A program made the translations under genes and the position numbers. Source: Sulfurovum sp. (GTDB lineage Bacteria; Campylobacterota; Campylobacteria; Campylobacterales; Sulfurovaceae). From it: a stretch of 64,000 bases of DNA. The notes beneath the pieces are model-generated. The model had not been told where the DNA came from and made no database searches. It was given only the letters and a program-made list of their open reading frames with translations. Below are positions 1 through 64,000 of this stretch, one piece after another. The DNA lies in NCBI GenBank assembly GCA_030949725.1, contig JAUZSE010000025.1, positions 124,001 to 188,000 of the forward strand, written 5' to 3'. How positions within the stretch are numbered: the first letter of the stretch is position 1; each line of letters opens with the position of its first letter.

Positions 1-1254
1 TATATCTACTAAAGTAGCTAACTCTTCTCTTGTAATATTTTTATTTACTTTTATATACTTTAGTATTTTTTCTTTAGTTGTTAATTTAAAAGTTTCTTGG
101 GTAGTTTCTTGGGTAGTTTTCAATTCTTTTCTTAAAAACTCAATATCTATAAAATCATTTTTTTCACTAAAAATTGGTTCTTGTAGGTTATTTTCGATAC
201 ATAATCTTTTTATTCTATTGATACCTGTTCCCCATTTTTCAATCAACTCCAACTCTCTAAATAAATTTGCTAAAACTTTATTTCTAATTTCACTTCTTCC
301 ATTTTGAATATCTTCTAAAGTTATATTATGAGGCAATCCACCAGGTGATACGATATTGACAATATCATCATAAATACCAACCTTTATGTCTCTCCCATAG
401 TTTGTATAATCTCTATGGATCAAGGCATTAATAAGTGCTTCTCTCAAAGCTTCTGTTGGTATCTCATAAGTATCTACTCTGTAGAGTCCTTTTATCTCTC
501 CTCTTAGGTTTATATGATTTTGAATAAAGGACAACACACTATTTAAGATAGAAAATATATCTGTTTTATACTCTTTTTTATCTATAAATATTTCCATTGT
601 AGTACCTTTAAATCTAGCACATTTAACCTCACAATGTTCATAATATCCAAGTGCTATGAGCAAAGCATTTGTTGCATATAGTTTTGAGTGTTCCTCTTTT
701 ATAAGTTTTAAGTTTTTAAGTTTATTTATGTCTATAGTCTTGTTTTGTTGTTCAAACTCTTTATAAATAGGTGTTAAATCTAGACTATTGAAATCAACAT
801 CATAATTTATCTCTTCATCATAACTTATGTGATTTCTTTGTCTTTCAAGTTCTAATATATTTTCAAAACTGGCTTTTCTGTTGGTTGTACCTAGCCTAAG
901 ATATGTACCACTGTTTTTACCCTCTTTTTTCAAATAGTAAGGTATTAAATTGCCTCTAAATACCTCTATAATTAAAAGTAATTTATTATCAATGGTTACA
1001 GTGTAAATTTCAGGCAAGATATTAGGATAACAACTATCATAGATTATAGAGGCTAGTTTGTCTTTTAATTCAAATAAATTCTTATCATCTATGCCTATTA
1101 CTACTAAGTCATCCCTTACTCCGATAATAAGCTTTCCTCCAGAAGTGTTTGAAAATGCAACTATAGTTTTAGCAATACTGTCATTAGATGGTAATTCTTT
1201 TTTCAATTCTAAAGTTTTATTTTCTCCATATTTAATAAGATTTAAAATATTCAT
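1..1254 (-). CDS. AlbA_2/AAA_4 ATP-binding putative transcriptional regulator (3' end missing)
   Basis: Open without a stop for 418 codons to the left edge, so the C-terminus is missing. I translated the minus strand by hand. The N-terminal AlbA_2 part has the family pattern 'AFSNTSGGKLIIGV' near residues 32-45. The central AAA_4 part shows 'GTYLRLGTTNRKA' (about 117-129), 'ALREALINALIHRDY' (about 271-285) and 'VSPGGLP' (about 302-308). The visible tail begins what looks like a winged-helix region after a TTQETTQE tandem repeat. Family members are ATP-binding proteins linked to transcription control, some to stress or mobile DNA; the target here is unknown. Its ATG overlaps the neuB stop as ATGA, so it is probably translationally coupled to the sugar operon, an odd position for a regulator. 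Confidence 0.85.
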   Translation of the reverse strand, partial: MNILNLIKYGENKTLELKKELPSNDSIAKTIVAFSNTSGGKLIIGVRDDLVVIGIDDKNLFELKDKLASIIYDSCYPNILPEIYTVTIDNKLLLIIEVFRGNLIPYYLKKEGKNSGTYLRLGTTNRKASFENILELERQRNHISYDEEINYDVDFNSLDLTPIYKEFEQQNKTIDINKLKNLKLIKEEHSKLYATNALLIALGYYEHCEVKCARFKGTTMEIFIDKKEYKTDIFSILNSVLSFIQNHINLRGEIKGLYRVDTYEIPTEALREALINALIHRDYTNYGRDIKVGIYDDIVNIVSPGGLPHNITLEDIQNGRSEIRNKVLANLFRELELIEKWGTGINRIKRLCIENNLQEPIFSEKNDFIDIEFLRKELKTTQETTQETFKLTTKEKILKYIKVNKNITREELATLVDI

Positions 1255-2249
1255 ATTAATTCATCTTCTTGATAATCTTTATTAGCAACAGTCCCAACCA
1301 CTTCATCCCATCTCATAGGGCTAATTCCGTCCCCAGGTCGCTTAATAGCTAGATTGTCTTCAGTTAAAGTATCACCTTTTTTGATAGTGCTCTTTGCAAC
1401 AATTGATTTTCTTGCAATCGCCATATTTGGAGTTTCACTCTTTGAAGGCTTTTTAATAGTCGATCCAAGTGCTAATTCAACATTACGAATTGCGTTCACC
1501 ATAGCGATAAGCTCATCAGGTTCTAAAGATGCTTGATGGTCTGGACCATCCATAGTCTTATCTAAAGTAAAATGTTTTTCTATGACAGTAGCACCCATCG
1601 CTACTGCAGCTACATCTACTTCGATACCCAATGTATGATCAGAATAACCATATGCGATGTCAAATGCAGAACCGATTGTCTGCATTGCTTTTAGGTTTAC
1701 ATCTTCCATAGGTGTCGGGTACATTGTGTTGGCATGTAACACAGTAATCAGATCTCTATCTGTACCCGATGTAGTCAATACATCCAATGCATCTTCTATC
1801 TCACCAAGGTCTGCCATACCAGTAGATAAAATGACTTTTTTGTCCAAAGAACCAATGTGGCGTAGGTAAGGAAGGTTAGTGATCTCGCCGCTAGGTATTT
1901 TAAAGATCTCTAGACCTAGTTCATTTAACATATCAATGCTATCATGGTCAAAAGGAGTAGAGAGGAACATAATGCCTTTTTCTTGACAATAAGCCATGAG
2001 TTCTTTATGTGTATTTACATCCAATTCTAGTTTCTTTAGCATCGTAAATTGAGATTCTTCTTTGTCTGTCGTCTCTTTTTGATAAGCTGCTTTTTGTGCA
2101 TTTTTACTGACTAGGTTCTCTGCTTTAAAGGTTTGGAATTTTACAGCATCTACGCCTGATTTAGCCGCTACATCAATCAGTTTTTTTGCTAATTCTACTG
2201 AACCGTTATGGTTGACACCAGCCTCAGCTATGATAAAAACATGTTTCAC
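1251..2249 (-). CDS. neuB: NeuB-family nonulosonic acid synthase (sialic/legionaminic acid type)
   Basis: 332 residues, full length. NeuB enzymes condense phosphoenolpyruvate with an N-acetylated hexose in the cytoplasm to form a nine-carbon acidic sugar. The N-terminal TIM barrel shows 'AEAGVNHNG' (about 8-16), 'VKFQTF', 'STPFD', 'KIPSGE', 'ILSTGMA' and 'IEKHFTLD'. The C-terminal antifreeze-like (SAF) domain starts near residue 275 with 'ARKSIVA'. It overlaps the acyltransferase gene before it by 4 nt. Because the neighbours are a 4,6-dehydratase, an aminotransferase and an acyltransferase, a legionaminic-type product is more likely than plain sialic acid. The hydrolysing 2-epimerase (NeuC/LegG) that such a pathway needs is not in the window. 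Confidence 0.93.
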   Translation of the reverse strand: MKHVFIIAEAGVNHNGSVELAKKLIDVAAKSGVDAVKFQTFKAENLVSKNAQKAAYQKETTDKEESQFTMLKKLELDVNTHKELMAYCQEKGIMFLSTPFDHDSIDMLNELGLEIFKIPSGEITNLPYLRHIGSLDKKVILSTGMADLGEIEDALDVLTTSGTDRDLITVLHANTMYPTPMEDVNLKAMQTIGSAFDIAYGYSDHTLGIEVDVAAVAMGATVIEKHFTLDKTMDGPDHQASLEPDELIAMVNAIRNVELALGSTIKKPSKSETPNMAIARKSIVAKSTIKKGDTLTEDNLAIKRPGDGISPMRWDEVVGTVANKDYQEDELI

Positions 2250-2833
2250 GAGTTCCCCTTAAAAGTAGTTCCAGCTTTAACGAAATCATCTATACTTGTC
2301 TCTACGTACTCTTTACTCACGGCATTACTGCCAAAGAAAGAACCCTCTTTTACCACCGCACCACCATTTACCACGGCAGCAGTGGATATGTGACAAAAGT
2401 CTTCAATGATCACATCATGTTCTATTAATGCTTTTGAATTTATTATACAGTTTTTACCTATAGAAGCATCTGCATTGACTAGGGAATCATGCATTATTAT
2501 CGTACCTTTGCCAATACTTGAATGCCTGGAGATATAGGCAAGAGGAGAGATAACTGTTGCTATCTGAGCGTTACTCTCATTAAGTAAACCAAAAAGTTTT
2601 CTACGAATGTTAGATGTTTTTATTTGTCCGACTGTGATTAAAAACAGATAGCCTTTATTACTAAATTTAGTGATATCATCATCCGTGCCTATAAAATCAT
2701 AACCCAATATTTTTTGCCCTATCAACTTTTCGTCATCCAATATGCCAATAATCTCATACTTACCTTCTTGCTCAATGACATCTATGCAAGACTTACAGTG
2801 ACCGCCACCACCAAGTAATATGAGCTTCTGCAT
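2246..2833 (-). CDS. NeuD/PglD-type sugar O/N-acyltransferase
   Basis: 195 residues. The N-terminal Rossmann-like sugar-binding part opens with 'LILLGGGGHCKSCIDV'. The C-terminal left-handed beta-helix has imperfect hexapeptide repeats from about residue 105 ('SSIGKGTIIMHDSLVNADASIGKNCIINSKALIEHD'-type pattern, described here in pieces). This is the layout of PglD, PerB and NeuD. The likely role is acetyl-CoA-dependent acetylation of the 4-amino sugar made by the aminotransferase encoded just before it, giving the di-N-acetylated precursor of the NeuB substrate. The histidine in the SKALIEHD stretch fits the family's catalytic base. The start overlaps the upstream stop by 1 nt (TAATG) and the stop overlaps the neuB start (ATGA). 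Confidence 0.88.
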   Translation of the reverse strand: MQKLILLGGGGHCKSCIDVIEQEGKYEIIGILDDEKLIGQKILGYDFIGTDDDITKFSNKGYLFLITVGQIKTSNIRRKLFGLLNESNAQIATVISPLAYISRHSSIGKGTIIMHDSLVNADASIGKNCIINSKALIEHDVIIEDFCHISTAAVVNGGAVVKEGSFFGSNAVSKEYVETSIDDFVKAGTTFKGNS

Positions 2834-3973
2834 TACAGTCTTACTCCACTAGGTATATTCACAACTCTCTCCTCTAGCCATAATGCATTAGAAAGGTCAG
2901 TACATTGGCAGTTTTTAAACATCTCCAACTTGTTCATCAACGCCCATATAGGACGCGTCATTACACCACTGTCATTGGTCTCTTTTAAAAATAGATCTCT
3001 TTGCTCTTTGTCTTTCAACACAATAGCATTCAGCCAATAATTTGCTTGTGTATTTGGCAACTCAGCTACAAATTGAATGTCTTGTTTTGCAAAAAAATGC
3101 TATGTATTCATTTGCCAACTCTCTTTTACTTTTCAAAATGGTATCAAGCGTTTCCATCTGAGCACAACCTAATGCCGCATTGAGGTTAGGTAGACGATAG
3201 TTATACCCTATCTCATCATGGTTGTATTCATAAGGGTGTGGAACTTTTGCTGTAGTTGTGAGGTGTTTAGCATGTTTTGCCAAGACTTCATCATCTGTGA
3301 TGATCATACCACCACCACCTGTAGTAATGGTCTTGTTTCCGTTAAAACTAAAAGCAGAGATCTTTCCGAAAGTAGCCGTATGCTGACCTTTATAATATGA
3401 ACCTAAACTCTCTGCCGCATCTTCTACAAGGGCAATGTTATACTCATCACAAATAGCAGCTATTTTATCTATCTTACAAGGTTGACCAAAAGTATGCATT
3501 GGAACGACTGCGGTTATTTTTTTGCCTGTTGTTTTGTTATAACAAGCAGCATCTTTTTGTATAGTTTCTGATTCCAAAAAGGACTTTAAACTTTGAGGAC
3601 TTAGCCCCATGGTATCTCTATCGACATCAACAAAGATAGGCTTAGCATTACAATAGCTAATAGCATTGCACGTTGCTATAAATGTTAATGGCTGTGTTAT
3701 GACTTCAGAGTTTTCATCCGTACCTACAAGTTTTAATGCAATATGCAGTGCAGCAGTGCCATTGACCGTAGCTATGGCATATTTTGCACCGGTATACTTG
3801 GCTACCATCTGTTCAAATTGATCGACAAACTTTCCAACCGAAGAGACAAAAGTAGAGTCTATACATTCATTAAGGTATTTTTTTTCATTACCAAAAAAGA
3901 CAGGCTCATGAAGTGGTAAAAACGCTTTAGTGTCATATGCCTCTTGTATAAATTGGACTGTTTCCTCAAACAT
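2833..3973 (-). CDS. DegT/DnrJ/EryC1 PLP-dependent sugar aminotransferase (LegC-like), frameshifted
   Basis: One gene in two frames, about 379 residues when joined. The first 300 residues include the PLP lysine context 'FNGNKTITTGGGG' and 'VEDAAESLGS'. The last 75 codons continue in the next frame with 'NYWLNAIVL' and end 'VNIPSGVRL'. The frames part at a run of seven A on the plus strand (3091-3097); removing one base restores a continuous reading through 'AFFAKQDIQFVAEL'. Likely reaction: transfer of an amino group from glutamate to the 4-keto sugar produced by the adjacent dehydratase. A sequencing indel is the likeliest cause, since all neighbours are intact and the same kind of lesion recurs across the window. 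A phase-variable A/T tract is possible but less likely. Confidence 0.88.
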
Positions 3974-3975
3974 AA

Positions 3976-5166
3976 TTACATCTTCCCATCTAAGTATTTA
4001 CCAGTTTCTTTATGACCAAAGTCAGGGATCATTTTAAAGAAGAGTGCTACGATCTGCTCTTTTGACCATTCTCGTTTCTCTTTGAGTGTGCTAAGAGTAC
4101 TTTCAAAATCATTTAAAAGTGCGTCATTGAAGTTGGCTTCATTTTTAATGACACCGAGGTTTTCAAATCTCTCCATGTCTAAAGTTTCTGCATCTGTAAA
4201 AAATTCTTCAAAATCTTTTTCACCAGTAGTGTCACTAGAAGTAAATAGACAAGGCCACTTTCCTTCTTCGGGAAGCGTTTTAGCCAAGGCTCTTGCTTCG
4301 TCCTCATCTTTACACAGATACGGTTCATACCCCTTATCTCCTAAATATTTCACTGCAATGTCTGCAAAAGAGATAAGGTGAAGATCTTCACTGAGTTTTG
4401 GGAAGAATATATCTCTGTTTTCCCCGAAAATACAGCTCATTAAGCAAAGTTCACCACTTTCTTGAGGCGTTACAAAATAGCGTTTGATGTCATTTGGAGC
4501 AACAATAGGTTGTCTTTTTTCTATACGCTGATTGAAACCATGCAGAAGAGAACCATCGGAAAACGCGACATTTGCGAATCTAGCCATAGAGACTTTTATT
4601 TTTAAAGATTTTCTATTAACGAACATTTCCATAATACGCTTAGAAGCCCCCATCATATTGACAGGATTTGCAGCTTTATCTGTTGAGACACAGAAGTACT
4701 TCTTAGTACCATTATTAATTGCTTGTTGTATTGTCTTGTCTGTATTGAAAATATTGACATCGATCATACGCATCAGTGTAAATGGATCTTTTTCACTACG
4801 CACATGTTTAAGCGCTGAGAGATTTAAAACATAGTCATACTTGCCATCATTTTTGATGAAAGCATCGTATTCAATACTACCAATATCCAAAGCAAAGGTT
4901 TGAAAATCACCATTAATATAGCCAAATGAACTACGTATGTCACGAACTAGTTCAACCATATTATTCTCACTGATATCTACAACATGAAGTTTTTGAGGAT
5001 TTCTTTTAAATATTTCTTTTGTTACCGCTTGACCGATAGAGCCTGCACCACCGATTACTAGAAATGATGATGATGAAACGATACTTTCTAATGCATTATT
5101 ATTGTTTGATAGATCTTCAGTAAATAGTTCTTTTTTCCTGCCGATTAAATTTAAAATTGTATTCAT
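3976..5166 (-). CDS. UDP-GlcNAc-type 4,6-dehydratase (LegB/PglF-like soluble SDR)
   Basis: 396 residues, Polysacc_synt_2 family. The NAD-binding motif 'GGAGSIGQ' sits near residues 39-46, and the catalytic region has 'STDKAANPVNMMGASKR', with Met replacing the usual SDR tyrosine as in PglF/FlaA1-type enzymes. There are no N-terminal membrane helices, so it is a soluble form. The C-terminal extension of about 100 residues after the SDR fold is longer than in short FlaA1/PseB proteins. Expected role: first step towards a 2,4-diamino-2,4,6-trideoxy sugar, feeding the aminotransferase 2 nt downstream. The start overlaps the galU stop (ATGA). Whether the nucleotide is UDP or GDP cannot be told from sequence alone. 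Confidence 0.86.
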   Translation of the reverse strand: MNTILNLIGRKKELFTEDLSNNNNALESIVSSSSFLVIGGAGSIGQAVTKEIFKRNPQKLHVVDISENNMVELVRDIRSSFGYINGDFQTFALDIGSIEYDAFIKNDGKYDYVLNLSALKHVRSEKDPFTLMRMIDVNIFNTDKTIQQAINNGTKKYFCVSTDKAANPVNMMGASKRIMEMFVNRKSLKIKVSMARFANVAFSDGSLLHGFNQRIEKRQPIVAPNDIKRYFVTPQESGELCLMSCIFGENRDIFFPKLSEDLHLISFADIAVKYLGDKGYEPYLCKDEDEARALAKTLPEEGKWPCLFTSSDTTGEKDFEEFFTDAETLDMERFENLGVIKNEANFNDALLNDFESTLSTLKEKREWSKEQIVALFFKMIPDFGHKETGKYLDGKM

Positions 5167-5987
5167 CCTTCCTTCTTATAAAAATAATTCGTAGCTTCAA
5201 CAAACCCATCTACAGAACCACAGTCAAAACGTTGACCTTTAAACTTAAAGGCGATGACTTTTCCTTGTTTGGCTTGTTCAAGTAGGGCATCAGTGATTTG
5301 TATCTCTCCACCTTTACCAGGTTTTGTGTTTCTTAAAATGTCAAAAATATCAGGTGTTAAAATATAACGGCCGATAATTGCCATATTTGTCGGTGCATCT
5401 TTTGGATCTGGTTTTTCTACCATGTCAGTCACTCTGTAGGTATCTTTCGTGCCATCTACTAGATTTCCAGCAATAACCCCATACTTATTGGTATCTTTCA
5501 TAGGCACTTCTTCTATAGCTACGATGGAGCATTGGTATTTTTCGTAGACTTCTATCATTTGTGCGAGTACAGAGTCATTCTGACTGGTACATAGGTCATC
5601 TGCTAAGATAACAGCAAAAGGTTCATTGCCTATCAGTGTTTCACCTGTAAGGATAGCATGACCCAAACCCTTCATTTCTACTTGTCTCGTATACGAAAAA
5701 GTACATTGGTCGATCAGAGAACGTATCTCTGATAGAAGGGGCTCCTTGGAAGTACCTTTGATCTGATGTTCAAGTTCATAAGAGATGTCAAAATGATCTT
5801 CAATAGCACGTTTACCACGACCTGTGACTATAGCCATAGTAGTAAGTCCTGCTTCAACAGCTTCTTCAACACCATACTGTATGAGGGGTTTTGTGAGTAC
5901 AGGAAGCATCTCTTTTGGGGTTGCTTTAGTCGCAGGTAAAAAGCGTGTACCATAGCCTGCTGCAGGGAAAAGACATTTTTTTATCAT
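5163..5987 (-). CDS. galU: UTP--glucose-1-phosphate uridylyltransferase
   Basis: About 274 residues from the start chosen here; a longer frame begins 14 codons earlier but the family starts at 'MIKKCLFPAAGYGTRFLPAT'. The nucleotidyltransferase signature is 'GYGTRFLPATKATPKEMLPV'; further family motifs are 'ILADDLC', 'VEKPDPKDAPTNMAIIGRY' and 'FDCGSVDGFVEA'. It makes UDP-glucose from glucose-1-phosphate and UTP. The neighbours supply and use the same pool: pgi and the hexose phosphomutase upstream in the operon, galE further up, the 4,6-dehydratase directly downstream with ATGA overlap. A 66-nt gap separates it from pgi, the largest gap inside this operon, so a secondary promoter could lie there. 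Confidence 0.94.
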   Translation of the reverse strand: MIKKCLFPAAGYGTRFLPATKATPKEMLPVLTKPLIQYGVEEAVEAGLTTMAIVTGRGKRAIEDHFDISYELEHQIKGTSKEPLLSEIRSLIDQCTFSYTRQVEMKGLGHAILTGETLIGNEPFAVILADDLCTSQNDSVLAQMIEVYEKYQCSIVAIEEVPMKDTNKYGVIAGNLVDGTKDTYRVTDMVEKPDPKDAPTNMAIIGRYILTPDIFDILRNTKPGKGGEIQITDALLEQAKQGKVIAFKFKGQRFDCGSVDGFVEATNYFYKKEG

Positions 5988-6053
5988 AATAAACTCATAT
6001 TTTAAATTTTGTAAATTAATTATATCCAAAAGGTAGTTAGTTAAGCATGAGGC

Positions 6054-7270
6054 TTATTGTGACTCCAACTTTTTTTTCAAAATAATCTTTCCAGCTTCCA
6101 CACCTGGTTGGTCATAAGTGTTTACGTCTATGAGTTCTCCTACCAAAGAGGTCAGTAATTCGTAGTAGAAGATGAGAGAACCTATATTGCATTCATCTAC
6201 TTTTGGGATGCTAATACTGTCCAACGGTATACTTCCTTTTTCTTCTAAGGCTTCTAGGACAGAGTCACACTGCATGTTAATGAGTTTGGAAAAAGAAAGG
6301 GTGTTGAGGCTATCCAACGATTCAAGATGAGGCAAGGTGATATTTGGAATCGTGATATCGTCTTGAAAGTCTTCAATTTTAATGAAAGTAACCGATTTGT
6401 CTCTAGTACCTTCCATAATGAGTTGCAAGAATGAATGTTGGTCTTTAGGTCCAATGAGACCGATAGGCGTGAGACCTACGTTAAATGCAGAGTGACGTTG
6501 GTACTTCCCTAAACTCTCCCCCCATAGTTGCACATACCATTGGCAGAAGTATTTGAGTGTTTCAGAGTAGGCGAAAATACAGTTAATATGGTACTGACCA
6601 TGGTTTTTTGCATAATACACAGCTTTTTTAAGTAACGTCTCTTTTAGATACCCATCATTAAAAAAACTCTCTTTAATGGTTTTTGCACCAGATAAAAGTG
6701 CTTGTATGTCTATGCCACATAAAGCAAGTGGCACTAATCCTACAGTAGAAAGTACTGAAAATCTTCCTCCTACATTTTCTGGCAGATAAAGCACAGAAGC
6801 TTTGATCTCTTTGGCATACTTTTCAAGTGGTGAATTGGGGTCGGTGATAAAAGTATAGGCTGAAGCATCATTTTGAAGAGAGTAAATGTATTTGTAAATC
6901 GAAAAAGTTTCTACGGTATTTCCAGATTTTGAAATCACAAGAAAATGGGTTGTTTTGATGTCAAATTTGGAGAGCAGGGTACTAATATTAATAGGGTCGG
7001 TACTTTCAAAAAAGTAAAGTTTTCTTTTTAAATTTTTGATAGGTTTGATAAACTCGTAGACAGCCTTTGCACCCAAAGAGCTACCACCAATCCCAATCAC
7101 TGCAATCGTTTTAACTTCTTTTGGAATAGAAGTACAATAGTCTATGATGGGAGTAATGTCTTGTTCAGGGAGTGCATAATAACCAATACTTTTTTGTTCT
7201 TCTGTGATAGCTTGAAAAGCTTTTTCTGCATATTCTTATCGGTAGAAGTAAAATAAAGTTTGTTGGTCAT
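6054..7270 (-). CDS. pgi: Glucose-6-phosphate isomerase, frameshifted near its N-terminus
   Basis: About 405 residues when joined. The main part starts at 'VIGIGGSSLGAKAV' and contains 'SKSGNTVET', 'WGESLGKYQ' and the PGI signature 'GPKDQHSFLQL'. The true start is the ATG at 7270, which overlaps the stop of the phosphomutase gene (ATGA). Reading from it gives 'MTNKLYFTSTDK' and then loses frame near 7231-7240, where one base appears to be missing (an A run reading AAGAATATG on the minus strand); adding one A gives 'KKYAEKAFQAITEEQ'. It interconverts glucose-6-phosphate and fructose-6-phosphate, linking glycolysis or gluconeogenesis to the nucleotide-sugar genes around it. Length matches the short epsilonproteobacterial form. 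Confidence 0.9.
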
Positions 7271-8658
7271 GACAAAAGTTTCTTTGCATTTTGGATTAAT
7301 ATATTGACTTTGTTTTCATATTCTTTGGCTAGTACCTCATCTGTAGACTCAAAACGTGTCACGAGAACAGGTGTGGTATTGGAGGCACGTACCAATCCCC
7401 AACCTTTTTCAAAATTGATGCGTACACCGTCTACATCGATGATATTTAGAATTTTTGGGAAATCACTTGGAGGGTTTTTGAGTAATTCTTTTACTTTGTC
7501 GATGATGAGAAATTTCTCTTCTTCTGTAGTTTCCACTTTTATCTCTTCAGTTGAAAAAACTTGAGGCAAGGCATCGATCTCGGCATCGATGTCTATGCCG
7601 TCATAAATGAGTTCTAACATTCGAAGTGTGGCATAAATAGCATCATCATAACCAAAATAACGGTGCTTAAAGAAGATATGACCGCTTACCTCACAAGCTA
7701 AATCTGCACCTGTTTCTTTCATCTTTACTTTGAGATTGGAGTGACCCGTTTTGTACATAATAGCAGTAGCCCCACGACGTTCAAGTTCATCATACATGAC
7801 TTGTGAACACTTTACTTCACCGATGACTATAGGGTTTTTCATCTTCATCGCATAAAGCAGTGCCATTTGGTCACCTTTGATATTATGCTTGTGCGTGAGT
7901 ACTGCGATACGATCAGCATCTCCATCGTAAGCAAAAGCAATGTCACCTTCTTTGGCTAATGCTGCTTTGACATCTACAAGGTTTTCTTCCACCGAAGGGT
8001 CAGGGTGGTGGTTAGGAAAAGTACCATCTGGTTCAAGATAGAGACCGGTATAGTTGAATTTTAAAGCATCAAAAATATCTGTGATGACCGTATCAGCCAC
8101 GCCATTACCTCCATCTATCACAATCTTTAGAGGGAAATTTTTGAGATGTGCAAATTGTTCTACCATATAAGCGATATAAGGTGTTTTGACATCGATGTCT
8201 GTTTTGGTAGTATCATCAGCGATGACTTTATCTTGATTCTCGATGATTTCATCACCCAAAGCATAAATATCAGATCCGAAAAAAGGACTTTTGTCTACAG
8301 TCATTTTAAAACCGTTATATTCTGAAGGATTGTGTGAACCTGTAATCATAATAGATGCATCGGTACTTATTTTATGGAAATCTTTGCCATCAAAATCAAT
8401 ATAGTTTGAAAAATAATTTACAGGAGTAGCGACCATCCCCATGTCTAAGACTTTACATCCTGCGGCATTGAGTCCTGAAGTAAGATAGTCTCTTAGTATA
8501 GGAGAGTGTGAACGTGCATCGTAACCAATCGAGACGACTTTGTCTCCTGCTATTTTTTGACCAAGGAAATAACCTATGAGTTTAACAGACTGTTCATTGA
8601 GCTCTTTCTCGAAGATTCCACGGATATCATACTCTCTAAATATACTTTTTTCAATCAT
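7267..8658 (-). CDS. Phosphomannomutase/phosphoglucomutase (AlgC/ManB type)
   Basis: 463 residues, the expected length for bacterial PMM/PGM. Four-domain alpha-D-phosphohexomutase: 'YDARSHSP' near residue 45, the phosphoserine loop 'ITGSHNPSEYNG' near residues 104-115, the metal-binding loop 'YDGDADRIAV', the sugar-binding 'CEVSGHIFFKHRYFG', and the phosphate-binding 'RASNTTPVLVTRFES' near the C-terminus. It moves phosphate between C6 and C1 of glucose or mannose, giving the glucose-1-phosphate that GalU uses. Its ATG immediately follows the galE stop with no gap, and its stop overlaps the pgi start. Substrate preference cannot be set from sequence. Confidence 0.92.
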   Translation of the reverse strand: MIEKSIFREYDIRGIFEKELNEQSVKLIGYFLGQKIAGDKVVSIGYDARSHSPILRDYLTSGLNAAGCKVLDMGMVATPVNYFSNYIDFDGKDFHKISTDASIMITGSHNPSEYNGFKMTVDKSPFFGSDIYALGDEIIENQDKVIADDTTKTDIDVKTPYIAYMVEQFAHLKNFPLKIVIDGGNGVADTVITDIFDALKFNYTGLYLEPDGTFPNHHPDPSVEENLVDVKAALAKEGDIAFAYDGDADRIAVLTHKHNIKGDQMALLYAMKMKNPIVIGEVKCSQVMYDELERRGATAIMYKTGHSNLKVKMKETGADLACEVSGHIFFKHRYFGYDDAIYATLRMLELIYDGIDIDAEIDALPQVFSTEEIKVETTEEEKFLIIDKVKELLKNPPSDFPKILNIIDVDGVRINFEKGWGLVRASNTTPVLVTRFESTDEVLAKEYENKVNILIQNAKKLLS

Positions 8659-9681
8659 TTATTTTCCTTTATTTTTATACCCATCAGGGTTACGTGACTG
8701 CCATCTCCACGTGTCTTGACACATTTCATCGATGCTTCTTTTTGCTTCCCATCCTAATACTTCTTTCGCATAAGAAGGGTCTGCAAAACATTTTGCTATG
8801 TCTCCCGCTCTTCTTGGGACGATTTTATAAGGGACTTTTTTACCCGATGCTTTTTCAAAAGCTTTGACCATGTCAAGTACAGAATAGCCATTACCCGTAC
8901 CTAAATTAATGGTCATGACTTCAGATAAGTTTTTTATGATTTCTAATGCTTTGACATGTCCATCTGCTAGATCCATAACATGGATATAATCTCTGATACC
9001 CGTACCATCAGGCGTGTCATAGTCTCCTCCAAAAATGCTTAAGCTTTCACGTTTTCCTACCGCTGTCTGTGCGATAAAGGGCATAAGATTGTTCGGGATA
9101 CCATTAGGGTCTTCACCCATAATACCTAAATCATGTGCGCCTACAGGATTAAAGTAGCGAAGCAGAACAATCTTCCAGTCATTATCTGATACATAAAGGT
9201 CTCGTAACATTTCTTCTACAAATAATTTGGTTCGTCCATAAGGATTGGTAGCAAAGAGTGGGAAGCTTTCTACTATAGGTGTGGTGTGGGGATCGCCATA
9301 CACTGTTGCTGAAGAAGAAAAGACAATAGATTTACAGCCATATTCTGCCATCACTTCACAAAGAACGGCTGTTCCATTGACATTGTTATCATAATATTTT
9401 AAGGGATTTTCAACCGATTCACCTACTGCTTTAAGACCTGCAAAGTGTATGACTGCATCAATGTTATGGCTTTTAAATACCTTAGTAAGATCTTCACGAT
9501 TTCGTACATCGCCCTCAAAAGTAGCAATCTTATGACCTACAATCTTCTCAACCCTCTTGATGGCTTCTTTTGAAGCATTACAAAAGTTATCAAAGATGAC
9601 TATGTCATAGCCTGCTTCGATGAGTAAAATGACAGTATGCGAACCAATATAACCCGCACCACCTGTGACCAAAATAGACAT
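8659..9681 (-). CDS. galE: UDP-glucose 4-epimerase
   Basis: 340 residues. Extended SDR: 'MSILVTGGAGYIGSHT' binds NAD, 'SSSATVYGD' gives the catalytic serine region and 'NPYGRTK' supplies the YxxxK pair. The C-terminal substrate part has 'GTGIRDYIHVMDLADGH' and 'NLGTGNGYSVLDMV', and near the end 'DIAKCFADPSYAKEVLGW'. It interconverts UDP-glucose and UDP-galactose (possibly also the N-acetyl forms). It is the first gene of the dense sugar operon running to the left edge. Only 18 nt separate it from the outer-membrane protein gene upstream, so the promoter may be further up. Confidence 0.95.
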   Translation of the reverse strand: MSILVTGGAGYIGSHTVILLIEAGYDIVIFDNFCNASKEAIKRVEKIVGHKIATFEGDVRNREDLTKVFKSHNIDAVIHFAGLKAVGESVENPLKYYDNNVNGTAVLCEVMAEYGCKSIVFSSSATVYGDPHTTPIVESFPLFATNPYGRTKLFVEEMLRDLYVSDNDWKIVLLRYFNPVGAHDLGIMGEDPNGIPNNLMPFIAQTAVGKRESLSIFGGDYDTPDGTGIRDYIHVMDLADGHVKALEIIKNLSEVMTINLGTGNGYSVLDMVKAFEKASGKKVPYKIVPRRAGDIAKCFADPSYAKEVLGWEAKRSIDEMCQDTWRWQSRNPDGYKNKGK

Positions 9682-9699
9682 TACAATTCTCCTATACTA

Positions 9700-10263
9700 C
9701 TAAAAACTAAGTTTCATCCCAGCATAATAACTATCATTAAATGTCTTATCGTATCTTTTGTATTCAGTCTCTATGTTACGATAGCCTGCAAAGAGGTGGA
9801 TACTTTGTATCACTTCCATATTGGCTTCGAATCTAAATTCTGTATAGCTTTGGGCATCATCAAACGTAAGTACGGAAGGTGCATAGGCAAAAGTTGCACC
9901 TAAAGAGGTTGTGGGGATCGTGTCGATGAGAGGTAAGGTATAGAGTACTTTTCCAAACAGTGGTAATGCCATAAAATCATCCGCAAACACAAGTCCTGCA
10001 CCAAACCCAAGTGTCAACCCTTCAACACCTTGAAAAGTGTTTTGTCCACTAATACCTAAGGCAAATAGATCATCGCCATCGGTATTAAGATAATATCCAT
10101 CAACAAGGTAAGACGTGCTATCTGAGTAATCAGCAAAGGAGTTGAGATCTATAGAAACGAGGATTTCCAAATCTTCATCATTGATATCCAAACCGACACT
10201 ACTTTGTGCCTGTAAAAGTGAGAGTGAAAGTACAGAGGTGAAAAAAAGTTGTTTTAAGTACAT
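9700..10263 (-). CDS. YfaZ-like small outer-membrane beta-barrel protein
   Basis: 187 residues with a Sec signal peptide (hydrophobic 'LFFTSVLSLSLLQAQ', cleavage likely after AQ or QA near residue 20). The mature part alternates short amphipathic strands with 'YLVDGYYLNTDGDDLFALGI', 'FGAGLVFADD', 'LGATFAYAPSVL' and 'IHLFAGYRN', and ends in 'YYAGMKLSF'. The terminal phenylalanine is the usual outer-membrane beta-signal. This pattern matches the YfaZ family of putative porins. No function is established. It lies between ccoS and galE on the same strand. Confidence 0.7.
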   Translation of the reverse strand: MYLKQLFFTSVLSLSLLQAQSSVGLDINDEDLEILVSIDLNSFADYSDSTSYLVDGYYLNTDGDDLFALGISGQNTFQGVEGLTLGFGAGLVFADDFMALPLFGKVLYTLPLIDTIPTTSLGATFAYAPSVLTFDDAQSYTEFRFEANMEVIQSIHLFAGYRNIETEYKRYDKTFNDSYYAGMKLSF

Positions 10264-10327
10264 AGTTGACCTTTAATATTTATTCATATAATCATATCAC
10301 AGTTTTCTTCAATAAGGCTAGGATATT

Positions 10328-10549
10328 TTAATCTGCGGGTTTATAATTTTTTTCTTTATAGGCTTTTTTCTTAGCCTGCATCATAGCAGCATCTTGCAAG
10401 TCTTCTTCATTGTCATGATGCACCGCATCTATAAACTTGCTTTGGTCATCAAATTGACCTGTTCTCACAGCCCAAATTAATGCAAATAACCCTATGGCAC
10501 CTAAAAGTGTTGAGATACCTATCATTAAAACTACTATACTTTCACTCAT
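10328..10549 (-). CDS. ccoS: cbb3-type cytochrome oxidase assembly protein CcoS
   Basis: 73 residues with one N-terminal membrane helix ('IVVLMIGISTLLGAIGLFALIWAVRTGQFDD'-type pattern, residues about 5-34). The W-x-V/x-x-G-Q-F/Y-D-D ending of the helix is the CcoS signature. The lysine-rich tail is cytoplasmic. CcoS is needed to insert haem and copper cofactors into the cbb3 oxidase. The start overlaps the stop of the copper ATPase gene (ATGA), the common ccoI-ccoS arrangement. The oxidase structural genes (ccoNOQP) are not in this window. Confidence 0.9.
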   Translation of the reverse strand: MSESIVVLMIGISTLLGAIGLFALIWAVRTGQFDDQSKFIDAVHHDNEEDLQDAAMMQAKKKAYKEKNYKPAD

Positions 10550-12963
10550 ACTTTATCCTTAAATTTTAAATGTTTAATACGCAAAGAGTTTCCAACAACA
10601 ACCAATGAACTCAAAGACATAGAAAGTGCTGCAACGAGAGGGTTGACAAAGCCCATCACAGCTAAGGGAACGGCTATTACATTATAAAGTAATGAAAAAC
10701 CTAAGTTTTCTTTGACTGCTCCAAAGGTTCTGCGTGAAAGTTTGTAAGACTCATAGATACTTGCAGGTTTTTCATCCAAAAGGACAATGTCTGAGACAGA
10801 TATGGCGACATCTGCACCATTTCCCATAGCAATGGCAATGTCGCTACTTGCTAGGGCAATGGCATCATTAATGCCGTCACCTACCATAACAAGCACATGT
10901 TTTTCTTGATGAAATTGGTCTATCAAGGCTGCTTTGTCTTGAGGTAGAAGTTTAGCATGAACTTCTTCTATGCCCACTTTGGAAGCGACATTCAAAGCAC
11001 TTTGCTCGTGGTCACCTGTAAGCATTACAACTTTTACACCAAGTTTTTGTATGTTTTGTATGGCTTCTTTAGCTCCCTCTCGTATGGTGTCAGAGAGTTC
11101 AAATCTGGCGACTATTGTGTCATTGATGCTAAAGAAAAAGAGGGAATTTTCAGAATGAGCATCGACAGACAAGCCTGAGGTCTGAAGCAGGGAGGCATTT
11201 CCACCTATGAGTGCTTTGCCCTTGTACGTTGCGGTGAGACCTTTGGCTTCGATACTTGTGATGTCATCAAGTAGAAGGGTGTCTAATGTGTCATATTTTG
11301 AGTCTAAATAACGTACTAACCCTTTAGAAATGGGGTGATTGGATGTATTCACCAGTGCATATAATAAAGAAGGATCAAAGGCTTCAAACAGTTTTGCTTT
11401 AACGACAGAGGGTTTTCCCTCTGTGATGGTACCAGTCTTGTCTAAAGCCAGTATGTCAGATTTTGCCATGGTTTCCAAAAAAGAAGCTTCTTTAAAAAGT
11501 ATACCTCTCTTTGCTGCGATAGAGATGCCTACAAGTGTAGCCATAGGCGTAGCCAAACCCAAGGCACAAGGACAGGCAATGACGATCACGGAAATTGCTA
11601 CGATGAGTGCTTGTTCAAAACTGCCCACCCAGAAGTACCATCCTATAAAAGTGAATAGTGCAATGAGTAAAATAATAGTCGAAAAATATCCTGAAACTGT
11701 ATTTGCCAGTTGTTCAATACGTGGTTTTTTAGTGATAGACTCTTCAAGAAGATTGACAATGGAAGTAAGCATAGAACTTGAAGCATCTTTTATGGCACGG
11801 TAATGTAAAAGCGAGTCTAAGCAGATCGAACCACTCAAGACAGTATCTCCTTGTTGTTTGTATACGGGTTCATTTTCTCCTGTGAGTGATGATTCGTCAA
11901 AAGAGCCTTGTCCCCAGATGACCTCTCCGTCTATCACTACTTTTTCACCTGGTTTAAGTTCCATGACATCGCCTATGACAACATTTTCTACAGAGACTAA
12001 AGATTTCACTCCTGTATCTATGAGAGTGACTTCCGTTGGAGTACTCCCCATAATGCCATCAAGCGTATCTACTGCATGTTTTTTACTGAGTACTTCAAGA
12101 TATTTTCCTACAAGTACAAAAGTGACTATCATGACAACAGAATCAAAATAGACTTCACCGCTTTGGCTTATCATCGCATAAATAGAATAGATATAAGCGA
12201 AAAGAGCACCTGAAGCCACCAGTGTGTCCATATTGACAATGTTGTTTTTGTATCCGTAATAAGCACCTCTGAAAAAGATCCATCCAGAGTAAAAGAGTAC
12301 AGGTGTTGCCAATACAAATTCAGCAATATTGAGGATGTCTTTAAAGGACTGCTGTATCCCACCAAAATACCCTGCATAATGAGCAATCGCTAGCCACATA
12401 ATGTTCATAGAACCAAAGACTGCCACTAAGATACGCGTATAATACGTCTTTCGTGTTGCAATAGCACGTTCTTCCTGCAACTTAGGATCATAAGGGTAGG
12501 CATTGTAGCCTATGGAACGGATAGTTTCTATAATTTGTGAAAGTTTAAGCACCTCAGAATCCCATAGAATTTTTGCCTTGTTATTTGTATAGTTGATATT
12601 TGCTTCTATCACACCCTCTGTTTTGTGCAATACTTTTTCGTTGAGCCAAACACAAGCAGAGCAGTGTATGCCATCTATAATAAGGTTGATTTCACAAAGA
12701 CCGTCTTCATCTGTAGATATATATTTGTTTTTAAAACCTTCAAGATCAAACTTTTCCAAGTCGTCGCTATTTTGTGTTGCAGGGTGAAGTTTTGTATCTC
12801 CCAATTTATCATAAAAAGTATCTAAGCCTTCAGCATTTAAAAGATGGTAGACCCCTTGACAGCCTTTACAGCAAAAAAAGAGTTTCGTATCAGATTTTTT
12901 TTCTGTGATCATCATCTCTTCAGAAAATGTAAGATTACAATGGGTACATGCTACTTGGATCAA
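10546..12963 (-). CDS. ccoI: Copper-translocating P1B-type ATPase for cbb3 oxidase assembly (CcoI/FixI)
   Basis: 805 residues. The N-terminal cysteine-rich metal-binding region has 'CTHCNLTF' and 'FFCCKGCQGVYHLL' and is followed by an HMA domain with 'IHCSACVW' near residues 99-106. Then come paired membrane helices, the actuator 'SSLTGENEP', the ion-binding helix 'CPCALGLATP', the phosphorylation site 'DKTGTITEG' and the hinge 'VMVGDGINDAIALA'. CcoI-type pumps export Cu+ to the periplasmic or membrane side for cbb3 maturation rather than for resistance. The double cysteine-rich N-terminus plus ccoS directly downstream supports CcoI over CopA. The gene is intact and contains an A7 run near 12873, so not every 7-mer homopolymer in this assembly is wrong. 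Confidence 0.9.
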   Translation of the reverse strand: MIQVACTHCNLTFSEEMMITEKKSDTKLFFCCKGCQGVYHLLNAEGLDTFYDKLGDTKLHPATQNSDDLEKFDLEGFKNKYISTDEDGLCEINLIIDGIHCSACVWLNEKVLHKTEGVIEANINYTNNKAKILWDSEVLKLSQIIETIRSIGYNAYPYDPKLQEERAIATRKTYYTRILVAVFGSMNIMWLAIAHYAGYFGGIQQSFKDILNIAEFVLATPVLFYSGWIFFRGAYYGYKNNIVNMDTLVASGALFAYIYSIYAMISQSGEVYFDSVVMIVTFVLVGKYLEVLSKKHAVDTLDGIMGSTPTEVTLIDTGVKSLVSVENVVIGDVMELKPGEKVVIDGEVIWGQGSFDESSLTGENEPVYKQQGDTVLSGSICLDSLLHYRAIKDASSSMLTSIVNLLEESITKKPRIEQLANTVSGYFSTIILLIALFTFIGWYFWVGSFEQALIVAISVIVIACPCALGLATPMATLVGISIAAKRGILFKEASFLETMAKSDILALDKTGTITEGKPSVVKAKLFEAFDPSLLYALVNTSNHPISKGLVRYLDSKYDTLDTLLLDDITSIEAKGLTATYKGKALIGGNASLLQTSGLSVDAHSENSLFFFSINDTIVARFELSDTIREGAKEAIQNIQKLGVKVVMLTGDHEQSALNVASKVGIEEVHAKLLPQDKAALIDQFHQEKHVLVMVGDGINDAIALASSDIAIAMGNGADVAISVSDIVLLDEKPASIYESYKLSRRTFGAVKENLGFSLLYNVIAVPLAVMGFVNPLVAALSMSLSSLVVVGNSLRIKHLKFKDKV

Positions 12964-13104
12964 ATGTTTTCCTTATGAGGGGTGTGAAGATGTTTAATGG
13001 GATTATTTTACCTAAATATGGGTAAAATCCCTCTATGGAACTTTACATAAAATCCCTTTAATTATAATTTCAGCCAAAAAGGATTATAATGACATCACTA
13101 CACG

Positions 13105-13131
13105 TAGCATAATGTATGGCTAACGTATAAT
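13105..13131 (+). promoter_or_regulatory. Candidate sigma-70 promoter for rho
   Basis: A perfect TATAAT lies at 13126-13131, 34 nt upstream of the rho start. No clear -35 box is present at normal spacing, which is common in epsilonproteobacteria where the -35 is weakly conserved. A second TATAAT occurs at 13085-13090. The choice between them is uncertain. Confidence 0.35.
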
Positions 13132-13164
13132 CTCCATCATGCATATTCAAACACAAGAGGACAT

Positions 13165-14493
13165 ATGAGCGAAAATAAAAAACCTTCTAATGGCAATAAT
13201 GCCAACAGAAAGAACAGAACACATGTACCAGTAAATGGTTACAAGATAGAAAACCTCCAAAAACTCCCACTTACAGAACTTGTGACCATAGCAAAAGAAG
13301 TAAAAGTAGAAAACCCAAATGAATTTCAGCGTAAAGACCTTATTTTTGAAATTCTTAAATCACAAGTGAGTCAGGGAGGTTTTATCCTCTATACGGGTAT
13401 CCTTGAAATCATGAATGATGGGTATGGCTTTTTGCGTTCCATAGACGGAAATTTTGCAAACTCAAGTAATGATACCTATGTCTCTGGTACACAGGTCAAA
13501 CGTTTTGCCCTAAGAAATGGTGATATCGTTACAGGTCAGGTGCGTTCACCTAAGGATCAAGAGAAGTATTATGCCCTTCTTAAGATTGAAGCGATCAACT
13601 ATGTAGCACCTGAAAAATCAAAACAAAGACCTTTGTTTGAAAACTTGACACCATTATATGCTGCGGATCAACTCAAACTTGAGTACAACCCTGTGAGAAT
13701 GACAGGTCGTGTACTGGATCTTTTTACCCCTATAGGTAAAGGGCAAAGAGCGTTGGTTGTTGCACCTCCTAGAACAGGTAAAACAGAACTTCTTAAAGAA
13801 TTAGCTCATGGTATCAGTCATAACAATCCAGATGCTTCTCTTATGGTACTGCTTGTAGATGAAAGACCTGAAGAGGTTACAGATATGCAACGTTCAGTTA
13901 AAGGGGAAGTGTATGCTTCTACTTTTGACCTTCCTGCCCAAAACCATGTGCGTACAGCAGAAATGGTCATAGAAAAAGCAAAAAGACGTGTAGAAATGGG
14001 ACAAGATGTGATTATTTTACTGGACTCCATTACCAGACTTGCACGTGCTTACAATACCGTGACTCCGAGTTCAGGTAAAGTACTCTCAGGTGGTGTGGAT
14101 GCCAATGCCTTACATAAACCAAAACGTTTTTTTGGAGCGGCTAGAAACATCGAACATGGTGGATCTTTGACTATCATTGCTACAGCACTTATAGAAACAG
14201 GTAGTCGTATGGATGAGGTTATCTTTGAAGAGTTTAAAGGGACAGGTAACTCCGAAGTGATACTAAGTCGTCATGTCTCAGAAAGACGTATCTACCCTGC
14301 GATTGATGTCACAAAGTCTGGTACAAGAAAAGAAGAACTTATGGTAGATGCAGAAACCTTACAAAAAGTATGGGCGCTTAGAAATGCTATGCAAAACATG
14401 GAAGAAGTAGAAGGTCTCAAATTCCTTTTCTCTAAGATGATGAAAACAAAATCCAATGAAGAATTTCTTTCTATTATGAATGAAGGTGCTTAA
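13165..14493 (+). CDS. rho: Transcription termination factor Rho
   Basis: 442 residues. The N-terminal RNA-binding domain has '[12 protein letters not shown]' and the cold-shock-like '[15 protein letters not shown]'. The ATPase core has Walker A '[13 protein letters not shown]', '[13 protein letters not shown]', Walker B '[16 protein letters not shown]', the R-loop '[14 protein letters not shown]' and '[11 protein letters not shown]'. It forms the hexameric helicase that ends Rho-dependent transcripts. The first 18 residues are a polar Asn/Lys-rich extension. murI begins 9 nt after the stop, so the two are probably cotranscribed. Confidence 0.97.
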
Positions 14494-14502
14494 AGGCACT
14501 GC

Positions 14503-15294
14503 ATGAAAATCGGCGTTTTTGATTCTGGTCTAGGTGGATTAACAGTAGTTCAAGCCATGACCAAAGTAATCAAAGGTGCTGAAATTTTTTATGTTGCAGA
14601 CACAAAAAATGCACCTTATGGTGAAAAAACAGCAGATCAAATCTTACAATATTCTCTCAATATCACCCAATATCTTATACATACCTATCAAATAGAGGCA
14701 CTTATCTTAGCGTGTAACACAGCAACCTCTTCTGCTATCAAACATTTACGCCAAAAGTACCCTTCTTTGATTATTATTGGGACTGAACCTGGTATTAAGC
14801 CAGCTATTGCATTGACGAAAACAGGGAACATAGGGGTGCTTGCAACACCTGCAACACTTAAGGGTAATAAGTATCAAACACTTGTAAATACACTCTCTAG
14901 TACAAAAGATGTTGCTCTTTTTGAACAAGCTTGTCCTGGACTCGTCGAGCAGATAGAAAAGGGAGATGCAGATAGCATAGAGACAAAGCTCTTATTGGAA
15001 AAGTGGTTGATTCCGATGAGAGAGAAAAATGTGGATACCATTGTTTTGGGATGTACGCATTACCCTTTGGTTGCTCATGTGATAGAGGATATTATGCACT
15101 CTAAGGTAAAGCTTATACAGACGGGTCATGCGATTGCGAGACATCTTCTTCTTTTGACAGAATCAAAAGGTCATCGTAATGTAGGTGACTTGTCTGTGAC
15201 TATTTATGTTACAGGAGAGTTACAAGTGTATCTTATTGATAATATTCTTGATACTTATGAGAATCTACACAAAATAGTAATACCCATTGCATAG
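14503..15294 (+). CDS. murI: Glutamate racemase
   Basis: 263 residues. 'IGVFDSGLGGLTVV' opens the protein; the two catalytic cysteines are in 'LACNTATSSAI' and 'LGCTHYPLVAHVI'; 'DTKNAPYGEKT' is also conserved. It makes D-glutamate for peptidoglycan in the cytoplasm. It is probably transcribed from the rho promoter. The sequence after the stop (15295-15478) is AT-rich with no gene; it probably holds the promoter of the following envelope operon. Confidence 0.95.
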   Translation: MKIGVFDSGLGGLTVVQAMTKVIKGAEIFYVADTKNAPYGEKTADQILQYSLNITQYLIHTYQIEALILACNTATSSAIKHLRQKYPSLIIIGTEPGIKPAIALTKTGNIGVLATPATLKGNKYQTLVNTLSSTKDVALFEQACPGLVEQIEKGDADSIETKLLLEKWLIPMREKNVDTIVLGCTHYPLVAHVIEDIMHSKVKLIQTGHAIARHLLLLTESKGHRNVGDLSVTIYVTGELQVYLIDNILDTYENLHKIVIPIA

Positions 15295-15478
15295 CTTATC
15301 TTGATTATAAGTGTTACTTCATATACTATTATAAAAAATTATTTTAACTATTTTAGCTGAACAATAGAATACTATAAAGTTTAACTATGCTAGAATGATT
15401 TAATAGGGTTGTACTGTATTGACAAACCAAATCTTGGAACCAATATATTACATATTATATAAATCAAGGAGTTAAAAA

Positions 15479-16096
15479 ATGAGATTATCTTATCTGACCA
15501 CTTTTGCACTTAGTACGCTATTGGCCAATGCTAACGTCGCAGAGATAACCAAGGGTATGCCTTATGTTGAGGTTAAGGCTGACGGGAAAACTTATAAAAT
15601 TGAAAGAGTACAGAAAGAAGATAATTATCTTACCAATACTTTTTCATTGACCTCTCGTCCTTCTCCACCATTTTTTATAGAACCATTTACAGTAAGTGAT
15701 GGTATTGAAACGTATGGTGAATTGGAAGTTTTGGATTTTATTTCTAAAAAAAAGGGACTTTTTATTGATGCAAGACTAGCAAATTGGTATGCAAAATCTG
15801 CTATTCCATCTGCGGTCAATATCCCTTTTAAAATTTTTCTTTCTGAAACAACTGAACGCAAAAAGGTACTTAAAGATTTAGGTGGAGCATATACCAAAAA
15901 GGGAGAGTGGAATTTTGCAAATGCAAAAACAATACTTTTGTATTGTAACGGTGCATGGTGTGGACAGTCACCTACAGCCATTAATGCTCTTATAGAATTA
16001 GGATACCCAAAATCAAAAATGAAATACTATCGTGGCGGTATGCAATCATGGCAGTTATTGGGCTTAACAATTATCGTGCCTAAGGAGAGAAAATGA
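15479..16096 (+). CDS. Exported rhodanese-like protein (first of a tandem pair)
   Basis: 205 residues with an N-terminal signal peptide ('LTTFALSTLLANANVA', cleavage near residue 20). Residues about 25-85 form a small N-domain shared with the next gene ('YVEVKADGKTYKIERVQ', then 'ETYGELEVLDFI'). Residues about 95-200 are a rhodanese fold: 'LFIDARLANWYAKSAIPSAVNIPF', then the active-site loop 'LLYCNGAWCGQSP', and 'YYRGGMQSWQLLGL'. The loop carries the catalytic-position cysteine and a second cysteine five residues on, which could allow a disulfide or persulfide relay. Good ribosome site (AAGGAG). The stop overlaps the next start (ATGA). Periplasmic sulfur transfer is an inference; no substrate is known. 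Confidence 0.78.
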   Translation: MRLSYLTTFALSTLLANANVAEITKGMPYVEVKADGKTYKIERVQKEDNYLTNTFSLTSRPSPPFFIEPFTVSDGIETYGELEVLDFISKKKGLFIDARLANWYAKSAIPSAVNIPFKIFLSETTERKKVLKDLGGAYTKKGEWNFANAKTILLYCNGAWCGQSPTAINALIELGYPKSKMKYYRGGMQSWQLLGLTIIVPKERK

Positions 16097-16710
16097 AAAT
16101 TATAGTATTCATACTGATGATAGCTGTAAGTGTAGCAACAGCAGGGCAGTATAGTAAAGTAAAGATTACACCAAGTATGGCGTATATTTATGTATATCAT
16201 AAAGGTAAAGCAGTTAAAATACACAGAATACAAGATACTAAGCATAAGCTTACAGGTGAATTTGCAAGGACTTACAGACCAGGTAAAGATATACAGCCTA
16301 TAAAAATGCATAAAGATATCACAACCATAGGTGAAGTTGAGCTTCTTAAGTTTATGGTACATAAAGGGAATCATAAAAAAGGACTTTTAGTAGATTTAAG
16401 ATCCAAAAGTGAATATAACAAAGAGTCTATCCCTTCAGCGGTAAATATTCCTTCTGAAACAAAAAACAACAAAGCCAAAGTAGAAAAAATACTTAAAATA
16501 TTGGGTGCTAAGAGAGCTGCTGATGGTTATTTGGATACAAGAAGAGCGATGGAAGTGGCTTTTTACTGTAATGGTTTATGGTGTGATAAGTCATCAAAAT
16601 TCATTAAAACATTTTTAGACCTTGGTTATCCAGCAGATAAAATGTTGTATTACCGTGGTGGCATGCAGATGTGGAAGATACTAGGATTTACAACAGTGAC
16701 AAACCAATAA
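16093..16710 (+). CDS. Exported rhodanese-like protein (second of a tandem pair)
   Basis: 205 residues, the same length and layout as the preceding gene and clearly its paralogue. A signal peptide ('IIVFILMIAVSVATAG') is followed by the shared N-domain ('YIYVYHKGKAVKIHRIQ', 'ITTIGEVELLKFM'), then the rhodanese part with 'LLVDLRSKSEYNKESIPSAVNIP', the loop 'FYCNGLWCDKSSKF' and 'YYRGGMQMWKILGF'. Both Cys positions of the CNGxWC loop are kept. The two proteins have diverged well beyond a recent duplication. Overlaps its partner by 4 nt, so the pair is translationally coupled. Confidence 0.78.
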   Translation: MKIIVFILMIAVSVATAGQYSKVKITPSMAYIYVYHKGKAVKIHRIQDTKHKLTGEFARTYRPGKDIQPIKMHKDITTIGEVELLKFMVHKGNHKKGLLVDLRSKSEYNKESIPSAVNIPSETKNNKAKVEKILKILGAKRAADGYLDTRRAMEVAFYCNGLWCDKSSKFIKTFLDLGYPADKMLYYRGGMQMWKILGFTTVTNQ

Positions 16711-16722
16711 AAGGACTAAAAA

Positions 16723-17178
16723 ATGAAAAATTTATTAGAGAACTTTGCGATATTACTTGTAGGGCTTTTGTCCATATTTATTGTCTATTTGATTACGCAG
16801 TATAATATGATAGAAGATCAAATAATAGAAGATATAGATTACTCAGTCATTGAAAAGAAAGAAAATGCAAAACTAAATTATCTTCAAAGTCTTGAAAACT
16901 ATGGTGAAGATGTTGATGTTCAAGTAGATTCCACAATAGAAAGTACAACAAATACTATTGTTGTAAGATCAGAAGATCAGAATAATAATCTAAATGATGT
17001 AGTAGAAGATAGATCAAGTTATACAAAGAACTTAAAAGATTATGCTTCGAATAAACCTCTAAATTATCAGAAAACTGAAGGTGAAGAAGAGACTTCTGAT
17101 GAACCTAAGAAGTTAGAACATGAAGAAATAGTGGATGAGATAGGTATGGCTATTGATGCTGCATTAGATGATCTATAA
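16723..17178 (+). CDS. Membrane-anchored acidic protein of the rhodanese operon
   Basis: 151 residues, not recognised. It has one N-terminal membrane helix (residues about 6-26, 'FAILLVGLLSIFIVYLI'), then a highly charged, Glu/Asp/Asn-rich region with low complexity and no cysteine. The C-terminal segment 'EIVDEIGMAIDAALDDL' looks helical and amphipathic. It lies 12 nt after the second rhodanese gene with its own AAGGACT-like ribosome site. It probably serves as an envelope anchor or partner for the rhodanese pair, but only gene position supports that. Confidence 0.6.
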   Translation: MKNLLENFAILLVGLLSIFIVYLITQYNMIEDQIIEDIDYSVIEKKENAKLNYLQSLENYGEDVDVQVDSTIESTTNTIVVRSEDQNNNLNDVVEDRSSYTKNLKDYASNKPLNYQKTEGEEETSDEPKKLEHEEIVDEIGMAIDAALDDL

Positions 17179-17199
17179 AGACCTTATATTAAAGATTCT

Positions 17200-17233
17200 C
17201 TATAGGAGAAAACCTCTTATGGTAATCCTATAG
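17200..17233. terminator. Inverted repeat between convergent genes, possible terminator
   Basis: CTATAGGA at 17200-17207 pairs with TCCTATAG at 17226-17233 around an 18-nt loop. It lies where the rhodanese operon and trpS converge and runs into the end of trpS. There is no strong T run, so its activity as a terminator is uncertain. Confidence 0.35.
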
Positions 17234-18179
17234 CTTCTTTGACTTGAGTCATTTTAGCTTGTGCTATGGCTCTAGCCTTCTTTGCTCCTTGTGCTAAGAT
17301 ATCATTTACCTCATCCATATGGTTGAGGTAATAGGCACGTTTTTCTCTTGCTTCACCTAACTCCTCCCAAATAAGTTCTTTGAGATATTTTTTGAAATGA
17401 CCATATCCTTCTTTCCCACTTTTATAGCGTGTCTGTAATTCCATTTTTTCTGAATCATTTAAAAAGAGGGATGCCAATGCATAAATATTGTCGCCCTCGT
17501 ATTCTAATGGATCGCCTAAAGGTGTAGAAGAAGAGATAATTTTATTACATCTTTTTTGTAAAGGTTTTTCATCCATAAAGAGGTCGATGGCATTGTCATA
17601 GCTTTTAGACATTTTTTGTCCATCAATACCAGGAATAGTAGCAACATCTTCTTGGACGATATGTTCGGGGAGTGTAAATATATCTCCATATTCATTGTTA
17701 AATTTTATGGCTATATCTCTTGTCATTTCGACATGCTGTATCTGGTCTTTTCCTACGGGTACTTTTTGTGTATCTAGCATCAGTATGTCTGCTGCCATCA
17801 GTACAGGGTAGGAAAATAATGCATGATTGGCAGAGATGCCTTTGGCTACCTTGTCTTTGTAACTATGCGCACGTTCGAGTAGACCCATAGGGGTAAACTT
17901 TGAGAGTATCCAATAGAGTTCAAGTACTTCAGGCATATCACTTTGTACCCAAAATGTTGTTTTCTCAGGATTTAGTCCTAGTGAAAGGTAGTCAACAGCA
18001 GCATCAATCGTATATTGTTTGAGAGTGGCTGCATCTTTTGAAGTGGTAAGTGAGTGGTAATTGGCTATAAAAGTAAAAAGCTCATGCTCTTCTTGAAGTT
18101 CAATCATCGGCTTCATAGCACCAAAATAGTTTCCTATATGTAGTTTTCCTGAAGCTTGTATTCCTGTAAGTACACGCAT
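17217..18179 (-). CDS. trpS: Tryptophanyl-tRNA synthetase
   Basis: 320 residues, class I synthetase of the usual bacterial size. The HIGH-type motif is 'SGKLHIGNYFGAMK' near the N-terminus, and KMSKS is present as 'GQKMSKSYDNAIDLF'. 'YPVLMAADILMLDTQKVPVGKDQIQHVEM' contains the tryptophan and ATP pocket residues (given here for recognition; parts vary). It charges tRNA-Trp in the cytoplasm. It sits 52 nt downstream of der on the same strand. Confidence 0.96.
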   Translation of the reverse strand: MRVLTGIQASGKLHIGNYFGAMKPMIELQEEHELFTFIANYHSLTTSKDAATLKQYTIDAAVDYLSLGLNPEKTTFWVQSDMPEVLELYWILSKFTPMGLLERAHSYKDKVAKGISANHALFSYPVLMAADILMLDTQKVPVGKDQIQHVEMTRDIAIKFNNEYGDIFTLPEHIVQEDVATIPGIDGQKMSKSYDNAIDLFMDEKPLQKRCNKIISSSTPLGDPLEYEGDNIYALASLFLNDSEKMELQTRYKSGKEGYGHFKKYLKELIWEELGEAREKRAYYLNHMDEVNDILAQGAKKARAIAQAKMTQVKEAIGLP

Positions 18180-18231
18180 GTAGTATCCTAAAATAATTTT
18201 AGGAGATTATAGCGAAGAGTTAGTAAAAAAC

Positions 18232-19641
18232 CTATTCTTCATCATCATAGCGTTCACCGCGTTTTCGTGCAACGATATCTAATGGTACCCCTTCAAAGTC
18301 ATATTTTTCTCTGAAAAAGTTTGCAAGATAACGTTTGTAAGTAAAGTGCAGAAAATCTGGTCTGTTGGTGATGAGTGCAATTTTGGGTGGTTTGGTCTCG
18401 TATTGGGTTGCAAACTTTATGTTGACTACTACACCATGATGAGAAGGGACATGGTGTCTTCTAATGGCTGCACGTAAAGTGTCATTTAAGTCAGATGTAG
18501 AGATACGTCTTTTATAGCGTCCATATATATCAACAATCTGGCCCAATATCTTATTGACACGTAAACCTGTTTTAGCTGAGATAGTTATGAATGGTGCATA
18601 ATGCAAAAATTTAAGTTCATCGCGAATATCATCGACTACTTCTTCATAGCTTCTGTCTTCTTTGATGTCCCATTTATTCAGTACGATAAGACAGGCTAGT
18701 TTATGCTCTTCTATAAGTCCTGCAACCCTTTCATCTAGTTCTGAGATTTGCTTGGTTGAATCAAGTATGAGTAATACTAAGTTTGCTTTTTTGAGAAGCT
18801 CAATAGTTCTTGTGAGTGCGAACTTTTCGATACCTATGATTTTGGACCGTTTTCTGATGCCAGCTGTATCTATAAATGTAACTTCATGCCCATCATGTTC
18901 TATCATTTCATCTATAGGGTCTATGGTGGTTCATGCTACATCTGATACCACAGAACGTTCTTCACCCAACAATGCGTTAAGCAAAGAGGATTTCCCAGTA
19001 TTGACACGCCCGATGATTGCTACACTTATCTTATTGTCAACTTCATCTTCTTTTACAGTGTTTATTTCACGTACGATTTGTTCAAAAGGATCGATTTCTT
19101 TATCTTCTTCAAGGACAAGACCTTCTTCCTCTTTGGGTGCGGGGATATGTTCTTCTAACCATGCATAAAAATCATTAAAATAACGGTTATGACTCACCGA
19201 CATAGGGAAAGTGGCATCTGCACCAAATTCTAAAAAGTCCCAGTAACGTTCTTCTTCTTTGTCATTGTCTATTTTATTGACGACAAGAGCCAAAGGTTTC
19301 CCTTGGGTTTGTAGTTTGTAGAAGAGTTCTCTGTCTTCTTCACTTGGCAGTGTTTTCCCATCCACCATATAGACAATGATATCTGCTTCTTGGGCTGCTC
19401 TTAGTGAAAATTCTGCTACTTTACTAAAGAGTTCAGAAGAATAATCTATACCACCCGTATCAAGAACCTCAAATTCTCGATTTTCAGAAATGGTTACAAT
19501 ACGTCTTTTGACATCTCTTGTGGTACCTGATCTATCTGATGTGATAGCATCTCTTTGTCTGGCTAAACGGTTGAAGAGAGAACTCTTCCCTACATTTGGT
19601 CGTCCAACAATGGCTACTTTTTTTAGTGTTTGTTCTTGCAT
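18232..19641 (-). CDS. der: Ribosome-assembly GTPase Der (EngA), interrupted by one in-frame TGA
   Basis: About 469 residues if read through. Two tandem GTPase domains: G1 'GRPNVGKSSLFNRL' near residue 12 with 'SGTTRD' and 'DTGG', and a second G1 'GRVNTGKSSLLNALLGEE' near residue 213, then 'DTAGIRKRSK', 'LNKWD' and a C-terminal KH-like domain ending in a basic tail. Codon 237 (18931-18933 on the plus strand, tca) reads TGA where the family has the Gly of the 'GTT' switch; the frame does not change on either side. A single G-to-T change explains it. Der is essential in most bacteria and TGA is used as a normal stop here, so a base error is most likely. The start was chosen at 'MQEQTLKKVAIVG' rather than an upstream extension. 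Confidence 0.9.
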
Positions 19642-19699
19642 TATTATAGTACTTTCTCTACCGTTTGTCGGGTAGATGGATAGATTTTTATTGTTAGAA

Positions 19700-20884
19700 T
19701 TATAGCACATTTTCACTAGGCATCTGCTCTACATAAATAGACTGCGAAGGAAAGGCAAAAGATGAGCCATTATCTTCAACTATTTTCATGATTTCAAGAT
19801 GTATATTTTCACGAATACTTAAGTACTTTTCCCAGTTTGAAGTAGAGGTAAAGGTATAGATAAAGATGTTGAGTGCAGAATCTCCAAAAGAATTAAAGTT
19901 TACCAAAAGAGTTTCTTTTTGAGAAATATCCTTATGGTTATGAAGCATATATTTTATCTCTTCAACTATCTTTATAATTTGAGTGCTAGAAGTACTATAG
20001 GTAAGACCTACGTTCATTTTTACACGTCTCACCCCACGGCGTGAAAAGTTTTCTATAGGGTTGTTTGCCACAATTTGGTTGGGAACAGTGATAAGAGATT
20101 TACCAAATGAACGTACCTTAGTAGTACGCATACCTATGTCTTCAACCGTACCTTCTACACCATTTACTTTTATCCATTCTCCGATACGTATAGATTTATC
20201 TGCAAGAAGAGAAAACGAACCAAAAAGATTTGCAGCTGTGTCTTTGGCAGCGAATGCAAATGCAAGTCCCCCTATACCCAAAGAGGCAATAAGTGCAGTG
20301 ACATTGATGCCCCATACCTGTAACATCGCACCAAGCCCAATACCTGAAATAATGATTTTGAGCATGGTGAGTATGAAGTTACCTACTTCTTGAGATAAGT
20401 CCGAAGAGAATTTAGCAGCAAATTTATGTGAAAATTCACGCAAGGCTTCGATGACAGCCAGTATCGCCCAAAAAGTATCATAGACGATAAGTGTATTTAA
20501 AATATTTTTAATGGTTGGTGTTTCTTTAAAAATAATCAAAAAGAAAAGATGTATAGCAACGACTACAAATGCAAAACGTACAGGAGCCTTCAATGCAGAA
20601 ATAATACGGTCATCATAATAATTATTTGAGAGTTTTGCTAGTTTTTGTAGTGTACCCATAATGATATAGGTAAATAATCCGCGAAAACCCATAAAGAGTA
20701 AAAATACAAGTATGGCAGCAATCCATTGTGCAAGTGGAACATCAAAAAACATACTACTAAAGAAGTCACCATATTTAGAATTATAGATAGGTACAAGAAG
20801 GTCTTGTGCCACATGATTCATATTCATATTAAGTCCATCTATGACATCTAAGGAGTCGCTTGTATTATGTTCATTGCTTGACAT
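19700..20884 (-). CDS. Small-conductance mechanosensitive channel (MscS family)
   Basis: 394 residues. Four or five predicted membrane helices lie between residues 50 and 210. The pore helix has 'GIGGLAFAFAAKDTAANLFGS', followed by the beta domain 'IRIGEWIKVNGVEGTVEDIGMRTTKVRSF' pattern (pieces: 'GVEGTVEDIGMRTT', 'ITVPNQIVANNPIENFS'). A cytoplasmic alpha/beta C-terminal domain completes the fold. It should open under membrane tension to release solutes in the inner membrane. The first 40 residues are a polar extension. der follows 58 nt downstream on the same strand. Confidence 0.93.
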   Translation of the reverse strand: MSSNEHNTSDSLDVIDGLNMNMNHVAQDLLVPIYNSKYGDFFSSMFFDVPLAQWIAAILVFLLFMGFRGLFTYIIMGTLQKLAKLSNNYYDDRIISALKAPVRFAFVVVAIHLFFLIIFKETPTIKNILNTLIVYDTFWAILAVIEALREFSHKFAAKFSSDLSQEVGNFILTMLKIIISGIGLGAMLQVWGINVTALIASLGIGGLAFAFAAKDTAANLFGSFSLLADKSIRIGEWIKVNGVEGTVEDIGMRTTKVRSFGKSLITVPNQIVANNPIENFSRRGVRRVKMNVGLTYSTSSTQIIKIVEEIKYMLHNHKDISQKETLLVNFNSFGDSALNIFIYTFTSTSNWEKYLSIRENIHLEIMKIVEDNGSSFAFPSQSIYVEQMPSENVL

Positions 20885-20959
20885 TTTTGTATCCTCATGG
20901 TTTATTACGACATTCTACCTAAATATGATACACTTCCAAAAATATAAAAGGCAGGCAGT

Positions 20960-21869
20960 GTGAAAAATGTGAAAAAAATGATTCAAAACATGGATAGAGG
21001 TATCCTTTTTATGTTGTTAGCCTCACTTTCCTTTGCTTTTATGGGAGGGTTTGCTAAAGTAGTTAGTCAAACATTACCTCCCGTCGAAGTGACTTTTTTT
21101 AGAAATATCTTTGGTGTTGTGCTTGTTGGGCTTGCTATTTACAAAGTGCCACTAAAGCAAACTGGAGGAAGACCTTGGTTGCTACTGTTTCGTGGTTCCA
21201 TGGGTTTTGCCGCACTTTTGGCATACTTTTATATCATGGCACATATCCCTTTGGGTGAAGCCGTCACGTATAACAAAACATCACCGATTTTTGTTGCTAT
21301 TTTTGCCTATTTATTCTTAAATGAAAAATTACATAAAAATGCTATATTTGCTATAGCGATAGGATTTGTAGGTATTATATTGGTGGCACAACCTCAAGGT
21401 GGGACATTTGACAAGTATGACATACTGGGTATATTCTCAGGCATAGGGGCAGCTTTGGCATACACATCCATAAGAGAACTTAGAAAATACTACGACACAC
21501 GTGCCATAGTGATGTCTTTTATGCTTGTAGGGACTGTGGGCACCACTTTTTTTAATGCTTGTCACCCCTTATATAAGCGTTTCAGAAGATTTTGACTGGA
21601 TGTTTGCAGAGTTTGTGATGCCCGAGGGAGTAGAGTGGGGGTATGTTACTGCCGTAGGTATATTTGCTACTATTTCCCAACTTTTGATGACAAAAGCCTA
21701 TGAGTTAACTAAAGCAGGGATTGTGGGTACGATTTCTTACAGTAACATAGTCTTTGCCGTCATTATAGGTACGATGTTAGGTGATCCTATACCTGATTTT
21801 TGGACATTTTTAGGTATAATTTTGGTTATTGCTTCGGGGCTTTTGGTAGCTTTGGCTAAGGAGAAATAG
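20960..21869 (+). CDS. EamA-family (DMT) transporter, frameshifted
   Basis: About 302 residues when joined, the normal ten-helix size for DMT-superfamily permeases. The first half starts at a GTG and shows 'LLASLSFAFMGGFAKV' and 'EVTFFRNIFGVVLVG'. The second EamA repeat continues in the next frame from 'VTPYISVSEDFDW' and ends with 'LGIILVIASGLLVALAKEK'. The frames part at a run of seven T (21547-21553); removing one T gives 'TVGTTFLMLVTPY'. Substrate unknown: members move amino acids, sugars or drugs across the inner membrane. It diverges from mscS. Confidence 0.85.
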
Positions 21870-21886
21870 CTTAATAAAGGAAAAAT

Positions 21887-22108
21887 ATGCTTTCACTTCA
21901 AATAGATAATCCAATGGTAGAGAATTATCTCTCTGCTAGGTTTAAAGATGATACAGAGAAAATGACAATTTTTATTAATGATTTTATAGAAAAAGAGTTG
22001 ATCAAAAAAGATATTACTATCGCTTTTGGAGAGTTGGATGAGATGTTAAATTCCAATAAAAAGGCAAATACTTTAGAAAGTTTGATAGAAGAGATAAGAC
22101 CGAGATAA
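21887..22108 (+). CDS. Putative antitoxin of a RelE/ParE-type pair
   Basis: 73 residues, small and acidic with a helical N-terminal part ('NPMVENYLSARFKDDTEKMTIFI') and a C-terminal tail 'ANTLESLIEEIRPR' of the kind that wraps a toxin. It directly precedes, by 2 nt, a gene with clear RelE/ParE features, which is the main support for the call. It resembles short ribbon-helix-helix or RelB-like antitoxins, but no exact family could be fixed. Confidence 0.65.
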   Translation: MLSLQIDNPMVENYLSARFKDDTEKMTIFINDFIEKELIKKDITIAFGELDEMLNSNKKANTLESLIEEIRPR

Positions 22109-22110
22109 GT

Positions 22111-22446
22111 ATGTCTATTATTACTACAGATACATTTGATAAAAATGTAAAGAAAATTTATAAAAAAGATAAGCTACTCTATAAGGATTTACAAAGGCTT
22201 CTTGAAGCTTTAAGTACAAATCCCAAAGAAGGAATATCGTTAGGAAATAATGCATATAAAATAAGACTTCAAAATAGTTCTTCTAATAGAGGTAAAAGTG
22301 GAGGATATAGAGTTGTTTCGTATTTTTGGAATGAAAAAACTTTAGGACTTTTGACAATTTATTCTAAATCAGAGAGAGAAAATATTTTTGAGCATGAGAT
22401 TGAATTGCTGATTAAAGAGTTGGCTATGAAAGTATCAAATATATAG
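22111..22446 (+). CDS. RelE/ParE-family toxin
   Basis: 111 residues. The family pattern is visible in '[23 protein letters not shown]', '[21 protein letters not shown]', '[12 protein letters not shown]' and '[15 protein letters not shown]'. The 'GKSGGYRV' followed by 'LLTIYSKSE' is typical of a RelE-like group found widely in epsilonproteobacteria. RelE members cut mRNA on the ribosome and ParE members poison gyrase; sequence alone does not decide here. Lies between a transporter gene and kdsA, with no mobile-element remnants seen. Confidence 0.8.
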
Positions 22447-22523
22447 AGTTATACTTTGAAAATTTTAGATATAATCTAAGTCATACTTCAAGGCTAATTA
22501 ATAGCTTTTCCAAAAGGAACAAA

Positions 22524-23324
22524 ATGATACTTATAGCAGGACCTTGTGTTTTAGAGAGTAGAGATACGGTAATGAGAATAGCAGAATCACTCAATAAATA
22601 TTATGTAGATTGTACCAAAGATTTTTATTTTAAAGCGAGTTTTGATAAAGCCAACCGTACCAGCTTAGATTCTTTTAGAGGTCCAGGCTTGGATGAGGGA
22701 CTTAAAATGCTTCAAGAAGTTAAAGATACTTTTGGCTATAAGATACTTACCGATGTACATGATTATACGCAACCAAAATCAGTAGCTGAGGTAGCAGATG
22801 TCTTACAAATACCTGCATTTTTATGTCGTCAAACAGATTTACTGGTTGCTGCTGCAAAGACATCCGCAGTAGTAAATATAAAAAAAGGACAGTTTTTAGC
22901 ACCTGCCGCGATGGAACATTCTGTAGCTAAAGTACTTAAAACACGTGGTTTTGATGGTAAGGTTACGTATGAAAATGCACAAAAATACAATGTATGGCTA
23001 ACAGAACGAGGGTCTAGCTTTGGGTATGGCAATCTTATAGTAGATATGCGAGGTTTAAAAACCATGAGAGAGTTCGCACCAGTCATCTTTGATGCTACGC
23101 ACTCCGTACAGCAACCAGCTTCAGGTGCTGCTACATCAGGTGGTGACTCATCACTTGTGCCATACCTAAGTCGTGCAGCAGCTGCCGTAGGTGTAGATGG
23201 TTTCTTTTTTGAGACGCATTTTGACCCAAGTATTGCGTTGAGTGATGGGCCCAATATGATTGAGTTAAATAAGTTAGAAGCACTGATGAAACAGATTGAA
23301 GCGATACAAGCTATCGTAGACTAA
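22524..23324 (+). CDS. kdsA: 2-dehydro-3-deoxyphosphooctonate aldolase (KDO-8-phosphate synthase)
   Basis: 266 residues. TIM-barrel motifs: '[12 protein letters not shown]', '[13 protein letters not shown]', 'GLKMLQEVK', 'ILTDVHD', '[14 protein letters not shown]', '[10 protein letters not shown]', 'DATHSVQQP' and 'FFETHFDPS'. It condenses phosphoenolpyruvate with arabinose-5-phosphate to give KDO-8-phosphate for lipopolysaccharide. It heads the kdsA-ribH-nusB group, a gene order typical of epsilonproteobacteria. An AAAAGGAAC ribosome site precedes the start. Confidence 0.96.
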
Positions 23325-23349
23325 TATTACATATAATTAAAGGAAAAAA

Positions 23350-23817
23350 ATGAAAACAGTAGAAGGTAATTTACAAGTAAACAAGAGCAAAAAAGTAGCG
23401 ATCATCAATGGGAGATTTAACCATTTCATTACAGATAGATTGGTAGAAGGTGCAGTGGATGCTTATACGAGACATGGTGGGAATCCAGATGATTTGGATC
23501 TTATTTTGGTGCCTGGTGCATTTGAAATACCATTGGCATTGGACAAAGCATTTGCTTCTGGTAAATATGATGCTATTTGTTGTTTAGGGGCAGTGATTCG
23601 TGGTGCTACACCACATTTTGATTATATCTCTGCAGAGGCAACCAAAGGTGTGGCATCTGTGACACTCAAATATGCTAAACCAGCAACATTTGGTGTACTT
23701 ACAGTAGATAGTATAGAACAAGCCATTGAGAGAGCAGGTACTAAAGCAGGAAACAAAGGTGCAGAAGCGATGGTAGGACTTATTGAGCTTATCAATCTTT
23801 ACGAGGAACTTGCTTAA
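23350..23817 (+). CDS. ribH: 6,7-dimethyl-8-ribityllumazine synthase
   Basis: 155 residues, standard length. Motifs: '[18 protein letters not shown]', '[12 protein letters not shown]', '[16 protein letters not shown]' (with the catalytic His) and '[24 protein letters not shown]'. It makes the lumazine precursor of riboflavin from the ribityl-pyrimidine and dihydroxybutanone phosphate, as a cytoplasmic capsid-like oligomer. The stop overlaps the nusB start (TAATG). Confidence 0.97.
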
Positions 23818-24260
23818 TGGCAACTAGACATCAAGCACGTACTGCGGTTGTAGGTTTACTCTATGCCTTTGATTTGGGTAATGAAAATATTGCAAATTTT
23901 TCAGATGAAATACTTGAAGAAGGTAAAATACGTAACAAGCAAAGAGAATTTTCAAATAGTTTATTTTCAGGTACTATTGAAAACCTTTTTATGCTAGATA
24001 CAGAAATTAAATCACATTTAAAAGAGTGGGATTACGATGGCATAGGTAAAGTAGAAAAAGCGATTATGAGACTGGGAGCCTATGAGATACTTATCGCCAA
24101 AACAGACAGAGCCATCATCATCAATGAAGCGGTGGAACTTGCAAAAGTATTGGCAGATGAGAAGTCTCCACAGTTTATCAATGGTGTTTTAGATGCTATT
24201 GGGAAATCTGTTAAGGAAACAAAAGTAGAAGAAGTAACATCTACAGAAGAGAAAGAGTAA
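23817..24260 (+). CDS. nusB: Transcription antitermination factor NusB
   Basis: 147 residues. All-helical NusB fold: 'TRHQARTAVVGLLYAFDLG' at the N-terminus, 'IGKVEKAIMRLGAYEIL' and 'AIIINEAVELAKVLADEKSPQFINGVLDAIGK' region at the C-terminus (pieces are diagnostic). It binds boxA RNA with NusE in rRNA antitermination complexes. The acidic tail is variable. In many relatives the next gene in the operon is housekeeping; here an ATPase/DUF4276 pair follows after 6 nt. Confidence 0.95.
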   Translation: MATRHQARTAVVGLLYAFDLGNENIANFSDEILEEGKIRNKQREFSNSLFSGTIENLFMLDTEIKSHLKEWDYDGIGKVEKAIMRLGAYEILIAKTDRAIIINEAVELAKVLADEKSPQFINGVLDAIGKSVKETKVEEVTSTEEKE

Positions 24261-24266
24261 ATTATT

Positions 24267-25325
24267 ATGTCCGAAAAATTAGATAGATTAAATCGTTTAA
24301 AAATTAATGGTTATAAATCTATCAAATCTTTGGATATAGAGCTAGAACCCCTCAATCTTTTAATTGGTGCAAATGGGGTGGGGAAGAGTAACTTTATTGG
24401 ATTTTTTAAGTTTATGAAAAAAATTCTTGATAAAGATTTACAATTTTATGTAGCACAACAAGGTGGAGCAAATAAGATACTTCATTTTGGACAAAAAGTA
24501 ACGGAAGAAATTACTTTTGAATTGACCTCTAATTTATTATTTTATAGTGTTGAGATAATTCCAAATATGAAAGATAAATTTATTTTTAAAAGAGAAGTCA
24601 TTTCTTATTCTCAAGGAAACGAAATTATTTTAGCTAAAGATGGAGATATGGAGTCTGGAGCATTCACTTCTTTTATTCCCGATTTATGGAAAACATATCA
24701 TTTTCACGATACTAGTGTTACGGCTAAAGTAAAGCAGACTAGTAATATTAATGACAATTTATTCTTATCTTCTGATGCACATAATCTATCAGCTTTTTTA
24801 TATGCTATTAAACTCAACAGTCCTAAATCATATAAAAAAATTGTTAAAACCATCCAAAGGGTTGCACCTTTTTTTCATGATTTTATTTTGGAACCTGAAA
24901 TTCATAACAGTGATATGATTAGACTCAAATGGAAGCATAAGGGAACAGATGCGTATTTTGATGCGAATGATTTTTCGGATGGAACATTACGATTTATTTG
25001 TTTGACTATACTACTTTTACAACCAAATCTTCCTACTATTATATTACTTGATGAACCTGAGTTGGGGCTTCATCCTTTTGCATTGAAACTCTTAGCTTCT
25101 ATGTTTAGGATCACTTCTAAAAAGACGCAAATTATCGCTTCTACTCAATCAGCGACTTTAGCAGATGAATTTGATATAGAAAATATTATTGTTGTTGATA
25201 GAGTAGGAAATCATTCGGAGTTTAAACGTTTAGATGAAGATGATTATAAATTATGGTTAGAAGAGTATAGTGTGGGAGAGATGTGGCAAAAGAATCTTAT
25301 AGGTGGAGTGCCTAGTTATGACTAG
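24267..25325 (+). CDS. AAA family ATPase (RecF/OLD-like, AAA_21), partner of a DUF4276 protein
   Basis: 352 residues. ABC/SMC-type ATPase: Walker A 'LIGANGVGKSNFIGF' near residues 32-46, an insertion region of about 150 residues, an ABC-like signature 'DFSDGTLRFICL', Walker B 'TIILLDEPELGLHPFAL' and the D/H-loop region 'QIIASTQSATLADEF'. Such single-domain ATPases often pair with a nuclease or TOPRIM partner in phage-defence modules (OLD, PARIS, Septu-like). Here it overlaps the DUF4276 gene by 8 nt, so the two proteins are probably made together. It is inserted between nusB and mqnC without a visible break in operon spacing. A defence role is inference. Confidence 0.85.
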   Translation: MSEKLDRLNRLKINGYKSIKSLDIELEPLNLLIGANGVGKSNFIGFFKFMKKILDKDLQFYVAQQGGANKILHFGQKVTEEITFELTSNLLFYSVEIIPNMKDKFIFKREVISYSQGNEIILAKDGDMESGAFTSFIPDLWKTYHFHDTSVTAKVKQTSNINDNLFLSSDAHNLSAFLYAIKLNSPKSYKKIVKTIQRVAPFFHDFILEPEIHNSDMIRLKWKHKGTDAYFDANDFSDGTLRFICLTILLLQPNLPTIILLDEPELGLHPFALKLLASMFRITSKKTQIIASTQSATLADEFDIENIIVVDRVGNHSEFKRLDEDDYKLWLEEYSVGEMWQKNLIGGVPSYD

Positions 25326-25968
25326 AGTGGGTATTTCTGTCGAAGGTCAAATAGAAGATGAATTTTGTAAGCAAATTCTAACGCCTTATTTTAGAGATTT
25401 TAATATAGAGCTCACTCCAATTATCGTATCAACTAAAAGAATAAAATGTGGTATTAAACATAAAGGTGGTTGTATTAATTTAGATAGAGTTCAAAATGAA
25501 TTACAAAAGTTATTACCTAGTTTTGATTATGTAAGCACTTTTTATGATTTATATGGATTTGATGGTATTTCTTTAGAGATAACAGCAGATGAACTAGAAA
25601 AACAAATTTTAGACCGATTTAATACGCCTAAACTTATTCCGTATATCCAAAAGTATGAGTTTGAGACCTTACTTTTAAGCCAACCTTCGTATTATGAAGA
25701 ATATTTTGAAGATAAAAAAGCTAAAATAGTAGTAGAAAAGATGATTTCTTCTTGTGGTGGAGAGGTGGAGAGTGTAAATAACTCAAAAAAGACAGCACCT
25801 TCTAAACGAATAATAAAGTTTTTTAATGACTTTGATGACTCTTATGATAAGGTATTTCATGGTTCGGCTATTCTTCAAGATATAGGATTAGACAAAGTCA
25901 TGCAAAAATGTCATAGATTTGCTTCTTGGATAGAAAAAATAAAAACTTTAAGTAAAGGAAAAAAATGA
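25318..25968 (+). CDS. DUF4276 family protein, likely TOPRIM-like effector
   Basis: 216 residues from the ATG at 25318, which overlaps the ATPase stop; a longer frame by 5 codons is less likely. 'GISVEGQIEDEF' at the N-terminus resembles the acidic 'VEGxTE' motif of OLD-type TOPRIM nucleases. 'YIQKYEFETLLLS' is the conserved EFE segment of DUF4276, and 'KKTAPSKRIIKFF' is also typical. No biochemical role is established for the family that I can name. The overlap with the ATPase gene upstream and the ATGA overlap with mqnC downstream show it is read as part of one transcript. Confidence 0.82.
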   Translation: MTRVGISVEGQIEDEFCKQILTPYFRDFNIELTPIIVSTKRIKCGIKHKGGCINLDRVQNELQKLLPSFDYVSTFYDLYGFDGISLEITADELEKQILDRFNTPKLIPYIQKYEFETLLLSQPSYYEEYFEDKKAKIVVEKMISSCGGEVESVNNSKKTAPSKRIIKFFNDFDDSYDKVFHGSAILQDIGLDKVMQKCHRFASWIEKIKTLSKGKK

Positions 25969-27026
25969 CAGCACCAAAAATAAAACGCATGACAATAGAA
26001 GAAGCCATAGAACTCATAGAAACCGAAGACCTAAAAACTCTAGGGAAAATGGCTCTGGCACGTAAACAAGAGATGCATCCTGAAGGGGTGACTACTTTTG
26101 TGGTCGATAGAAATATTAATTATACCAATATCTGTTGGGTGGATTGTAAATTTTGTGCTTTTTATACGCATGAGAAAAAAGAAGATGCGTATATCTTGAG
26201 CTTTGAGGAGATTGACCAGAAGATAGATGAACTTCTTGCCATTGGTGGTACACAAATCCTTTTTCAAGGAGGGGTACATCCTAAGCTTGAGATAGAGTGG
26301 TATGAAGATTTGGTTGGACATATCTCTACCAAATATCCACAAGTAACTATTCACGGTTTTTCTTCTATTGAGATTGATTATATTGCGACCCGTTCTAAAA
26401 TTTCCATTTCAGAAGTGATACGTCGTCTAAGAGATAAAGGGCTTTCTTCCATACCTGGAGCAGGAGCGGAGATACTCTCAGATAGAGTTCGTGACATCAT
26501 AGCACCCAAGAAACATGATAAAGACCAATGGCTTGAAGTACACAGACAGGCACATAAACTAGGTGTAAAATCTACTGCAACGATGATGTATGGTACGGTT
26601 GAGACCATTCGTGAGATTGTTGAGCATTGGGATTATGTGCGTCAACTTCAAGATGAAACAGGTGGATTTAGAGCCTTTATTATGTGGTCTTACCAAAGTG
26701 ACCATACGCAGTTAAAACGTGAACTCCCTACGATTACAAAAACAACACCCAACCAGTATTTGAGATACCTAGCGGTGGCACGTTTGTTTTTAGACAATGT
26801 ACCTAATATTCAAAGTTCATGGGTCACTCAAGGCTCTTACGTGGGACAAATGGCACTTTTGTTTGGTGCCAATGATTTGGGATCAACTATGATGGAAGAA
26901 AATGTTGTCTCAGCAGCAGGTGCACATAATGAGATGAACCAAGATGAGATGATAAAGTTGATACGTGATGTAGGTGAGAAGCCTGCTAAGCGTAATACGG
27001 CTTATGATGTTTTGGAGAGATTTTAA
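25965..27026 (+). CDS. mqnC: Cyclic dehypoxanthine futalosine synthase (radical SAM)
   Basis: 353 residues. The radical-SAM cluster motif is 'CWVDCKFCAFY' (Cys at x3x2 spacing) near residues 57-67, with 'ILFQGGVHPKLEIEWYEDL', 'SIPGAGAEILSDRVR' and 'ATMMYGTVET' as MqnC family markers. It catalyses a ring-forming step of the futalosine route to menaquinone, the standard quinone route in Campylobacterota. The start overlaps the DUF4276 stop. The downstream M16 gene starts 14 nt later. Confidence 0.94.
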   Translation: MTAPKIKRMTIEEAIELIETEDLKTLGKMALARKQEMHPEGVTTFVVDRNINYTNICWVDCKFCAFYTHEKKEDAYILSFEEIDQKIDELLAIGGTQILFQGGVHPKLEIEWYEDLVGHISTKYPQVTIHGFSSIEIDYIATRSKISISEVIRRLRDKGLSSIPGAGAEILSDRVRDIIAPKKHDKDQWLEVHRQAHKLGVKSTATMMYGTVETIREIVEHWDYVRQLQDETGGFRAFIMWSYQSDHTQLKRELPTITKTTPNQYLRYLAVARLFLDNVPNIQSSWVTQGSYVGQMALLFGANDLGSTMMEENVVSAAGAHNEMNQDEMIKLIRDVGEKPAKRNTAYDVLERF

Positions 27027-27039
27027 AGATGGAGCAAAA

Positions 27040-28324
27040 ATGAAAAAATTACTAATTTTATTATTTATATTACAAGGAGCCTTAATGGCAACATCGGTTA
27101 CAGATATACAGATTAAAGATACAAAAATACCTCTTGTGTTTGAAGAAGGTAACTATATACCTATCGTTTCCATTCAATTGGTTTTTAAAAATGCAGGACA
27201 TCTCAATAATACTAAAGATGGTCTAGCAGATATGGCGGCACGTATGCTAAATGAAGGTACATCTAAAGATGGATCTGTAGGCTTTGCAACCAAACTTGAT
27301 GCCCATGCTGTAGACATAGGGGCGCATGTAGGACGTGAGAGTTTTATCTTAGAAGTTTCTGCTCTCAAAAGTGAATTTCCTTATGCAATGGAGCGTTTGT
27401 TAGAGCTTTTAAAAGATCCAAACTATACGCAAGAAGCATTAGATCAAGTCAAGTATCAGAAGATAGGGTGGCTGACACAAAAACAGAGTGATTTTGACTA
27501 TATCGCAGGCAGTACTTTACGTGCATCACTCTTTAAAGGTGAAGCTTTAGCTAGACCTTATGATGGTACTTTAGAATCTATAAAAGACATTTCACTCACA
27601 GATGTAAAAACTTTTATTTCTAGCCATTTGGGTTATAACAATGTCATTGGTGTGGTAGGTGGGGATATAGCTTTTAAAGAAGCAGAAAATTATCTGAATG
27701 AAATCTTGGCACTTTTCCCAAAAGTAGAAGCAAAAGAGGTAGATAAAATAAAAGCTTCAAATAAAAAAGAAGTTATTTTAATCCATGAAGATACACAGCA
27801 AGCCTATATCTATTTTGGTGCACCTTTTGATTATGCTTATGATGAAAAAGACCAGTACAAAGCCAAAATCGCAGAGTATCTTCTAGGTGGTGCAGGTTTT
27901 GGATCTCGTTTGATGGAAGAGATACGTGTGAAACGTGGATTGACCTATGGGGTATACTGCATCACTTAGACGTACAAAATCGGTTTCTTATTTGAGTGGA
28001 TATATGCAAACAAAACTCAGTACGCAAGATGAAGCAAAAGCTTTGATACAAGAAGTAGTAGATACATTTGTAAACAAAGGTATCACACAAAAAGAATTGG
28101 ATGATACCAAAAAGTTCTTGTTAGGAAGCGAGCCTTTACGCACAGAAACACTCTCACAAAGACTAAGCCGTGCCTACAGTGACTTTTACTATGGTAGACC
28201 ACTAGGTTTTGCCAAAGAGCAGTTAAAGAAGATAGACTCCGTGACTTTGAAAGAGATAAATGATTTTATCTTGTCACATAAAGAGTTATCGGATCTTTCT
28301 TTTTCTATAGTAACGAAAAAATAA
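27040..28324 (+). CDS. Exported M16-family peptidase-like protein, frameshifted
   Basis: About 427 residues joined. The start at 27040 has a GGAGC ribosome site and opens a signal peptide 'KKLLILLFILQGALMATS'; an upstream extension in frame is not used. M16 fold: 'LVFKNAGHLNNTKDGLADMAARMLNEGT' region shows that the zinc-binding HxxEH is absent, while the later 'EIRVKRGLTYGV' followed by an aromatic residue keeps the Arg-Tyr substrate pair. This makes it look like the non-catalytic partner of a heterodimeric M16 peptidase. The frame changes near 27955-27968; removing one base joins 'LTYGVYASLRRTKS'. Confidence 0.82.
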
Positions 28325-28396
28325 TATGTCAATATGACATATTATTTACCATCTTTCTAAAACTTTTGTATAATCATTAAAACAAAGGTTATAGTG

Positions 28397-30200
28397 ATGG
28401 AAGAAGCAAAACAACTTTTTAAAAAATTAAAGATTCAAACACTTTTAGATCTAGCACTTATTATTCCTATTTCCTATAACGATACCACACTCTCTAGCAC
28501 ATTAGAATTAGGTAAGGTAGTCACACTTGAAGCCAAAGTACTAGACACAAGTAACTACGCAGGGAAATTTCGTGTCACATTTAACCTAAGAGCTTCAGGC
28601 AGACGTTTGTCTTCTACTTTTTTTAGAGTCACACCTTACCATTATAAACACTTTGAAGTAGGTTCAAATCATGTGATACAGGGTAAACTTGAAGAGTATC
28701 AAGGTTACTTACAAATGTCACAGCCAAAGTCCATAAAAGAAGTAGGAAAGATAACACCTAAGTATAAAACCGTGCTAAAAGCATCTGCTAATTACCTCTC
28801 TTATAGAAGCGTATATCTTAGAACAAAATCTTTATAATGAAGGCTTAGATTCCAAAGAAGTAGCAGTGATTAAGCACATGCATTTTCCAAAAAGTATGGA
28901 AGAAGTGTATAAAGAAGGCACTTTAAAAGCAGAATATATACAAGTATTAAAATTTGTAGAAGCCTATAATCATCTTAAGAAATTACGAGGAAAACGTGCA
29001 GATTTTCCTGCTTTACATGCTTTACATGGAAGCATAAAGACTTTTGTTAAGCATTTGCCTTTTACACTCACAAAAGAACAACAAGAAGTGATAGCCCAAA
29101 TTCAAGTAGATCTATCACGTGATGATAAGGCTGCTAAGCGTATGGTGGTGGGTGATGTAGGTTCGGGTAAGACAATGGTAATATTGGCATCAGTGATGAT
29201 GGCACTGCCACATAAAAGCATCTTGATGGCACCTACGTCACTTTTGGGTAGACAGTTGTACGAGGAAGCATGCAAACATTTGCCTAAAAGTATCAAAATT
29301 GCTTTGGTTATGCAGGGTAATAATGAGGGTGACTATACAGAAGCAGATTTCATCATAGGTACACATGCTTTGCTTTTTAAAGAAGATTTACCTAAAGCAG
29401 CACTTGTAATGGTCGATGAACAGCACCGTTTTGGTACAAAGCAAAGGCAAGTACTAGAGACATTGGTAAGTGGAGAAGGTAAAAAACCACATTTTTTACA
29501 ATTTTCTGCCACACCTATACCTAGAACACAGGCTATGATGCAGTCTGAACTTTTGGATGTTTCTCTTATCACTTCTACGCCTTTTGAGAGAGAAGTACTC
29601 ACGCAAACCATTGGAAAACAAGATTTTTCTGATTTACTTACACATATAAAAGAAGAAGTGTCCGAGGAACATCAAGTACTTATCATCTACCCTTTGGTAG
29701 AAGAGAGCAGTGCCGTTCCGTATCAATCTTTGGAAGAGAGTAGAGGTTTTTGGGAAAAGAAGTTTGAAGATGTCTATATCACACATGGTAAAGACAAGAA
29801 AAAAGAAGAAGTATTGATGGAATTTAGAGAAAAAGGAAAAATACTTTTGGCAACCACTGTGGTAGAAGTAGGGATTTCTCTTCCTAAACTCACACTCATT
29901 GTTATAGTAGGTGCAGAACGTCTAGGATTGGCAACTTTACACCAACTTAGAGGAAGAGTAGGGCGTAATGGCTTGAAGAGCTGGTGTTACCTCTACTCCA
30001 ATTCTACAGATAACTTTAGACTTGAACAGTTTAGCAAAACTACGAATGGTTTTGACATTGCTAAGCTTGATTTAAAATTTCGTGACAGTGGAGACATACT
30101 AGACGGTACCATACAAAGTGGTCAAAAGTTTAAGTGGTTAGATATGGGAGAAGATGAGGAGATAGTGGCAAGAGCTAAAGTGAGGTTAAATGGTGCATGA
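28397..30200 (+). CDS. recG: ATP-dependent DNA helicase RecG, frameshifted
   Basis: About 600 residues joined, the short form usual in epsilonproteobacteria. The N-terminal wedge/OB part ('TLEAKVLDT', 'FFRVTPYHYKHF') is in the first frame. The helicase part follows in the next frame: Walker A 'VVGDVGSGKTMV', 'APTSLLGRQ', the DExH box 'MVDEQHRFGTKQ', 'QFSATPIPRT', 'TTVVEVGISLPKLT' and 'LHQLRGRVGRNG'. Frames part between 28777 and 28800; removing one A from the A4 at 28777-28780 gives 'LLITSLIEAYILEQN'. RecG remodels stalled replication forks. The ATG at 28397 is preferred over the GTG just before it. Confidence 0.9.
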
Positions 30201-30213
30201 TTATGCACCATTT
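30188..30213. terminator. Bidirectional terminator hairpin between recG and hpf
   Basis: An 11-bp perfect stem (AAATGGTGCAT / ATGCACCATTT) with a 4-nt GATT loop. The recG stop codon lies at the start of the loop. The A/T-rich stem base supplies T residues on either strand. Genes converge here, so one hairpin probably serves both transcripts. Confidence 0.75.
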
Positions 30214-30222
30214 ATATAGATA

Positions 30223-30747
30223 TTAATATAGTCCGAAGTTACCATCGGCTCTTTTATACATGACTCTCATAAGCCCTTCTGAGTCGTTAAATACAATAAA
30301 CTGTCTTTTTTTGTTTTCTCTAAGAGCCTCTATGGCTTCATCAAAATCCATCGGTTTATGTAGTATCAAATCCATAGGGATAATCTCTGGTACAGAGGTA
30401 TCAAAATCAGTGACCGCTTCTGCTTCTATCCCCATGTCTTTAAAGCTGGTGATTCTATGCCCTTTGATCTTGTCAGAGTGTCGTCTGAGTGCTTTTTTTA
30501 CTCTTTCTATGGCAAGGTCTATGGCTGCATAGACATCTTTATCATTTTGGGTAATAACAATGGTGTTTTTGTCTTTAAGGTTTACAATGAATTCAACCGT
30601 AAATCCCTTTTTTTCACTCGATGAGATAACGGTATTGGCTGTAGTGATGTCAAGGTTATATTTGTCCAATACATCTACCGCGGCATCTGCATAATTTTTA
30701 ATAGGCTCGGTTAGTTCAAAATGTCTACCAGTAATACTTCTTTTCAT
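30223..30747 (-). CDS. hpf: Long-form ribosome hibernation promoting factor
   Basis: 174 residues. The N-terminal S30AE/RaiA domain begins 'SITGRHFELTEPIKNYA' and has 'IVNLKDKNTIVIT' and 'DVYAAIDLAIERVKKALRRHSDKI'-type helix (pieces). The C-terminal dimerisation domain has 'IIPMDLILHKPMDFDEAIEAL', 'FIVFNDSEGLMRVMYKRADGNFGLY' end pattern. The two-domain long form pairs ribosomes into inactive 100S particles under stress. It is monocistronic or at the tail of the pseudopilin operon; an 86-nt gap separates it from the next gene upstream. Confidence 0.94.
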   Translation of the reverse strand: MKRSITGRHFELTEPIKNYADAAVDVLDKYNLDITTANTVISSSEKKGFTVEFIVNLKDKNTIVITQNDKDVYAAIDLAIERVKKALRRHSDKIKGHRITSFKDMGIEAEAVTDFDTSVPEIIPMDLILHKPMDFDEAIEALRENKKRQFIVFNDSEGLMRVMYKRADGNFGLY

Positions 30748-30833
30748 TATAATTCCTTTGGTGATAAAATAAGAGTATCAAATACTCATACTTAATTGTA
30801 ACTGAACTTCCTTAATGAAGGGTATATAAAAGG

Positions 30834-31478
30834 CTAAGAATCTTCTTGTCCAACTATATAAGCATACCCTGTTTCTTTTTCTATGATAATTGCAAAATCA
30901 TCAAAAGATCCACTATCAGAAGAAAAGGTAAAAGTACAGTTAGTACTCATATAGCTACTGTAGTTTGGTTCACTTGAAGTGGAGAAGACTTGTTGGGGTC
31001 TACCAAGGTAGTCAAATCCTATATATTGCCTATCTGCACATCCACCCGTGCCAGTTATGCTAGTTAATCCATATTTCTTCCCAATTAAAATATTGGGACT
31101 AAAATCAGTTGCGGAACAATCTCCACCATTATTCATGTACATAGGTTTTCCATTCATTGGATCTGTAGCGGCTTCAGGTTTTTCAAATGTACTGCCACTG
31201 TCCATGTTGTGATCAGCTCCTACACGGTAAAAAAACTTACCGTCACTACACGGTGCAAACTGAATCTGCCAAAATGCTTTTTGCCATTGAGTAGTATTAG
31301 CATCATGTTTATTATCTATGAGTGCCATATGTTGGGTGTAGCGTATGGCAGAGAGTATGTTGTCGGCTGCTTCTTGTTCGAGGTCACGATCTAGTCGGGG
31401 CATCGCCAATGCAGATAAAATACCAAGTACTACTATGACAAGCACAAGTTCGATCATCGTAAACGCTTTTCTTTTCAT
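30834..31478 (-). CDS. GspH/type II pseudopilin-like protein
   Basis: 214 residues. Class III prepilin leader 'MKRKA|FTMIELVLVIVVLGIL' with Glu at mature position 5, then a globular region with six cysteines ('APCSDGKFF', 'GGDCSATDF', 'GGCADRQYIGFD', 'STNCTFTF') and 'IGFDYLGRPQQVF', a GspH-like segment. Last of four adjacent pseudopilin genes that follow the giant adhesin gene. It should be processed by the prepilin peptidase and inserted in the inner membrane or a pilus tip. The assembly ATPase and secretin are not encoded here. Confidence 0.82.
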   Translation of the reverse strand: MKRKAFTMIELVLVIVVLGILSALAMPRLDRDLEQEAADNILSAIRYTQHMALIDNKHDANTTQWQKAFWQIQFAPCSDGKFFYRVGADHNMDSGSTFEKPEAATDPMNGKPMYMNNGGDCSATDFSPNILIGKKYGLTSITGTGGCADRQYIGFDYLGRPQQVFSTSSEPNYSSYMSTNCTFTFSSDSGSFDDFAIIIEKETGYAYIVGQEDS

Positions 31479-31491
31479 GAGGTGCCATCCT

Positions 31492-31950
31492 TTATATCTT
31501 TTGCACAGTACGTCTATGTGCTGTTAATGTTTGATTAGCATTATCTAAATCTTTATACTTGACATAGACATCTATAATGATGGTTAAAGGTGTAGAGGAA
31601 GTACTTACAGTATTACTTAATACTTGTGTACAGTTTCCGACTTCTGCATCTATTCCTATGTATGCAATATTTGTACTGATTGCATAGCCTCCATTATTAA
31701 TGTCACCTACAGTTCCTGTGATAATATTTATGCAGTTTGTAGCTCTGCTATGTCCTGTCACTGCCAATATCGCAAACTCTGTATAGCTTTTGGCATAGAG
31801 TTGTGCCTGTGCATCTTGGAATTGTGCTGTTGTGGTTTTGATAATCTTACCACTGAGGCTCATCACAAATATACCTACAGTAGCCATGATAACGATAAGA
31901 AAAATGGAAGTTAGCATAGAAAAACCAGCTCTTAAATTGCTTCTTTTCAT
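31492..31950 (-). CDS. Minor pseudopilin lacking the +5 glutamate
   Basis: 152 residues. The leader 'KRSNLRAG|FSMLTSIFLIVIMATVGIF' has a cleavage site and hydrophobic helix but has Thr or Ser where other pilins have Glu5. In type II secretion the tip subunit GspK lacks this residue, so this may be the tip starter of the set. The globular part has two cysteines ('ATNCINI', 'VGNCTQVL') and a C-terminal 'LTAHRRTVQKI'. The start overlaps the upstream pilin stop by 1 nt. Confidence 0.72.
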   Translation of the reverse strand: MKRSNLRAGFSMLTSIFLIVIMATVGIFVMSLSGKIIKTTTAQFQDAQAQLYAKSYTEFAILAVTGHSRATNCINIITGTVGDINNGGYAISTNIAYIGIDAEVGNCTQVLSNTVSTSSTPLTIIIDVYVKYKDLDNANQTLTAHRRTVQKI

Positions 31951-32774
31951 TAGAATATCACCCTTTCTTTACAAGATTGTACTGTGTCAGTGAGACCAGA
32001 ACCTATTTTTTCTTCTTTACATATCTTGATACGCAAAGAACCCTCAGACCCTTTAAATCTAAAATTGGTAACATTTTTGAGTAAAAGACTGCTACTTCCA
32101 GCAATAGTTTGTCCTACGATCGGTGCAAAGTTGTAGTGAAGATAGAGGTCACCAATAGCGTCGACTTCTAGTGCATAAGAAGTCCAAGCAAGCTTGTAAC
32201 GTTCGTAGAGAAACTCACCACTACTAAGAGCAGTATCCAAGGTAATAGTCTCAGCACTCCCAGTACTCACACCATAAGAAGTATCATAAGGGAAATAAAT
32301 ACGAGCATTGGCTATACTTCCTCCTAGATTGCCAATGATACTGCTAGCTAGACCAAGGTCAGAACCAGGGGTATTGATAGTCGTGCTAGAACTAGCATTT
32401 AAATCACAAAAGCCACTCCATCCTGGTTTTCCAGAAGTAGAATCTTTTGATTCAAAACTATCACCGTCATACGCGACCCATTGTAGAACTTTGTCATTAG
32501 CTGAATTAGTTTCAGTGATTAATTCAAATGTAGCACCTTTGTTTGGTCTAAAACCAACGGTTCCTGGTATGGCATAGCGTAAGCGATTGGCGATTTGGTT
32601 GAGTGCCAGTTCTGTTTTGATGGAAGCTCTGTATTGGCCTCTTTGTACGATGTAACCTTCATAGACTTTGGCAATGACTTCTGAGCCTATGGATGATACG
32701 ATACCTAGTATCACTATGACAAAGACGAGTTCTACCATACTAAATGCGGCACGTAATGTGTTTATTTGCTTCAT
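31950..32774 (-). CDS. Minor pseudopilin (GspJ-like size)
   Basis: 274 residues. Leader 'KQINTLRAA|FSMVELVFVIVILGIVSSIG' with Glu5. The long helix continues into 'QYRASIKTELALNQIANRLRYAIPGTVGFRP', as in larger minor pilins such as GspJ or PilW. The globular part is Ser/Gly/Asn-rich with three cysteines, including 'KICKEE' and 'VQSCKERVIF' at the end. Overlaps both neighbours by single bases (TAATG-type junctions), indicating coupled translation in the surface operon. Confidence 0.78.
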   Translation of the reverse strand: MKQINTLRAAFSMVELVFVIVILGIVSSIGSEVIAKVYEGYIVQRGQYRASIKTELALNQIANRLRYAIPGTVGFRPNKGATFELITETNSANDKVLQWVAYDGDSFESKDSTSGKPGWSGFCDLNASSSTTINTPGSDLGLASSIIGNLGGSIANARIYFPYDTSYGVSTGSAETITLDTALSSGEFLYERYKLAWTSYALEVDAIGDLYLHYNFAPIVGQTIAGSSSLLLKNVTNFRFKGSEGSLRIKICKEEKIGSGLTDTVQSCKERVIF

Positions 32775-33466
32775 TAAAATTGCCTTTCTTCAAATAGATA
32801 TCCACCTAAGTTACAAGAAAAAGCATGGAGTGTAATCTCTTTTTCTAATTCACCTATAGTAGAGGTACTTGTAACTGTGACTTTGATTGTTTTTATGTTC
32901 GTACTGCCTCCTGTTTCTGGAGCCGTAGAAAAGCTATAAGAGATAGATTCTGCATTGTAATTGGCAGTATCAGATGCATAGTAGACAGAAGTAGCTATCT
33001 TAACAGTGCCTTTTTCTATATAATCTTTACCTCCACTTCCTCCTAGGTCATCTAGTACTGCTCCATTGAAATCATCTATATCATTTTTACCCGCTGTTTC
33101 ACCTAGGCTTCCTAAGGTTGAAGATGCATTCAGGTCAGAAAAAGTACGAGAGGAACGACCCGCATAATCAGGCACTCCGATTCTTCGTCTAAGTTCGGCT
33201 TCTGAAGCATCCAGTGCACTGTCTCCATTTACTACATGTAGCATTGTTATATCATCACCTGTGGCATTCTCATCCCAATCATAGGTAAGTATGGCACTTA
33301 CATCAGATAGTGCTTGACTGATACCCTCTTGTTGTAGTGCTACGGTGGTACTTTTGGCTGCTGTACTTATGAGCATAGGTGCTGACATCATTACAATTCC
33401 CATGATGACGATAGCAAAGATAAGCTCTATCATGGCTATGGCAGGACGCTTGATTGTTGTTTGCAT
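32774..33466 (-). CDS. Minor pseudopilin, first of four after the adhesin gene
   Basis: 230 residues. Prepilin-type leader 'TTIKRPAIA|MIELIFAIVIMGIVMMSAP', with Glu following the likely cleavage site but Met in place of the usual Phe. A globular region rich in Asp/Ser/Gly follows ('TYDWDENATGDDITMLHVV') and it ends 'CNLGGYLFEERQF'. The ATG immediately follows the adhesin stop with no gap, so pseudopilins and adhesin are made from one message. Confidence 0.75.
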   Translation of the reverse strand: MQTTIKRPAIAMIELIFAIVIMGIVMMSAPMLISTAAKSTTVALQQEGISQALSDVSAILTYDWDENATGDDITMLHVVNGDSALDASEAELRRRIGVPDYAGRSSRTFSDLNASSTLGSLGETAGKNDIDDFNGAVLDDLGGSGGKDYIEKGTVKIATSVYYASDTANYNAESISYSFSTAPETGGSTNIKTIKVTVTSTSTIGELEKEITLHAFSCNLGGYLFEERQF

Positions 33467-36400
33467 CTACCACTCCAATCGTCTTGTTTTTCTCTCGTTG
33501 ATCTTATCACCTACGACATGTCCCGTCTTTCCATGACCTGTCCAACCTGACAATGATGAATCCCCTATAAATCTATCACGAAGAAGTGGTGAGGGTACGG
33601 TATCTGCATCTTTGTTATAAATGACCCATCTGTCTGTATAGGCATCAACACCTGCTTCCTTGATGATAAGGTCAATCGCTACAATATTGGGTGTACCTCC
33701 TGTATTGGTAACAGTGACTGTGTTGTCTATGCCGTTGGTAGTTATGATACCGTCTGGTGATGCAGGGGTGATGGTACCTCCACCTGAAGTACGCAAAACA
33801 ACCGTACCGTCACTGTCTACATCATGTTGCTGTGCGTACCACCAGCCTGATTCATTGCTTAGTGAATCAATAAGCATACCTGTGGCAAGATTTGCCAAAC
33901 CTCTGTCTTGACATAGGTTTAAGCCAAGGTCACAGTACGTCACAATAGATATGGGGTTTACGATACTATTGGTCGTGATATCATCGTAAAAATTTTTATA
34001 AGGTTTCGCCCTAGCATAAGCAAAAACAATATCTTGATTTATCGTTCTGTTCCCAAAAATCTGATGATCTTCTTTTCCTTCTACGTGAAGTTTTTCTGGT
34101 TGTGAGGCATAGCTAATGTTGAAATCATTGATACGTACAGATTTGGGATTGAGGGGTGTATTGTATGTACGAGGATAATTGTATCCCAAATCCATCATAA
34201 TACTTCCCCGCATATCTTTAGCAAAGTATTGTGCCTCTTGTCCGATTATGCCAGTACTTGAGTTTAGATTATCATTCTCTCTTGCTCTATATATCAGACT
34301 ATTGTTTGTTGAATTATAATCAATAAGGTCATAAGTGAGATTGCCTGTAGACCCATTGGTATAATTGTACAGAAGTGCCATATTTACCTCTTTGGCATAA
34401 CAAGCACTGGTGAAGTTTGGTAAAGTATCCTCTGTATAACTAGTAGCTGCAAACGTACCTTGGATATTGTAAGACATATTTTCATCTACACCATTAGGGT
34501 AGAGGTTTTTGTCTAGTGTATTGATGTAGACAAAATTATTGCTATTTTCTGGTCCTGCTCCTATAGATAAACCACTTACGTCAAAGGCGAAAGGATGACT
34601 TTTTATATTTAACTCTGTATATGTTGGAGCTTTTTCAAATCCAACATGTACACTACTGGTTTCACATCCTACTCTTGTCTCTAAGGCAGCGACATTGTTG
34701 CTGTTTTTTATACAGTCTTGTTGTACCAAAGAAGGAATAAAATAATCTCCCCTTTGGTGTCGTGTCAAACTATTATCCCAGTCATGTTTTGTCCATTCTG
34801 TATCTATCACTTTAAATTTATATTCTCCGATATTCTCTAAGGTGTCATGACTATCTCCCCAAGAGTTGATTGGGTCTGGATTGTTATTGCTACCATCTAC
34901 CATACTAAAAGACATGTCTCTATCCTCTGGTGCATTACAATCTACAGTTCCACTTGGCGACCATTCCATATAGGCACGTTTTCTAGGATCACTGTCATCA
35001 AAGATCTGGACATATCCTGTGGCTGGATTTTCATCTAAGTCTGCTGGATTACTAGAAGTAGTAGTAACAATATTTTTACCATTGGTAGCATTGATATCAA
35101 ATCTGTAAGGGTAGCCTGCCACAAGTTGAGCAAGCCCAGAATTGTTTGTATTGTTTGCAAAGTCAGTGATTACCGTAGAAGTATTGTCATCTGAAATAGA
35201 AATCTCAAATGCTTCTGGTCGGATAGAAAAGTTGTCTCTAGAACAGATATTTTGTACATTATTCCCATAGATACACTCCATACAGACTGCAAGATCTTGA
35301 CTATTAAGCACAGCATTTCCACAATATAATTGGATTCTATCGATAGTGTTGGCATTACCATCCATGTTAGCAGCACAGTTTCCAGGTCCGTTACCCACAT
35401 CTAGGTCAGTAAGAGTTGGAAAATTATCGACTTTATAACATGATCCTCCTGGGCAAATTACAGGGGAGAGGCTAATAAGTTCCTCTCCCTCCCCTAGATT
35501 GGTGTATGACATTCTAAAGGCAACACCTCTTCTGGCTGTTCCAAAGAAATCTTCTGCTAGAGCCATAGTGCTAGCTTCGTTGAGTATCTGATCGGACACA
35601 CTTCCTGTGTTAATCGCCTTCTGTATAGTATTATGGTTAAAATCAGTACGCTTTTCATTGTTAAATACAACCCAAACGCGTGGTGTCAAGGCAGTGCTAG
35701 GTTCTTGACAGGCAGTCTCTATCTCATGGTAAGCTCCAGCATCTATAAGCTCAATGGCAACTACAGTAGTCACAGTGACTGGTATATCTGTATCATTGAT
35801 ATCATAAGCGGCGATTTCAAAGTTTTCTACACGTCTTACAACTTGGGTAAAGAGATTGTAGGTGTTATTGTTTCTTCCTATTCCTGCGGCTACTTGCTCA
35901 ACATTGAATATACTGTGTATAGGAGCATAAGAGAAATTCCCATCTACACAAAATGGAATTTGGCTACCCAATGTTAAATCTTCATAGGTAGTTTCTACTA
36001 CACCAATGGTACTAGTAAAACTTAACTTTGCATTGAGTGGAATATCAATACGGTATCTTCTAGGATCTATATTGTAATACGTATAGAAATAGTCCTTACT
36101 TCCTACAGACCCTATCTCTATATCACGTATGTAGCTAGTAGCAGAACTACCCACAACAGGTACAGTCTTTCTCGTTTCACCGGGTAGGGCAACCCTCACT
36201 GTATTGTTGATATAGCTAGCCTGGACAGTATCTATAGGATCAATCGTTACTTTGAGATCGTTAATGATTATATCTGAAACTTCGATATTTTTTATAAAAA
36301 CTGAAACAAAGATAGGGTCTGTAGAGAAAAGCTGCCCCTTAATTCTTGGTTCTTTTGATCCATCATTCTCCTCCGTAAAGAAACGCCCATTTTGTTGATA

Positions 36401-39400
36401 AGCGTAGTCATAACAGAGTTTGGGAATATAGAGTTCTGCGGAGAATCCAAGCATGTTGATGATGACATAGTCATCGTTGGAGGACATTTTGATTTTCAAG
36501 GAGTTAATGCCTGCATCTTCATCTCTAAAAGTCTCCAATATGGAGGAGACATTATAATCATCAACATCAATACCATTGGTATTTACTACATGGTTATTAT
36601 TACTGCTGTCCCTGGATATACCGGCTAAGTGAGCATCAAAGATATTACTTGCATCATAAATACCAGGGATGTCCTTTTCTAGGCTTGTGGCTGTTCTTTT
36701 CAGGAGTACTTTGTCGAATTTGTTTACACCAAAGCCATACTTTTCTTCACCCTCTCCGGCAAATATAGAAAGTTTTGCTTCGATTGCTCCTTCTTCTGGT
36801 AGCTTAAAGTCGGTTATATCTATTTCATGTACTCTTCCTGGGAAAGGATCAGTTCCATCTCCGTTAATGACTTTAAAGCCTTGGTATATAGAAATATTTC
36901 TTGGGGTAGATTGTTCATTGTGAGGGTCATCTTTGTAGATAATGACTAGAGACCATCCTCCATAGTTCCCAACCCCATTTTCTCTTCCTTCCGTGGAGGT
37001 GATATTGGCAACGGTGACTGTGTGTGTTCCTTTTGTAAGGTTCTGTCCTTGAATAATGCTAGTAATATCAGCAAAGGCGGCATAGTAGCCACCAGAGATT
37101 CCATGTTCTTCATCATAATTTAACCGGTTTGCCTCAACAGGATAGTATAAGCCAGTACCTATTTTGATAGATATATTTTTGGCTGGAGAGGCAACAATAT
37201 TATAGGATTTATCACTCGTTACATCTACGTAGTTAAATCCTGCACCTTGTGGTTCTGCTCTTCTTTGTTTAAAGCCACTATTGCGATGGTGGGCAGCACC
37301 CTGCCAGAAAAGTCCTGCCCATAAAACACCATTGGAGATGCTATCGTCATAAGTATCGGGTAGGGTAAAGTTGGCAGAACTGGAGTTCCAAGTAGAGTTG
37401 TCATCATCGACATCTATGTATTTTGACATATAATCATTGTTAAAATAGTTTGATCCATCTTGGCAAGTGCCATCGAATGAGTTACTCTCTGCATCTGTTC
37501 CTATTTTTTCAGTGATACACTGCACGGTATTACCAACAACGAGGTAGTCCCCAATGATGTTCCAGGTATTTGTTGGATTGATACGCACAAAATCTTCATC
37601 TTGATTAGAGAATCCTCCAGATCCCAAGCGAAGTATCACTGTTGCTGTATCTGTCTTACCGCTTTTATCGCTAATGGTGTACCTAAAGGAGTCTGTCATA
37701 TTGGTGTTGATGCTAGGAACATAGGTGAAGTTGCCATCAGGGCTACATGTCACTGTTCCAGATGTTGGGTTAGTGCAACTTTCCCATACTATGTTCCAAC
37801 CTGTATCTATCCCATCACCAGTATCATCGACGATAAAGTTTCCTTTTATCTCGTTGCCTGCATCCTCGCTGTAGTTGTTATCTGTTGCTTTGAACTCAGG
37901 TATGGTAACGGTAATTTTAAAAGTCCCGTTACCCGTAAGGCCATCACTGTCTGTAACTGTCACAGTAACAGTGTATTCTTTAGGGTAGGTGGCTGAGGTG
38001 TCTTCTGTTAGGGTACCACTTATGTGTCCTGCTGCATCCATACTCAAACCAGGAGGAAGTCCAGATATATTACCATAGCTAAAGCTTGTATCTCCGTCAA
38101 GATCTGTTGTGTGGTCTGACAAATTGATAGAGAGAGAACTAAAGAGCACTCTAGAAAAGTCAGGGATATCGAGTACAGGTGCATAGATACCTGTTGCATT
38201 CATACAAATCGTATCAGAGCCCATCCAAGACCATGAATCGATTATAGTCGAACTAGCTAAGTTACAGATTTCTCCTCTTTTTGTAACCTTAGCCGTGATA
38301 GTGACAGTAAAACTCTGGTCATGTCTATAACTCCCATTTGTATAACAAGTTAAAGCTGGATCTCCCTTCCATGTGCTTTGATAACAAGTAACATCTGCTG
38401 GCTTAGTATATGAAATAAGTTCAAATGCATCTCTTGTTGTCTTCGCAGTAGTCGTTCCGCTTGTGAGTGGAAAATAATCCTGCATGCGTATTGTTTTGTC
38501 AAAACCTTTGTTGGTAGTGGTTATTGTAAACTCTACAGTATCACCTACCTGGGGTGTAGTCGTTGTCAACAGTTTTTACAATATCTACAACGTCTCTGCC
38601 TCCAGGCACATTAACATCTATGGTGACACTGTCTGTATTGTTTGATGTGTCGGGATCTATTAGAGCATTTGGAGAGTCTACTGTAGCTGTGTTTGTGATT
38701 GTCGTATAGACATCTGCAGTCACTTTGGCGTTAATGGTTATTCTAACCTCCATATCGATAGTGAAAATACGAGGACCTTCACATTCTATGGTGCCTCCGC
38801 TTTGTGAGCAAGAAAAATCATATCTACTGTCAGTAACACTTATAAATGAGAGTCCTGCGGGTAAACTGTCGACAACGTGTATTTTGCTAGGAGAAGGACC
38901 AAGGTTTCTGGCTCTTAGCGTATAGGTAACAGTATCGTCTTTGATGTAGAAGTCTTTGTCGGCAATTTTACTCATCCTAAGATCGGCACCTTCGTCATCA
39001 TTGGTTATGTACACGGTAGTGTCTATGTCTCCCCATGTAAAATCTTGTGAGTTATCGGTTCCTGAATCGTATATCCTTATATAAAACTCCTCATCTTTTT
39101 CAATATCTGTATCTCCGTAAACTATGACTGAAAAACTTTGCGTTTTATTGCAAGTGTCTTTTGAAAAGGTAATGTATTTTCTATCCCATTTATAGTCTCC
39201 AGCACTCGATGTTGCAGAACTGCCGTCGGTTTGCACTTGTATTTTGATATCAGCAGTATCGGGACATTGGTCTATCTCGATTTGTACCGTGACGGTCTGT
39301 TCCCCTGAATTTCCTTCAGTGATAGTTTTACTTATAGGTGTGATCCATACAGTAGGGTTGTTACTGCTAGGAAGAGTGCCACCAGTGTCACCGCCAGGAC

Positions 39401-39557
39401 TACCTTCTGCATGTACATAAGCAGGTGTTGCAATAATCGCTATCAAAACTAAAGAAATACGAAGCAGATATGTGCGCAAGCTAGCAAATAAAGAAAAATG
39501 CATCAAAAAAACAAATGGGACAAGCAATAAATTCAAAAGAGTCTTTAAACGTTTCAT
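33467..39557 (-). CDS. Giant exported adhesin-like protein (Calx-beta, DUF11, cadherin-like domains), frameshifted
   Basis: About 2029 residues joined. The start at 39557 (ATGAAACG, AAAGGT site 5-10 nt upstream) is preferred over a TTG 7 codons before. A long hydrophobic N-terminus ending 'IIATPAYVHA' is a probable signal. Next come a Calx-beta-like region ('SGEQTVTVQIEID', 'DIEKDEEFYIRIYD'), two DUF11 repeats ('DFYIKDDTVTYTLRARNLGPS', 'VGDTVEFTITTTNKG'), a putative-Ig segment ('ISGLPPGLSMDAAGHISGTL') and a cadherin-like piece ('GTVTCSPDGNFTYVP'). The remaining 1300 residues are Asn/Asp/Thr-rich with scattered cysteine pairs. The frame changes near 38561; dropping one base joins 'KTVDNTTPQVGD', the standard DUF11 pattern. 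Layout with pseudopilins recalls MSHA-type MshQ, an inference. Confidence 0.83.
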
Positions 39558-39604
39558 AACAGTACCTTTTATACTCAAAATTTCTATATAGGAGAAAGAT
39601 AACA

Positions 39605-39622
39605 GTAAGTGTTATAACTTAC
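39605..39622 (-). promoter_or_regulatory. Hairpin downstream of the riboswitch (possible expression platform)
   Basis: In the adhesin transcript GUAAGU (39622-39617) pairs with ACUUAC (39610-39605) around a UAUAAC loop. The ACUUACUG octamer on its 3' side also occurs in the aptamer's first hairpin, so the two structures could compete. No long U run follows, so a plain intrinsic terminator is not obvious. Confidence 0.45.
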
Positions 39623-39626
39623 GTTT

Positions 39627-39700
39627 GGGGTAACCCGGCTGTCTAACTGGAGACCCGTGGTTTTCTGTCCTTACTTCGCAGTAAGTTTAGCCTTTTCACT
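39627..39700 (-). ncRNA. GEMM-I (cyclic di-GMP class I type) riboswitch in the adhesin operon leader
   Basis: Read on the minus strand. GGCUAAAC is followed by a hairpin CUUACU-GCGA-AGUAAG with a GNRA tetraloop (39685-39670), then GGACAGAAAACC, then the conserved CCACGGGUCU, a short GUCU/AGAC hairpin (loop CCAGUU), and the hallmark ACAGCCGGGUUACC (39642-39629). Order, tetraloop and the two conserved blocks match the GEMM family; the 'GGACGCAAAGCC' block is changed to GGACAGAAAACC. The leader ends about 70 nt before the adhesin ATG. Ligand c-di-GMP is most likely from family knowledge; cGAMP variants exist and are not excluded. Confidence 0.78.
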
Positions 39701-39794
39701 ATGTAGTACTGATAGAATAACATAGCTAATCTAAAATAAATATTAAATAACAATTATTTATAGTTGGAAATAAAAATATTCGCGTTGGGGAGGT

Positions 39795-39953
39795 TTATTT
39801 ATTTTTATGTATTTCGTAACATTTTGTACTTCCACAAAATGGACATTTAACTTCTGTATAGTTTTTAGCAGTTAAATATTTGTCAGTAAAACATTCATTA
39901 CATTTATCGCAAAAATAACTTTTCTCTTTTTTCTTTTCAAACAAACCAAACAT
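39795..39953 (-). CDS. Small zinc-ribbon protein, 52 residues
   Basis: Found by hand translation. The protein starts 'MFGLFEKKKEKSYFCDKC' and has CDKCNEC near residues 15-21 and CPFCGSTKC near 37-45, a two-knuckle zinc ribbon. An AAAGG ribosome site lies 7 nt before the ATG. It sits alone upstream of the riboswitch, on the same strand. The rest of 39579-40190 holds the riboswitch leader, this gene and an AT-rich stretch (39954-40190) that should contain the bamD promoter. Function unknown. Confidence 0.65.
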   Translation of the reverse strand: MFGLFEKKKEKSYFCDKCNECFTDKYLTAKNYTEVKCPFCGSTKCYEIHKNK

Positions 39954-40190
39954 GTAAAACCTTTATCATTAATGTAGATTACCCAACTATATTATAGGGT
40001 ACAAATTATAGCCAATAAATATTAAAGCTTTATGTTTCTACTGCTAAAAACTTTTGAGCTTTTTTAAGATAAGTATACTCTAAATCATTCAAAAAAATAT
40101 TTATATCTTATAAATGCAAAAATATCATATGTTTTTTACATACTTTGAGCTATTATAAAGATATAACTATTTCAAGAACAGGATTCAAAT

Positions 40191-40835
40191 TTGAAGAAAC
40201 GTATTTTATTGGGTTTGGCAATGGCGTTTGTATTTGCAGGATGTAGTGGCAAGGATGAAGAGGTGGCGGAGTTCAATAAACCAGCATTGTACTGGTATCA
40301 GAAGATAGCCAATAGTATCTCCCAAGGCAATATGGACAAAGCAGATGCCTATTATATCTCTTTGAAGAGTGAGCATATGCGTTCACTTTTGATGCCAACT
40401 ACGATGATGATGCTCTCTCATGCACATATAAACAAAGAAGAATATTTGCTTGCTAATTATTATCTAGATGAATATAACAAACGCTATGGCGAAGGTGACA
40501 GTCGTGAGTATACAGACTTTATGAAACTCAAAGCATCCTTTTTGGGTGTGAAAGATGTGTATAAAGATCAAAAACTTATCATGGATAGTATAGCCTCTTC
40601 GAAAGTGTATATCTATCGTTACCCTGGTTCTGCTTATGCACCACTTGTCAATACGATGCTCATACGCTTACATATGAGTCAATATCTTCTCAATGAAAAC
40701 ATTGCAGCATTGTATGATAGAACAGACAAACCCAATGCAGCCAAAATATATAGAGAAAAAAACAAAGGCTCTGTAGTAGAGATGGCCGATATCACAGCAC
40801 CTGAAAAAGGTATTATTGGTATGGTGTTTGATTGA
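40191..40835 (+). CDS. bamD: Outer membrane assembly lipoprotein BamD
   Basis: 214 residues from a TTG start with an AGGA site upstream. The lipoprotein signal 'LGLAMAFVFAGCSGKDEE' has a lipobox cysteine near residue 19. TPR-like helices follow: 'ALYWYQKIANSISQGNMDKADAYY', 'MMMLSHAHINKEEYLLANYYLDEYNKRYG', 'VYIYRYPGSAYAPLVNTMLIRL', and 'YYDR'-like repeats as in YfiO/BamD. It is part of the BAM complex that inserts beta-barrels. In epsilonproteobacteria bamD is commonly followed by lon, as here. Confidence 0.9.
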   Translation: MKKRILLGLAMAFVFAGCSGKDEEVAEFNKPALYWYQKIANSISQGNMDKADAYYISLKSEHMRSLLMPTTMMMLSHAHINKEEYLLANYYLDEYNKRYGEGDSREYTDFMKLKASFLGVKDVYKDQKLIMDSIASSKVYIYRYPGSAYAPLVNTMLIRLHMSQYLLNENIAALYDRTDKPNAAKIYREKNKGSVVEMADITAPEKGIIGMVFD

Positions 40836-40886
40836 TACCTAATACAAAAAAATTAAAAATTAAAATTTAACTCCAAAGGATTATTT

Positions 40887-43307
40887 ATGCAACTTAGCGA
40901 TTACGATGCATTACCCACTACTCTTCCGATTGTCGTAGAGGATGAACTTTTTCTTTATCCTTTTATGATTAGTCCTATTTTTCTTACAAACAAACAAGAC
41001 ATAGCAGCCGTTACAGCTGCGATGGAAAATGATTCTTTACTTTTTGTTACTTCTTCCATACCTGGTAAAGAGGAAAAAAGGGATTTTGATGCCATGTATA
41101 AAGTAGGTGTGATAGGCTCTATCATGCGTAAGGTACAGATACCTGATGGTAGAGTAAAGATACTTTTTCAAGGACTCTCACGAGGTAAAATACTTGAACC
41201 ACAAGAAGGAACGTTTAATCGTGCTATCATTGATAAAGTAGAATTAGAAGACTTTAATACACTTAAAGCAGATGCACTTATGGATATATTGAAAGATAAG
41301 ATCAAAAAACTTTCTTCTTTAAACTCTCAAATACCTGTGGATCTTATACGAACCATAGAAGAAAATGATGAGCCTAACCGTATAGCAGACCTGGTTTCCT
41401 CAATGTTAAAACTAGAAAAAAAAGTAGCGTATGCACTCTACATTGAGCTTCAGATTGAAAAGCGTTTGTTGGGACTTATAGATATAGTGACTTCTGAGAT
41501 AGAAGCTGCGAAAATACAAAGGGAAATACGCACAAAAGTACATAGCAAAATAGAACAAACCAACAAAGAATATTTCTTAAAAGAACAACTTAAAGAGATA
41601 CAAGAAGAGTTGGGTATGGATACGCAAAGAGAAGAAGAGATTGCTACTTTTCGTGAAAAAGTTGCAGCACTTAAACCTCATATGCAAGAAGATGCCTTTA
41701 AAGAAATTTCTAAGCAGTTGGACCGTTTTGCACGTATGAATCCTGATTCAGCAGATGCCAATGTACTTCAAACCTATTTGGAATGGGTACTTGAACTTCC
41801 TTTTGGAAAGTTGACGAAGAAACACCTTAGTGTAAAAGATGTTTCATCCGAACTTGATAAAGACCATTATTCATTAGAAAAACCCAAAGAACGTATCGTT
41901 GAGTTTTTTTCTGTACGAGAACTTGCAGAGCTTAGAGGTATCAAACAAAAAGTCTCAGGTGGTGTGATCCTTTGTTTGGTAGGACCTCCAGGTGTAGGTA
42001 AAACTTCACTGGCAAACTCTATAGCCACGGCACTGGGGCGACCATTGGTGCGTATGGCACTGGGTGGACTAGAAGATGTGAATGAGCTTAGAGGACACAG
42101 ACGCACTTATGTGGGTGCAATGCCTGGGCGTTTGGTGCAAGGACTGATAGAAGCTAAGAGTATGGATCCTGTCATTGTACTAGATGAGATAGATAAAGTA
42201 GGTCGTAGTACGAGGGGTGATCCCACAGCTGCATTACTGGAAATACTTGATCCTGAACAAAATTCTAAATATAGAGATTATTATCTGAATTTCAATATTG
42301 ATTTGAGTAAAGCTATTTTTATTGCGACTGCCAATGATGTAGGAAGAATACCTGCACCTTTACGTGATAGGATGGAGTTTATAGGGTTGAGTTCTTATAC
42401 ACCTAAAGAGAAGTTTGAGATTGCGAAGCGTTATCTGATTCCTCAAGAGCTGAAGAAGCATGCTTTAAAAAGAAGAGAGTTTTCTATTACAGATAAAGCA
42501 TTAAAAATTCTTATTGATGAATATACTAGAGAAGCAGGGGTGAGAAATTTACGCCGTAGGGTATCTGGATTGATGCGTAAAACTGCTAGACAACTATTGG
42601 AAGACAATACAAAAGAAAAAATCACTGTAAACAAAAATAACTTAGGTAGATTTACAGATAAAAAAGTTTTTGAGATTTCTTTGGTTGAGGATAAACCACA
42701 AGTAGGCGTTGTCTCTGGATTGGCATGGACTGCTGTAGGTGGGGATGTATTGACCATTGAAGCGATCAAAATCAAAGGTAAGGGTGGATTTCAGCTCACA
42801 GGAAGCTTAGGTGATGTGATGAAAGAGTCTGTACGTATAGCCCATTCGGTGGTTAAGATACTTATAGATAAAGGTGATTTACCTATCTCCTCATCGGTGA
42901 TACCACACTCTGCAAAAGAGAGAGAAGAAGGTATACACGTAGATGCTTCTGAAGTGTATAAGCGTTATGACCTTCATATACATGTACCAGAAGGTGCAAC
43001 TCCTAAAGATGGTCCATCTGCAGGTATTGCTATGGTGTCTACTATCGCTTCCATTTTGAGTGAACGAAAAATAGACAATAAAGTAGCTATGACAGGTGAA
43101 GTGACACTCACAGGAAAAGTGCTTCCTATCGGTGGACTTAAAGAAAAACTCATTGCTGCGTATAAAGCAGGTGTAACTAAAGCATTGATCCCTATGAAGA
43201 ATTTTGAGCGTGACTTGAAAGATATTCCAGATGAAGTAAAAAACAATATTAGAATTATTGGTGTGTCACATGTGGATGAGGTGCTAAGAGAGGTATTTGT
43301 AAAATAA
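40887..43307 (+). CDS. lon: ATP-dependent protease Lon
   Basis: 806 residues. The N-terminal LON substrate domain ('LPIVVEDELFLYPFMISPIFL'), coiled coil with 'KEQLKEIQEELG', AAA+ module with Walker A 'GPPGVGKTSLANSIA', Walker B 'VIVLDEIDKVGR', and the C-terminal protease with 'TPKDGPSAGIAM' (catalytic Ser) and a Lys in 'VLPIGGLKEKLIAA'. It degrades misfolded and regulatory proteins in the cytoplasm. The gene is intact. It starts 51 nt after bamD and is probably cotranscribed. Confidence 0.97.
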   Translation: MQLSDYDALPTTLPIVVEDELFLYPFMISPIFLTNKQDIAAVTAAMENDSLLFVTSSIPGKEEKRDFDAMYKVGVIGSIMRKVQIPDGRVKILFQGLSRGKILEPQEGTFNRAIIDKVELEDFNTLKADALMDILKDKIKKLSSLNSQIPVDLIRTIEENDEPNRIADLVSSMLKLEKKVAYALYIELQIEKRLLGLIDIVTSEIEAAKIQREIRTKVHSKIEQTNKEYFLKEQLKEIQEELGMDTQREEEIATFREKVAALKPHMQEDAFKEISKQLDRFARMNPDSADANVLQTYLEWVLELPFGKLTKKHLSVKDVSSELDKDHYSLEKPKERIVEFFSVRELAELRGIKQKVSGGVILCLVGPPGVGKTSLANSIATALGRPLVRMALGGLEDVNELRGHRRTYVGAMPGRLVQGLIEAKSMDPVIVLDEIDKVGRSTRGDPTAALLEILDPEQNSKYRDYYLNFNIDLSKAIFIATANDVGRIPAPLRDRMEFIGLSSYTPKEKFEIAKRYLIPQELKKHALKRREFSITDKALKILIDEYTREAGVRNLRRRVSGLMRKTARQLLEDNTKEKITVNKNNLGRFTDKKVFEISLVEDKPQVGVVSGLAWTAVGGDVLTIEAIKIKGKGGFQLTGSLGDVMKESVRIAHSVVKILIDKGDLPISSSVIPHSAKEREEGIHVDASEVYKRYDLHIHVPEGATPKDGPSAGIAMVSTIASILSERKIDNKVAMTGEVTLTGKVLPIGGLKEKLIAAYKAGVTKALIPMKNFERDLKDIPDEVKNNIRIIGVSHVDEVLREVFVK

Positions 43308-43324
43308 GTAGTATGAGAAAGTAG

Positions 43325-43344
43325 GGTGTGTGATTACACACACC
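43325..43344. terminator. Bidirectional terminator-like hairpin between lon and the response regulator
   Basis: GGTGTGTG (43325-43332) pairs with CACACACC (43337-43344) around ATTA. It lies between two converging transcripts, with no long T run on either side. Confidence 0.55.
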
Positions 43345-43350
43345 TATAAG

Positions 43351-43716
43351 CTATGTCCATTGTGCTATTTTTGCACTAATCATTTCTTCTTTAACTGGTT
43401 TTCTTATAAAATCATTTGCTCCATTGTCAAATACTTCCGTTTTCCTTGTGTCATCTGTAGAAAGGACTATGACAGGTATATGTGAGTTCGCCATATTTGA
43501 TCTAAAAATCTTTAGAAACTCTATACCATCGACTACTGGCATCATAATATCTAATAAAATCAGATTTATATCTGTATGCTTTTTAAGTTGATCTAAGGCA
43601 GCAGAACCATTCTCGGCTTCAAGCATATCTGTGACACTTGGGTTTCTCTTCAAAAGTGTTGATAATAGTTTTCTATTGATGAAGTCATCATCAACAATAA
43701 GTACTTTTAGTGCCAT
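43351..43716 (-). CDS. Single-domain response regulator (CheY-like)
   Basis: 121 residues, only a receiver domain. 'VLIVDDDFINRKLL' supplies the acidic pocket, 'INLILLDIMMPVVDGIEFL' the phosphoacceptor Asp, 'VIVLSTDDTRKTE' the Thr/Ser switch, and 'DFIRKPVKEEM' the conserved Lys-Pro. No output domain, so it should act through protein contacts or pass phosphate on. It is 4 nt from the hybrid kinase gene upstream and is the last gene of a four-gene phosphorelay operon. Confidence 0.92.
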   Translation of the reverse strand: MALKVLIVDDDFINRKLLSTLLKRNPSVTDMLEAENGSAALDQLKKHTDINLILLDIMMPVVDGIEFLKIFRSNMANSHIPVIVLSTDDTRKTEVFDNGANDFIRKPVKEEMISAKIAQWT

Positions 43717-43720
43717 TTTT

Positions 43721-46700
43721 TTATCCTCTATATTTTGTAATAATTTTTTCTAACTCTTCTTTGGAGGCTGTATTAGAAATGTTTTCACCTAAAGTAACAG
43801 CGACTGTTTGAGGATTGTTTGTATCAGCTGATGAAATTATAGCTATATTTACATTATCGTTGCTGATGCTTTCTGTGATTAGATTGGTATCTGTAAAGAG
43901 TATATCATAATCACCAGAAGCAAGTGTTTTTTCTAGTGTATCTATATCTTTGAGTATCTCATAATCATAATCAAGATTTTTCAATACTTTTGCAATAACT
44001 CTTTTTGCTAGTAAAAACTTCTTAGCAATAAGGATCTTTTTCACTTTTTGTATAGCAGGTTCATCTATGATTAGTTCAGGAGCTTTATGCTCTACGGTAA
44101 CTACTGGGAGTATTTTTTCTTGCACTTCTTGTATTCTTTTAGGTTTTTTTACTTCTTCAGGTTTTTTTATAGCGGGTGCATTTATACTTCCCTTGTGTGC
44201 TAAAAATTTGTTGAGTATATAAAGTAATTCAGTTGTTTCTATAGGTTTGGTGATATATTCATCCATACCTTCAGCAAGAAACTTTTCTCTATCACCCTTT
44301 AGAGCATTGGCTGTTAAAGCAACAATAGGGACATGTGTCAACCCTTCATCTTCTTCATAGTCCAATATCTCATGTGTGGCTTCAATACCATCCATAACAG
44401 GCATCTGGATGTCCATCAAGAGTAGATCATATTTTCCTGACCTTCGTTTTTCAAATGATTCTAAACCATTGTTTGCAAGGTCAACAGTGACACCATGTGT
44501 TTCCAAGATACGTTTAATGAGTTTTTGGTTAATAATATTATCTTCCGTGACAAGAATATTTGCATCAAATTTGCTTTGTTGTATATCTACTGTCTCTTCA
44601 ATGAGTTGAGGCGTAACATTGGTACTATTGATCAATACGGCTTTAAATTTACTCAATGTAACAGGCTTATAGATAACATTACTTTGATCAATACCAAGTT
44701 CTTCAAGCTTATGACGACTGCTAATATTTGCCATAATAATCAGTTTGGATTTATCCATATGCTCTATAGCACTCATAATGTTTTCTGTCGCTTTATCAAT
44801 ATCAATCCAGTAATTCTTACATACATTATTGTCGCCAAGTTCTTTCAGCTGCGAAATAGATTCAAAGTGTTTGACTGATGGACCGAAATATTGAAAATAG
44901 TCTTCTAAATAATCATTAAGTTTTGTTGGAATATCGTGTGTATATTTACCAATGGTAAGATCATTAAATGCATGAGTATAATTTATTTCTGTTGAAATTA
45001 CTTCTTCTAAAGCTAAGGAGAAGAAGAAGGTTGTACCTTGGTCTTTTGCACTCTCAAGTTTAAGATCTCCACCCATAAGTTCAACAAACTGACTGGAAAT
45101 AGTAAGTCCAAGACCTGTACCTCCATATTTTCTTGTAACAGAAACATCTGCTTGAGAAAAGGCATCAAAGATACGTGACTGCTGATCTTTTGTCATACCA
45201 ATACCATTGTCCTGAACTGAGAAATGTATACGACTTATTTCATCTTCTCCAACAATTTTTTTGATTACAAGATTGATCTCTCCACCGTAAGATGTAAATT
45301 TAACGGAATTAGAAAGAAGGTTAATAACAATTTCTTTGATCTTTGTTGGGTCACCTTTGAGTTTTGCAGAGATCATCGGATCCATATAGTAGTTTAAGTC
45401 GATATTTTTTTCTGTAGCGGCAACAGCGTAGGTTTCAACAGCAGATTCAAATTCTTCAGCAGCATCAAATACGATGTTCTCAATCTCTATTTTATTGCTC
45501 TCTATTTTTGAAAGGTCTAGAATATTGTTGATAATACTCAGAAGGTTTTCTGAACTTTTATCAATAATAGATAGAAATTCATCTTGCTCTTCTGTGAGAT
45601 CTGTACTACGTAAAATCTCTGTAAAACCAACGATACCATTAAGTGGTGTTCTAATTTCATGTGACATGTTGGCAAGAAAGAGAGATTTTGCTTCATTGGC
45701 TTGTAGGGCAATGAGCTTATCATCTTTTGCTGTCTCTACAAGTTCTTCAAGGAACTTGTAGGCTTCTTTTGTACCTTCATGGGTATCGAGTTCAATATTT
45801 TCAATAGCAAGAGTGTCAGAACTCAGATACTGCTCACTACTTTTCATTTCATCAACAGCTTTATTGAGGACTTCTTCAAGTTCTTGAATATTTCTCGTAA
45901 TATCTCTCGTTGTTGTATATCCTAGATACGCAAGGATAAGAGCAAGTAACCAAATAGCCGAAGCGATAAAGAGAAGTATAAGTTGTTTTTCTAAATATAA
46001 TTCACTTTTATTCCATAGAACATTAGATACTATAAGCTCAACTTTCGAAAGCATGGTAATTTTTTTCGTTTGAAGTGCAAACCAATCAATAGCTTCTTCT
46101 ACATAGTTACCACTTCCTATATCGGTTTGAATAGCAGATGAAGTCATAGCAAGTTCTTGCATTGCTTCGATAGATGCATCATTGTTTAATAATTTTTCAA
46201 GTTGTTTACGTAGCAGTGGGTTGGTTACTTGTTTAATATCAAAAATATTTGCTTTTGCTTTGAATTGGTTCCATGTTGCAATCTCAGAAAAAGACATGGA
46301 AGACTTTTTACTCATATAATAAGAGACAAATCCTCTTTCGAGTCCTACATTTTCTTTTGCTGTATAGAGTTGAATGAGCGTAGAAATAAGTGATGAAGTT
46401 TCTGTATCAAGTGAATATTTTTTAAGGGTTAAAAGATTCTCTACAACAAGAGTTGATAGAGATTCTGTATAAGTTGCAAAAAAGACATCTTTAAAATCTA
46501 CATTTTCTGTATCTATCTTCTTTCTTATATCTTTAAGTTTGTCTATATTACTTAGAAATGTTTCAAATGATTTATTGTCTTGAAGGGTACTTTTCTCACC
46601 GAGTAATTCAATCAATAAAGGAAGGTAGCTAACATGATCTGTCATCACCTCATATCGAATATCTTTAAAGGTCTTATCTAATGTTTTTCGTTGTTTTATC

Positions 46701-46933
46701 AGCGAATTAGCAAATTCTTTTTTATTACTTCCTAAGTATAAAGCAGTCAATCCCCGCTCTTTGCCTATATTGACAAGGGCTTTGGTCAGAATGGTATTGT
46801 TGATAAGTGTTGTCTTAAGTTGATTTGCTTTTTCAAAGTTCAAATATGAAGTGATGAAGAAATAACTCGAAAGTAAAACAAGTAGTCCAATTGGCACCAT
46901 TCCAATGAGTTTAAGTCTATTACGTATAGTCAT
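43721..46933 (-). CDS. Hybrid sensor histidine kinase with periplasmic NIT-like sensor
   Basis: 1070 residues. TM1 at about 10-30 and TM2 at about 317-340 bracket a helical periplasmic domain with two ERG motifs ('GKERGLTALYLGS' at about 57, 'GLERGFVSYYMS' at about 197), the pattern of nitrate/nitrite-sensing NIT domains. Then come the H-box 'FLANMSHEIRTPLNGIVGF' (His425), the ATPase with 'NLLSNSVKF', 'DNGIGM' and 'GTGLGLTIS', a degenerate receiver, an intact receiver ('TEDNIINQKLI', 'LLLMDIQMPVMDG', 'PIVALTANA') and a C-terminal degenerate receiver-like part. Acts with the HPt protein encoded 12 nt upstream. The signal is not known; nitrate is only suggested. Confidence 0.88.
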   Translation of the reverse strand: MTIRNRLKLIGMVPIGLLVLLSSYFFITSYLNFEKANQLKTTLINNTILTKALVNIGKERGLTALYLGSNKKEFANSLIKQRKTLDKTFKDIRYEVMTDHVSYLPLLIELLGEKSTLQDNKSFETFLSNIDKLKDIRKKIDTENVDFKDVFFATYTESLSTLVVENLLTLKKYSLDTETSSLISTLIQLYTAKENVGLERGFVSYYMSKKSSMSFSEIATWNQFKAKANIFDIKQVTNPLLRKQLEKLLNNDASIEAMQELAMTSSAIQTDIGSGNYVEEAIDWFALQTKKITMLSKVELIVSNVLWNKSELYLEKQLILLFIASAIWLLALILAYLGYTTTRDITRNIQELEEVLNKAVDEMKSSEQYLSSDTLAIENIELDTHEGTKEAYKFLEELVETAKDDKLIALQANEAKSLFLANMSHEIRTPLNGIVGFTEILRSTDLTEEQDEFLSIIDKSSENLLSIINNILDLSKIESNKIEIENIVFDAAEEFESAVETYAVAATEKNIDLNYYMDPMISAKLKGDPTKIKEIVINLLSNSVKFTSYGGEINLVIKKIVGEDEISRIHFSVQDNGIGMTKDQQSRIFDAFSQADVSVTRKYGGTGLGLTISSQFVELMGGDLKLESAKDQGTTFFFSLALEEVISTEINYTHAFNDLTIGKYTHDIPTKLNDYLEDYFQYFGPSVKHFESISQLKELGDNNVCKNYWIDIDKATENIMSAIEHMDKSKLIIMANISSRHKLEELGIDQSNVIYKPVTLSKFKAVLINSTNVTPQLIEETVDIQQSKFDANILVTEDNIINQKLIKRILETHGVTVDLANNGLESFEKRRSGKYDLLLMDIQMPVMDGIEATHEILDYEEDEGLTHVPIVALTANALKGDREKFLAEGMDEYITKPIETTELLYILNKFLAHKGSINAPAIKKPEEVKKPKRIQEVQEKILPVVTVEHKAPELIIDEPAIQKVKKILIAKKFLLAKRVIAKVLKNLDYDYEILKDIDTLEKTLASGDYDILFTDTNLITESISNDNVNIAIISSADTNNPQTVAVTLGENISNTASKEELEKIITKYRG

Positions 46934-46945
46934 ATAGTTTTCCTT

Positions 46946-48667
46946 TTACTTTGCTAATGCGTGGATTTGAATTTCAAAAGACAAGAAATGTCCCCAATAC
47001 TCTTTAATAAAAGTTTCTAGATTCTTTGGGTCTTCACAAAACTGTATCTCATAAAGTGTATCAGATAATGTATTGATACGGAGGTTACTAGAAGCACCTT
47101 TTAGTAGATGTCCAATTTTTTGAATAGCATCAAGGTTACCTTCTTCATAGAATTTTAGCATTTTTTTAGTTTCAATATGTCCCTGATCGATGAAATCATT
47201 CACAAATTCTTCAATGAGATCTACTGGTAAATTCAAATCGTTTGCAGCTTCCTCAAGTTGAAAGTCAAAGTGAATAGGTTTAATGCCTTCAAGACTAATA
47301 GTTCCAAAACTATTTGTATTGACAACTTTTTTAGCTTTAATTTCGGCTATGCTTTTCACTACGGGAGCTATATTTACTTCTTCTGTCTCTATCTTCACTT
47401 CTGGAGCTATTTTTACTTCTTCAGGTGTTATATTGAAAAGTTCGGGGCTTGTTTCTTCAGGTTCTTTTTTACTTGTTTCTGTTGTTAGTCGTGAGAGTGT
47501 AGCATAGAATGATGTAATGGCATTTTTGTTAGTACCTGCAGTTGAGAGTTTTTTAATAATATCTTTGAGCAAGGGAAGGTGTAACATGTCAGCAAGTTGC
47601 GTAAGTGTAGCGATTGCATCTGCACGTTTATTTTTGTCCTGACTCTGAAGGTCTGTTTCTAGGTCGAGTGCAGTATCAATGTATTCTTCAAGGAAAGCAT
47701 TGTAATCTTCATGCGATACACCCATTTCTTGACTGATGGTATCTATGTCTATTAGAATTTCTTCAGTACTTTCAATTTGACTAAGGTTTTCGGCGACATT
47801 TTCTACTTCTTCTTTTGGTGAGAAAAGATCTTCAAAGTCTTCTTCATCATCTTGACTGATAGTATCAATATTTATTTGTATATCTTCAGTTTTTTCAAGA
47901 GGTTTTTCTACTTCTTCTTTTGGTGAGAAAAGATCTTCAAAATCTTCTTCATCATCATCTTGACTGATAGTATCAATATTTATTTGTATGTCTTCAGTTT
48001 TTTCAAGAGGTTTTTCTACTTCTTCTTTTGGTGAGAAAAGATCTTCAAAGTCTTCTTCATCATCTTGACTGATAGTATCAATATTTATTTGTATGTCTTC
48101 AGTTTTTTCAAGAGGTTTTTCTACTTCTTCTTTTGGTGAGAAAAGATCTTCAAAGTCTTCTTCATCATCTTGACTGATAGTATCAATATTTATTTGTATG
48201 TCTTCAGTTTTTTCAAGAGGTTTTTCTACTTCTTCTTTTGGTGAGAAAAGATCTTCAAAGTCTTCTTCATCACTCTCTGATTCGATAGAGATTAAATCTG
48301 TATCCAAGTCTAAAGGCATGATCCCCTCTAGGTTCTCTTCTTTCGTATCGGAAATTGTGCTAGCATCGAAGATATTCTCTTCAGATAATAATTCAGAGAT
48401 CCTAGTTTCTATTTCTGCTTCTGAAGTCTTGGCTAGTGAAATATTAACCAATGTAAGATCTCCAAGCATACTTGAAAGTGCAGTTTTAGAGATGGCATAA
48501 GTTTGATCATTATTGATCATGATTTTGTCTTCAGACACAGAATCAAAAGTACTTTCTCCCAATATTATTTTTGATGATAACTCATCTATATGGGAGACTC
48601 CACATAGAGCCAATAAGTTTTCATCTGCAGCTATGATTTGATGGGTTTGATTTAATAAATAATACAT
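46946..48667 (-). CDS. HPt-domain phosphotransfer protein with five acidic tandem repeats
   Basis: 573 residues. Residues 1-85 look PAS-like or sensor-like ('HQIIAADENLLALCGV'). Residues about 133-308 are five tandem copies of a 35-residue acidic unit starting 'DEEDFEDLFSPKEEVEKPLE' and ending in 'TISQD'; copy four has one extra Asp and the last copy diverges halfway. A helical region with 'HEDYNAFLEEYIDTALDL' follows, and the C-terminal HPt domain (about 480-573) has 'IGHLLKGASSNLRI' with His520 as the likely phosphorylated residue. It probably relays phosphate from the hybrid kinase to the lone receiver. The unit repeats are nearly identical in DNA, implying recent expansion. Confidence 0.84.
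   Translation of the reverse strand: MYYLLNQTHQIIAADENLLALCGVSHIDELSSKIILGESTFDSVSEDKIMINNDQTYAISKTALSSMLGDLTLVNISLAKTSEAEIETRISELLSEENIFDASTISDTKEENLEGIMPLDLDTDLISIESESDEEDFEDLFSPKEEVEKPLEKTEDIQINIDTISQDDEEDFEDLFSPKEEVEKPLEKTEDIQINIDTISQDDEEDFEDLFSPKEEVEKPLEKTEDIQINIDTISQDDDEEDFEDLFSPKEEVEKPLEKTEDIQINIDTISQDDEEDFEDLFSPKEEVENVAENLSQIESTEEILIDIDTISQEMGVSHEDYNAFLEEYIDTALDLETDLQSQDKNKRADAIATLTQLADMLHLPLLKDIIKKLSTAGTNKNAITSFYATLSRLTTETSKKEPEETSPELFNITPEEVKIAPEVKIETEEVNIAPVVKSIAEIKAKKVVNTNSFGTISLEGIKPIHFDFQLEEAANDLNLPVDLIEEFVNDFIDQGHIETKKMLKFYEEGNLDAIQKIGHLLKGASSNLRINTLSDTLYEIQFCEDPKNLETFIKEYWGHFLSFEIQIHALAK
47744..48271 (-). repeat. In-frame 105/108-bp tandem repeat, five copies
   Basis: Five head-to-tail units, four of 105 bp or slightly less and one of 108 bp, inside the HPt gene. 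Inner copies differ by one or two bases only (for example ATATC versus ATGTC). The repeat keeps frame, so copy number can change protein length without breaking it. Short-read assemblies often miscount such arrays. Confidence 0.9.
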
Positions 48668-48685
48668 TTTTTCAACAATTCCTCT

Positions 48686-49099
48686 TTAATTACTTTCTTT
48701 TATAAGCATATCTTTATAGATAGGAATACTTTCTTCAACTTCTGAGGCTGATGCAGGTCTTCTTGCTGCAGTATAGCCAATAACTTCCCCTTCATTTATG
48801 ACGAGTGCAATATGTGAGTAAACCCAATAATATTTACCATCTTTTCTTAAGTTTTTAACAATTCCTGTCCATTCTTTGCCTGATTGGATAGTGTCCCATA
48901 TCTCTTGAAATGCTGCTTTTGGCATATCTGGATGTCTAACAAGATTATGGCTCTTACCTTTTAACTCATCTTTGCTATAACCTGAAATCTCACAAAATTT
49001 ACGATTGGCATAGGTAATAATGCCCTTAAGATCAGTAGAACTAATTATCAAACCTTTTGTAAAGACATATTCTTCATCAATTGGGTTAGGTTTATTCAT
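48686..49099 (-). CDS. Aer-like single PAS-domain protein
   Basis: 137 residues from the ATG at 49099, spaced 11 nt from a GGGG-type ribosome site; a GTG four codons upstream is possible. PAS fold: 'IISSTDLKGIITYANRKFCEISGYSKDELKGK', 'HNLVRHPDMPKAAFQEIWDTI', 'GKEWTGIVKNLRKDGKYYWV' and 'GYTAARRPAS' are all shared with the FAD-binding PAS of Aer-type redox sensors (shown in pieces). No transmitter domain. First gene of the phosphorelay operon, so it may bring redox input. A TATAAT-like box lies about 70 nt upstream. Confidence 0.85.
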   Translation of the reverse strand: MNKPNPIDEEYVFTKGLIISSTDLKGIITYANRKFCEISGYSKDELKGKSHNLVRHPDMPKAAFQEIWDTIQSGKEWTGIVKNLRKDGKYYWVYSHIALVINEGEVIGYTAARRPASASEVEESIPIYKDMLIKESN

Positions 49100-49313
49100 A
49101 GTATGTATCACCCCTTTTTTTAACAGTTTTCTGTCTCACTTTACAATGAGTTTAGCTTTTAATTTAAGATTATAATTTATATTATGTTGAGTTAATTAAG
49201 TAGTCCCAAGATAATATTGTATAATAATCCTATTTTTAAAACTCTATTATAATTAAACTAAAACTAGAATGAATTAAGAAATTTTTTAGTAAAAAATATG
49301 AAATACTCTGTTT

Positions 49314-51104
49314 TTAGTCAGTATCCTTTTTAAGGATAGATGAGATTTTTTTATTTGTAATTTTTTCTAACTCCTCTTCTGATGCATGTTCAATGGCTTC
49401 AAATGTTCCAAAGTAGTCAATAAGTTTTTTAATAGTTGCCTTACCAATACCTTTTTTACACAGAAGAGAAATTTGCGTATCGTCTTTTCGCTTTTTATTT
49501 TGATGATAGGTGATAGCATAACGGTGTGCTTCATCTCTTTGTCTTTGTATCCAATGTAAACGTTTGTCATTGGGTTTAAGTTCGAAGAGCCCAGAAGAGG
49601 TGTAAAGCATGTCTTTTGCTGCACCTTTTGCACGGTGTGCTTTAGCATCAAGTTTTTCTTTGGCAATGGCAATGACATCAAGGTTGACTTGTGCTTTTTC
49701 GAGAAGACTTTTTGCAAGATTTAAATTGGCTTGTCCCCCATCAAGTATCCATAAGTCGGGAGCAGGGGATGCTTCAAATCTTTCTATACGTCTAGAGAGC
49801 ATCTCTTTCATCTGCCCATATTCGTCTTGAACATGGAGTTCATAACGTCTATAAGACTTTTTATCCCAGTTCCCCTCATCCCATACCACCATACCACCTA
49901 CAGTTGCTGCACCCATAAGATGAGAATTATCAAAGGTTTCGATACGGTAAGGGATGGATCCTAGATCAAAAAGATCAGCTATTTTTTGTTCCATGATAGT
50001 ATCAGACTCTTTTTTCCGCAATAACTCTGTACAGTTTTGGAGTGCAAGAGCAATGAGTTTTGCTTTGGGACCACGTAAGGGTGTAAGAACATCTACTTTT
50101 TTATGAAAACGTGTGCCAAGACTCAGTGCTACTTGTTTGGAGTCTTCAAAGGAGTGAGCAGTGAGAATCTGTTTGCTGATATTGGGCACATCTATAGTAT
50201 AAAATTCTAATAATGCTTGTCTATAAGCTTCATTTTCATCAAAAATGTGGGTATGTCTGAAATAGGAGTAGGAAGAAGAGATGATCTTTCCCTCACGCAT
50301 AAAGAGTTTGACTATGACACCCCTTTCATCCCCATTCTGTATAGCAAAGATATCTAAGTTCAGTTCTTTTGCCATGTCTATGTTAGAGGAGATACTAAGA
50401 GAAGATATAGCCGCGATATTGTCTCTAATGTTTCCTGCTTCTTCATAACGTTCTTGCACTGCTAGGTCTGTCATCTTCTGTCTAAGTACGCAAAGCAGGT
50501 TTTTGCGTTTGACTATGGAAGTTTTGGCTTGTGTGACTATCTCTTGGTAGTCTTTGGGGCTTACTTTTCCTTCACAGGGGGCAAGACATTTTTTTATCTG
50601 GTAAAAAAGGCAGGCTTTTCCTTCTCTTAAACAAGATTTCCTTTGTATAAGAGGATAGACTTCATAGAGTGCATCAAGCAATGCTCTTCCCCCTGTGGGG
50701 AAAGGACCATAGTAGGTTAGATCCTTCCCTTTTATGACTTTTCGGGTGATCTCAAAGCGTGGGTAATCCAAAGATTCATCGATGTATATGTAAGGATAAG
50801 TTTTGTCATCACGCAATAAAATGTTGTATTTTGGTTTAAGCTGTTTAATAAGAGAATTTTCCAAAATGAGCGCATCGTTTTCTGTTTGGACTACAATGTA
50901 TTCTAATCTGACAGCTTCTTGCAACATCTTGATGATACGGGGATTTTGTGTAGGATTGGGTCTAAACTCTGGGGTAAAACGCCAGTAACTTTTGACTCTG
51001 TGTTTAAGATTTTTGGCTTTACCTACATAAAGTAATTTGCCTGTAGAGTCAAAATATTGGTATATCCCTGCGGAGGAGGGGAGATCTTGAACTACTGATT
51101 GCAT
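49314..51104 (-). CDS. uvrC: Excinuclease ABC subunit C
   Basis: 596 residues. GIY-YIG nuclease: 'PSSAGIYQYFDSTGKLLYVGKAKNLKHRV' pattern at the N-terminus; a cysteine-bearing region 'CLREGKACLFYQIKKCLAPCEG'; the UVR motif near 'QERYEEAGNIRDNI'; the RNase H-like nuclease with 'ETFDNSHLMG' and 'LWILDGGQANL'; and C-terminal HhH with 'GIGKATIKKLIDYFGT'. With UvrAB it cuts on both sides of DNA lesions. Its start overlaps the DUF721-like gene end by 13 nt. Confidence 0.96.
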   Translation of the reverse strand: MQSVVQDLPSSAGIYQYFDSTGKLLYVGKAKNLKHRVKSYWRFTPEFRPNPTQNPRIIKMLQEAVRLEYIVVQTENDALILENSLIKQLKPKYNILLRDDKTYPYIYIDESLDYPRFEITRKVIKGKDLTYYGPFPTGGRALLDALYEVYPLIQRKSCLREGKACLFYQIKKCLAPCEGKVSPKDYQEIVTQAKTSIVKRKNLLCVLRQKMTDLAVQERYEEAGNIRDNIAAISSLSISSNIDMAKELNLDIFAIQNGDERGVIVKLFMREGKIISSSYSYFRHTHIFDENEAYRQALLEFYTIDVPNISKQILTAHSFEDSKQVALSLGTRFHKKVDVLTPLRGPKAKLIALALQNCTELLRKKESDTIMEQKIADLFDLGSIPYRIETFDNSHLMGAATVGGMVVWDEGNWDKKSYRRYELHVQDEYGQMKEMLSRRIERFEASPAPDLWILDGGQANLNLAKSLLEKAQVNLDVIAIAKEKLDAKAHRAKGAAKDMLYTSSGLFELKPNDKRLHWIQRQRDEAHRYAITYHQNKKRKDDTQISLLCKKGIGKATIKKLIDYFGTFEAIEHASEEELEKITNKKISSILKKDTD

Positions 51105-51535
51105 GTAATCAATGTCCTAATGCGTTCAAATGCTTCTTTGAGTTTTTCATCTTTGGGCAACTCAAATGTACCTGTGGAGCGTTCATAATAATGAGGAATG
51201 GTTGAAGATAAAGCTTTCTCTTGGGGCATAGCATGGTACTTACTATGAAAGATAACTACTTTGTTCGCAGTCATTTTTTGACAGCTAGACACATAGGTAT
51301 TGAGTTGGATTAATAGGCTTTTTAATAAATCTTTATTATAATTGAACTCCATTTTAAAACCAGGGTGTGTCACTGCTATAAAGAGTGTTTCTTCTTTGAT
51401 GTACACAAAGGCAACTGCTTTTTGCCATTTGTTGCTTAAAAGATTGATATATTTTTGGTAGCACTCCTGTCTTTTTAATGATTTAAACTGAGGTTGAGAA
51501 GATAAATGAGACAAAATCATACTGGCTTTTTTCAT
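51092..51535 (-). CDS. DUF721/DciA-like small protein
   Basis: 147 residues, conserved-looking but weakly assigned. The middle part 'LLSNKWQKAVAFVYIKEETLFIAVTHPGFKMEF' followed by 'LLKSLLIQLNTYV' resembles the DUF721 (DciA) core, in which members help load the replicative helicase. The C-terminal half has no recognised domain. Overlaps uvrC at its 3' end and the antisense lipoprotein gene by 30 nt at its 5' end, so the two promoters are packed inside coding sequence. Confidence 0.55.
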   Translation of the reverse strand: MKKASMILSHLSSQPQFKSLKRQECYQKYINLLSNKWQKAVAFVYIKEETLFIAVTHPGFKMEFNYNKDLLKSLLIQLNTYVSSCQKMTANKVVIFHSKYHAMPQEKALSSTIPHYYERSTGTFELPKDEKLKEAFERIRTLITCNQ

Positions 51536-51655
51536 AAAGCAATTATAACATCACTTTGCTGTATCATCTTGACAGGATGTGGATACAAAACTGATCCTAT
51601 CTATACTGAGGATACAGTCAAGAACAATACAAGTATCAAGATTGAAGGCAAGTGA
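51506..51655 (+). CDS. Small lipoprotein, LptM/YifL-like, 49 residues
   Basis: Short gene found by hand. It starts 'MRQNHTGFFHKAIITSLCC' and carries a lipobox 'IILTGCGYKTDPIY'. The 'GCGxKxxPxY' segment after the lipid-attached Cys resembles LptM (YifL), a helper of the LptD/LptE translocon. The stop overlaps the nadB start (TGATG). It is 30 nt antisense-overlapping with the divergent DUF721-like gene. The LptM identity is a motif-level call. Confidence 0.6.
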   Translation: MRQNHTGFFHKAIITSLCCIILTGCGYKTDPIYTEDTVKNNTSIKIEGK

Positions 51656-53106
51656 TGGAGAAGTATGACGTGCTTATTATTGGTGCAGGTATCGCAGGAC
51701 TTTATGCTGCGATGCAACTGCCTGCAAGCAAGAAAGTGTTGGTAGTCTGCAAGGATATTCCTTGGGAATGTAATACTTTTTATGCACAAGGGGGGATGAC
51801 CACTGCCTTGAATGAGGCAGATATTGCTAGTCATGTAGAAGATACTATGGCGGCAGGTTCTTATCATAATGATAAAGAAGCAGTAGAGATACTTTCGCGT
51901 ACTTCACTGGAAACGACACCTGATATCATCAACAAAGGGATGGAATTTGATACAGACAAAGAGGGAAATCTACTTTATACCAGAGAAGCGGCACACTCAG
52001 TAGAACGTATTATCCATGCAGGAGGAGATGCCACGGGACGGTATATGCATTACTTTATGATGGTACAAAACAAACATAAACTTCAGAAAAATACATTGGT
52101 GTATGATTTACTTATAGAAGATGGTAGATGCTTTGGGGTCAAAGCAACGGTTAATTATGAACCTACAACCATCTATGCCGATGATGTGATTATCGCTTCA
52201 GGAGGTATAGGTTCTCTTTATGAGTACAATACAAACTCCCGTACGGTGTCTGCGGATATCCATGGTATTTGTGTTGAAAAAGGTATAGAACTCTTCGATA
52301 TGGAGTTTATGCAGTTTCATCCTACTGTTTTTGTCGATACACCGTATGCACGAAAACTTTTACTTACTGAAGCGTTGAGAGGTGAAGGTGCGCATGTGGT
52401 AGATGATGAAGGAAGACGATTTTTATTTGATTATGATGTGCGTGGTGAGTTGGCAAGTAGAGATATTGTATCACGGGGTATTTTTGATTATAAGCGTAAA
52501 ACGGGACAAAAAGCCTATCTTGACTTTTCTATGTTTGAAGAAAAGTGGTTTAAACATCGCTTTCCAAATATCACACACACTTTTACTACGCTTGGGTATA
52601 CCTTTCCCAAAGATAAAATATCTATTTCTCCAGCATTTCACTATGCCAATGGTGGTATAAAATGTGATACCAATGGCGGTATAGAGGGAATCGAAGGTCT
52701 TTATGTGATAGGAGAAGCTGCAAGAACAGGCGTGCATGGAGCTAACCGTTTGGCATCAAACTCCTTACTTGAAGGAGTTGTCTTTGCCAAACGTGCCGTA
52801 GACCATCTTCTGAGTAAAGAGCATAAAGCCATCCAAACACCTAAATTTGAGAAGGATTATGGTAATATTCTGCACAAAGAAAATGATAAAATCTATAAAC
52901 ATAAACTACGTCAAGTAATGTGGGATGACATAGGGATTATCAGGACAACCAGAGGTTTGCATGAAGCGAAAAATATCATTTATGATATGAAAAATAAAGA
53001 GATAGGAAGACTGCTTGCGCTACGGCTTAACACAGCTTCTGCTATCGTGGACGCAGCATTGGCAAGAAAAGAGTCTTTAGGCTCTCATTATATGGAATCA
53101 GAATAG
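51655..53106 (+). CDS. nadB: L-aspartate oxidase
   Basis: 483 residues from the ATG at 51655 (a GTG one codon earlier is also possible). FAD-binding 'DVLIIGAGIAGLYAAMQL', 'QGGMTTALNEAD', 'HAGGDATGRYM', 'ASGGIGSLYEYNTNS', 'EFMQFHPT', 'LLTEALRGEGAHVV' and 'GEAARTGVHGANRLASNSLLE' are all present. It oxidises aspartate to iminoaspartate for NAD synthesis. The start overlaps the lipoprotein stop. Confidence 0.95.
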   Translation: MEKYDVLIIGAGIAGLYAAMQLPASKKVLVVCKDIPWECNTFYAQGGMTTALNEADIASHVEDTMAAGSYHNDKEAVEILSRTSLETTPDIINKGMEFDTDKEGNLLYTREAAHSVERIIHAGGDATGRYMHYFMMVQNKHKLQKNTLVYDLLIEDGRCFGVKATVNYEPTTIYADDVIIASGGIGSLYEYNTNSRTVSADIHGICVEKGIELFDMEFMQFHPTVFVDTPYARKLLLTEALRGEGAHVVDDEGRRFLFDYDVRGELASRDIVSRGIFDYKRKTGQKAYLDFSMFEEKWFKHRFPNITHTFTTLGYTFPKDKISISPAFHYANGGIKCDTNGGIEGIEGLYVIGEAARTGVHGANRLASNSLLEGVVFAKRAVDHLLSKEHKAIQTPKFEKDYGNILHKENDKIYKHKLRQVMWDDIGIIRTTRGLHEAKNIIYDMKNKEIGRLLALRLNTASAIVDAALARKESLGSHYMESE

Positions 53107-53153
53107 ATTATATGTATCGACATATATGGCACAAAACAGAATCAGGAGAAACA

Positions 53154-54503
53154 ATGACAGAAGCATTAGGATCAACAGTAGATTTGACAACAACATGGGT
53201 GGGGATTGTTTCCCTCGCGATATTTGTAATCGCATATTATTTTATTGCAACGGAAGATAAATATCATATAAACAAAGCAAAACCTGCACTCTTTGCAGGA
53301 ACATTTATCTTTATGCTTATAGGACTTTATTATGCTATGAATGGTTTGGATGGTTCACATTTACATCATGAGATAGAGATTCTTATAGTTGAGATTGCAG
53401 GGATATTTTTCTTCCTCTTTGTTGCGATGACGTACATCGAAGCGATGATAGATAGAAATGTTTTTTCTGCCTTACGTTATAACTTAGTTTCAAAAGGGTA
53501 TGACTATAAAAAACTGTTTTGGATTACAGGATTTTTGGCTTTCTTTATCTCTCCTATCGCAGATAACTTAACCACAGCGTTGATCCTCTCTACGGTATTG
53601 ATTACGATAGACAAAGCCAATAAAGAATTTATCGTTCCTAGTGCGGTAAACATCGTAGTTGCTGCCAATGCTGGAGGTGCTTGGTCTCCTTTTGGTGATA
53701 TTACCACTTTGATGGTATGGGTAGATGGTAAAGGACACTTTACAGACTTCCTTTATCTTTTTCCTGCGTCTATATTGGGATGGTTTATTACTGCGTACTT
53801 ATTGAGTCGTTTTGTACCAAATGGAAATCCACCATTTTCCAAAGGTGAGAAAAAAGTAGAAATTGCTCCAGGTGGTAAGATGATTATGGGACTCTTTGCT
53901 TTTACTATTGCTTCTGCTGTACTCTCACATCAAGTGCTTCATTTACCTGCTATGTGGGGAATGATGTTTGGTTTGGCTGTTTTAAAACTTTATGTTTATA
54001 GTATGAGTAGACATGTAAGGTACGACAGTGAAGGTCTGGCATGTCCTACGGTGAATGTTTTTTCTTTTATCTCAAAAATTGAAAATGACACCTTACTTTT
54101 CTTCTTTGGTATCTTAGCTGCGGTAGGTGGTCTTCACTTCTTAGGTTTCTTAGAGTATTTTACAGCACTTTATGCCCAATATGGTGCAACCACAGTCAAT
54201 ATCGGTGTTGGGTTCCTTTCTGCAATCGTAGATAACGTGCCTGTGATGTCAGCAGTACTTAAATCAAGCCCAGATATGGGTGTAGATGCACACGCACAAT
54301 GGATGCTTGTAACCCTTACCGCAGGTGTGGGTGGTTCACTTATCTCTTTTGGTTCTGCCGCAGGTGTGGGAGTGATGGGTAAACTTCACGGTATTTATAC
54401 CTTTGCTTCACATATGAAATTGGCTTGGACTGTACTTATAGGGTATATCGTGTCTGTTTCTGTTTGGTATGTACAGTTTCAAATTTTAGGATTTGGGGCG
54501 TAA
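53154..54503 (+). CDS. nhaD: Na+/H+ antiporter NhaD type
   Basis: 449 residues from the ATG at 53154, chosen because a GGAG site lies 6 nt upstream; a frame opening 14 codons earlier lacks one. About 11-12 membrane helices. NhaD/arsenite-permease family motifs: 'FFFLFVAMTYIEAM', 'SPIADNLTTALILSTVLI', 'VVAANAGGAWSPFGDITTLMVW', 'AIVDNVPVMSAVLK' and 'SLISFGSAAGVGVMG'. It exchanges sodium for protons across the inner membrane, in line with a marine or saline habitat. Confidence 0.93.
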   Translation: MTEALGSTVDLTTTWVGIVSLAIFVIAYYFIATEDKYHINKAKPALFAGTFIFMLIGLYYAMNGLDGSHLHHEIEILIVEIAGIFFFLFVAMTYIEAMIDRNVFSALRYNLVSKGYDYKKLFWITGFLAFFISPIADNLTTALILSTVLITIDKANKEFIVPSAVNIVVAANAGGAWSPFGDITTLMVWVDGKGHFTDFLYLFPASILGWFITAYLLSRFVPNGNPPFSKGEKKVEIAPGGKMIMGLFAFTIASAVLSHQVLHLPAMWGMMFGLAVLKLYVYSMSRHVRYDSEGLACPTVNVFSFISKIENDTLLFFFGILAAVGGLHFLGFLEYFTALYAQYGATTVNIGVGFLSAIVDNVPVMSAVLKSSPDMGVDAHAQWMLVTLTAGVGGSLISFGSAAGVGVMGKLHGIYTFASHMKLAWTVLIGYIVSVSVWYVQFQILGFGA

Positions 54504-54529
54504 TTTTCTCTAAAATAAAAAGGATAACC

Positions 54530-54679
54530 ATGCTTCTACTCATAACGGTATTATTGCTTTTAGCTTTTACAGGCATTGGTTATTATTTTTCAGGGAAACA
54601 AGGTGCTATTGGTACCTTTTTAACCCTCCTCTTTCTCTTTGGATTGCCAGCCATTATTTATAGTATGCAGAGTAATTAA
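54530..54679 (+). CDS. Small membrane protein, 49 residues
   Basis: Start at an ATG with an AAGGA site 7 nt upstream, 26 nt after nhaD. Two short hydrophobic stretches ('[19 protein letters not shown]' and '[19 protein letters not shown]') joined by a glycine-rich turn suggest a two-pass membrane hairpin. Not recognised. Position suggests cotranscription with nhaD. Confidence 0.55.
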
Positions 54680-54753
54680 ACCTAAGTAAAAAGGGTTTTA
54701 ATCATACTCATTGTATAATTACTTTAAATAATTATCTACCCAAGGAAACCTCC

Positions 54754-56292
54754 ATGAAACAAGTACCTATTTTAGTCTTAGACTTTGGTTCACAATATAC
54801 ACAACTTATAGCAAGAAAATTAAGAGAATCTGGTGTTTACACGGAAGTAGTGCCTTATAGAGAAAGTCTTGAAGCTATAAAGGCAAGGAATCCACAGGGT
54901 ATTATACTCTCAGGTGGCCCTGCATCTGTTTATGATAAAGATGCTTATAAACCAGATGAAGGTATCTGGGATTTAGGGTTGCCTGTACTTGGTATTTGTT
55001 ATGGTATGCAGATTATTACACAACACTTTGGTGGGTCTGTTGTCCCTGCGATTCATCATGAATACGGAAAAGCAAAACTGAAGATAGAAAATGACTCCAG
55101 TATCTTTAAAGATGTAAATGATGAGAGCATTGTATGGATGAGCCATGGAGACAAAGCAGAAAGTATCCCTAGCGGTTTTGAAGTGATTGGTACGTCTGAA
55201 AACTCTCCTTATGCAGCCATAGCAGATGAGACACGTAAAGTGTATGCCTTTCAATTTCACCCTGAAGTACACCACACTGTAGAGGGTACTGTGATGTTGA
55301 AAAATTTTGCAAAATATATTTGTGGCTGTGAGAGTACATGGAATATGGGTAGCTTTGCTAAAGAGAAAATAGAAGGTATTCGTGTACAAGTAGGAGATAA
55401 AAAAGTGCTTTGTGGTGTAAGTGGAGGTGTTGATTCTTCTGTGGTTGCTGCAATGCTGAATGAGGCACTGCCTAAAGAACAACTCATCTGTGTCTTTGTA
55501 GATCAAGGGCTTTTACGTAAGAATGAAGTAGAAGATGTACAAGTGATGTTTAAAATGTTAGATATGCCACTGATCACCATAGATGCCAAAAAAGAATTTA
55601 TGGCTGTACTTGAAGGTGTAAGTGATCCTGAGATAAAACGTAAAGCAATTGGCGAAAAATTCATCGAAATTTTTGACATTGAAGCGAAGAAACATACAGA
55701 TGTTGCTTTTTTGGCACAAGGCACACTGTACACAGATGTCATCGAATCAGTTTCCGTCAAAGGACCGTCTAAGACGATTAAATCACATCATAATGTAGGT
55801 GGATTACCAGATTGGATGACCTTTGAGCTAGTAGAGCCTTTAAGAGAGATCTTCAAAGATGAGGTAAGAAAACTAGGACTAGAACTAGGACTGCCTAAAG
55901 ACATGATAGGCAGACATCCTTTCCCTGGACCTGGACTTGCTATACGTACTATGGGCGCAGTGACGGAAGAAGGTTTACACCTTATACGAGAGTCAGATGC
56001 CATTATGCAAGAAGAGCTTAGAGCGACAGGGTATTATGACAAAGTATGGCAAGCATTTACTGTACTTCTCAACGTACAGTCTGTAGGTGTCATGGGTGAT
56101 AACCGAACCTATGAAAATACAGTATGTATAAGAATGGTAGAATCTGTAGATGGGATGACTGCTACTTTTGCACATGTACCTCATGAGATACTTGAGGGTA
56201 TGAGCAGAAGAATTATCAATGAAATAGATGGTATAAACCGTGTTGTTTACGATATAAGCTCTAAGCCTCCTGCAACAATAGAGTGGGAATAA
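54754..56292 (+). CDS. guaA: GMP synthase (glutamine-hydrolysing)
   Basis: 512 residues. Class I amidotransferase: '[16 protein letters not shown]', '[10 protein letters not shown]' and the catalytic Cys in 'VLGICYGMQ', His-Glu in 'QFHPEV'. ATP-pyrophosphatase: '[17 protein letters not shown]' P-loop and '[10 protein letters not shown]'. The C-terminal dimerisation domain ends '[11 protein letters not shown]', the usual GuaA end. It converts XMP to GMP. A TATAAT-like box lies about 35 nt upstream. Confidence 0.97.
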
Positions 56293-56295
56293 AAT

Positions 56296-56577
56296 ATGTG
56301 TATTCCCGCTTATTATAAGTATCTTTTTTTAGCTATTGTTGTTGGAACTTTAGTGATCCTTGCAGTGTTTTATGACAGACTTTTTTATTTTGTACCTATA
56401 TTTGTTTTTGCTATTGTCTGGAGTCGTATACGTTGCCCTAAATGTAATGAACCCATACTTAAAGACAAGAAAGGCTGGTATATCTTTACTATGAGAAGTA
56501 CTTGTCGCCATTGTGGACAAGACACCCTTTTGTGCGAAGTCGAATCTGATGAGGTAACGAGTCAGCGTCTAAAATAA
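56296..56577 (+). CDS. Membrane protein with C-terminal zinc ribbon
   Basis: 93 residues. Two membrane helices (about 8-25 and 28-43) are followed by a CxxC pair 'RCPKCNEPIL' and 'TCRHCGQDTLLC', a treble-clef or rubredoxin-like ribbon. Not recognised by family name. It starts 3 nt after guaA. Confidence 0.65.
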   Translation: MCIPAYYKYLFLAIVVGTLVILAVFYDRLFYFVPIFVFAIVWSRIRCPKCNEPILKDKKGWYIFTMRSTCRHCGQDTLLCEVESDEVTSQRLK

Positions 56578-56591
56578 AAGAAAGGTTTAAT

Positions 56592-57698
56592 ATGTGTATC
56601 AATATGAAAAAAATCTTTACTTTTTTACTACTTTTTACGATACTTTTACATAGTGGTGGAAGTATTTCTAAAGAAGAAGAGATAAAAGATACGATTGTGG
56701 TTCATGGCATGGTTTTTCATGGACGTGTGATGAATTTAGGTCCAGAGAAACTCTCTTTCAAACTCCTTTATAGTGAGGGGATTAATCACATAGCCTACAA
56801 AGATATAGAATCAATCTCCACCAAATATAATTATCATATCTCATTCAAACGTATGGACATAGAAGGACGCATTGTAGGAATAGAAAACAATACTTATCTG
56901 AAAGTTATGGAAGGTGAAAATGAGAGAACTATTAAAATCACTGATATAGATAATTTTGTCATGGCAGTGAGTGATGATGCATCGTTTGAAAATAGGATAA
57001 GAAATAAATTTCCTTTTAGTAAAGGAAATATCAATGTTGGTTTTGAGATAGAGAGTGGTGGTAATCAAAAGAATGAGTTAGATATCTTATTAAATTTGAA
57101 ATATAAAAAAGCAGAACATGAATTTAAACTGTATGTAGATTATCAATATGACACAACAAAAGTAGAAGGTACGGGCGATGTATTGAACAAAGATGAACTT
57201 GTAGGTATCTTAATGTATAAAAATAATTTTAAAAATGATCAGTTTTATTATACTATTTTTGCAGCCGATTATGATCGTCCAAGACATATATTGAACCGCT
57301 GGATCCCTTCCATTGGGTACGGACATAGATTGCAGTTTTCCAAAAATACATGGTTAGAACCTTCTGTTGGTTTGGCTTATGTTGCAACAACCTATACAGA
57401 GGAAATCTATCCTGATAAAGATTTTGCTGCGGCAGCACTTAATTTGGCGGGAAAATACCGTCTCAATGATATACCTTACATCAATAGTCTGATAATAGAT
57501 GGATTTTTGATGTATTATCCAAGCCTTGAAGACTTAGGTGTAGACTGGGTTCTGAGATCAAACGTGACTTTTACCATACCTCTTTTTGATTTTTTCTCTG
57601 TTAAACTATCTGTGAATCAAAGAAATGATAGCAATCCAGACCCAAGTGTAGGGAACAATAAAACAACAACCAACTTATTGTTTGGTTTGGATTTTTAA
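56592..57698 (+). CDS. Outer-membrane DUF481 (YdiY-like) protein
   Basis: 368 residues. The signal peptide is 'KKIFTFLLLFTILLHSGG' and cleavage is likely near residue 27. An N-terminal region with short beta repeats ('VVHGMVFHGRVMNLGPEKLSFKLLY', 'ISFKRMDIEGRIVGIENNTYLKV') is followed by a beta-barrel of 10-12 strands from about residue 150 ('INVGFEIESGGNQKN', 'WIPSIGYGHRLQF', 'PSVGLAYVATTY', 'VTFTIPLFDFFSVKLSV'), ending 'TTTNLLFGLDF'. DUF481 proteins are outer-membrane and salt-inducible in some bacteria; the exact role is not known. Ends just before a terminator. Confidence 0.75.
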   Translation: MCINMKKIFTFLLLFTILLHSGGSISKEEEIKDTIVVHGMVFHGRVMNLGPEKLSFKLLYSEGINHIAYKDIESISTKYNYHISFKRMDIEGRIVGIENNTYLKVMEGENERTIKITDIDNFVMAVSDDASFENRIRNKFPFSKGNINVGFEIESGGNQKNELDILLNLKYKKAEHEFKLYVDYQYDTTKVEGTGDVLNKDELVGILMYKNNFKNDQFYYTIFAADYDRPRHILNRWIPSIGYGHRLQFSKNTWLEPSVGLAYVATTYTEEIYPDKDFAAAALNLAGKYRLNDIPYINSLIIDGFLMYYPSLEDLGVDWVLRSNVTFTIPLFDFFSVKLSVNQRNDSNPDPSVGNNKTTTNLLFGLDF

Positions 57699-57715
57699 AT
57701 ATGTAGAGATTTTCT

Positions 57716-57742
57716 ATAGTTTAGTCACTATCACTAAACTAT
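57716..57742 (+). terminator. Rho-independent terminator after the DUF481 gene
   Basis: ATAGTTTAGT (57716-57725) pairs perfectly with ACTAAACTAT (57733-57742) around a 7-nt loop, followed by CTTTC. It is placed 17 nt after the stop and separates the upstream operon from htpG. Confidence 0.7.
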
Positions 57743-57755
57743 CTTTCGGAAAAAC

Positions 57756-57784
57756 TTGTAATATTTTCCAAAATAGACTATAAT
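57756..57784 (+). promoter_or_regulatory. Sigma-70-type promoter for htpG
   Basis: -35 TTGTAA (57756-57761) and -10 TATAAT (57779-57784) with a 17-nt spacer. It lies 35 nt upstream of the htpG start, after the preceding terminator. No CIRCE-like inverted repeat was seen here. Confidence 0.65.
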
Positions 57785-57819
57785 CCCACAAAAATAATAC
57801 TATATATAGGAGAAATACA

Positions 57820-59683
57820 ATGGCAAAACATCAGTTTCAAACAGAAATAGGGCAACTACTCAAGCTTATGACACACTCTCTTTATTCAAATAAAGAGATC
57901 TTTATACGTGAGCTTGTATCCAATTCAAGTGACGCACTTGATAAATTTTCTTACCTTTCTTTAACGGATGAAAGTTTCAAAAATGAGGATTGGTCTGGAA
58001 AAGTATTTATAAAACTTGACAAAGAAGACAATTCTATCACTATTGGAGACAATGGTATAGGGATGAATGAAGCAGATCTTATGGATCATTTGGGGACTAT
58101 CGCCAAGTCTGGTACGAAAGCATTTGTGGAGAACCTTACGGGAGATGCAGCAAAAGATTCTAACCTTATCGGTCAGTTTGGTGTTGGTTTTTATTCTGTA
58201 TTTATGGTGGCTGAGAGAGTTGATGTTATTTCTAAAAAAGCTGGGTGAAGAACAAGCGTATATGTTTTCTACAGATGGAACAGGAGAGTATGAAGTAAAA
58301 CCTGTGACAAAAGAAGCACATGGTACGATTATGTACATTAAGCTTAAAGATGATGAAAAAGAATTTTTAGAAAAAGAGCGTGTACAAACGGTAGTCAAAA
58401 AATATTCTAATCATATTGCCTACCCAATTATGTTAAATTACACTGAAGAAGTTACAGAGGGTGAGGGTGATGATAAAACCACTAAAATGGAAAATAAATC
58501 AGAACAGATCAATGCAGCTACTGCACTTTGGACACTCTCAAAATCTGAACTTAAAAAAGAGGATTATGTAGAGTTTTATCAAAGCATCGGGCATGACAGT
58601 GAAGATCCACTCACTTACTTGCATAACAGAGTAGAAGGTTCACTAGAGTTTACAACGCTATTTTATATCCCTAAAAAAGCACCTATGGATATGTATAGAC
58701 CAGAGTATACACCTGGTGTAAAACTGTATGTAAAACGTGTCTTTATTACAGATGACAGTAAAGAATTATTACCATCATATTTGCGTTTTGTAAAAGGAAT
58801 CATGGATTCAGAAGACTTACCTCTGAATGTAAGTCGTGAGTTACTTCAAGACAATAAAGTCTTGGCAAATATGAAACAACATTCAGTCAAAAAGATCCTC
58901 CAATCAATCAAAAAACTGAAAGATGAAGATGAAACTACCTTTATCTCTCAATACAACAGAATGATGAAAGAGGGTGTGTACACAGACCATGTCAATAAAG
59001 ACCTGTTACTTGATATAGTCAAATACAAGTCTTCAACTGAAGAGGGTTTAGTAGGTTTTGAATCGTATGTAAGCCGTGGAAATTCTGAGAAAAAAGAGAT
59101 TTATTATATCACTGGAGAAGATGAGAAGGTACTTAGAAACTCACCTTTACTTGAAGCCTACAATCAAGCAAACATAGAAGTACTGATTATGGATGACAAA
59201 GAGGTTGATAGCATCGTTACGCCAATGATAGGTACATATAAAGAATGGGCTTTAAAAGACATTACTACTATAGATGCACCAGATTCCAAAACGAAGGAAG
59301 AGAAAGAAGAAGTAGCCAAAGAATTTAAAACTTTGACAGATAAAATCAAAGAAGTTTTAGGTGAAGAAGTAAAAGAAGTAAAAACATCTACAAGACTGAC
59401 TTCAAGTCCGTCATGTGTACTTAAAGACCCTAATGACCCTATGGCTGCGATGGCACAAATGTTTGCACAAATGGGTGAAGCGATGCCAGAAACTCCACTA
59501 ATTTTGGAGATAAATCCTGAGCATGAGATGGTCAAAAAATTAGATGCCCTAGAAGATGATACACTCTTCAATGATGTGGCATGGGTACTACTTGATTCTG
59601 CAAAACTTTCAGAAGGTATTGACCCTAAAGACAAAGGTGCATTTGCTTTACGTATAGCAAATATAGCGACAAAAGCACTTTAG
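57820..59683 (+). CDS. htpG: Molecular chaperone HtpG (Hsp90), frameshifted
   Basis: About 620 residues joined. N-terminal GHKL ATPase: '[31 protein letters not shown]' pattern, 'GDNGIGM' and '[16 protein letters not shown]' in the first frame. The middle and C-terminal domains continue in the next frame from 'ISKKAGEEQAY' through '[10 protein letters not shown]', '[11 protein letters not shown]' and the end '[11 protein letters not shown]'. The frames meet at GGG (58243-58245): removing one G joins GCT-GGT-GAA. An AGGAG site lies upstream. The gene is 1864 nt as sequenced and would be 1863 without the extra base. Confidence 0.92.
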
Positions 59684-59686
59684 GCT

Positions 59687-60337
59687 ATGTCAATCCCTTT
59701 AGAAGAACTACTTGTTCTTGCACTCCTTCTTTTGGGGGTGGTAGGGGTGTATTATGCACTTAAACTGCATTATGTCTTTGCCTTTGGTCTGGTACAAAAG
59801 ACTGCTATCTCTGAAGAGAAAAAACAAAAAATTGAGAAAATTAAAAGCTATGTTTTTACTTTTTTGAAAGTTTTGTTGGCTGTAGGTCTTGTGAGTATGT
59901 TTGTCTTTGGTGCAAAAGTGCTTATGGATGGGTTGAGTCTTAAAACCATAGTTATTGATTTATGGCAGATGATACCAGAAGGGTTTTGGCTCTCTTTATT
60001 TTGGACACTGATTCGCATTGCATTACTTATACTAGTGGTACGCTATATATTGAAGAAGATTTATATTTTTTTAGAGAGAGAACAAGAAAAAACTATCTCC
60101 AAAAAACGCTATAATACCCAAAATGTTAGGCTTGTCTATCTAAGAATACATAATACGATCAAGTATACCTTTGTATTGGGTGTTATCTATCGTATTGTAC
60201 ATTTCTTTCCTTTTTTGTTAGAGGTAAGTTATGTTTTTCTTCTCGCATTGATACTCTTTTTTATCGTTGCACTAGGCATTACGTTAAAGGAGGTTATTCT
60301 TATGAAGGCTTCTCAAAGATCTATAATAAGGAAATAA
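59687..60337 (+). CDS. Inner-membrane protein of unknown function
   Basis: 216 residues, not recognised. It has about five hydrophobic segments ('ELLVLALLLLGVVGVYYAL', 'YVFTFLKVLLAVGLVSMFVFGA', 'FWLSLFWTLIRIALLILVVRYIL', 'IKYTFVLGVIYRIVHFF', 'YVFLLALILFFIVALGITL') with basic loops between. It follows htpG by 3 nt and abuts the CDF gene, so it is in the same transcript as both. No domain that hints at function. Confidence 0.6.
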   Translation: MSIPLEELLVLALLLLGVVGVYYALKLHYVFAFGLVQKTAISEEKKQKIEKIKSYVFTFLKVLLAVGLVSMFVFGAKVLMDGLSLKTIVIDLWQMIPEGFWLSLFWTLIRIALLILVVRYILKKIYIFLEREQEKTISKKRYNTQNVRLVYLRIHNTIKYTFVLGVIYRIVHFFPFLLEVSYVFLLALILFFIVALGITLKEVILMKASQRSIIRK

Positions 60338-60338
60338 T

Positions 60339-61256
60339 ATGTCAGCACAAAAACGCGCAACCTTAGTCTCTAGTACCGTTGCTTCTATTTTAGTATTGGT
60401 GAAGCTTGTACTGGGTATTGCTAGTGGCTCTGTAGCGGTATTGGCATCGGCTATTGACTCACTGTTAGATATGTTGGTATCTATCTTTAACTTTTTTGCT
60501 ATTAAGAAATCTGAAGAAGATCCAGATGAATCGTATCAGTATGGTAAAGGTAAGATACAAGCAATAGCAGCAGTGATAGAAGGTACTATTATCAGTATAT
60601 CAGGGATATATATTATCTATGTAGGGGCGAAAAAGCTTATTGAAGCTTCGGTCACTACATTGCTTACGCCATCTATCATTGCGATGAGTATATCTATAGT
60701 CATTACCTACTTCTTGGTACAGTATTTACTGAAAATTGCTAAAGAAACAGACAATCTAGTCATTAAGGCAGATGCCTTACACTACAAAACAGACCTTTGG
60801 TCAAATGTTGCAGTTTTAATAGCATTGGGCTTGGTGTATTTGACGGGATTAGATTGGATAGATGCACTTTTTGGTATAGGTATCGGGATTTATATTATCT
60901 ATTCTGCTTATGAAATCATTGTTGAGGGGATAGAGATACTGCTTGATCGTGCATTGAGAGGAGAGATCGTTTCGAGTATTGGAGAGATTATTTCTAAGCA
61001 TCCTGAGGTAACCTCTTACCATTGGCTTCGTACACGTACAGATGGTGATATTAATTATGTAGAGTTTCATATGGTGTTACGCCCCAATATGCCTTTGCTC
61101 GAAGCGCATCGTATTGCCGATGAAGTCGAAGACAAGATAAGGCTTCTTGCAAGTAAAAAACGCTGGGTGATTACACCCCATTTTGATCCTTATGATGATG
61201 AGCAGGTAAATGAAGTCATGCTCAATGGTAAAAGTTTGATGAAAGCAAGACAGTAA
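60339..61256 (+). CDS. Cation diffusion facilitator family transporter (FieF/MamB-like)
   Basis: 305 residues. Six membrane helices; metal-site motifs 'LASAIDSLLDML' in TM2 (DxxxD) and 'LHYKTDLWSN' in TM5 (HxxxD), which fits zinc or iron. 'YGKGKIQAIAA' follows TM2 as in FieF. The C-terminal cytoplasmic domain has 'VTSYHWLRTRTDGDINYVEFHMVL' and 'HRIADEVEDKI'. It moves divalent metal out of the cytoplasm using the proton gradient. Lies between the unknown membrane gene and hemD. Confidence 0.88.
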   Translation: MSAQKRATLVSSTVASILVLVKLVLGIASGSVAVLASAIDSLLDMLVSIFNFFAIKKSEEDPDESYQYGKGKIQAIAAVIEGTIISISGIYIIYVGAKKLIEASVTTLLTPSIIAMSISIVITYFLVQYLLKIAKETDNLVIKADALHYKTDLWSNVAVLIALGLVYLTGLDWIDALFGIGIGIYIIYSAYEIIVEGIEILLDRALRGEIVSSIGEIISKHPEVTSYHWLRTRTDGDINYVEFHMVLRPNMPLLEAHRIADEVEDKIRLLASKKRWVITPHFDPYDDEQVNEVMLNGKSLMKARQ

Positions 61257-61263
61257 TACACTT

Positions 61264-61918
61264 ATGATTTATCTGCTCTCTCCTAATGCAAAAGAGGGAT
61301 GCTTACATCTACCTATGATAGTATTTTCTATAGTCAAACAGAACTTGACATTTGAGGGCTATGAACTGTTAATGTTTACTTCAAAACAGGCAGTTATTAG
61401 TGCTGAAAGACTTAATCCAAAATGGAAAGATATCCCTTGCCTAGCCATCGGTTCTGCTACGGCGAAACAGATAGAAACACTAGGTGGAACGGTAGCGTAT
61501 CAACCTAAGTCATTTTATGGGGAAGCATTAAATCAAGATATAGTAACAAAGTTTAAAGAGAAGAAAATTCTATATTTACGTCCTAAGCAAGTATCTTTCG
61601 ACTCTAAAGGTTTTTTTAGAAAAAGAAGGCATTAAACTTGATGAAAAAATCATCTATGAGACATCTTGTATAGAGTATAGCAATGAAGATAAGCCTGATA
61701 AAAATGCCATTATTATCTTCACTTCACCCTCAACGATACATTGTTTTTTGAAGAATTTTGAATGGGATGAGAGTTATGTAGCTGTAGTCATAGGAGAAGC
61801 CACAAAAAAACATTTGCCCTCTTATGCACGCTGTGTTGTGGCAGATGTCCCACTTATTGATGCTTGTATTGAAAAAGCGAAAGATTTAGTTAAAATAGAA
61901 TACCATTTTGGAAAATAA
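61264..61918 (+). CDS. hemD: Uroporphyrinogen-III synthase, frameshifted
   Basis: About 217 residues joined. The first frame has 'YLLSPNAKEGCLHLPM', 'LMFTSKQAVISAER', 'PCLAIGSATAKQIETLGG' and 'ILYLRPKQVS'. The second frame continues 'LEKEGIKLDEKIIYETSC', then 'IIIFTSPSTIHCFLKNF' and 'AVVIGEATKKHLP'. Frames meet at a run of seven T (61611-61617); six T restores 'SKGFLEKEG'. The enzyme closes the tetrapyrrole ring in haem synthesis. It is the last core gene before the accessory segment. Confidence 0.85.
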
Positions 61919-61958
61919 AAAAACACCTCAATTACAATGTACAAAAATATGTTATGTT

Positions 61959-62201
61959 TTAAGCAACATTTTTCATAGAAAGTTCAAGCATACTTTCTAT
62001 GTTTAAATGATAATCAATAGATTCCCATTCAATACCAGTATTCATGCAAATAAGTTTATAATCTTTTAACTCCGAGAGAGTAGCTTTTTTTAATGGCTCA
62101 TACCATTCTATAGGTGTTGATATAATTCTATTATCTTCAAGTTTTACATGTAAGTATTCATCGTCAAAATGAACTTCTGTACCTTTAATTAAACCATTCA
62201 T
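61959..62201 (-). CDS. DUF2442 family protein
   Basis: 80 residues. The pattern 'VHFDDEYLHVKLEDNRIISTPIEWYEPLKKAT' region, then 'GIEWESIDYHLNIESML', is the DUF2442 signature (W-x-x-L/I-D-x-D/H-L-x-I-E). Usually found next to a DUF4160 gene, as here (1-nt gap). The pair is often listed among candidate toxin-antitoxin modules; no activity is known to me. It is the last gene before hemD, and no attC-like site follows it. Confidence 0.82.
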   Translation of the reverse strand: MNGLIKGTEVHFDDEYLHVKLEDNRIISTPIEWYEPLKKATLSELKDYKLICMNTGIEWESIDYHLNIESMLELSMKNVA

Positions 62202-62202
62202 T

Positions 62203-62412
62203 TCAAATCCTTATAAAGTTAATTTGATTTTCTTTGATGATTGTTAGTGCTAATTTAAAATCTTTAGGTTTTAAGTAGTTTTGAACTACTTTAAGATTGT
62301 CTAATTCAACTTTAGCAAAACCATCACTTTTCATAATATGAATATGTTTTGGTTCATGCTCGTTAGCATAGAAGAAAAACTTAAAACCATTTTTATTTAG
62401 TAAAGTTGGCAA
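62203..62412 (-). CDS. DUF4160 family protein
   Basis: 69 residues. 'FKFFFYANEHEPKHIHIMKSDGFAKVEL' (split here for reading: 'FYANEHEPKHIHI', 'GFAKVELDN') is the core DUF4160 pattern, with the paired histidines of 'KHIHI'. Partner of the DUF2442 gene. The first gene of a small cassette lying immediately beyond the attC-like site at 62485-62552. Confidence 0.83.
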   Translation of the reverse strand: MPTLLNKNGFKFFFYANEHEPKHIHIMKSDGFAKVELDNLKVVQNYLKPKDFKLALTIIKENQINFIRI

Positions 62413-62484
62413 ATTCTAATCCTCATCTAAGATATTATATCTAAAATTTAATTTATTGAGATTTTTATAGAAATTTAAGATTGG

Positions 62485-62552
62485 ACATAACGACTGAATA
62501 GAGCGAATAAGTCGCCGCTAGGTAATTTATTAGCTACTCTGTTTTGTTATCT
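62485..62552 (-). other. attC-like integron recombination site 1
   Basis: 68 bp. In cassette orientation (minus strand) it opens AGATAACAAAACAGAGTAGC and ends AGTCGTTATGT, with an imperfect palindrome between (CTAATAAA / GAATAAGT arms around a GGCGAC spacer). The outer AAC and GTT are the conserved attC cores. Shares length and about 55 of 68 bases with site 2. Folded strands have unpaired and mismatched bases, as attC sites do. Confidence 0.75.
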
Positions 62553-62748
62553 CATTCCTATAGCAACCTTCAAAGTCATACTCGTCAAAAACTGCTTCTT
62601 GTACACTATATGGTGATTCATTGTAATTTCTTTTATCTTTTTGATCTAAAGAAATAGCAATCACAACTCTTGTACCAATATCGGTACATCGCCATTTTCC
62701 AGTATTCGTATAAAATTCTTCACCTATTTTAAAATCTTGATATTTCAA
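62530..62748 (-). CDS. Cassette-borne hypothetical protein with WxCTDIGTR motif
   Basis: 72 residues. The segment 'GKWRCTDIGTRVVIAISLD' and the later 'SVQEAVFDEYDFEGC' are recognisable in a widespread small protein of unknown function that I associate with cassette arrays. Its last seven codons (EITKQSS) and stop lie inside the attC-like site, a known feature of integron cassettes. It lies 2 nt after the next gene upstream. Confidence 0.75.
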   Translation of the reverse strand: MKYQDFKIGEEFYTNTGKWRCTDIGTRVVIAISLDQKDKRNYNESPYSVQEAVFDEYDFEGCYRNEITKQSS

Positions 62749-62750
62749 AT

Positions 62751-62969
62751 TTAATCCCTATGATGTAAATAGTAAATATTGACTTCTATAATTGTATAGT
62801 TAAATAGTATCAAAAAAAGCTCTAATTTTGGTGAATGATCAGCTTTGTATCTATCCCAATTAATTTTTCCATCAAAAATAGAAAGACCATCTGAAAACTC
62901 TCTTAACTTATGAAAAATAGTAACCTCAAAGCCATAATTAGTTGTTAGCTTCCCACCGACTGTATTCAT
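62751..62969 (-). CDS. Small hypothetical protein
   Basis: 72 residues, not recognised. Mostly polar at the N-terminus ('VGGKLTTNYGFEVTIFHKL'), and the C-terminal third is hydrophobic ('LELFLILFNYTIIEVNIYYL'). It starts 10 nt after the HigB-HigA-type ORF and is followed by another small gene after 2 nt. All three lie in one inter-attC interval. Confidence 0.5.
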   Translation of the reverse strand: MNTVGGKLTTNYGFEVTIFHKLREFSDGLSIFDGKINWDRYKADHSPKLELFLILFNYTIIEVNIYYLHHRD

Positions 62970-62979
62970 AATGACACTC

Positions 62980-63603
62980 TTATATCAATTGTATTTTCAA
63001 CTTTTTACCCATAATATGAGCGAAAGCTTGAAGTGTTGAGAGTCTAATGTCTTGTGCATGATTTTCTATTCTTGATATAGCAGATTTTTGAGTATGCATA
63101 GCAAGGGCAACATCTTCTTGTGTTAAGCCTGTCTCTTTTCTAGCAAGTTTTAACATTTCGCCAATTTTGAACTCTTGGTATCCATCATCAAAATTTAAAG
63201 CAAACTCAGTATCACTCTTTTTTCTTTTAGCAATATATTTTTTTAAATCACTCATGTTCTTCTCCTCGTGAAAGATATTCATTTTTCTTTGCTCGGCTAA
63301 AGTAATTTCAGATTTTGGAACTTTTTGGTCTTTCTTTTTGAAGCCATTTGTCAAGACAACAAATGTGCTTTTATATTCAAAACCTAAAAGTCTAAAATTA
63401 TTTTTACCAATTTGAGCTCTAACTTCTATAATCCCATCAGTATTACTAAGTCTTTTATAGAACTTAGTAGAAACTTCTTCCATCTCTTCAATCAAACTTA
63501 GAACCCAAGTGACTTTTTGAGCTTCTTTTGATGACAATGAATCAAGAAAATCTTCAGTAGGACTTTTCCTTGATGGTGTTTTGTAAAATCTGATTTTCTT
63601 CAT
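62980..63603 (-). CDS. HigB-type toxin fused in frame to HigA-type HTH antitoxin
   Basis: 207 residues in one frame. Residues 1-115 are a Gp49/HigB-like RelE-fold toxin: '[20 protein letters not shown]', '[27 protein letters not shown]' region and '[18 protein letters not shown]'. Residues 117-207 are a Cro/C1-type HTH: '[20 protein letters not shown]', '[12 protein letters not shown]' and '[14 protein letters not shown]'. The junction Met117 (63255) is preceded by a strong ribosome site, so a free antitoxin could be made from the same mRNA. Usually these are two genes. A lost stop or indel at the junction is possible. Confidence 0.8.
63255..63267 (-). promoter_or_regulatory. Internal ribosome binding site for the antitoxin part
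   Basis: GAGGAG (63267-63262) is followed 6 nt later by ATGAGTGA, whose ATG is codon 117 of the fused toxin-antitoxin ORF. It is the best Shine-Dalgarno match in this segment. It supports internal initiation of the HTH protein. Confidence 0.65.
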
Positions 63604-63651
63604 GAGGATATATTAACATAAATGTGAACTTTTAGCAAGGTGTATTTTTCG

Positions 63652-63719
63652 AGATAACGACTGAAGATAGCCAATAAGTCGCCGTGAGGCTACTTATTGG
63701 ATACTCTGCTTTGTTACCT
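63652..63719 (-). other. attC-like integron recombination site 2
   Basis: 68 bp. In cassette orientation it opens AGGTAACAAAGCAGAGTATC and ends AGTCGTTATCT, with palindromic arms CCAATAAGT and ACTTATTGG around AGCCTCACGGCG. Spaced 1.1 kb from site 1, in the same orientation. A gene stop lies 6 nt beyond its far end, the expected position for a cassette's attC. Confidence 0.78.
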
Positions 63720-63724
63720 TTCAA

Positions 63725-64000
63725 CTAGCTGTTACTGCTAGGTATATTCTTACTTTTACAATATTCTTCAACTTCACTATCTTCAGTTAGATAGCTATCA
63801 CAAAACTCAATCAATTCTTTTTGTGACAAATCAATATATTTTTCATCTGCAGTTAGTATTTTTTCTATATTAAAAATAAATTTTTCAAAATCTATATTAA
63901 TCTTAGATAGCTTATCTATCGTTTTAAAATCGAGTTCTTTGTATCTTGATTGAAATAAAATTTTACTTTCAAATGGATTTGCATTTAATTCAATTATTCC
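63725..64000 (-). CDS. Cassette-borne hypothetical protein (5' end missing)
   Basis: 91 residues open to the right edge, hand-translated. It is Lys/Glu/Ile-rich with helical character ('IDKLSKINIDFEKFIFNIEK', 'LSQKELIEFCDSYLTEDSE') and ends 'SKNIPSSNS'. Not recognised. The stop lies directly before attC-like site 2, so it is the gene of the next cassette. Confidence 0.6.
   Translation of the reverse strand, partial: GIIELNANPFESKILFQSRYKELDFKTIDKLSKINIDFEKFIFNIEKILTADEKYIDLSQKELIEFCDSYLTEDSEVEEYCKSKNIPSSNS

Follow-up and report, generated by a model that had tools for sequence, protein, structure and literature searches.

Two attC sites very probably marking the distal end of a chromosomal integron array in a Sulfurovum-like bacterium, and a gene-less folded cassette common to its two arrays

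At the end of the window, by which we mean the whole stretch of 64,000 nucleotides analysed, the host gene hemD adjoins a series of small minus-strand ORFs interspersed with two imperfect palindromes, sites A and B (Table 1). In a repeat search of positions 55000–64000, these formed the first direct-repeat family, 72 nt long at 81% identity (62481–62552 and 63648–63719), bearing out the original prediction of two 68-bp direct repeats about 81% identical; its placement of both at the 3' ends of minus-strand genes also agrees with the ORF positions, site A overlapping the 3' end of the ORF at 62530–62748 and site B directly following the ORF that begins at 63725. The two sites are spaced by 1167 bases, and the 64 kb contains two instances of the spaced pattern TAACGACTGAA-N-AATAAGTCGCCG, versus 0.00 expected from 100 dinucleotide shuffles. 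Judged by its two domains, the 207-aa ORF between them may be called toxin–antitoxin-like, and the DUF4160 and DUF2442 ORFs of the terminal module, which matches DhiT (NF048015) at E 3.2e-5, under the cut-off of that model, would likewise make a toxin–antitoxin-like pair. The possible attC remnant beyond this module has a local score of 16, reached by 0 of 1000 shuffles (maximum 15.5) and 0 of 1000 random 75-mers from the window (maximum 14.5). In hemD, PF02602 matches the ORF at 61264–61635 (E 2.8e-12, profile positions 15–128 of 231), and the second ORF (61748–61918) has no profile match; htpG, also in the window, lies in two frames as assembled.

Table 1. Features at the array end of contig C25, which bears the window (window coordinates)
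Feature	Position	Strand	Remarks
hemD (uroporphyrinogen-III synthase), host gene adjoining the array end	61264..61918	+	first frame ends halfway as assembled
Possible attC remnant	61939..61954	-	exact 16-nt match to the 3' arm of an attC (site K) on contig C18
Terminal module without complete attC: DUF4160 (DhiT-like) and DUF2442 ORFs	61959..62412	-	PF13711 and PF10387 above cut-off
attC site A	62485..62552	-	distal, last complete site of the array; R'' TAAC 62546–62549, R' crossover GTT 62489–62491
Gene cassette between the crossovers of A and B	62489..63658	-	~1.17 kb; crossovers read from the sequence
72-aa orphan ORF	62530..62748	-	no Pfam or NCBIfam match
72-aa orphan ORF of the A–B cassette	62751..62969	-	no Pfam or NCBIfam match
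207-aa ORF, Gp49/HigB-like and HTH (HigA-like) domains in one frame	62980..63603	-	PF05973 E 1.5e-14, PF01381 E 4.4e-9
attC site B	63652..63719	-	R'' TAAC 63713–63716, R' crossover GTT 63656–63658
ORF of the next cassette, 3' part	63725..64000	-	114 aa in full, runs past the window; no Pfam or NCBIfam match

Both sites were scored with a covariance model (R1) made here solely from attC-like sites in other members of the Campylobacterota, A and B being excluded; of 13 seed sites, 12 entered the alignment, with L080:3696 left out for no special reason. RNAalifold on these 12 sites recovers the R''/R' and L''/L' pairing and the unpaired spacer, with two-sided changes in 8 of 17 pairs; in the structure typed for R1, which was retained, 2 of 19 pairs are out of register. 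The hand-made attC scanner was used solely for picking the seeds and was rejected as a detector for its poor specificity, returning 52 plus-strand and 53 minus-strand candidates in L015–L017 and 80 relatives, and still 39 on each strand when the sequences of those 80 relatives were reversed. Sites A and B fit the model, and were called on the minus strand at 62486–62552 (51.2 bits, E 6.3e-9) and 63653–63719 (51.6 bits, E 5.3e-9), respectively. In a whole-genome search, in which 150 of 1315 candidates were scored, they had E values of 6.7e-8 and 5.7e-8, and all 12 matches listed (E ≤10) fell in the C25 array, an array on C18 (a second contig of the same draft assembly) and one solo site on C15, contrary to the genome-wide spread unlinked to genes that would have refuted the original prediction. 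The C15 hairpin (36.7 bits) is not counted as an array, because a group II intron follows at the expected R' position; a plain BLAST of site B returned A, B, the C15 site and four short, chance-like matches (E 0.1–1.3). The bottom-strand fold of site B is strong (dG -12.6, z -5.3; 0 of 200 shuffles as low), whereas that of site A is unremarkable (dG -5.5), folding energy having failed as a test there with 54 of 200 shuffles equal or lower.

Beyond the window, in the C25 stretch L015, same-strand attCs follow at 5217–5285 (75.7 bits), 9628–9697 (69.2 bits) and 10297–10368 (34.6 bits), and one further site is weak (18.4 bits, E 0.37). One cassette carries a Cass2-domain regulator, of a family named integron-associated. 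The original prediction had offered, besides a CALIN, an array whose integrase lies to the right; C25 stops 6,129 bases beyond position 64000, inside a cassette, with no TIGR02249 match up to that end, and the pieces of intI are on C18. There, at the locus L016, intI lies in three frames as assembled, beside an attI and more attCs. The pieces cover TIGR02249 positions 1–58, 60–163 and 162–313 and score 211, 120 and 60 bits, each alone below the cut-off of 265, and the largest scores 211 bits versus 92 for the best non-integron model. The residues R, H-x-x-R, H and Y and a KYPNAKYETKWQFLFP stretch specific to IntI are readable in the pieces. The genome has seven TIGR02249 matches, four of which, on contig C3, are weaker and Xer-like. 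Among 172 relatives of the intI, the 80 best are Sulfurovum/Sulfurimonas-type MAGs.

The attI beside intI, with its G^TT crossover, is located both by the end of upstream similarity and by the distance of a motif. Similarity upstream of intI reaches the loci of 39 relatives and stops at query positions 269–273 (L016 15109–15113), just at ...ATAAATAGTT, in 21 of them, with three continuing to 282–288 and the remainder stopping earlier. An attI-like motif, searched for 600–900 bases from the intI match in 80 relatives, is present in 41, at 754–787 in 33 of these (range 682–807), and 39 of the 41 have readable sequence beyond it. The boundaries of attI and the attCs lie at GTT.

On these results, we are highly confident that the repeats in the window mark where the cassette array of a chromosomal integron ends distally in a Sulfurovum-like Campylobacterota bacterium, as first predicted; the support comes from R1, the further same-strand sites, and the intI pieces and attI elsewhere in the assembly. 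Each minus-strand ORF group with its attC is one cassette. By the established integron mechanism, the bottom strand of attC would fold into a hairpin whose G^TT crossover is the point of recombination by IntI, so that cassettes would be excised, or inserted at the attI adjoining intI. We infer that the C25 array was made by the C18 integrase, and that the system is active now or was so recently; as the intI lies in three frames as assembled, no claim of present activity is made for it. These breaks may be assembly errors, since htpG is in two frames and hemD ends halfway.

Somewhat short of an even chance is given to the alternative that the attCs on C25 form a CALIN, a relic cluster without a tie to a working integrase. 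Such clusters are defined by at least two attCs less than 4 kb apart with no intI nearby (PMC9668308); A and B are 1.17 kb apart, and C25, ending 6.1 kb beyond the window, has no intI. The broken frames of the C18 intI, the mere attC remnant of the terminal module, and the division of one C25 attC (site E, a site recognised by eye only) by an IS66 copy with an 8-bp target duplication are also in keeping with a relic. However, the contig ends inside a cassette, so the proximal part of the array lies off the contig; the possible assembly errors bear on the intI breaks; and four genomes of the same genus (G219, G225, G285 and G388) have an intI over the cut-off without stops. That A and B are transcription terminators or transposon ends, which as imperfect palindromes at gene ends they would resemble, is highly improbable and largely refuted already by the strand specificity of site B (51.6 bits on the minus versus 17 on the plus strand), the conserved R''/R', unpaired spacers and GTT crossover, and the association with intI and attI.

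The distal-end reading places the locus beside sedentary chromosomal integrons (intI, attI and array), with which it shares TIGR02249-type integrase pieces oriented divergently to the C18 array, an attI ending at GTT, attCs at the 3' ends of small genes, and toxin–antitoxin-like cassettes; it differs in that its intI, split over three frames as assembled, sits on a different contig from the window array. Compared by description, the CALINs of PMC10295459 are likewise attC clusters without adjacent intI in the same broad group, whereas the present assembly does contain intI pieces and an attI at another place, and the contig is truncated. Campylobacterota integrons had already been reported (PMC8618304, PMC10295459), Table 1 of the latter giving two CALINs in Sulfurovum sp. 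NBC37-1 and a CALIN and an In0 in Sulfurimonas autotrophica, and PMC8352920, with its 11 taxon-specific attC models, has none for this phylum. In our sample, the attC model matched in 97 of 397 genomes of the phylum and intI exceeded the curated TIGR02249 cut-off in 34, so the original belief that chromosomal integrons are few in this phylum was mistaken. By comparison of the lists by eye, the attC model matched in 32 of the 34 genomes with such an intI versus 65 of the 363 others. At E ≤ 0.001, TIGR02249 is uninformative as a marker, matching 390 of the 397 genomes as well as all 14 control genomes, and intI was therefore counted solely over the cut-off. Since integrons are not rare in Campylobacterota, the window array itself belongs to a known kind, and sites A and B chiefly contribute one more genome and a tally, this attC type occurring in about one-quarter of the sampled Campylobacterota.

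The C25 and C18 arrays have in common a gene-less cassette of ~155 bp, which we read as a new variant of the ORF-less cassette, its function being inferred. This folded unit seems undescribed so far. It is matched in 30 of 397 genomes, strongly in 21, and a single fold is conserved across 9 genera at >110 bits (13 genera at E ≤ 0.001). IntI crossovers bound nearly every copy examined on both sides: 34 of 36 start at attI (14) or CGTT (20), the latter in itself being no proof of a full attC upstream, L121 starts at an attI variant by eye, L130 is unassigned, and all 36 end in CCGTT. No plus-strand ORF of at least 50 aa overlaps it in L016, where a 69-aa minus-strand ORF (17649–17858) reaches partly into it, and the length changes among copies are not multiples of three. 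In the fold, 23 of 49 pairs covary, the outer helix is near-perfect (99.0% of cells paired), and the stretches TGAACA and AACAAG are conserved and unpaired. The element comes first at 9 of 39 attI junctions, or 13 with looser look-alikes; in the same loci, six copies (>50 bits) follow attC-type sites and R1 lists 41 minus-strand attCs (by eye), and no enrichment at the first position is claimed from these counts. Searches of plasmids with the element, and of viral contigs with its core pattern, gave no match.

The bottom strand is the one that IntI recombines. Read on the top strand, the wobble cells of the element are 30 A-C versus 10 G-T in 21 copies, all 10 G-T lying in a single column that may be a misaligned pair, and 42 versus 16 in the 27 copies kept at <90% identity. 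Together with the folding energies these pairs favour the bottom strand, suggestively only, because the canonical attCs gave no clear bias (18 G-T versus 25 A-C; 45 rows, 4 being opposite-strand matches) and the method is thus not validated on a known bottom-strand site. Most likely, the cassette would be recognised via its folded bottom strand, as attC is. With nearly even but tentative confidence, we propose that this widespread Campylobacterota cassette is one folded DNA recombination unit, hyper-recombinogenic or regulatory and without cargo, composed of a canonical attC-like 3' half (AACAAG...CCGTT) and an inverted, loop-shortened 5' half headed by GTT-hairpin-AAC, occupying the first place in the array at roughly one-quarter to one-third of the observed attI junctions, and under selection on the single-stranded bottom strand.

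It is rather unlikely that the element instead encodes a sense or antisense regulatory RNA, which the fold would serve, or carries a promoter. ORF-less cassettes that carry promoters or regulatory RNAs have been described (PMC6557892, PMC11014356, PMC8876359), the unpaired conserved stretches would fit an RNA too, and an antisense RNA would give the identical wobble bias; that bias nevertheless goes against a sense RNA, the boundaries are IntI crossovers, and no Rfam family matches (best E 0.85, 15.7 bits, far under gathering). Less likely still is a selfish palindrome inserted at att sites by another recombinase, in which template switching that corrects quasipalindromes, and not selection, would have produced the covariation. 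The near-perfect outer helix and the 5' half, by eye an inverted, loop-shortened copy of its own attC-like 3' half, would accord with this, and shared descent of the copies also raises covariation counts, but the R''-like box AACAAG is invariant though its partner varies, and almost all copies examined match IntI crossovers on either side. The proposed recombination unit resembles, in having its own recombination site and no gene, the ORF-less cassettes of Treponema (PMC6557892) and Vibrionaceae (PMC11014356) and the Xanthomonas sRNA cassette cited in the former; the tested Vibrionaceae ones measure 491–666 bp versus ~155 bp here, and the single fold across nine genera, the bottom-strand bias and the first position at attI junctions set it apart from them. 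Compared by description, the OTH-22-1 motif (PMC8632094), a proposed attC-like structured DNA, is similar as conserved structured DNA with RYYYAAC.

If the proposal is true, the gene-less element matters more than the attC sites: the shape into which one DNA strand folds would be what evolution preserves, as its covariation and wobble bias let one read, and a ~155-bp unit that occurs at attI would open the purpose of cargo-free cassettes to direct testing.

The two 68-bp imperfect palindromes that the original prediction placed near the right end of the window are present where claimed (72 nt aligned, 81% identity), and their reading as attC sites is borne out by a covariance model (R1) that was built from relatives only, without any sequence from the Sulfurovum genome studied, and matches both on the minus strand (E of ~6e-9 over 165 kb and ~6e-8 over the whole genome). 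The relatives were obtained by searching named genomes with the open frame that encodes the C-terminal part of the studied genome's intI; the best 80 of 172 were kept, with the names Sulfurovum, Sulfurimonas, Sulfurospirillum and Nitratifractor, or less precise ones (Campylobacterales, Campylobacteraceae, Helicobacteraceae, Sulfurimonadaceae, Epsilonproteobacteria and, for two, 'bacterium'). Twelve of their attC-like sites, chosen by a crude scanner, formed the seed alignment, which RNAalifold folded into the attC layout of R''/R' helix, unpaired spacer, L''/L' helix and stem, with two-sided compensatory change in 8 of the 17 pairs. A spaced pattern taken from the two palindromes (sites A and B) occurs twice in the 64 kb and in none of 100 shuffles. 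Folding energy alone supports site B, whose value none of 200 shuffles reached, and gives no support for site A, whose value 54 of 200 reached.

The window covers bases 124001-188000 of contig C25 (194,129 bases), in a draft genome of 25 contigs that is 69.6% complete. In the 6,129 bases to its right, R1 finds further attC sites on the same strand, and another, recognised by eye, is split by an IS66 copy lying in its apical part with an 8-bp duplication, CTTTTAAG, at the ends. The C25 cassettes encode a DUF1643 protein, an AraC-GyrI-like regulator with a match to the integron-associated Cass2 (PF14526) and a DUF3995 protein, and C25 stops partway through a cassette's open frame. At the opposite end of the array, DUF4160 plus DUF2442 make up the final module before hemD. 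This module lacks a complete attC and has just 16 nt that match an attC arm of another contig, C18, at every position, an identity reached by 0 of 1000 shuffles and 0 of 1000 random window pieces. Also in the window, a single 207-aa frame combines a toxin domain (Gp49/HigB-like) with an antitoxin domain (HTH), functions usually encoded by two genes, and a c-di-GMP-I-GGC riboswitch match, here in Campylobacterota DNA, lies just over its gathering score of 59 bits.

Coordinates of the features discussed (L015, right end of C25, is C25:183500-194129, and L015 position + 59499 = window position; L016 and L017 are pieces of C18, L018 of C15)
Feature	Position	Strand	Score
Riboswitch match	window 39625-39700	minus	60.1 bits
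htpG (Hsp90)	window 57820-59683	plus	
hemD	window 61264-61918		
attC site A	window 62486-62552	minus	51.2 bits (R1)
Toxin-antitoxin frame	window 62980-63603	minus	
attC site B	window 63653-63719	minus	51.6 bits (R1)
R1 site	L015:5217-5285	same as A/B	75.7 bits
Weak R1 site	L015:5962-6016	same as A/B	18.4 bits, E 0.37
attC split by IS66 copy	L015 ~6940-8820		
IS66 copy (PF03050)	L015:6990-8718		
R1 site	L015:9628-9697	same as A/B	69.2 bits
Gene-less unit, C25 copy	L015:10148-10306	minus	
R1 site	L015:10297-10368	same as A/B	34.6 bits
intI	L016:13882-14957	minus	
R1 site, C18 array	L016:16854-16917		28.9 bits
R1 site, C18 array	L016:17750-17816		54.2 bits
Gene-less unit, C18 copy	L016:17807-17965	plus	
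R1 site, C18 array	L016:18814-18949		32.7 bits
R1 site, C18 array	L017:1469-1534		57.2 bits
Solo attC-like site	L018:10898-10964		36.7 bits (R1)
Group II intron	L018:11035-15873		

The genome's intI lies on C18, directly adjoined by an mltG/YceG gene, and is spread over three frames, whose matches to TIGR02249 (positions 1-58, 60-163 and 162-313, with 60, 120 and 211 bits) are each below the cut-off of 265 bits. Since htpG is likewise in two frames as assembled and the hemD frame ends halfway, breaks that suggest indel errors in the draft or real decay, the state of intI may reflect either inactivation or assembly error. The C18 array starts divergent from intI, and one more of its attC sites (by eye) is interrupted by an IS3-type transposase gene. 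Upstream of intI, similarity to relatives, seen in 39 loci, stops at L016 15109-15113, at ...ATAAATAGTT, in 21 of them, continues for ~10-15 bases more in 3 and is shorter in the remainder. Within 600-900 bases from the intI match, the motif was found in 41 of 80 relatives' loci, in 33 of these at 754-787 (range 682-807), and 39 of the 41 have at least 45 readable bases beyond it; on this sequence pattern, the motif where the similarity ends is taken as the attI crossover. On a third contig, C15, a group II intron (RF01999, RF00029; maturase piece) stands in place of the R' of a solo attC-like site, resembling the IIC-attC intron habit as described in PMC4424553; ORFs like the IS66 copy of C25 also occur within the C15 intron (by eye).

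Integrons have been listed in Campylobacterota (PMC8618304), and Table 1 of PMC10295459 gives two CALINs for Sulfurovum sp. NBC37-1 and, for Sulfurimonas autotrophica, one CALIN together with an In0, so that the window's array adds a case to a known sort of system; the 11 taxon-specific attC models presented in PMC8352920 include none for Campylobacterota. Among 397 phylum genomes, drawn evenly, R1 matches 97, a count that may be low because only 12 candidates were scored per genome under stricter filters; part of R1's training sites may come from these same genomes. Such matches occur in 32 of the 34 genomes with TIGR02249 over its cut-off (the exceptions being G356 and G218) versus 65 of the 363 others (lists compared by eye). 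Counting intI by TIGR02249 at E <= 0.001 was dropped, as 390 of the 397 genomes and all 14 control genomes match.

In both arrays, C18 and C25, an attC is directly followed by a GC-rich unit of ~155 bp, the two copies being 97% alike. BLAST finds it in 14 of the 397 genomes, and a covariance model built from 21 copies (R2) in 30, from 13 of 68 genera (E <= 0.001), with more than 110 bits in 21 genomes of 9 genera (strong matches counted by eye); R1 also matches 28 of the 30 (lists compared; exceptions G199 and G358). Of 53 R2 matches in fetched loci, 36 were examined, 10 same-record repeats and 7 that were cut or below 112 bits being left out. All 36 end in CCGTT; 14 start at attI (AATAAATA followed by GTT, or close) and 20 at an attC-like CGTT, by itself no proof of a full attC upstream, while the L121 copy starts at an attI variant (by eye) and the L130 start was placed in neither class. 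R1 sites do end at the start of the unit in L016, L015 and the relative locus L071. Judged by these starts and ends, the unit acts like a gene-free cassette. It comes first at 9 of 39 readable attI junctions in relatives, a count possibly biased by contigs ending at repeats, and at 4 more (L033, L070, L073, L077) the first unit has another sequence with the same GTT-hairpin-AACGG head, which suggests a wider superfamily. For ORF-less first cassettes, PMC6557892 cites 1/42 in marine and 1/5 in oral metagenomes. In another relative (L023, ~4625), away from intI, AATAAATAGTT precedes a seemingly degenerate copy of the element's hairpin, which may mark a second attI that has decayed.

For the 21 aligned copies, the fold has an energy of -52 kcal/mol and 49 pairs, and 23 of the pairs show two-sided change in one copy or more; it consists of a GTT...AAC hairpin followed by a long outer helix around two arms. 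In statistics that ignore kinship of the copies, paired cells (95.0% vs 84.3 +/- 0.6 in shuffles) and two-sided-change cells (120 vs 40.6 +/- 5.0) are reached by 0 of 500 shuffles, and further pair types (31 vs 37.2) fall below all 500; sliding the partners by 1-3 columns lowers pairing to 39-46%. As DNA, the bottom strand folds more stably than the top in 21 of 21 copies, by 7.7-17.5 kcal/mol. Imperfect pairs on the top strand are A-C in 30 cells (14 columns) vs G-T in 10 (1 column), and in 27 copies less than 90% alike, aligned by fitting to the model, 42 (22 columns) vs 16 (7 columns); as each top-strand A-C corresponds to a G-T in the complement, it is apparently the bottom strand whose ability to fold is maintained. 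The analogy with canonical attC sites is weakened by their lack of a clear wobble bias (18 G-T vs 25 A-C). The 3' half, AACAAG...CCGTT, folds by itself as an attC-like hairpin, and the 5' half is, by eye, its inverted, loop-shortened partner.

The element has no match in Rfam or plasmids, nor its core pattern in viral contigs, and no conserved element like it appears in the titles and abstract openings of the literature matches listed. ORF-less cassettes are already known, with roles as promoter or RNA ascribed to them in PMC6557892, PMC11014356 and PMC8876359. The gene-less element is therefore apparently an undescribed form of ORF-less cassette, the function of which we infer.
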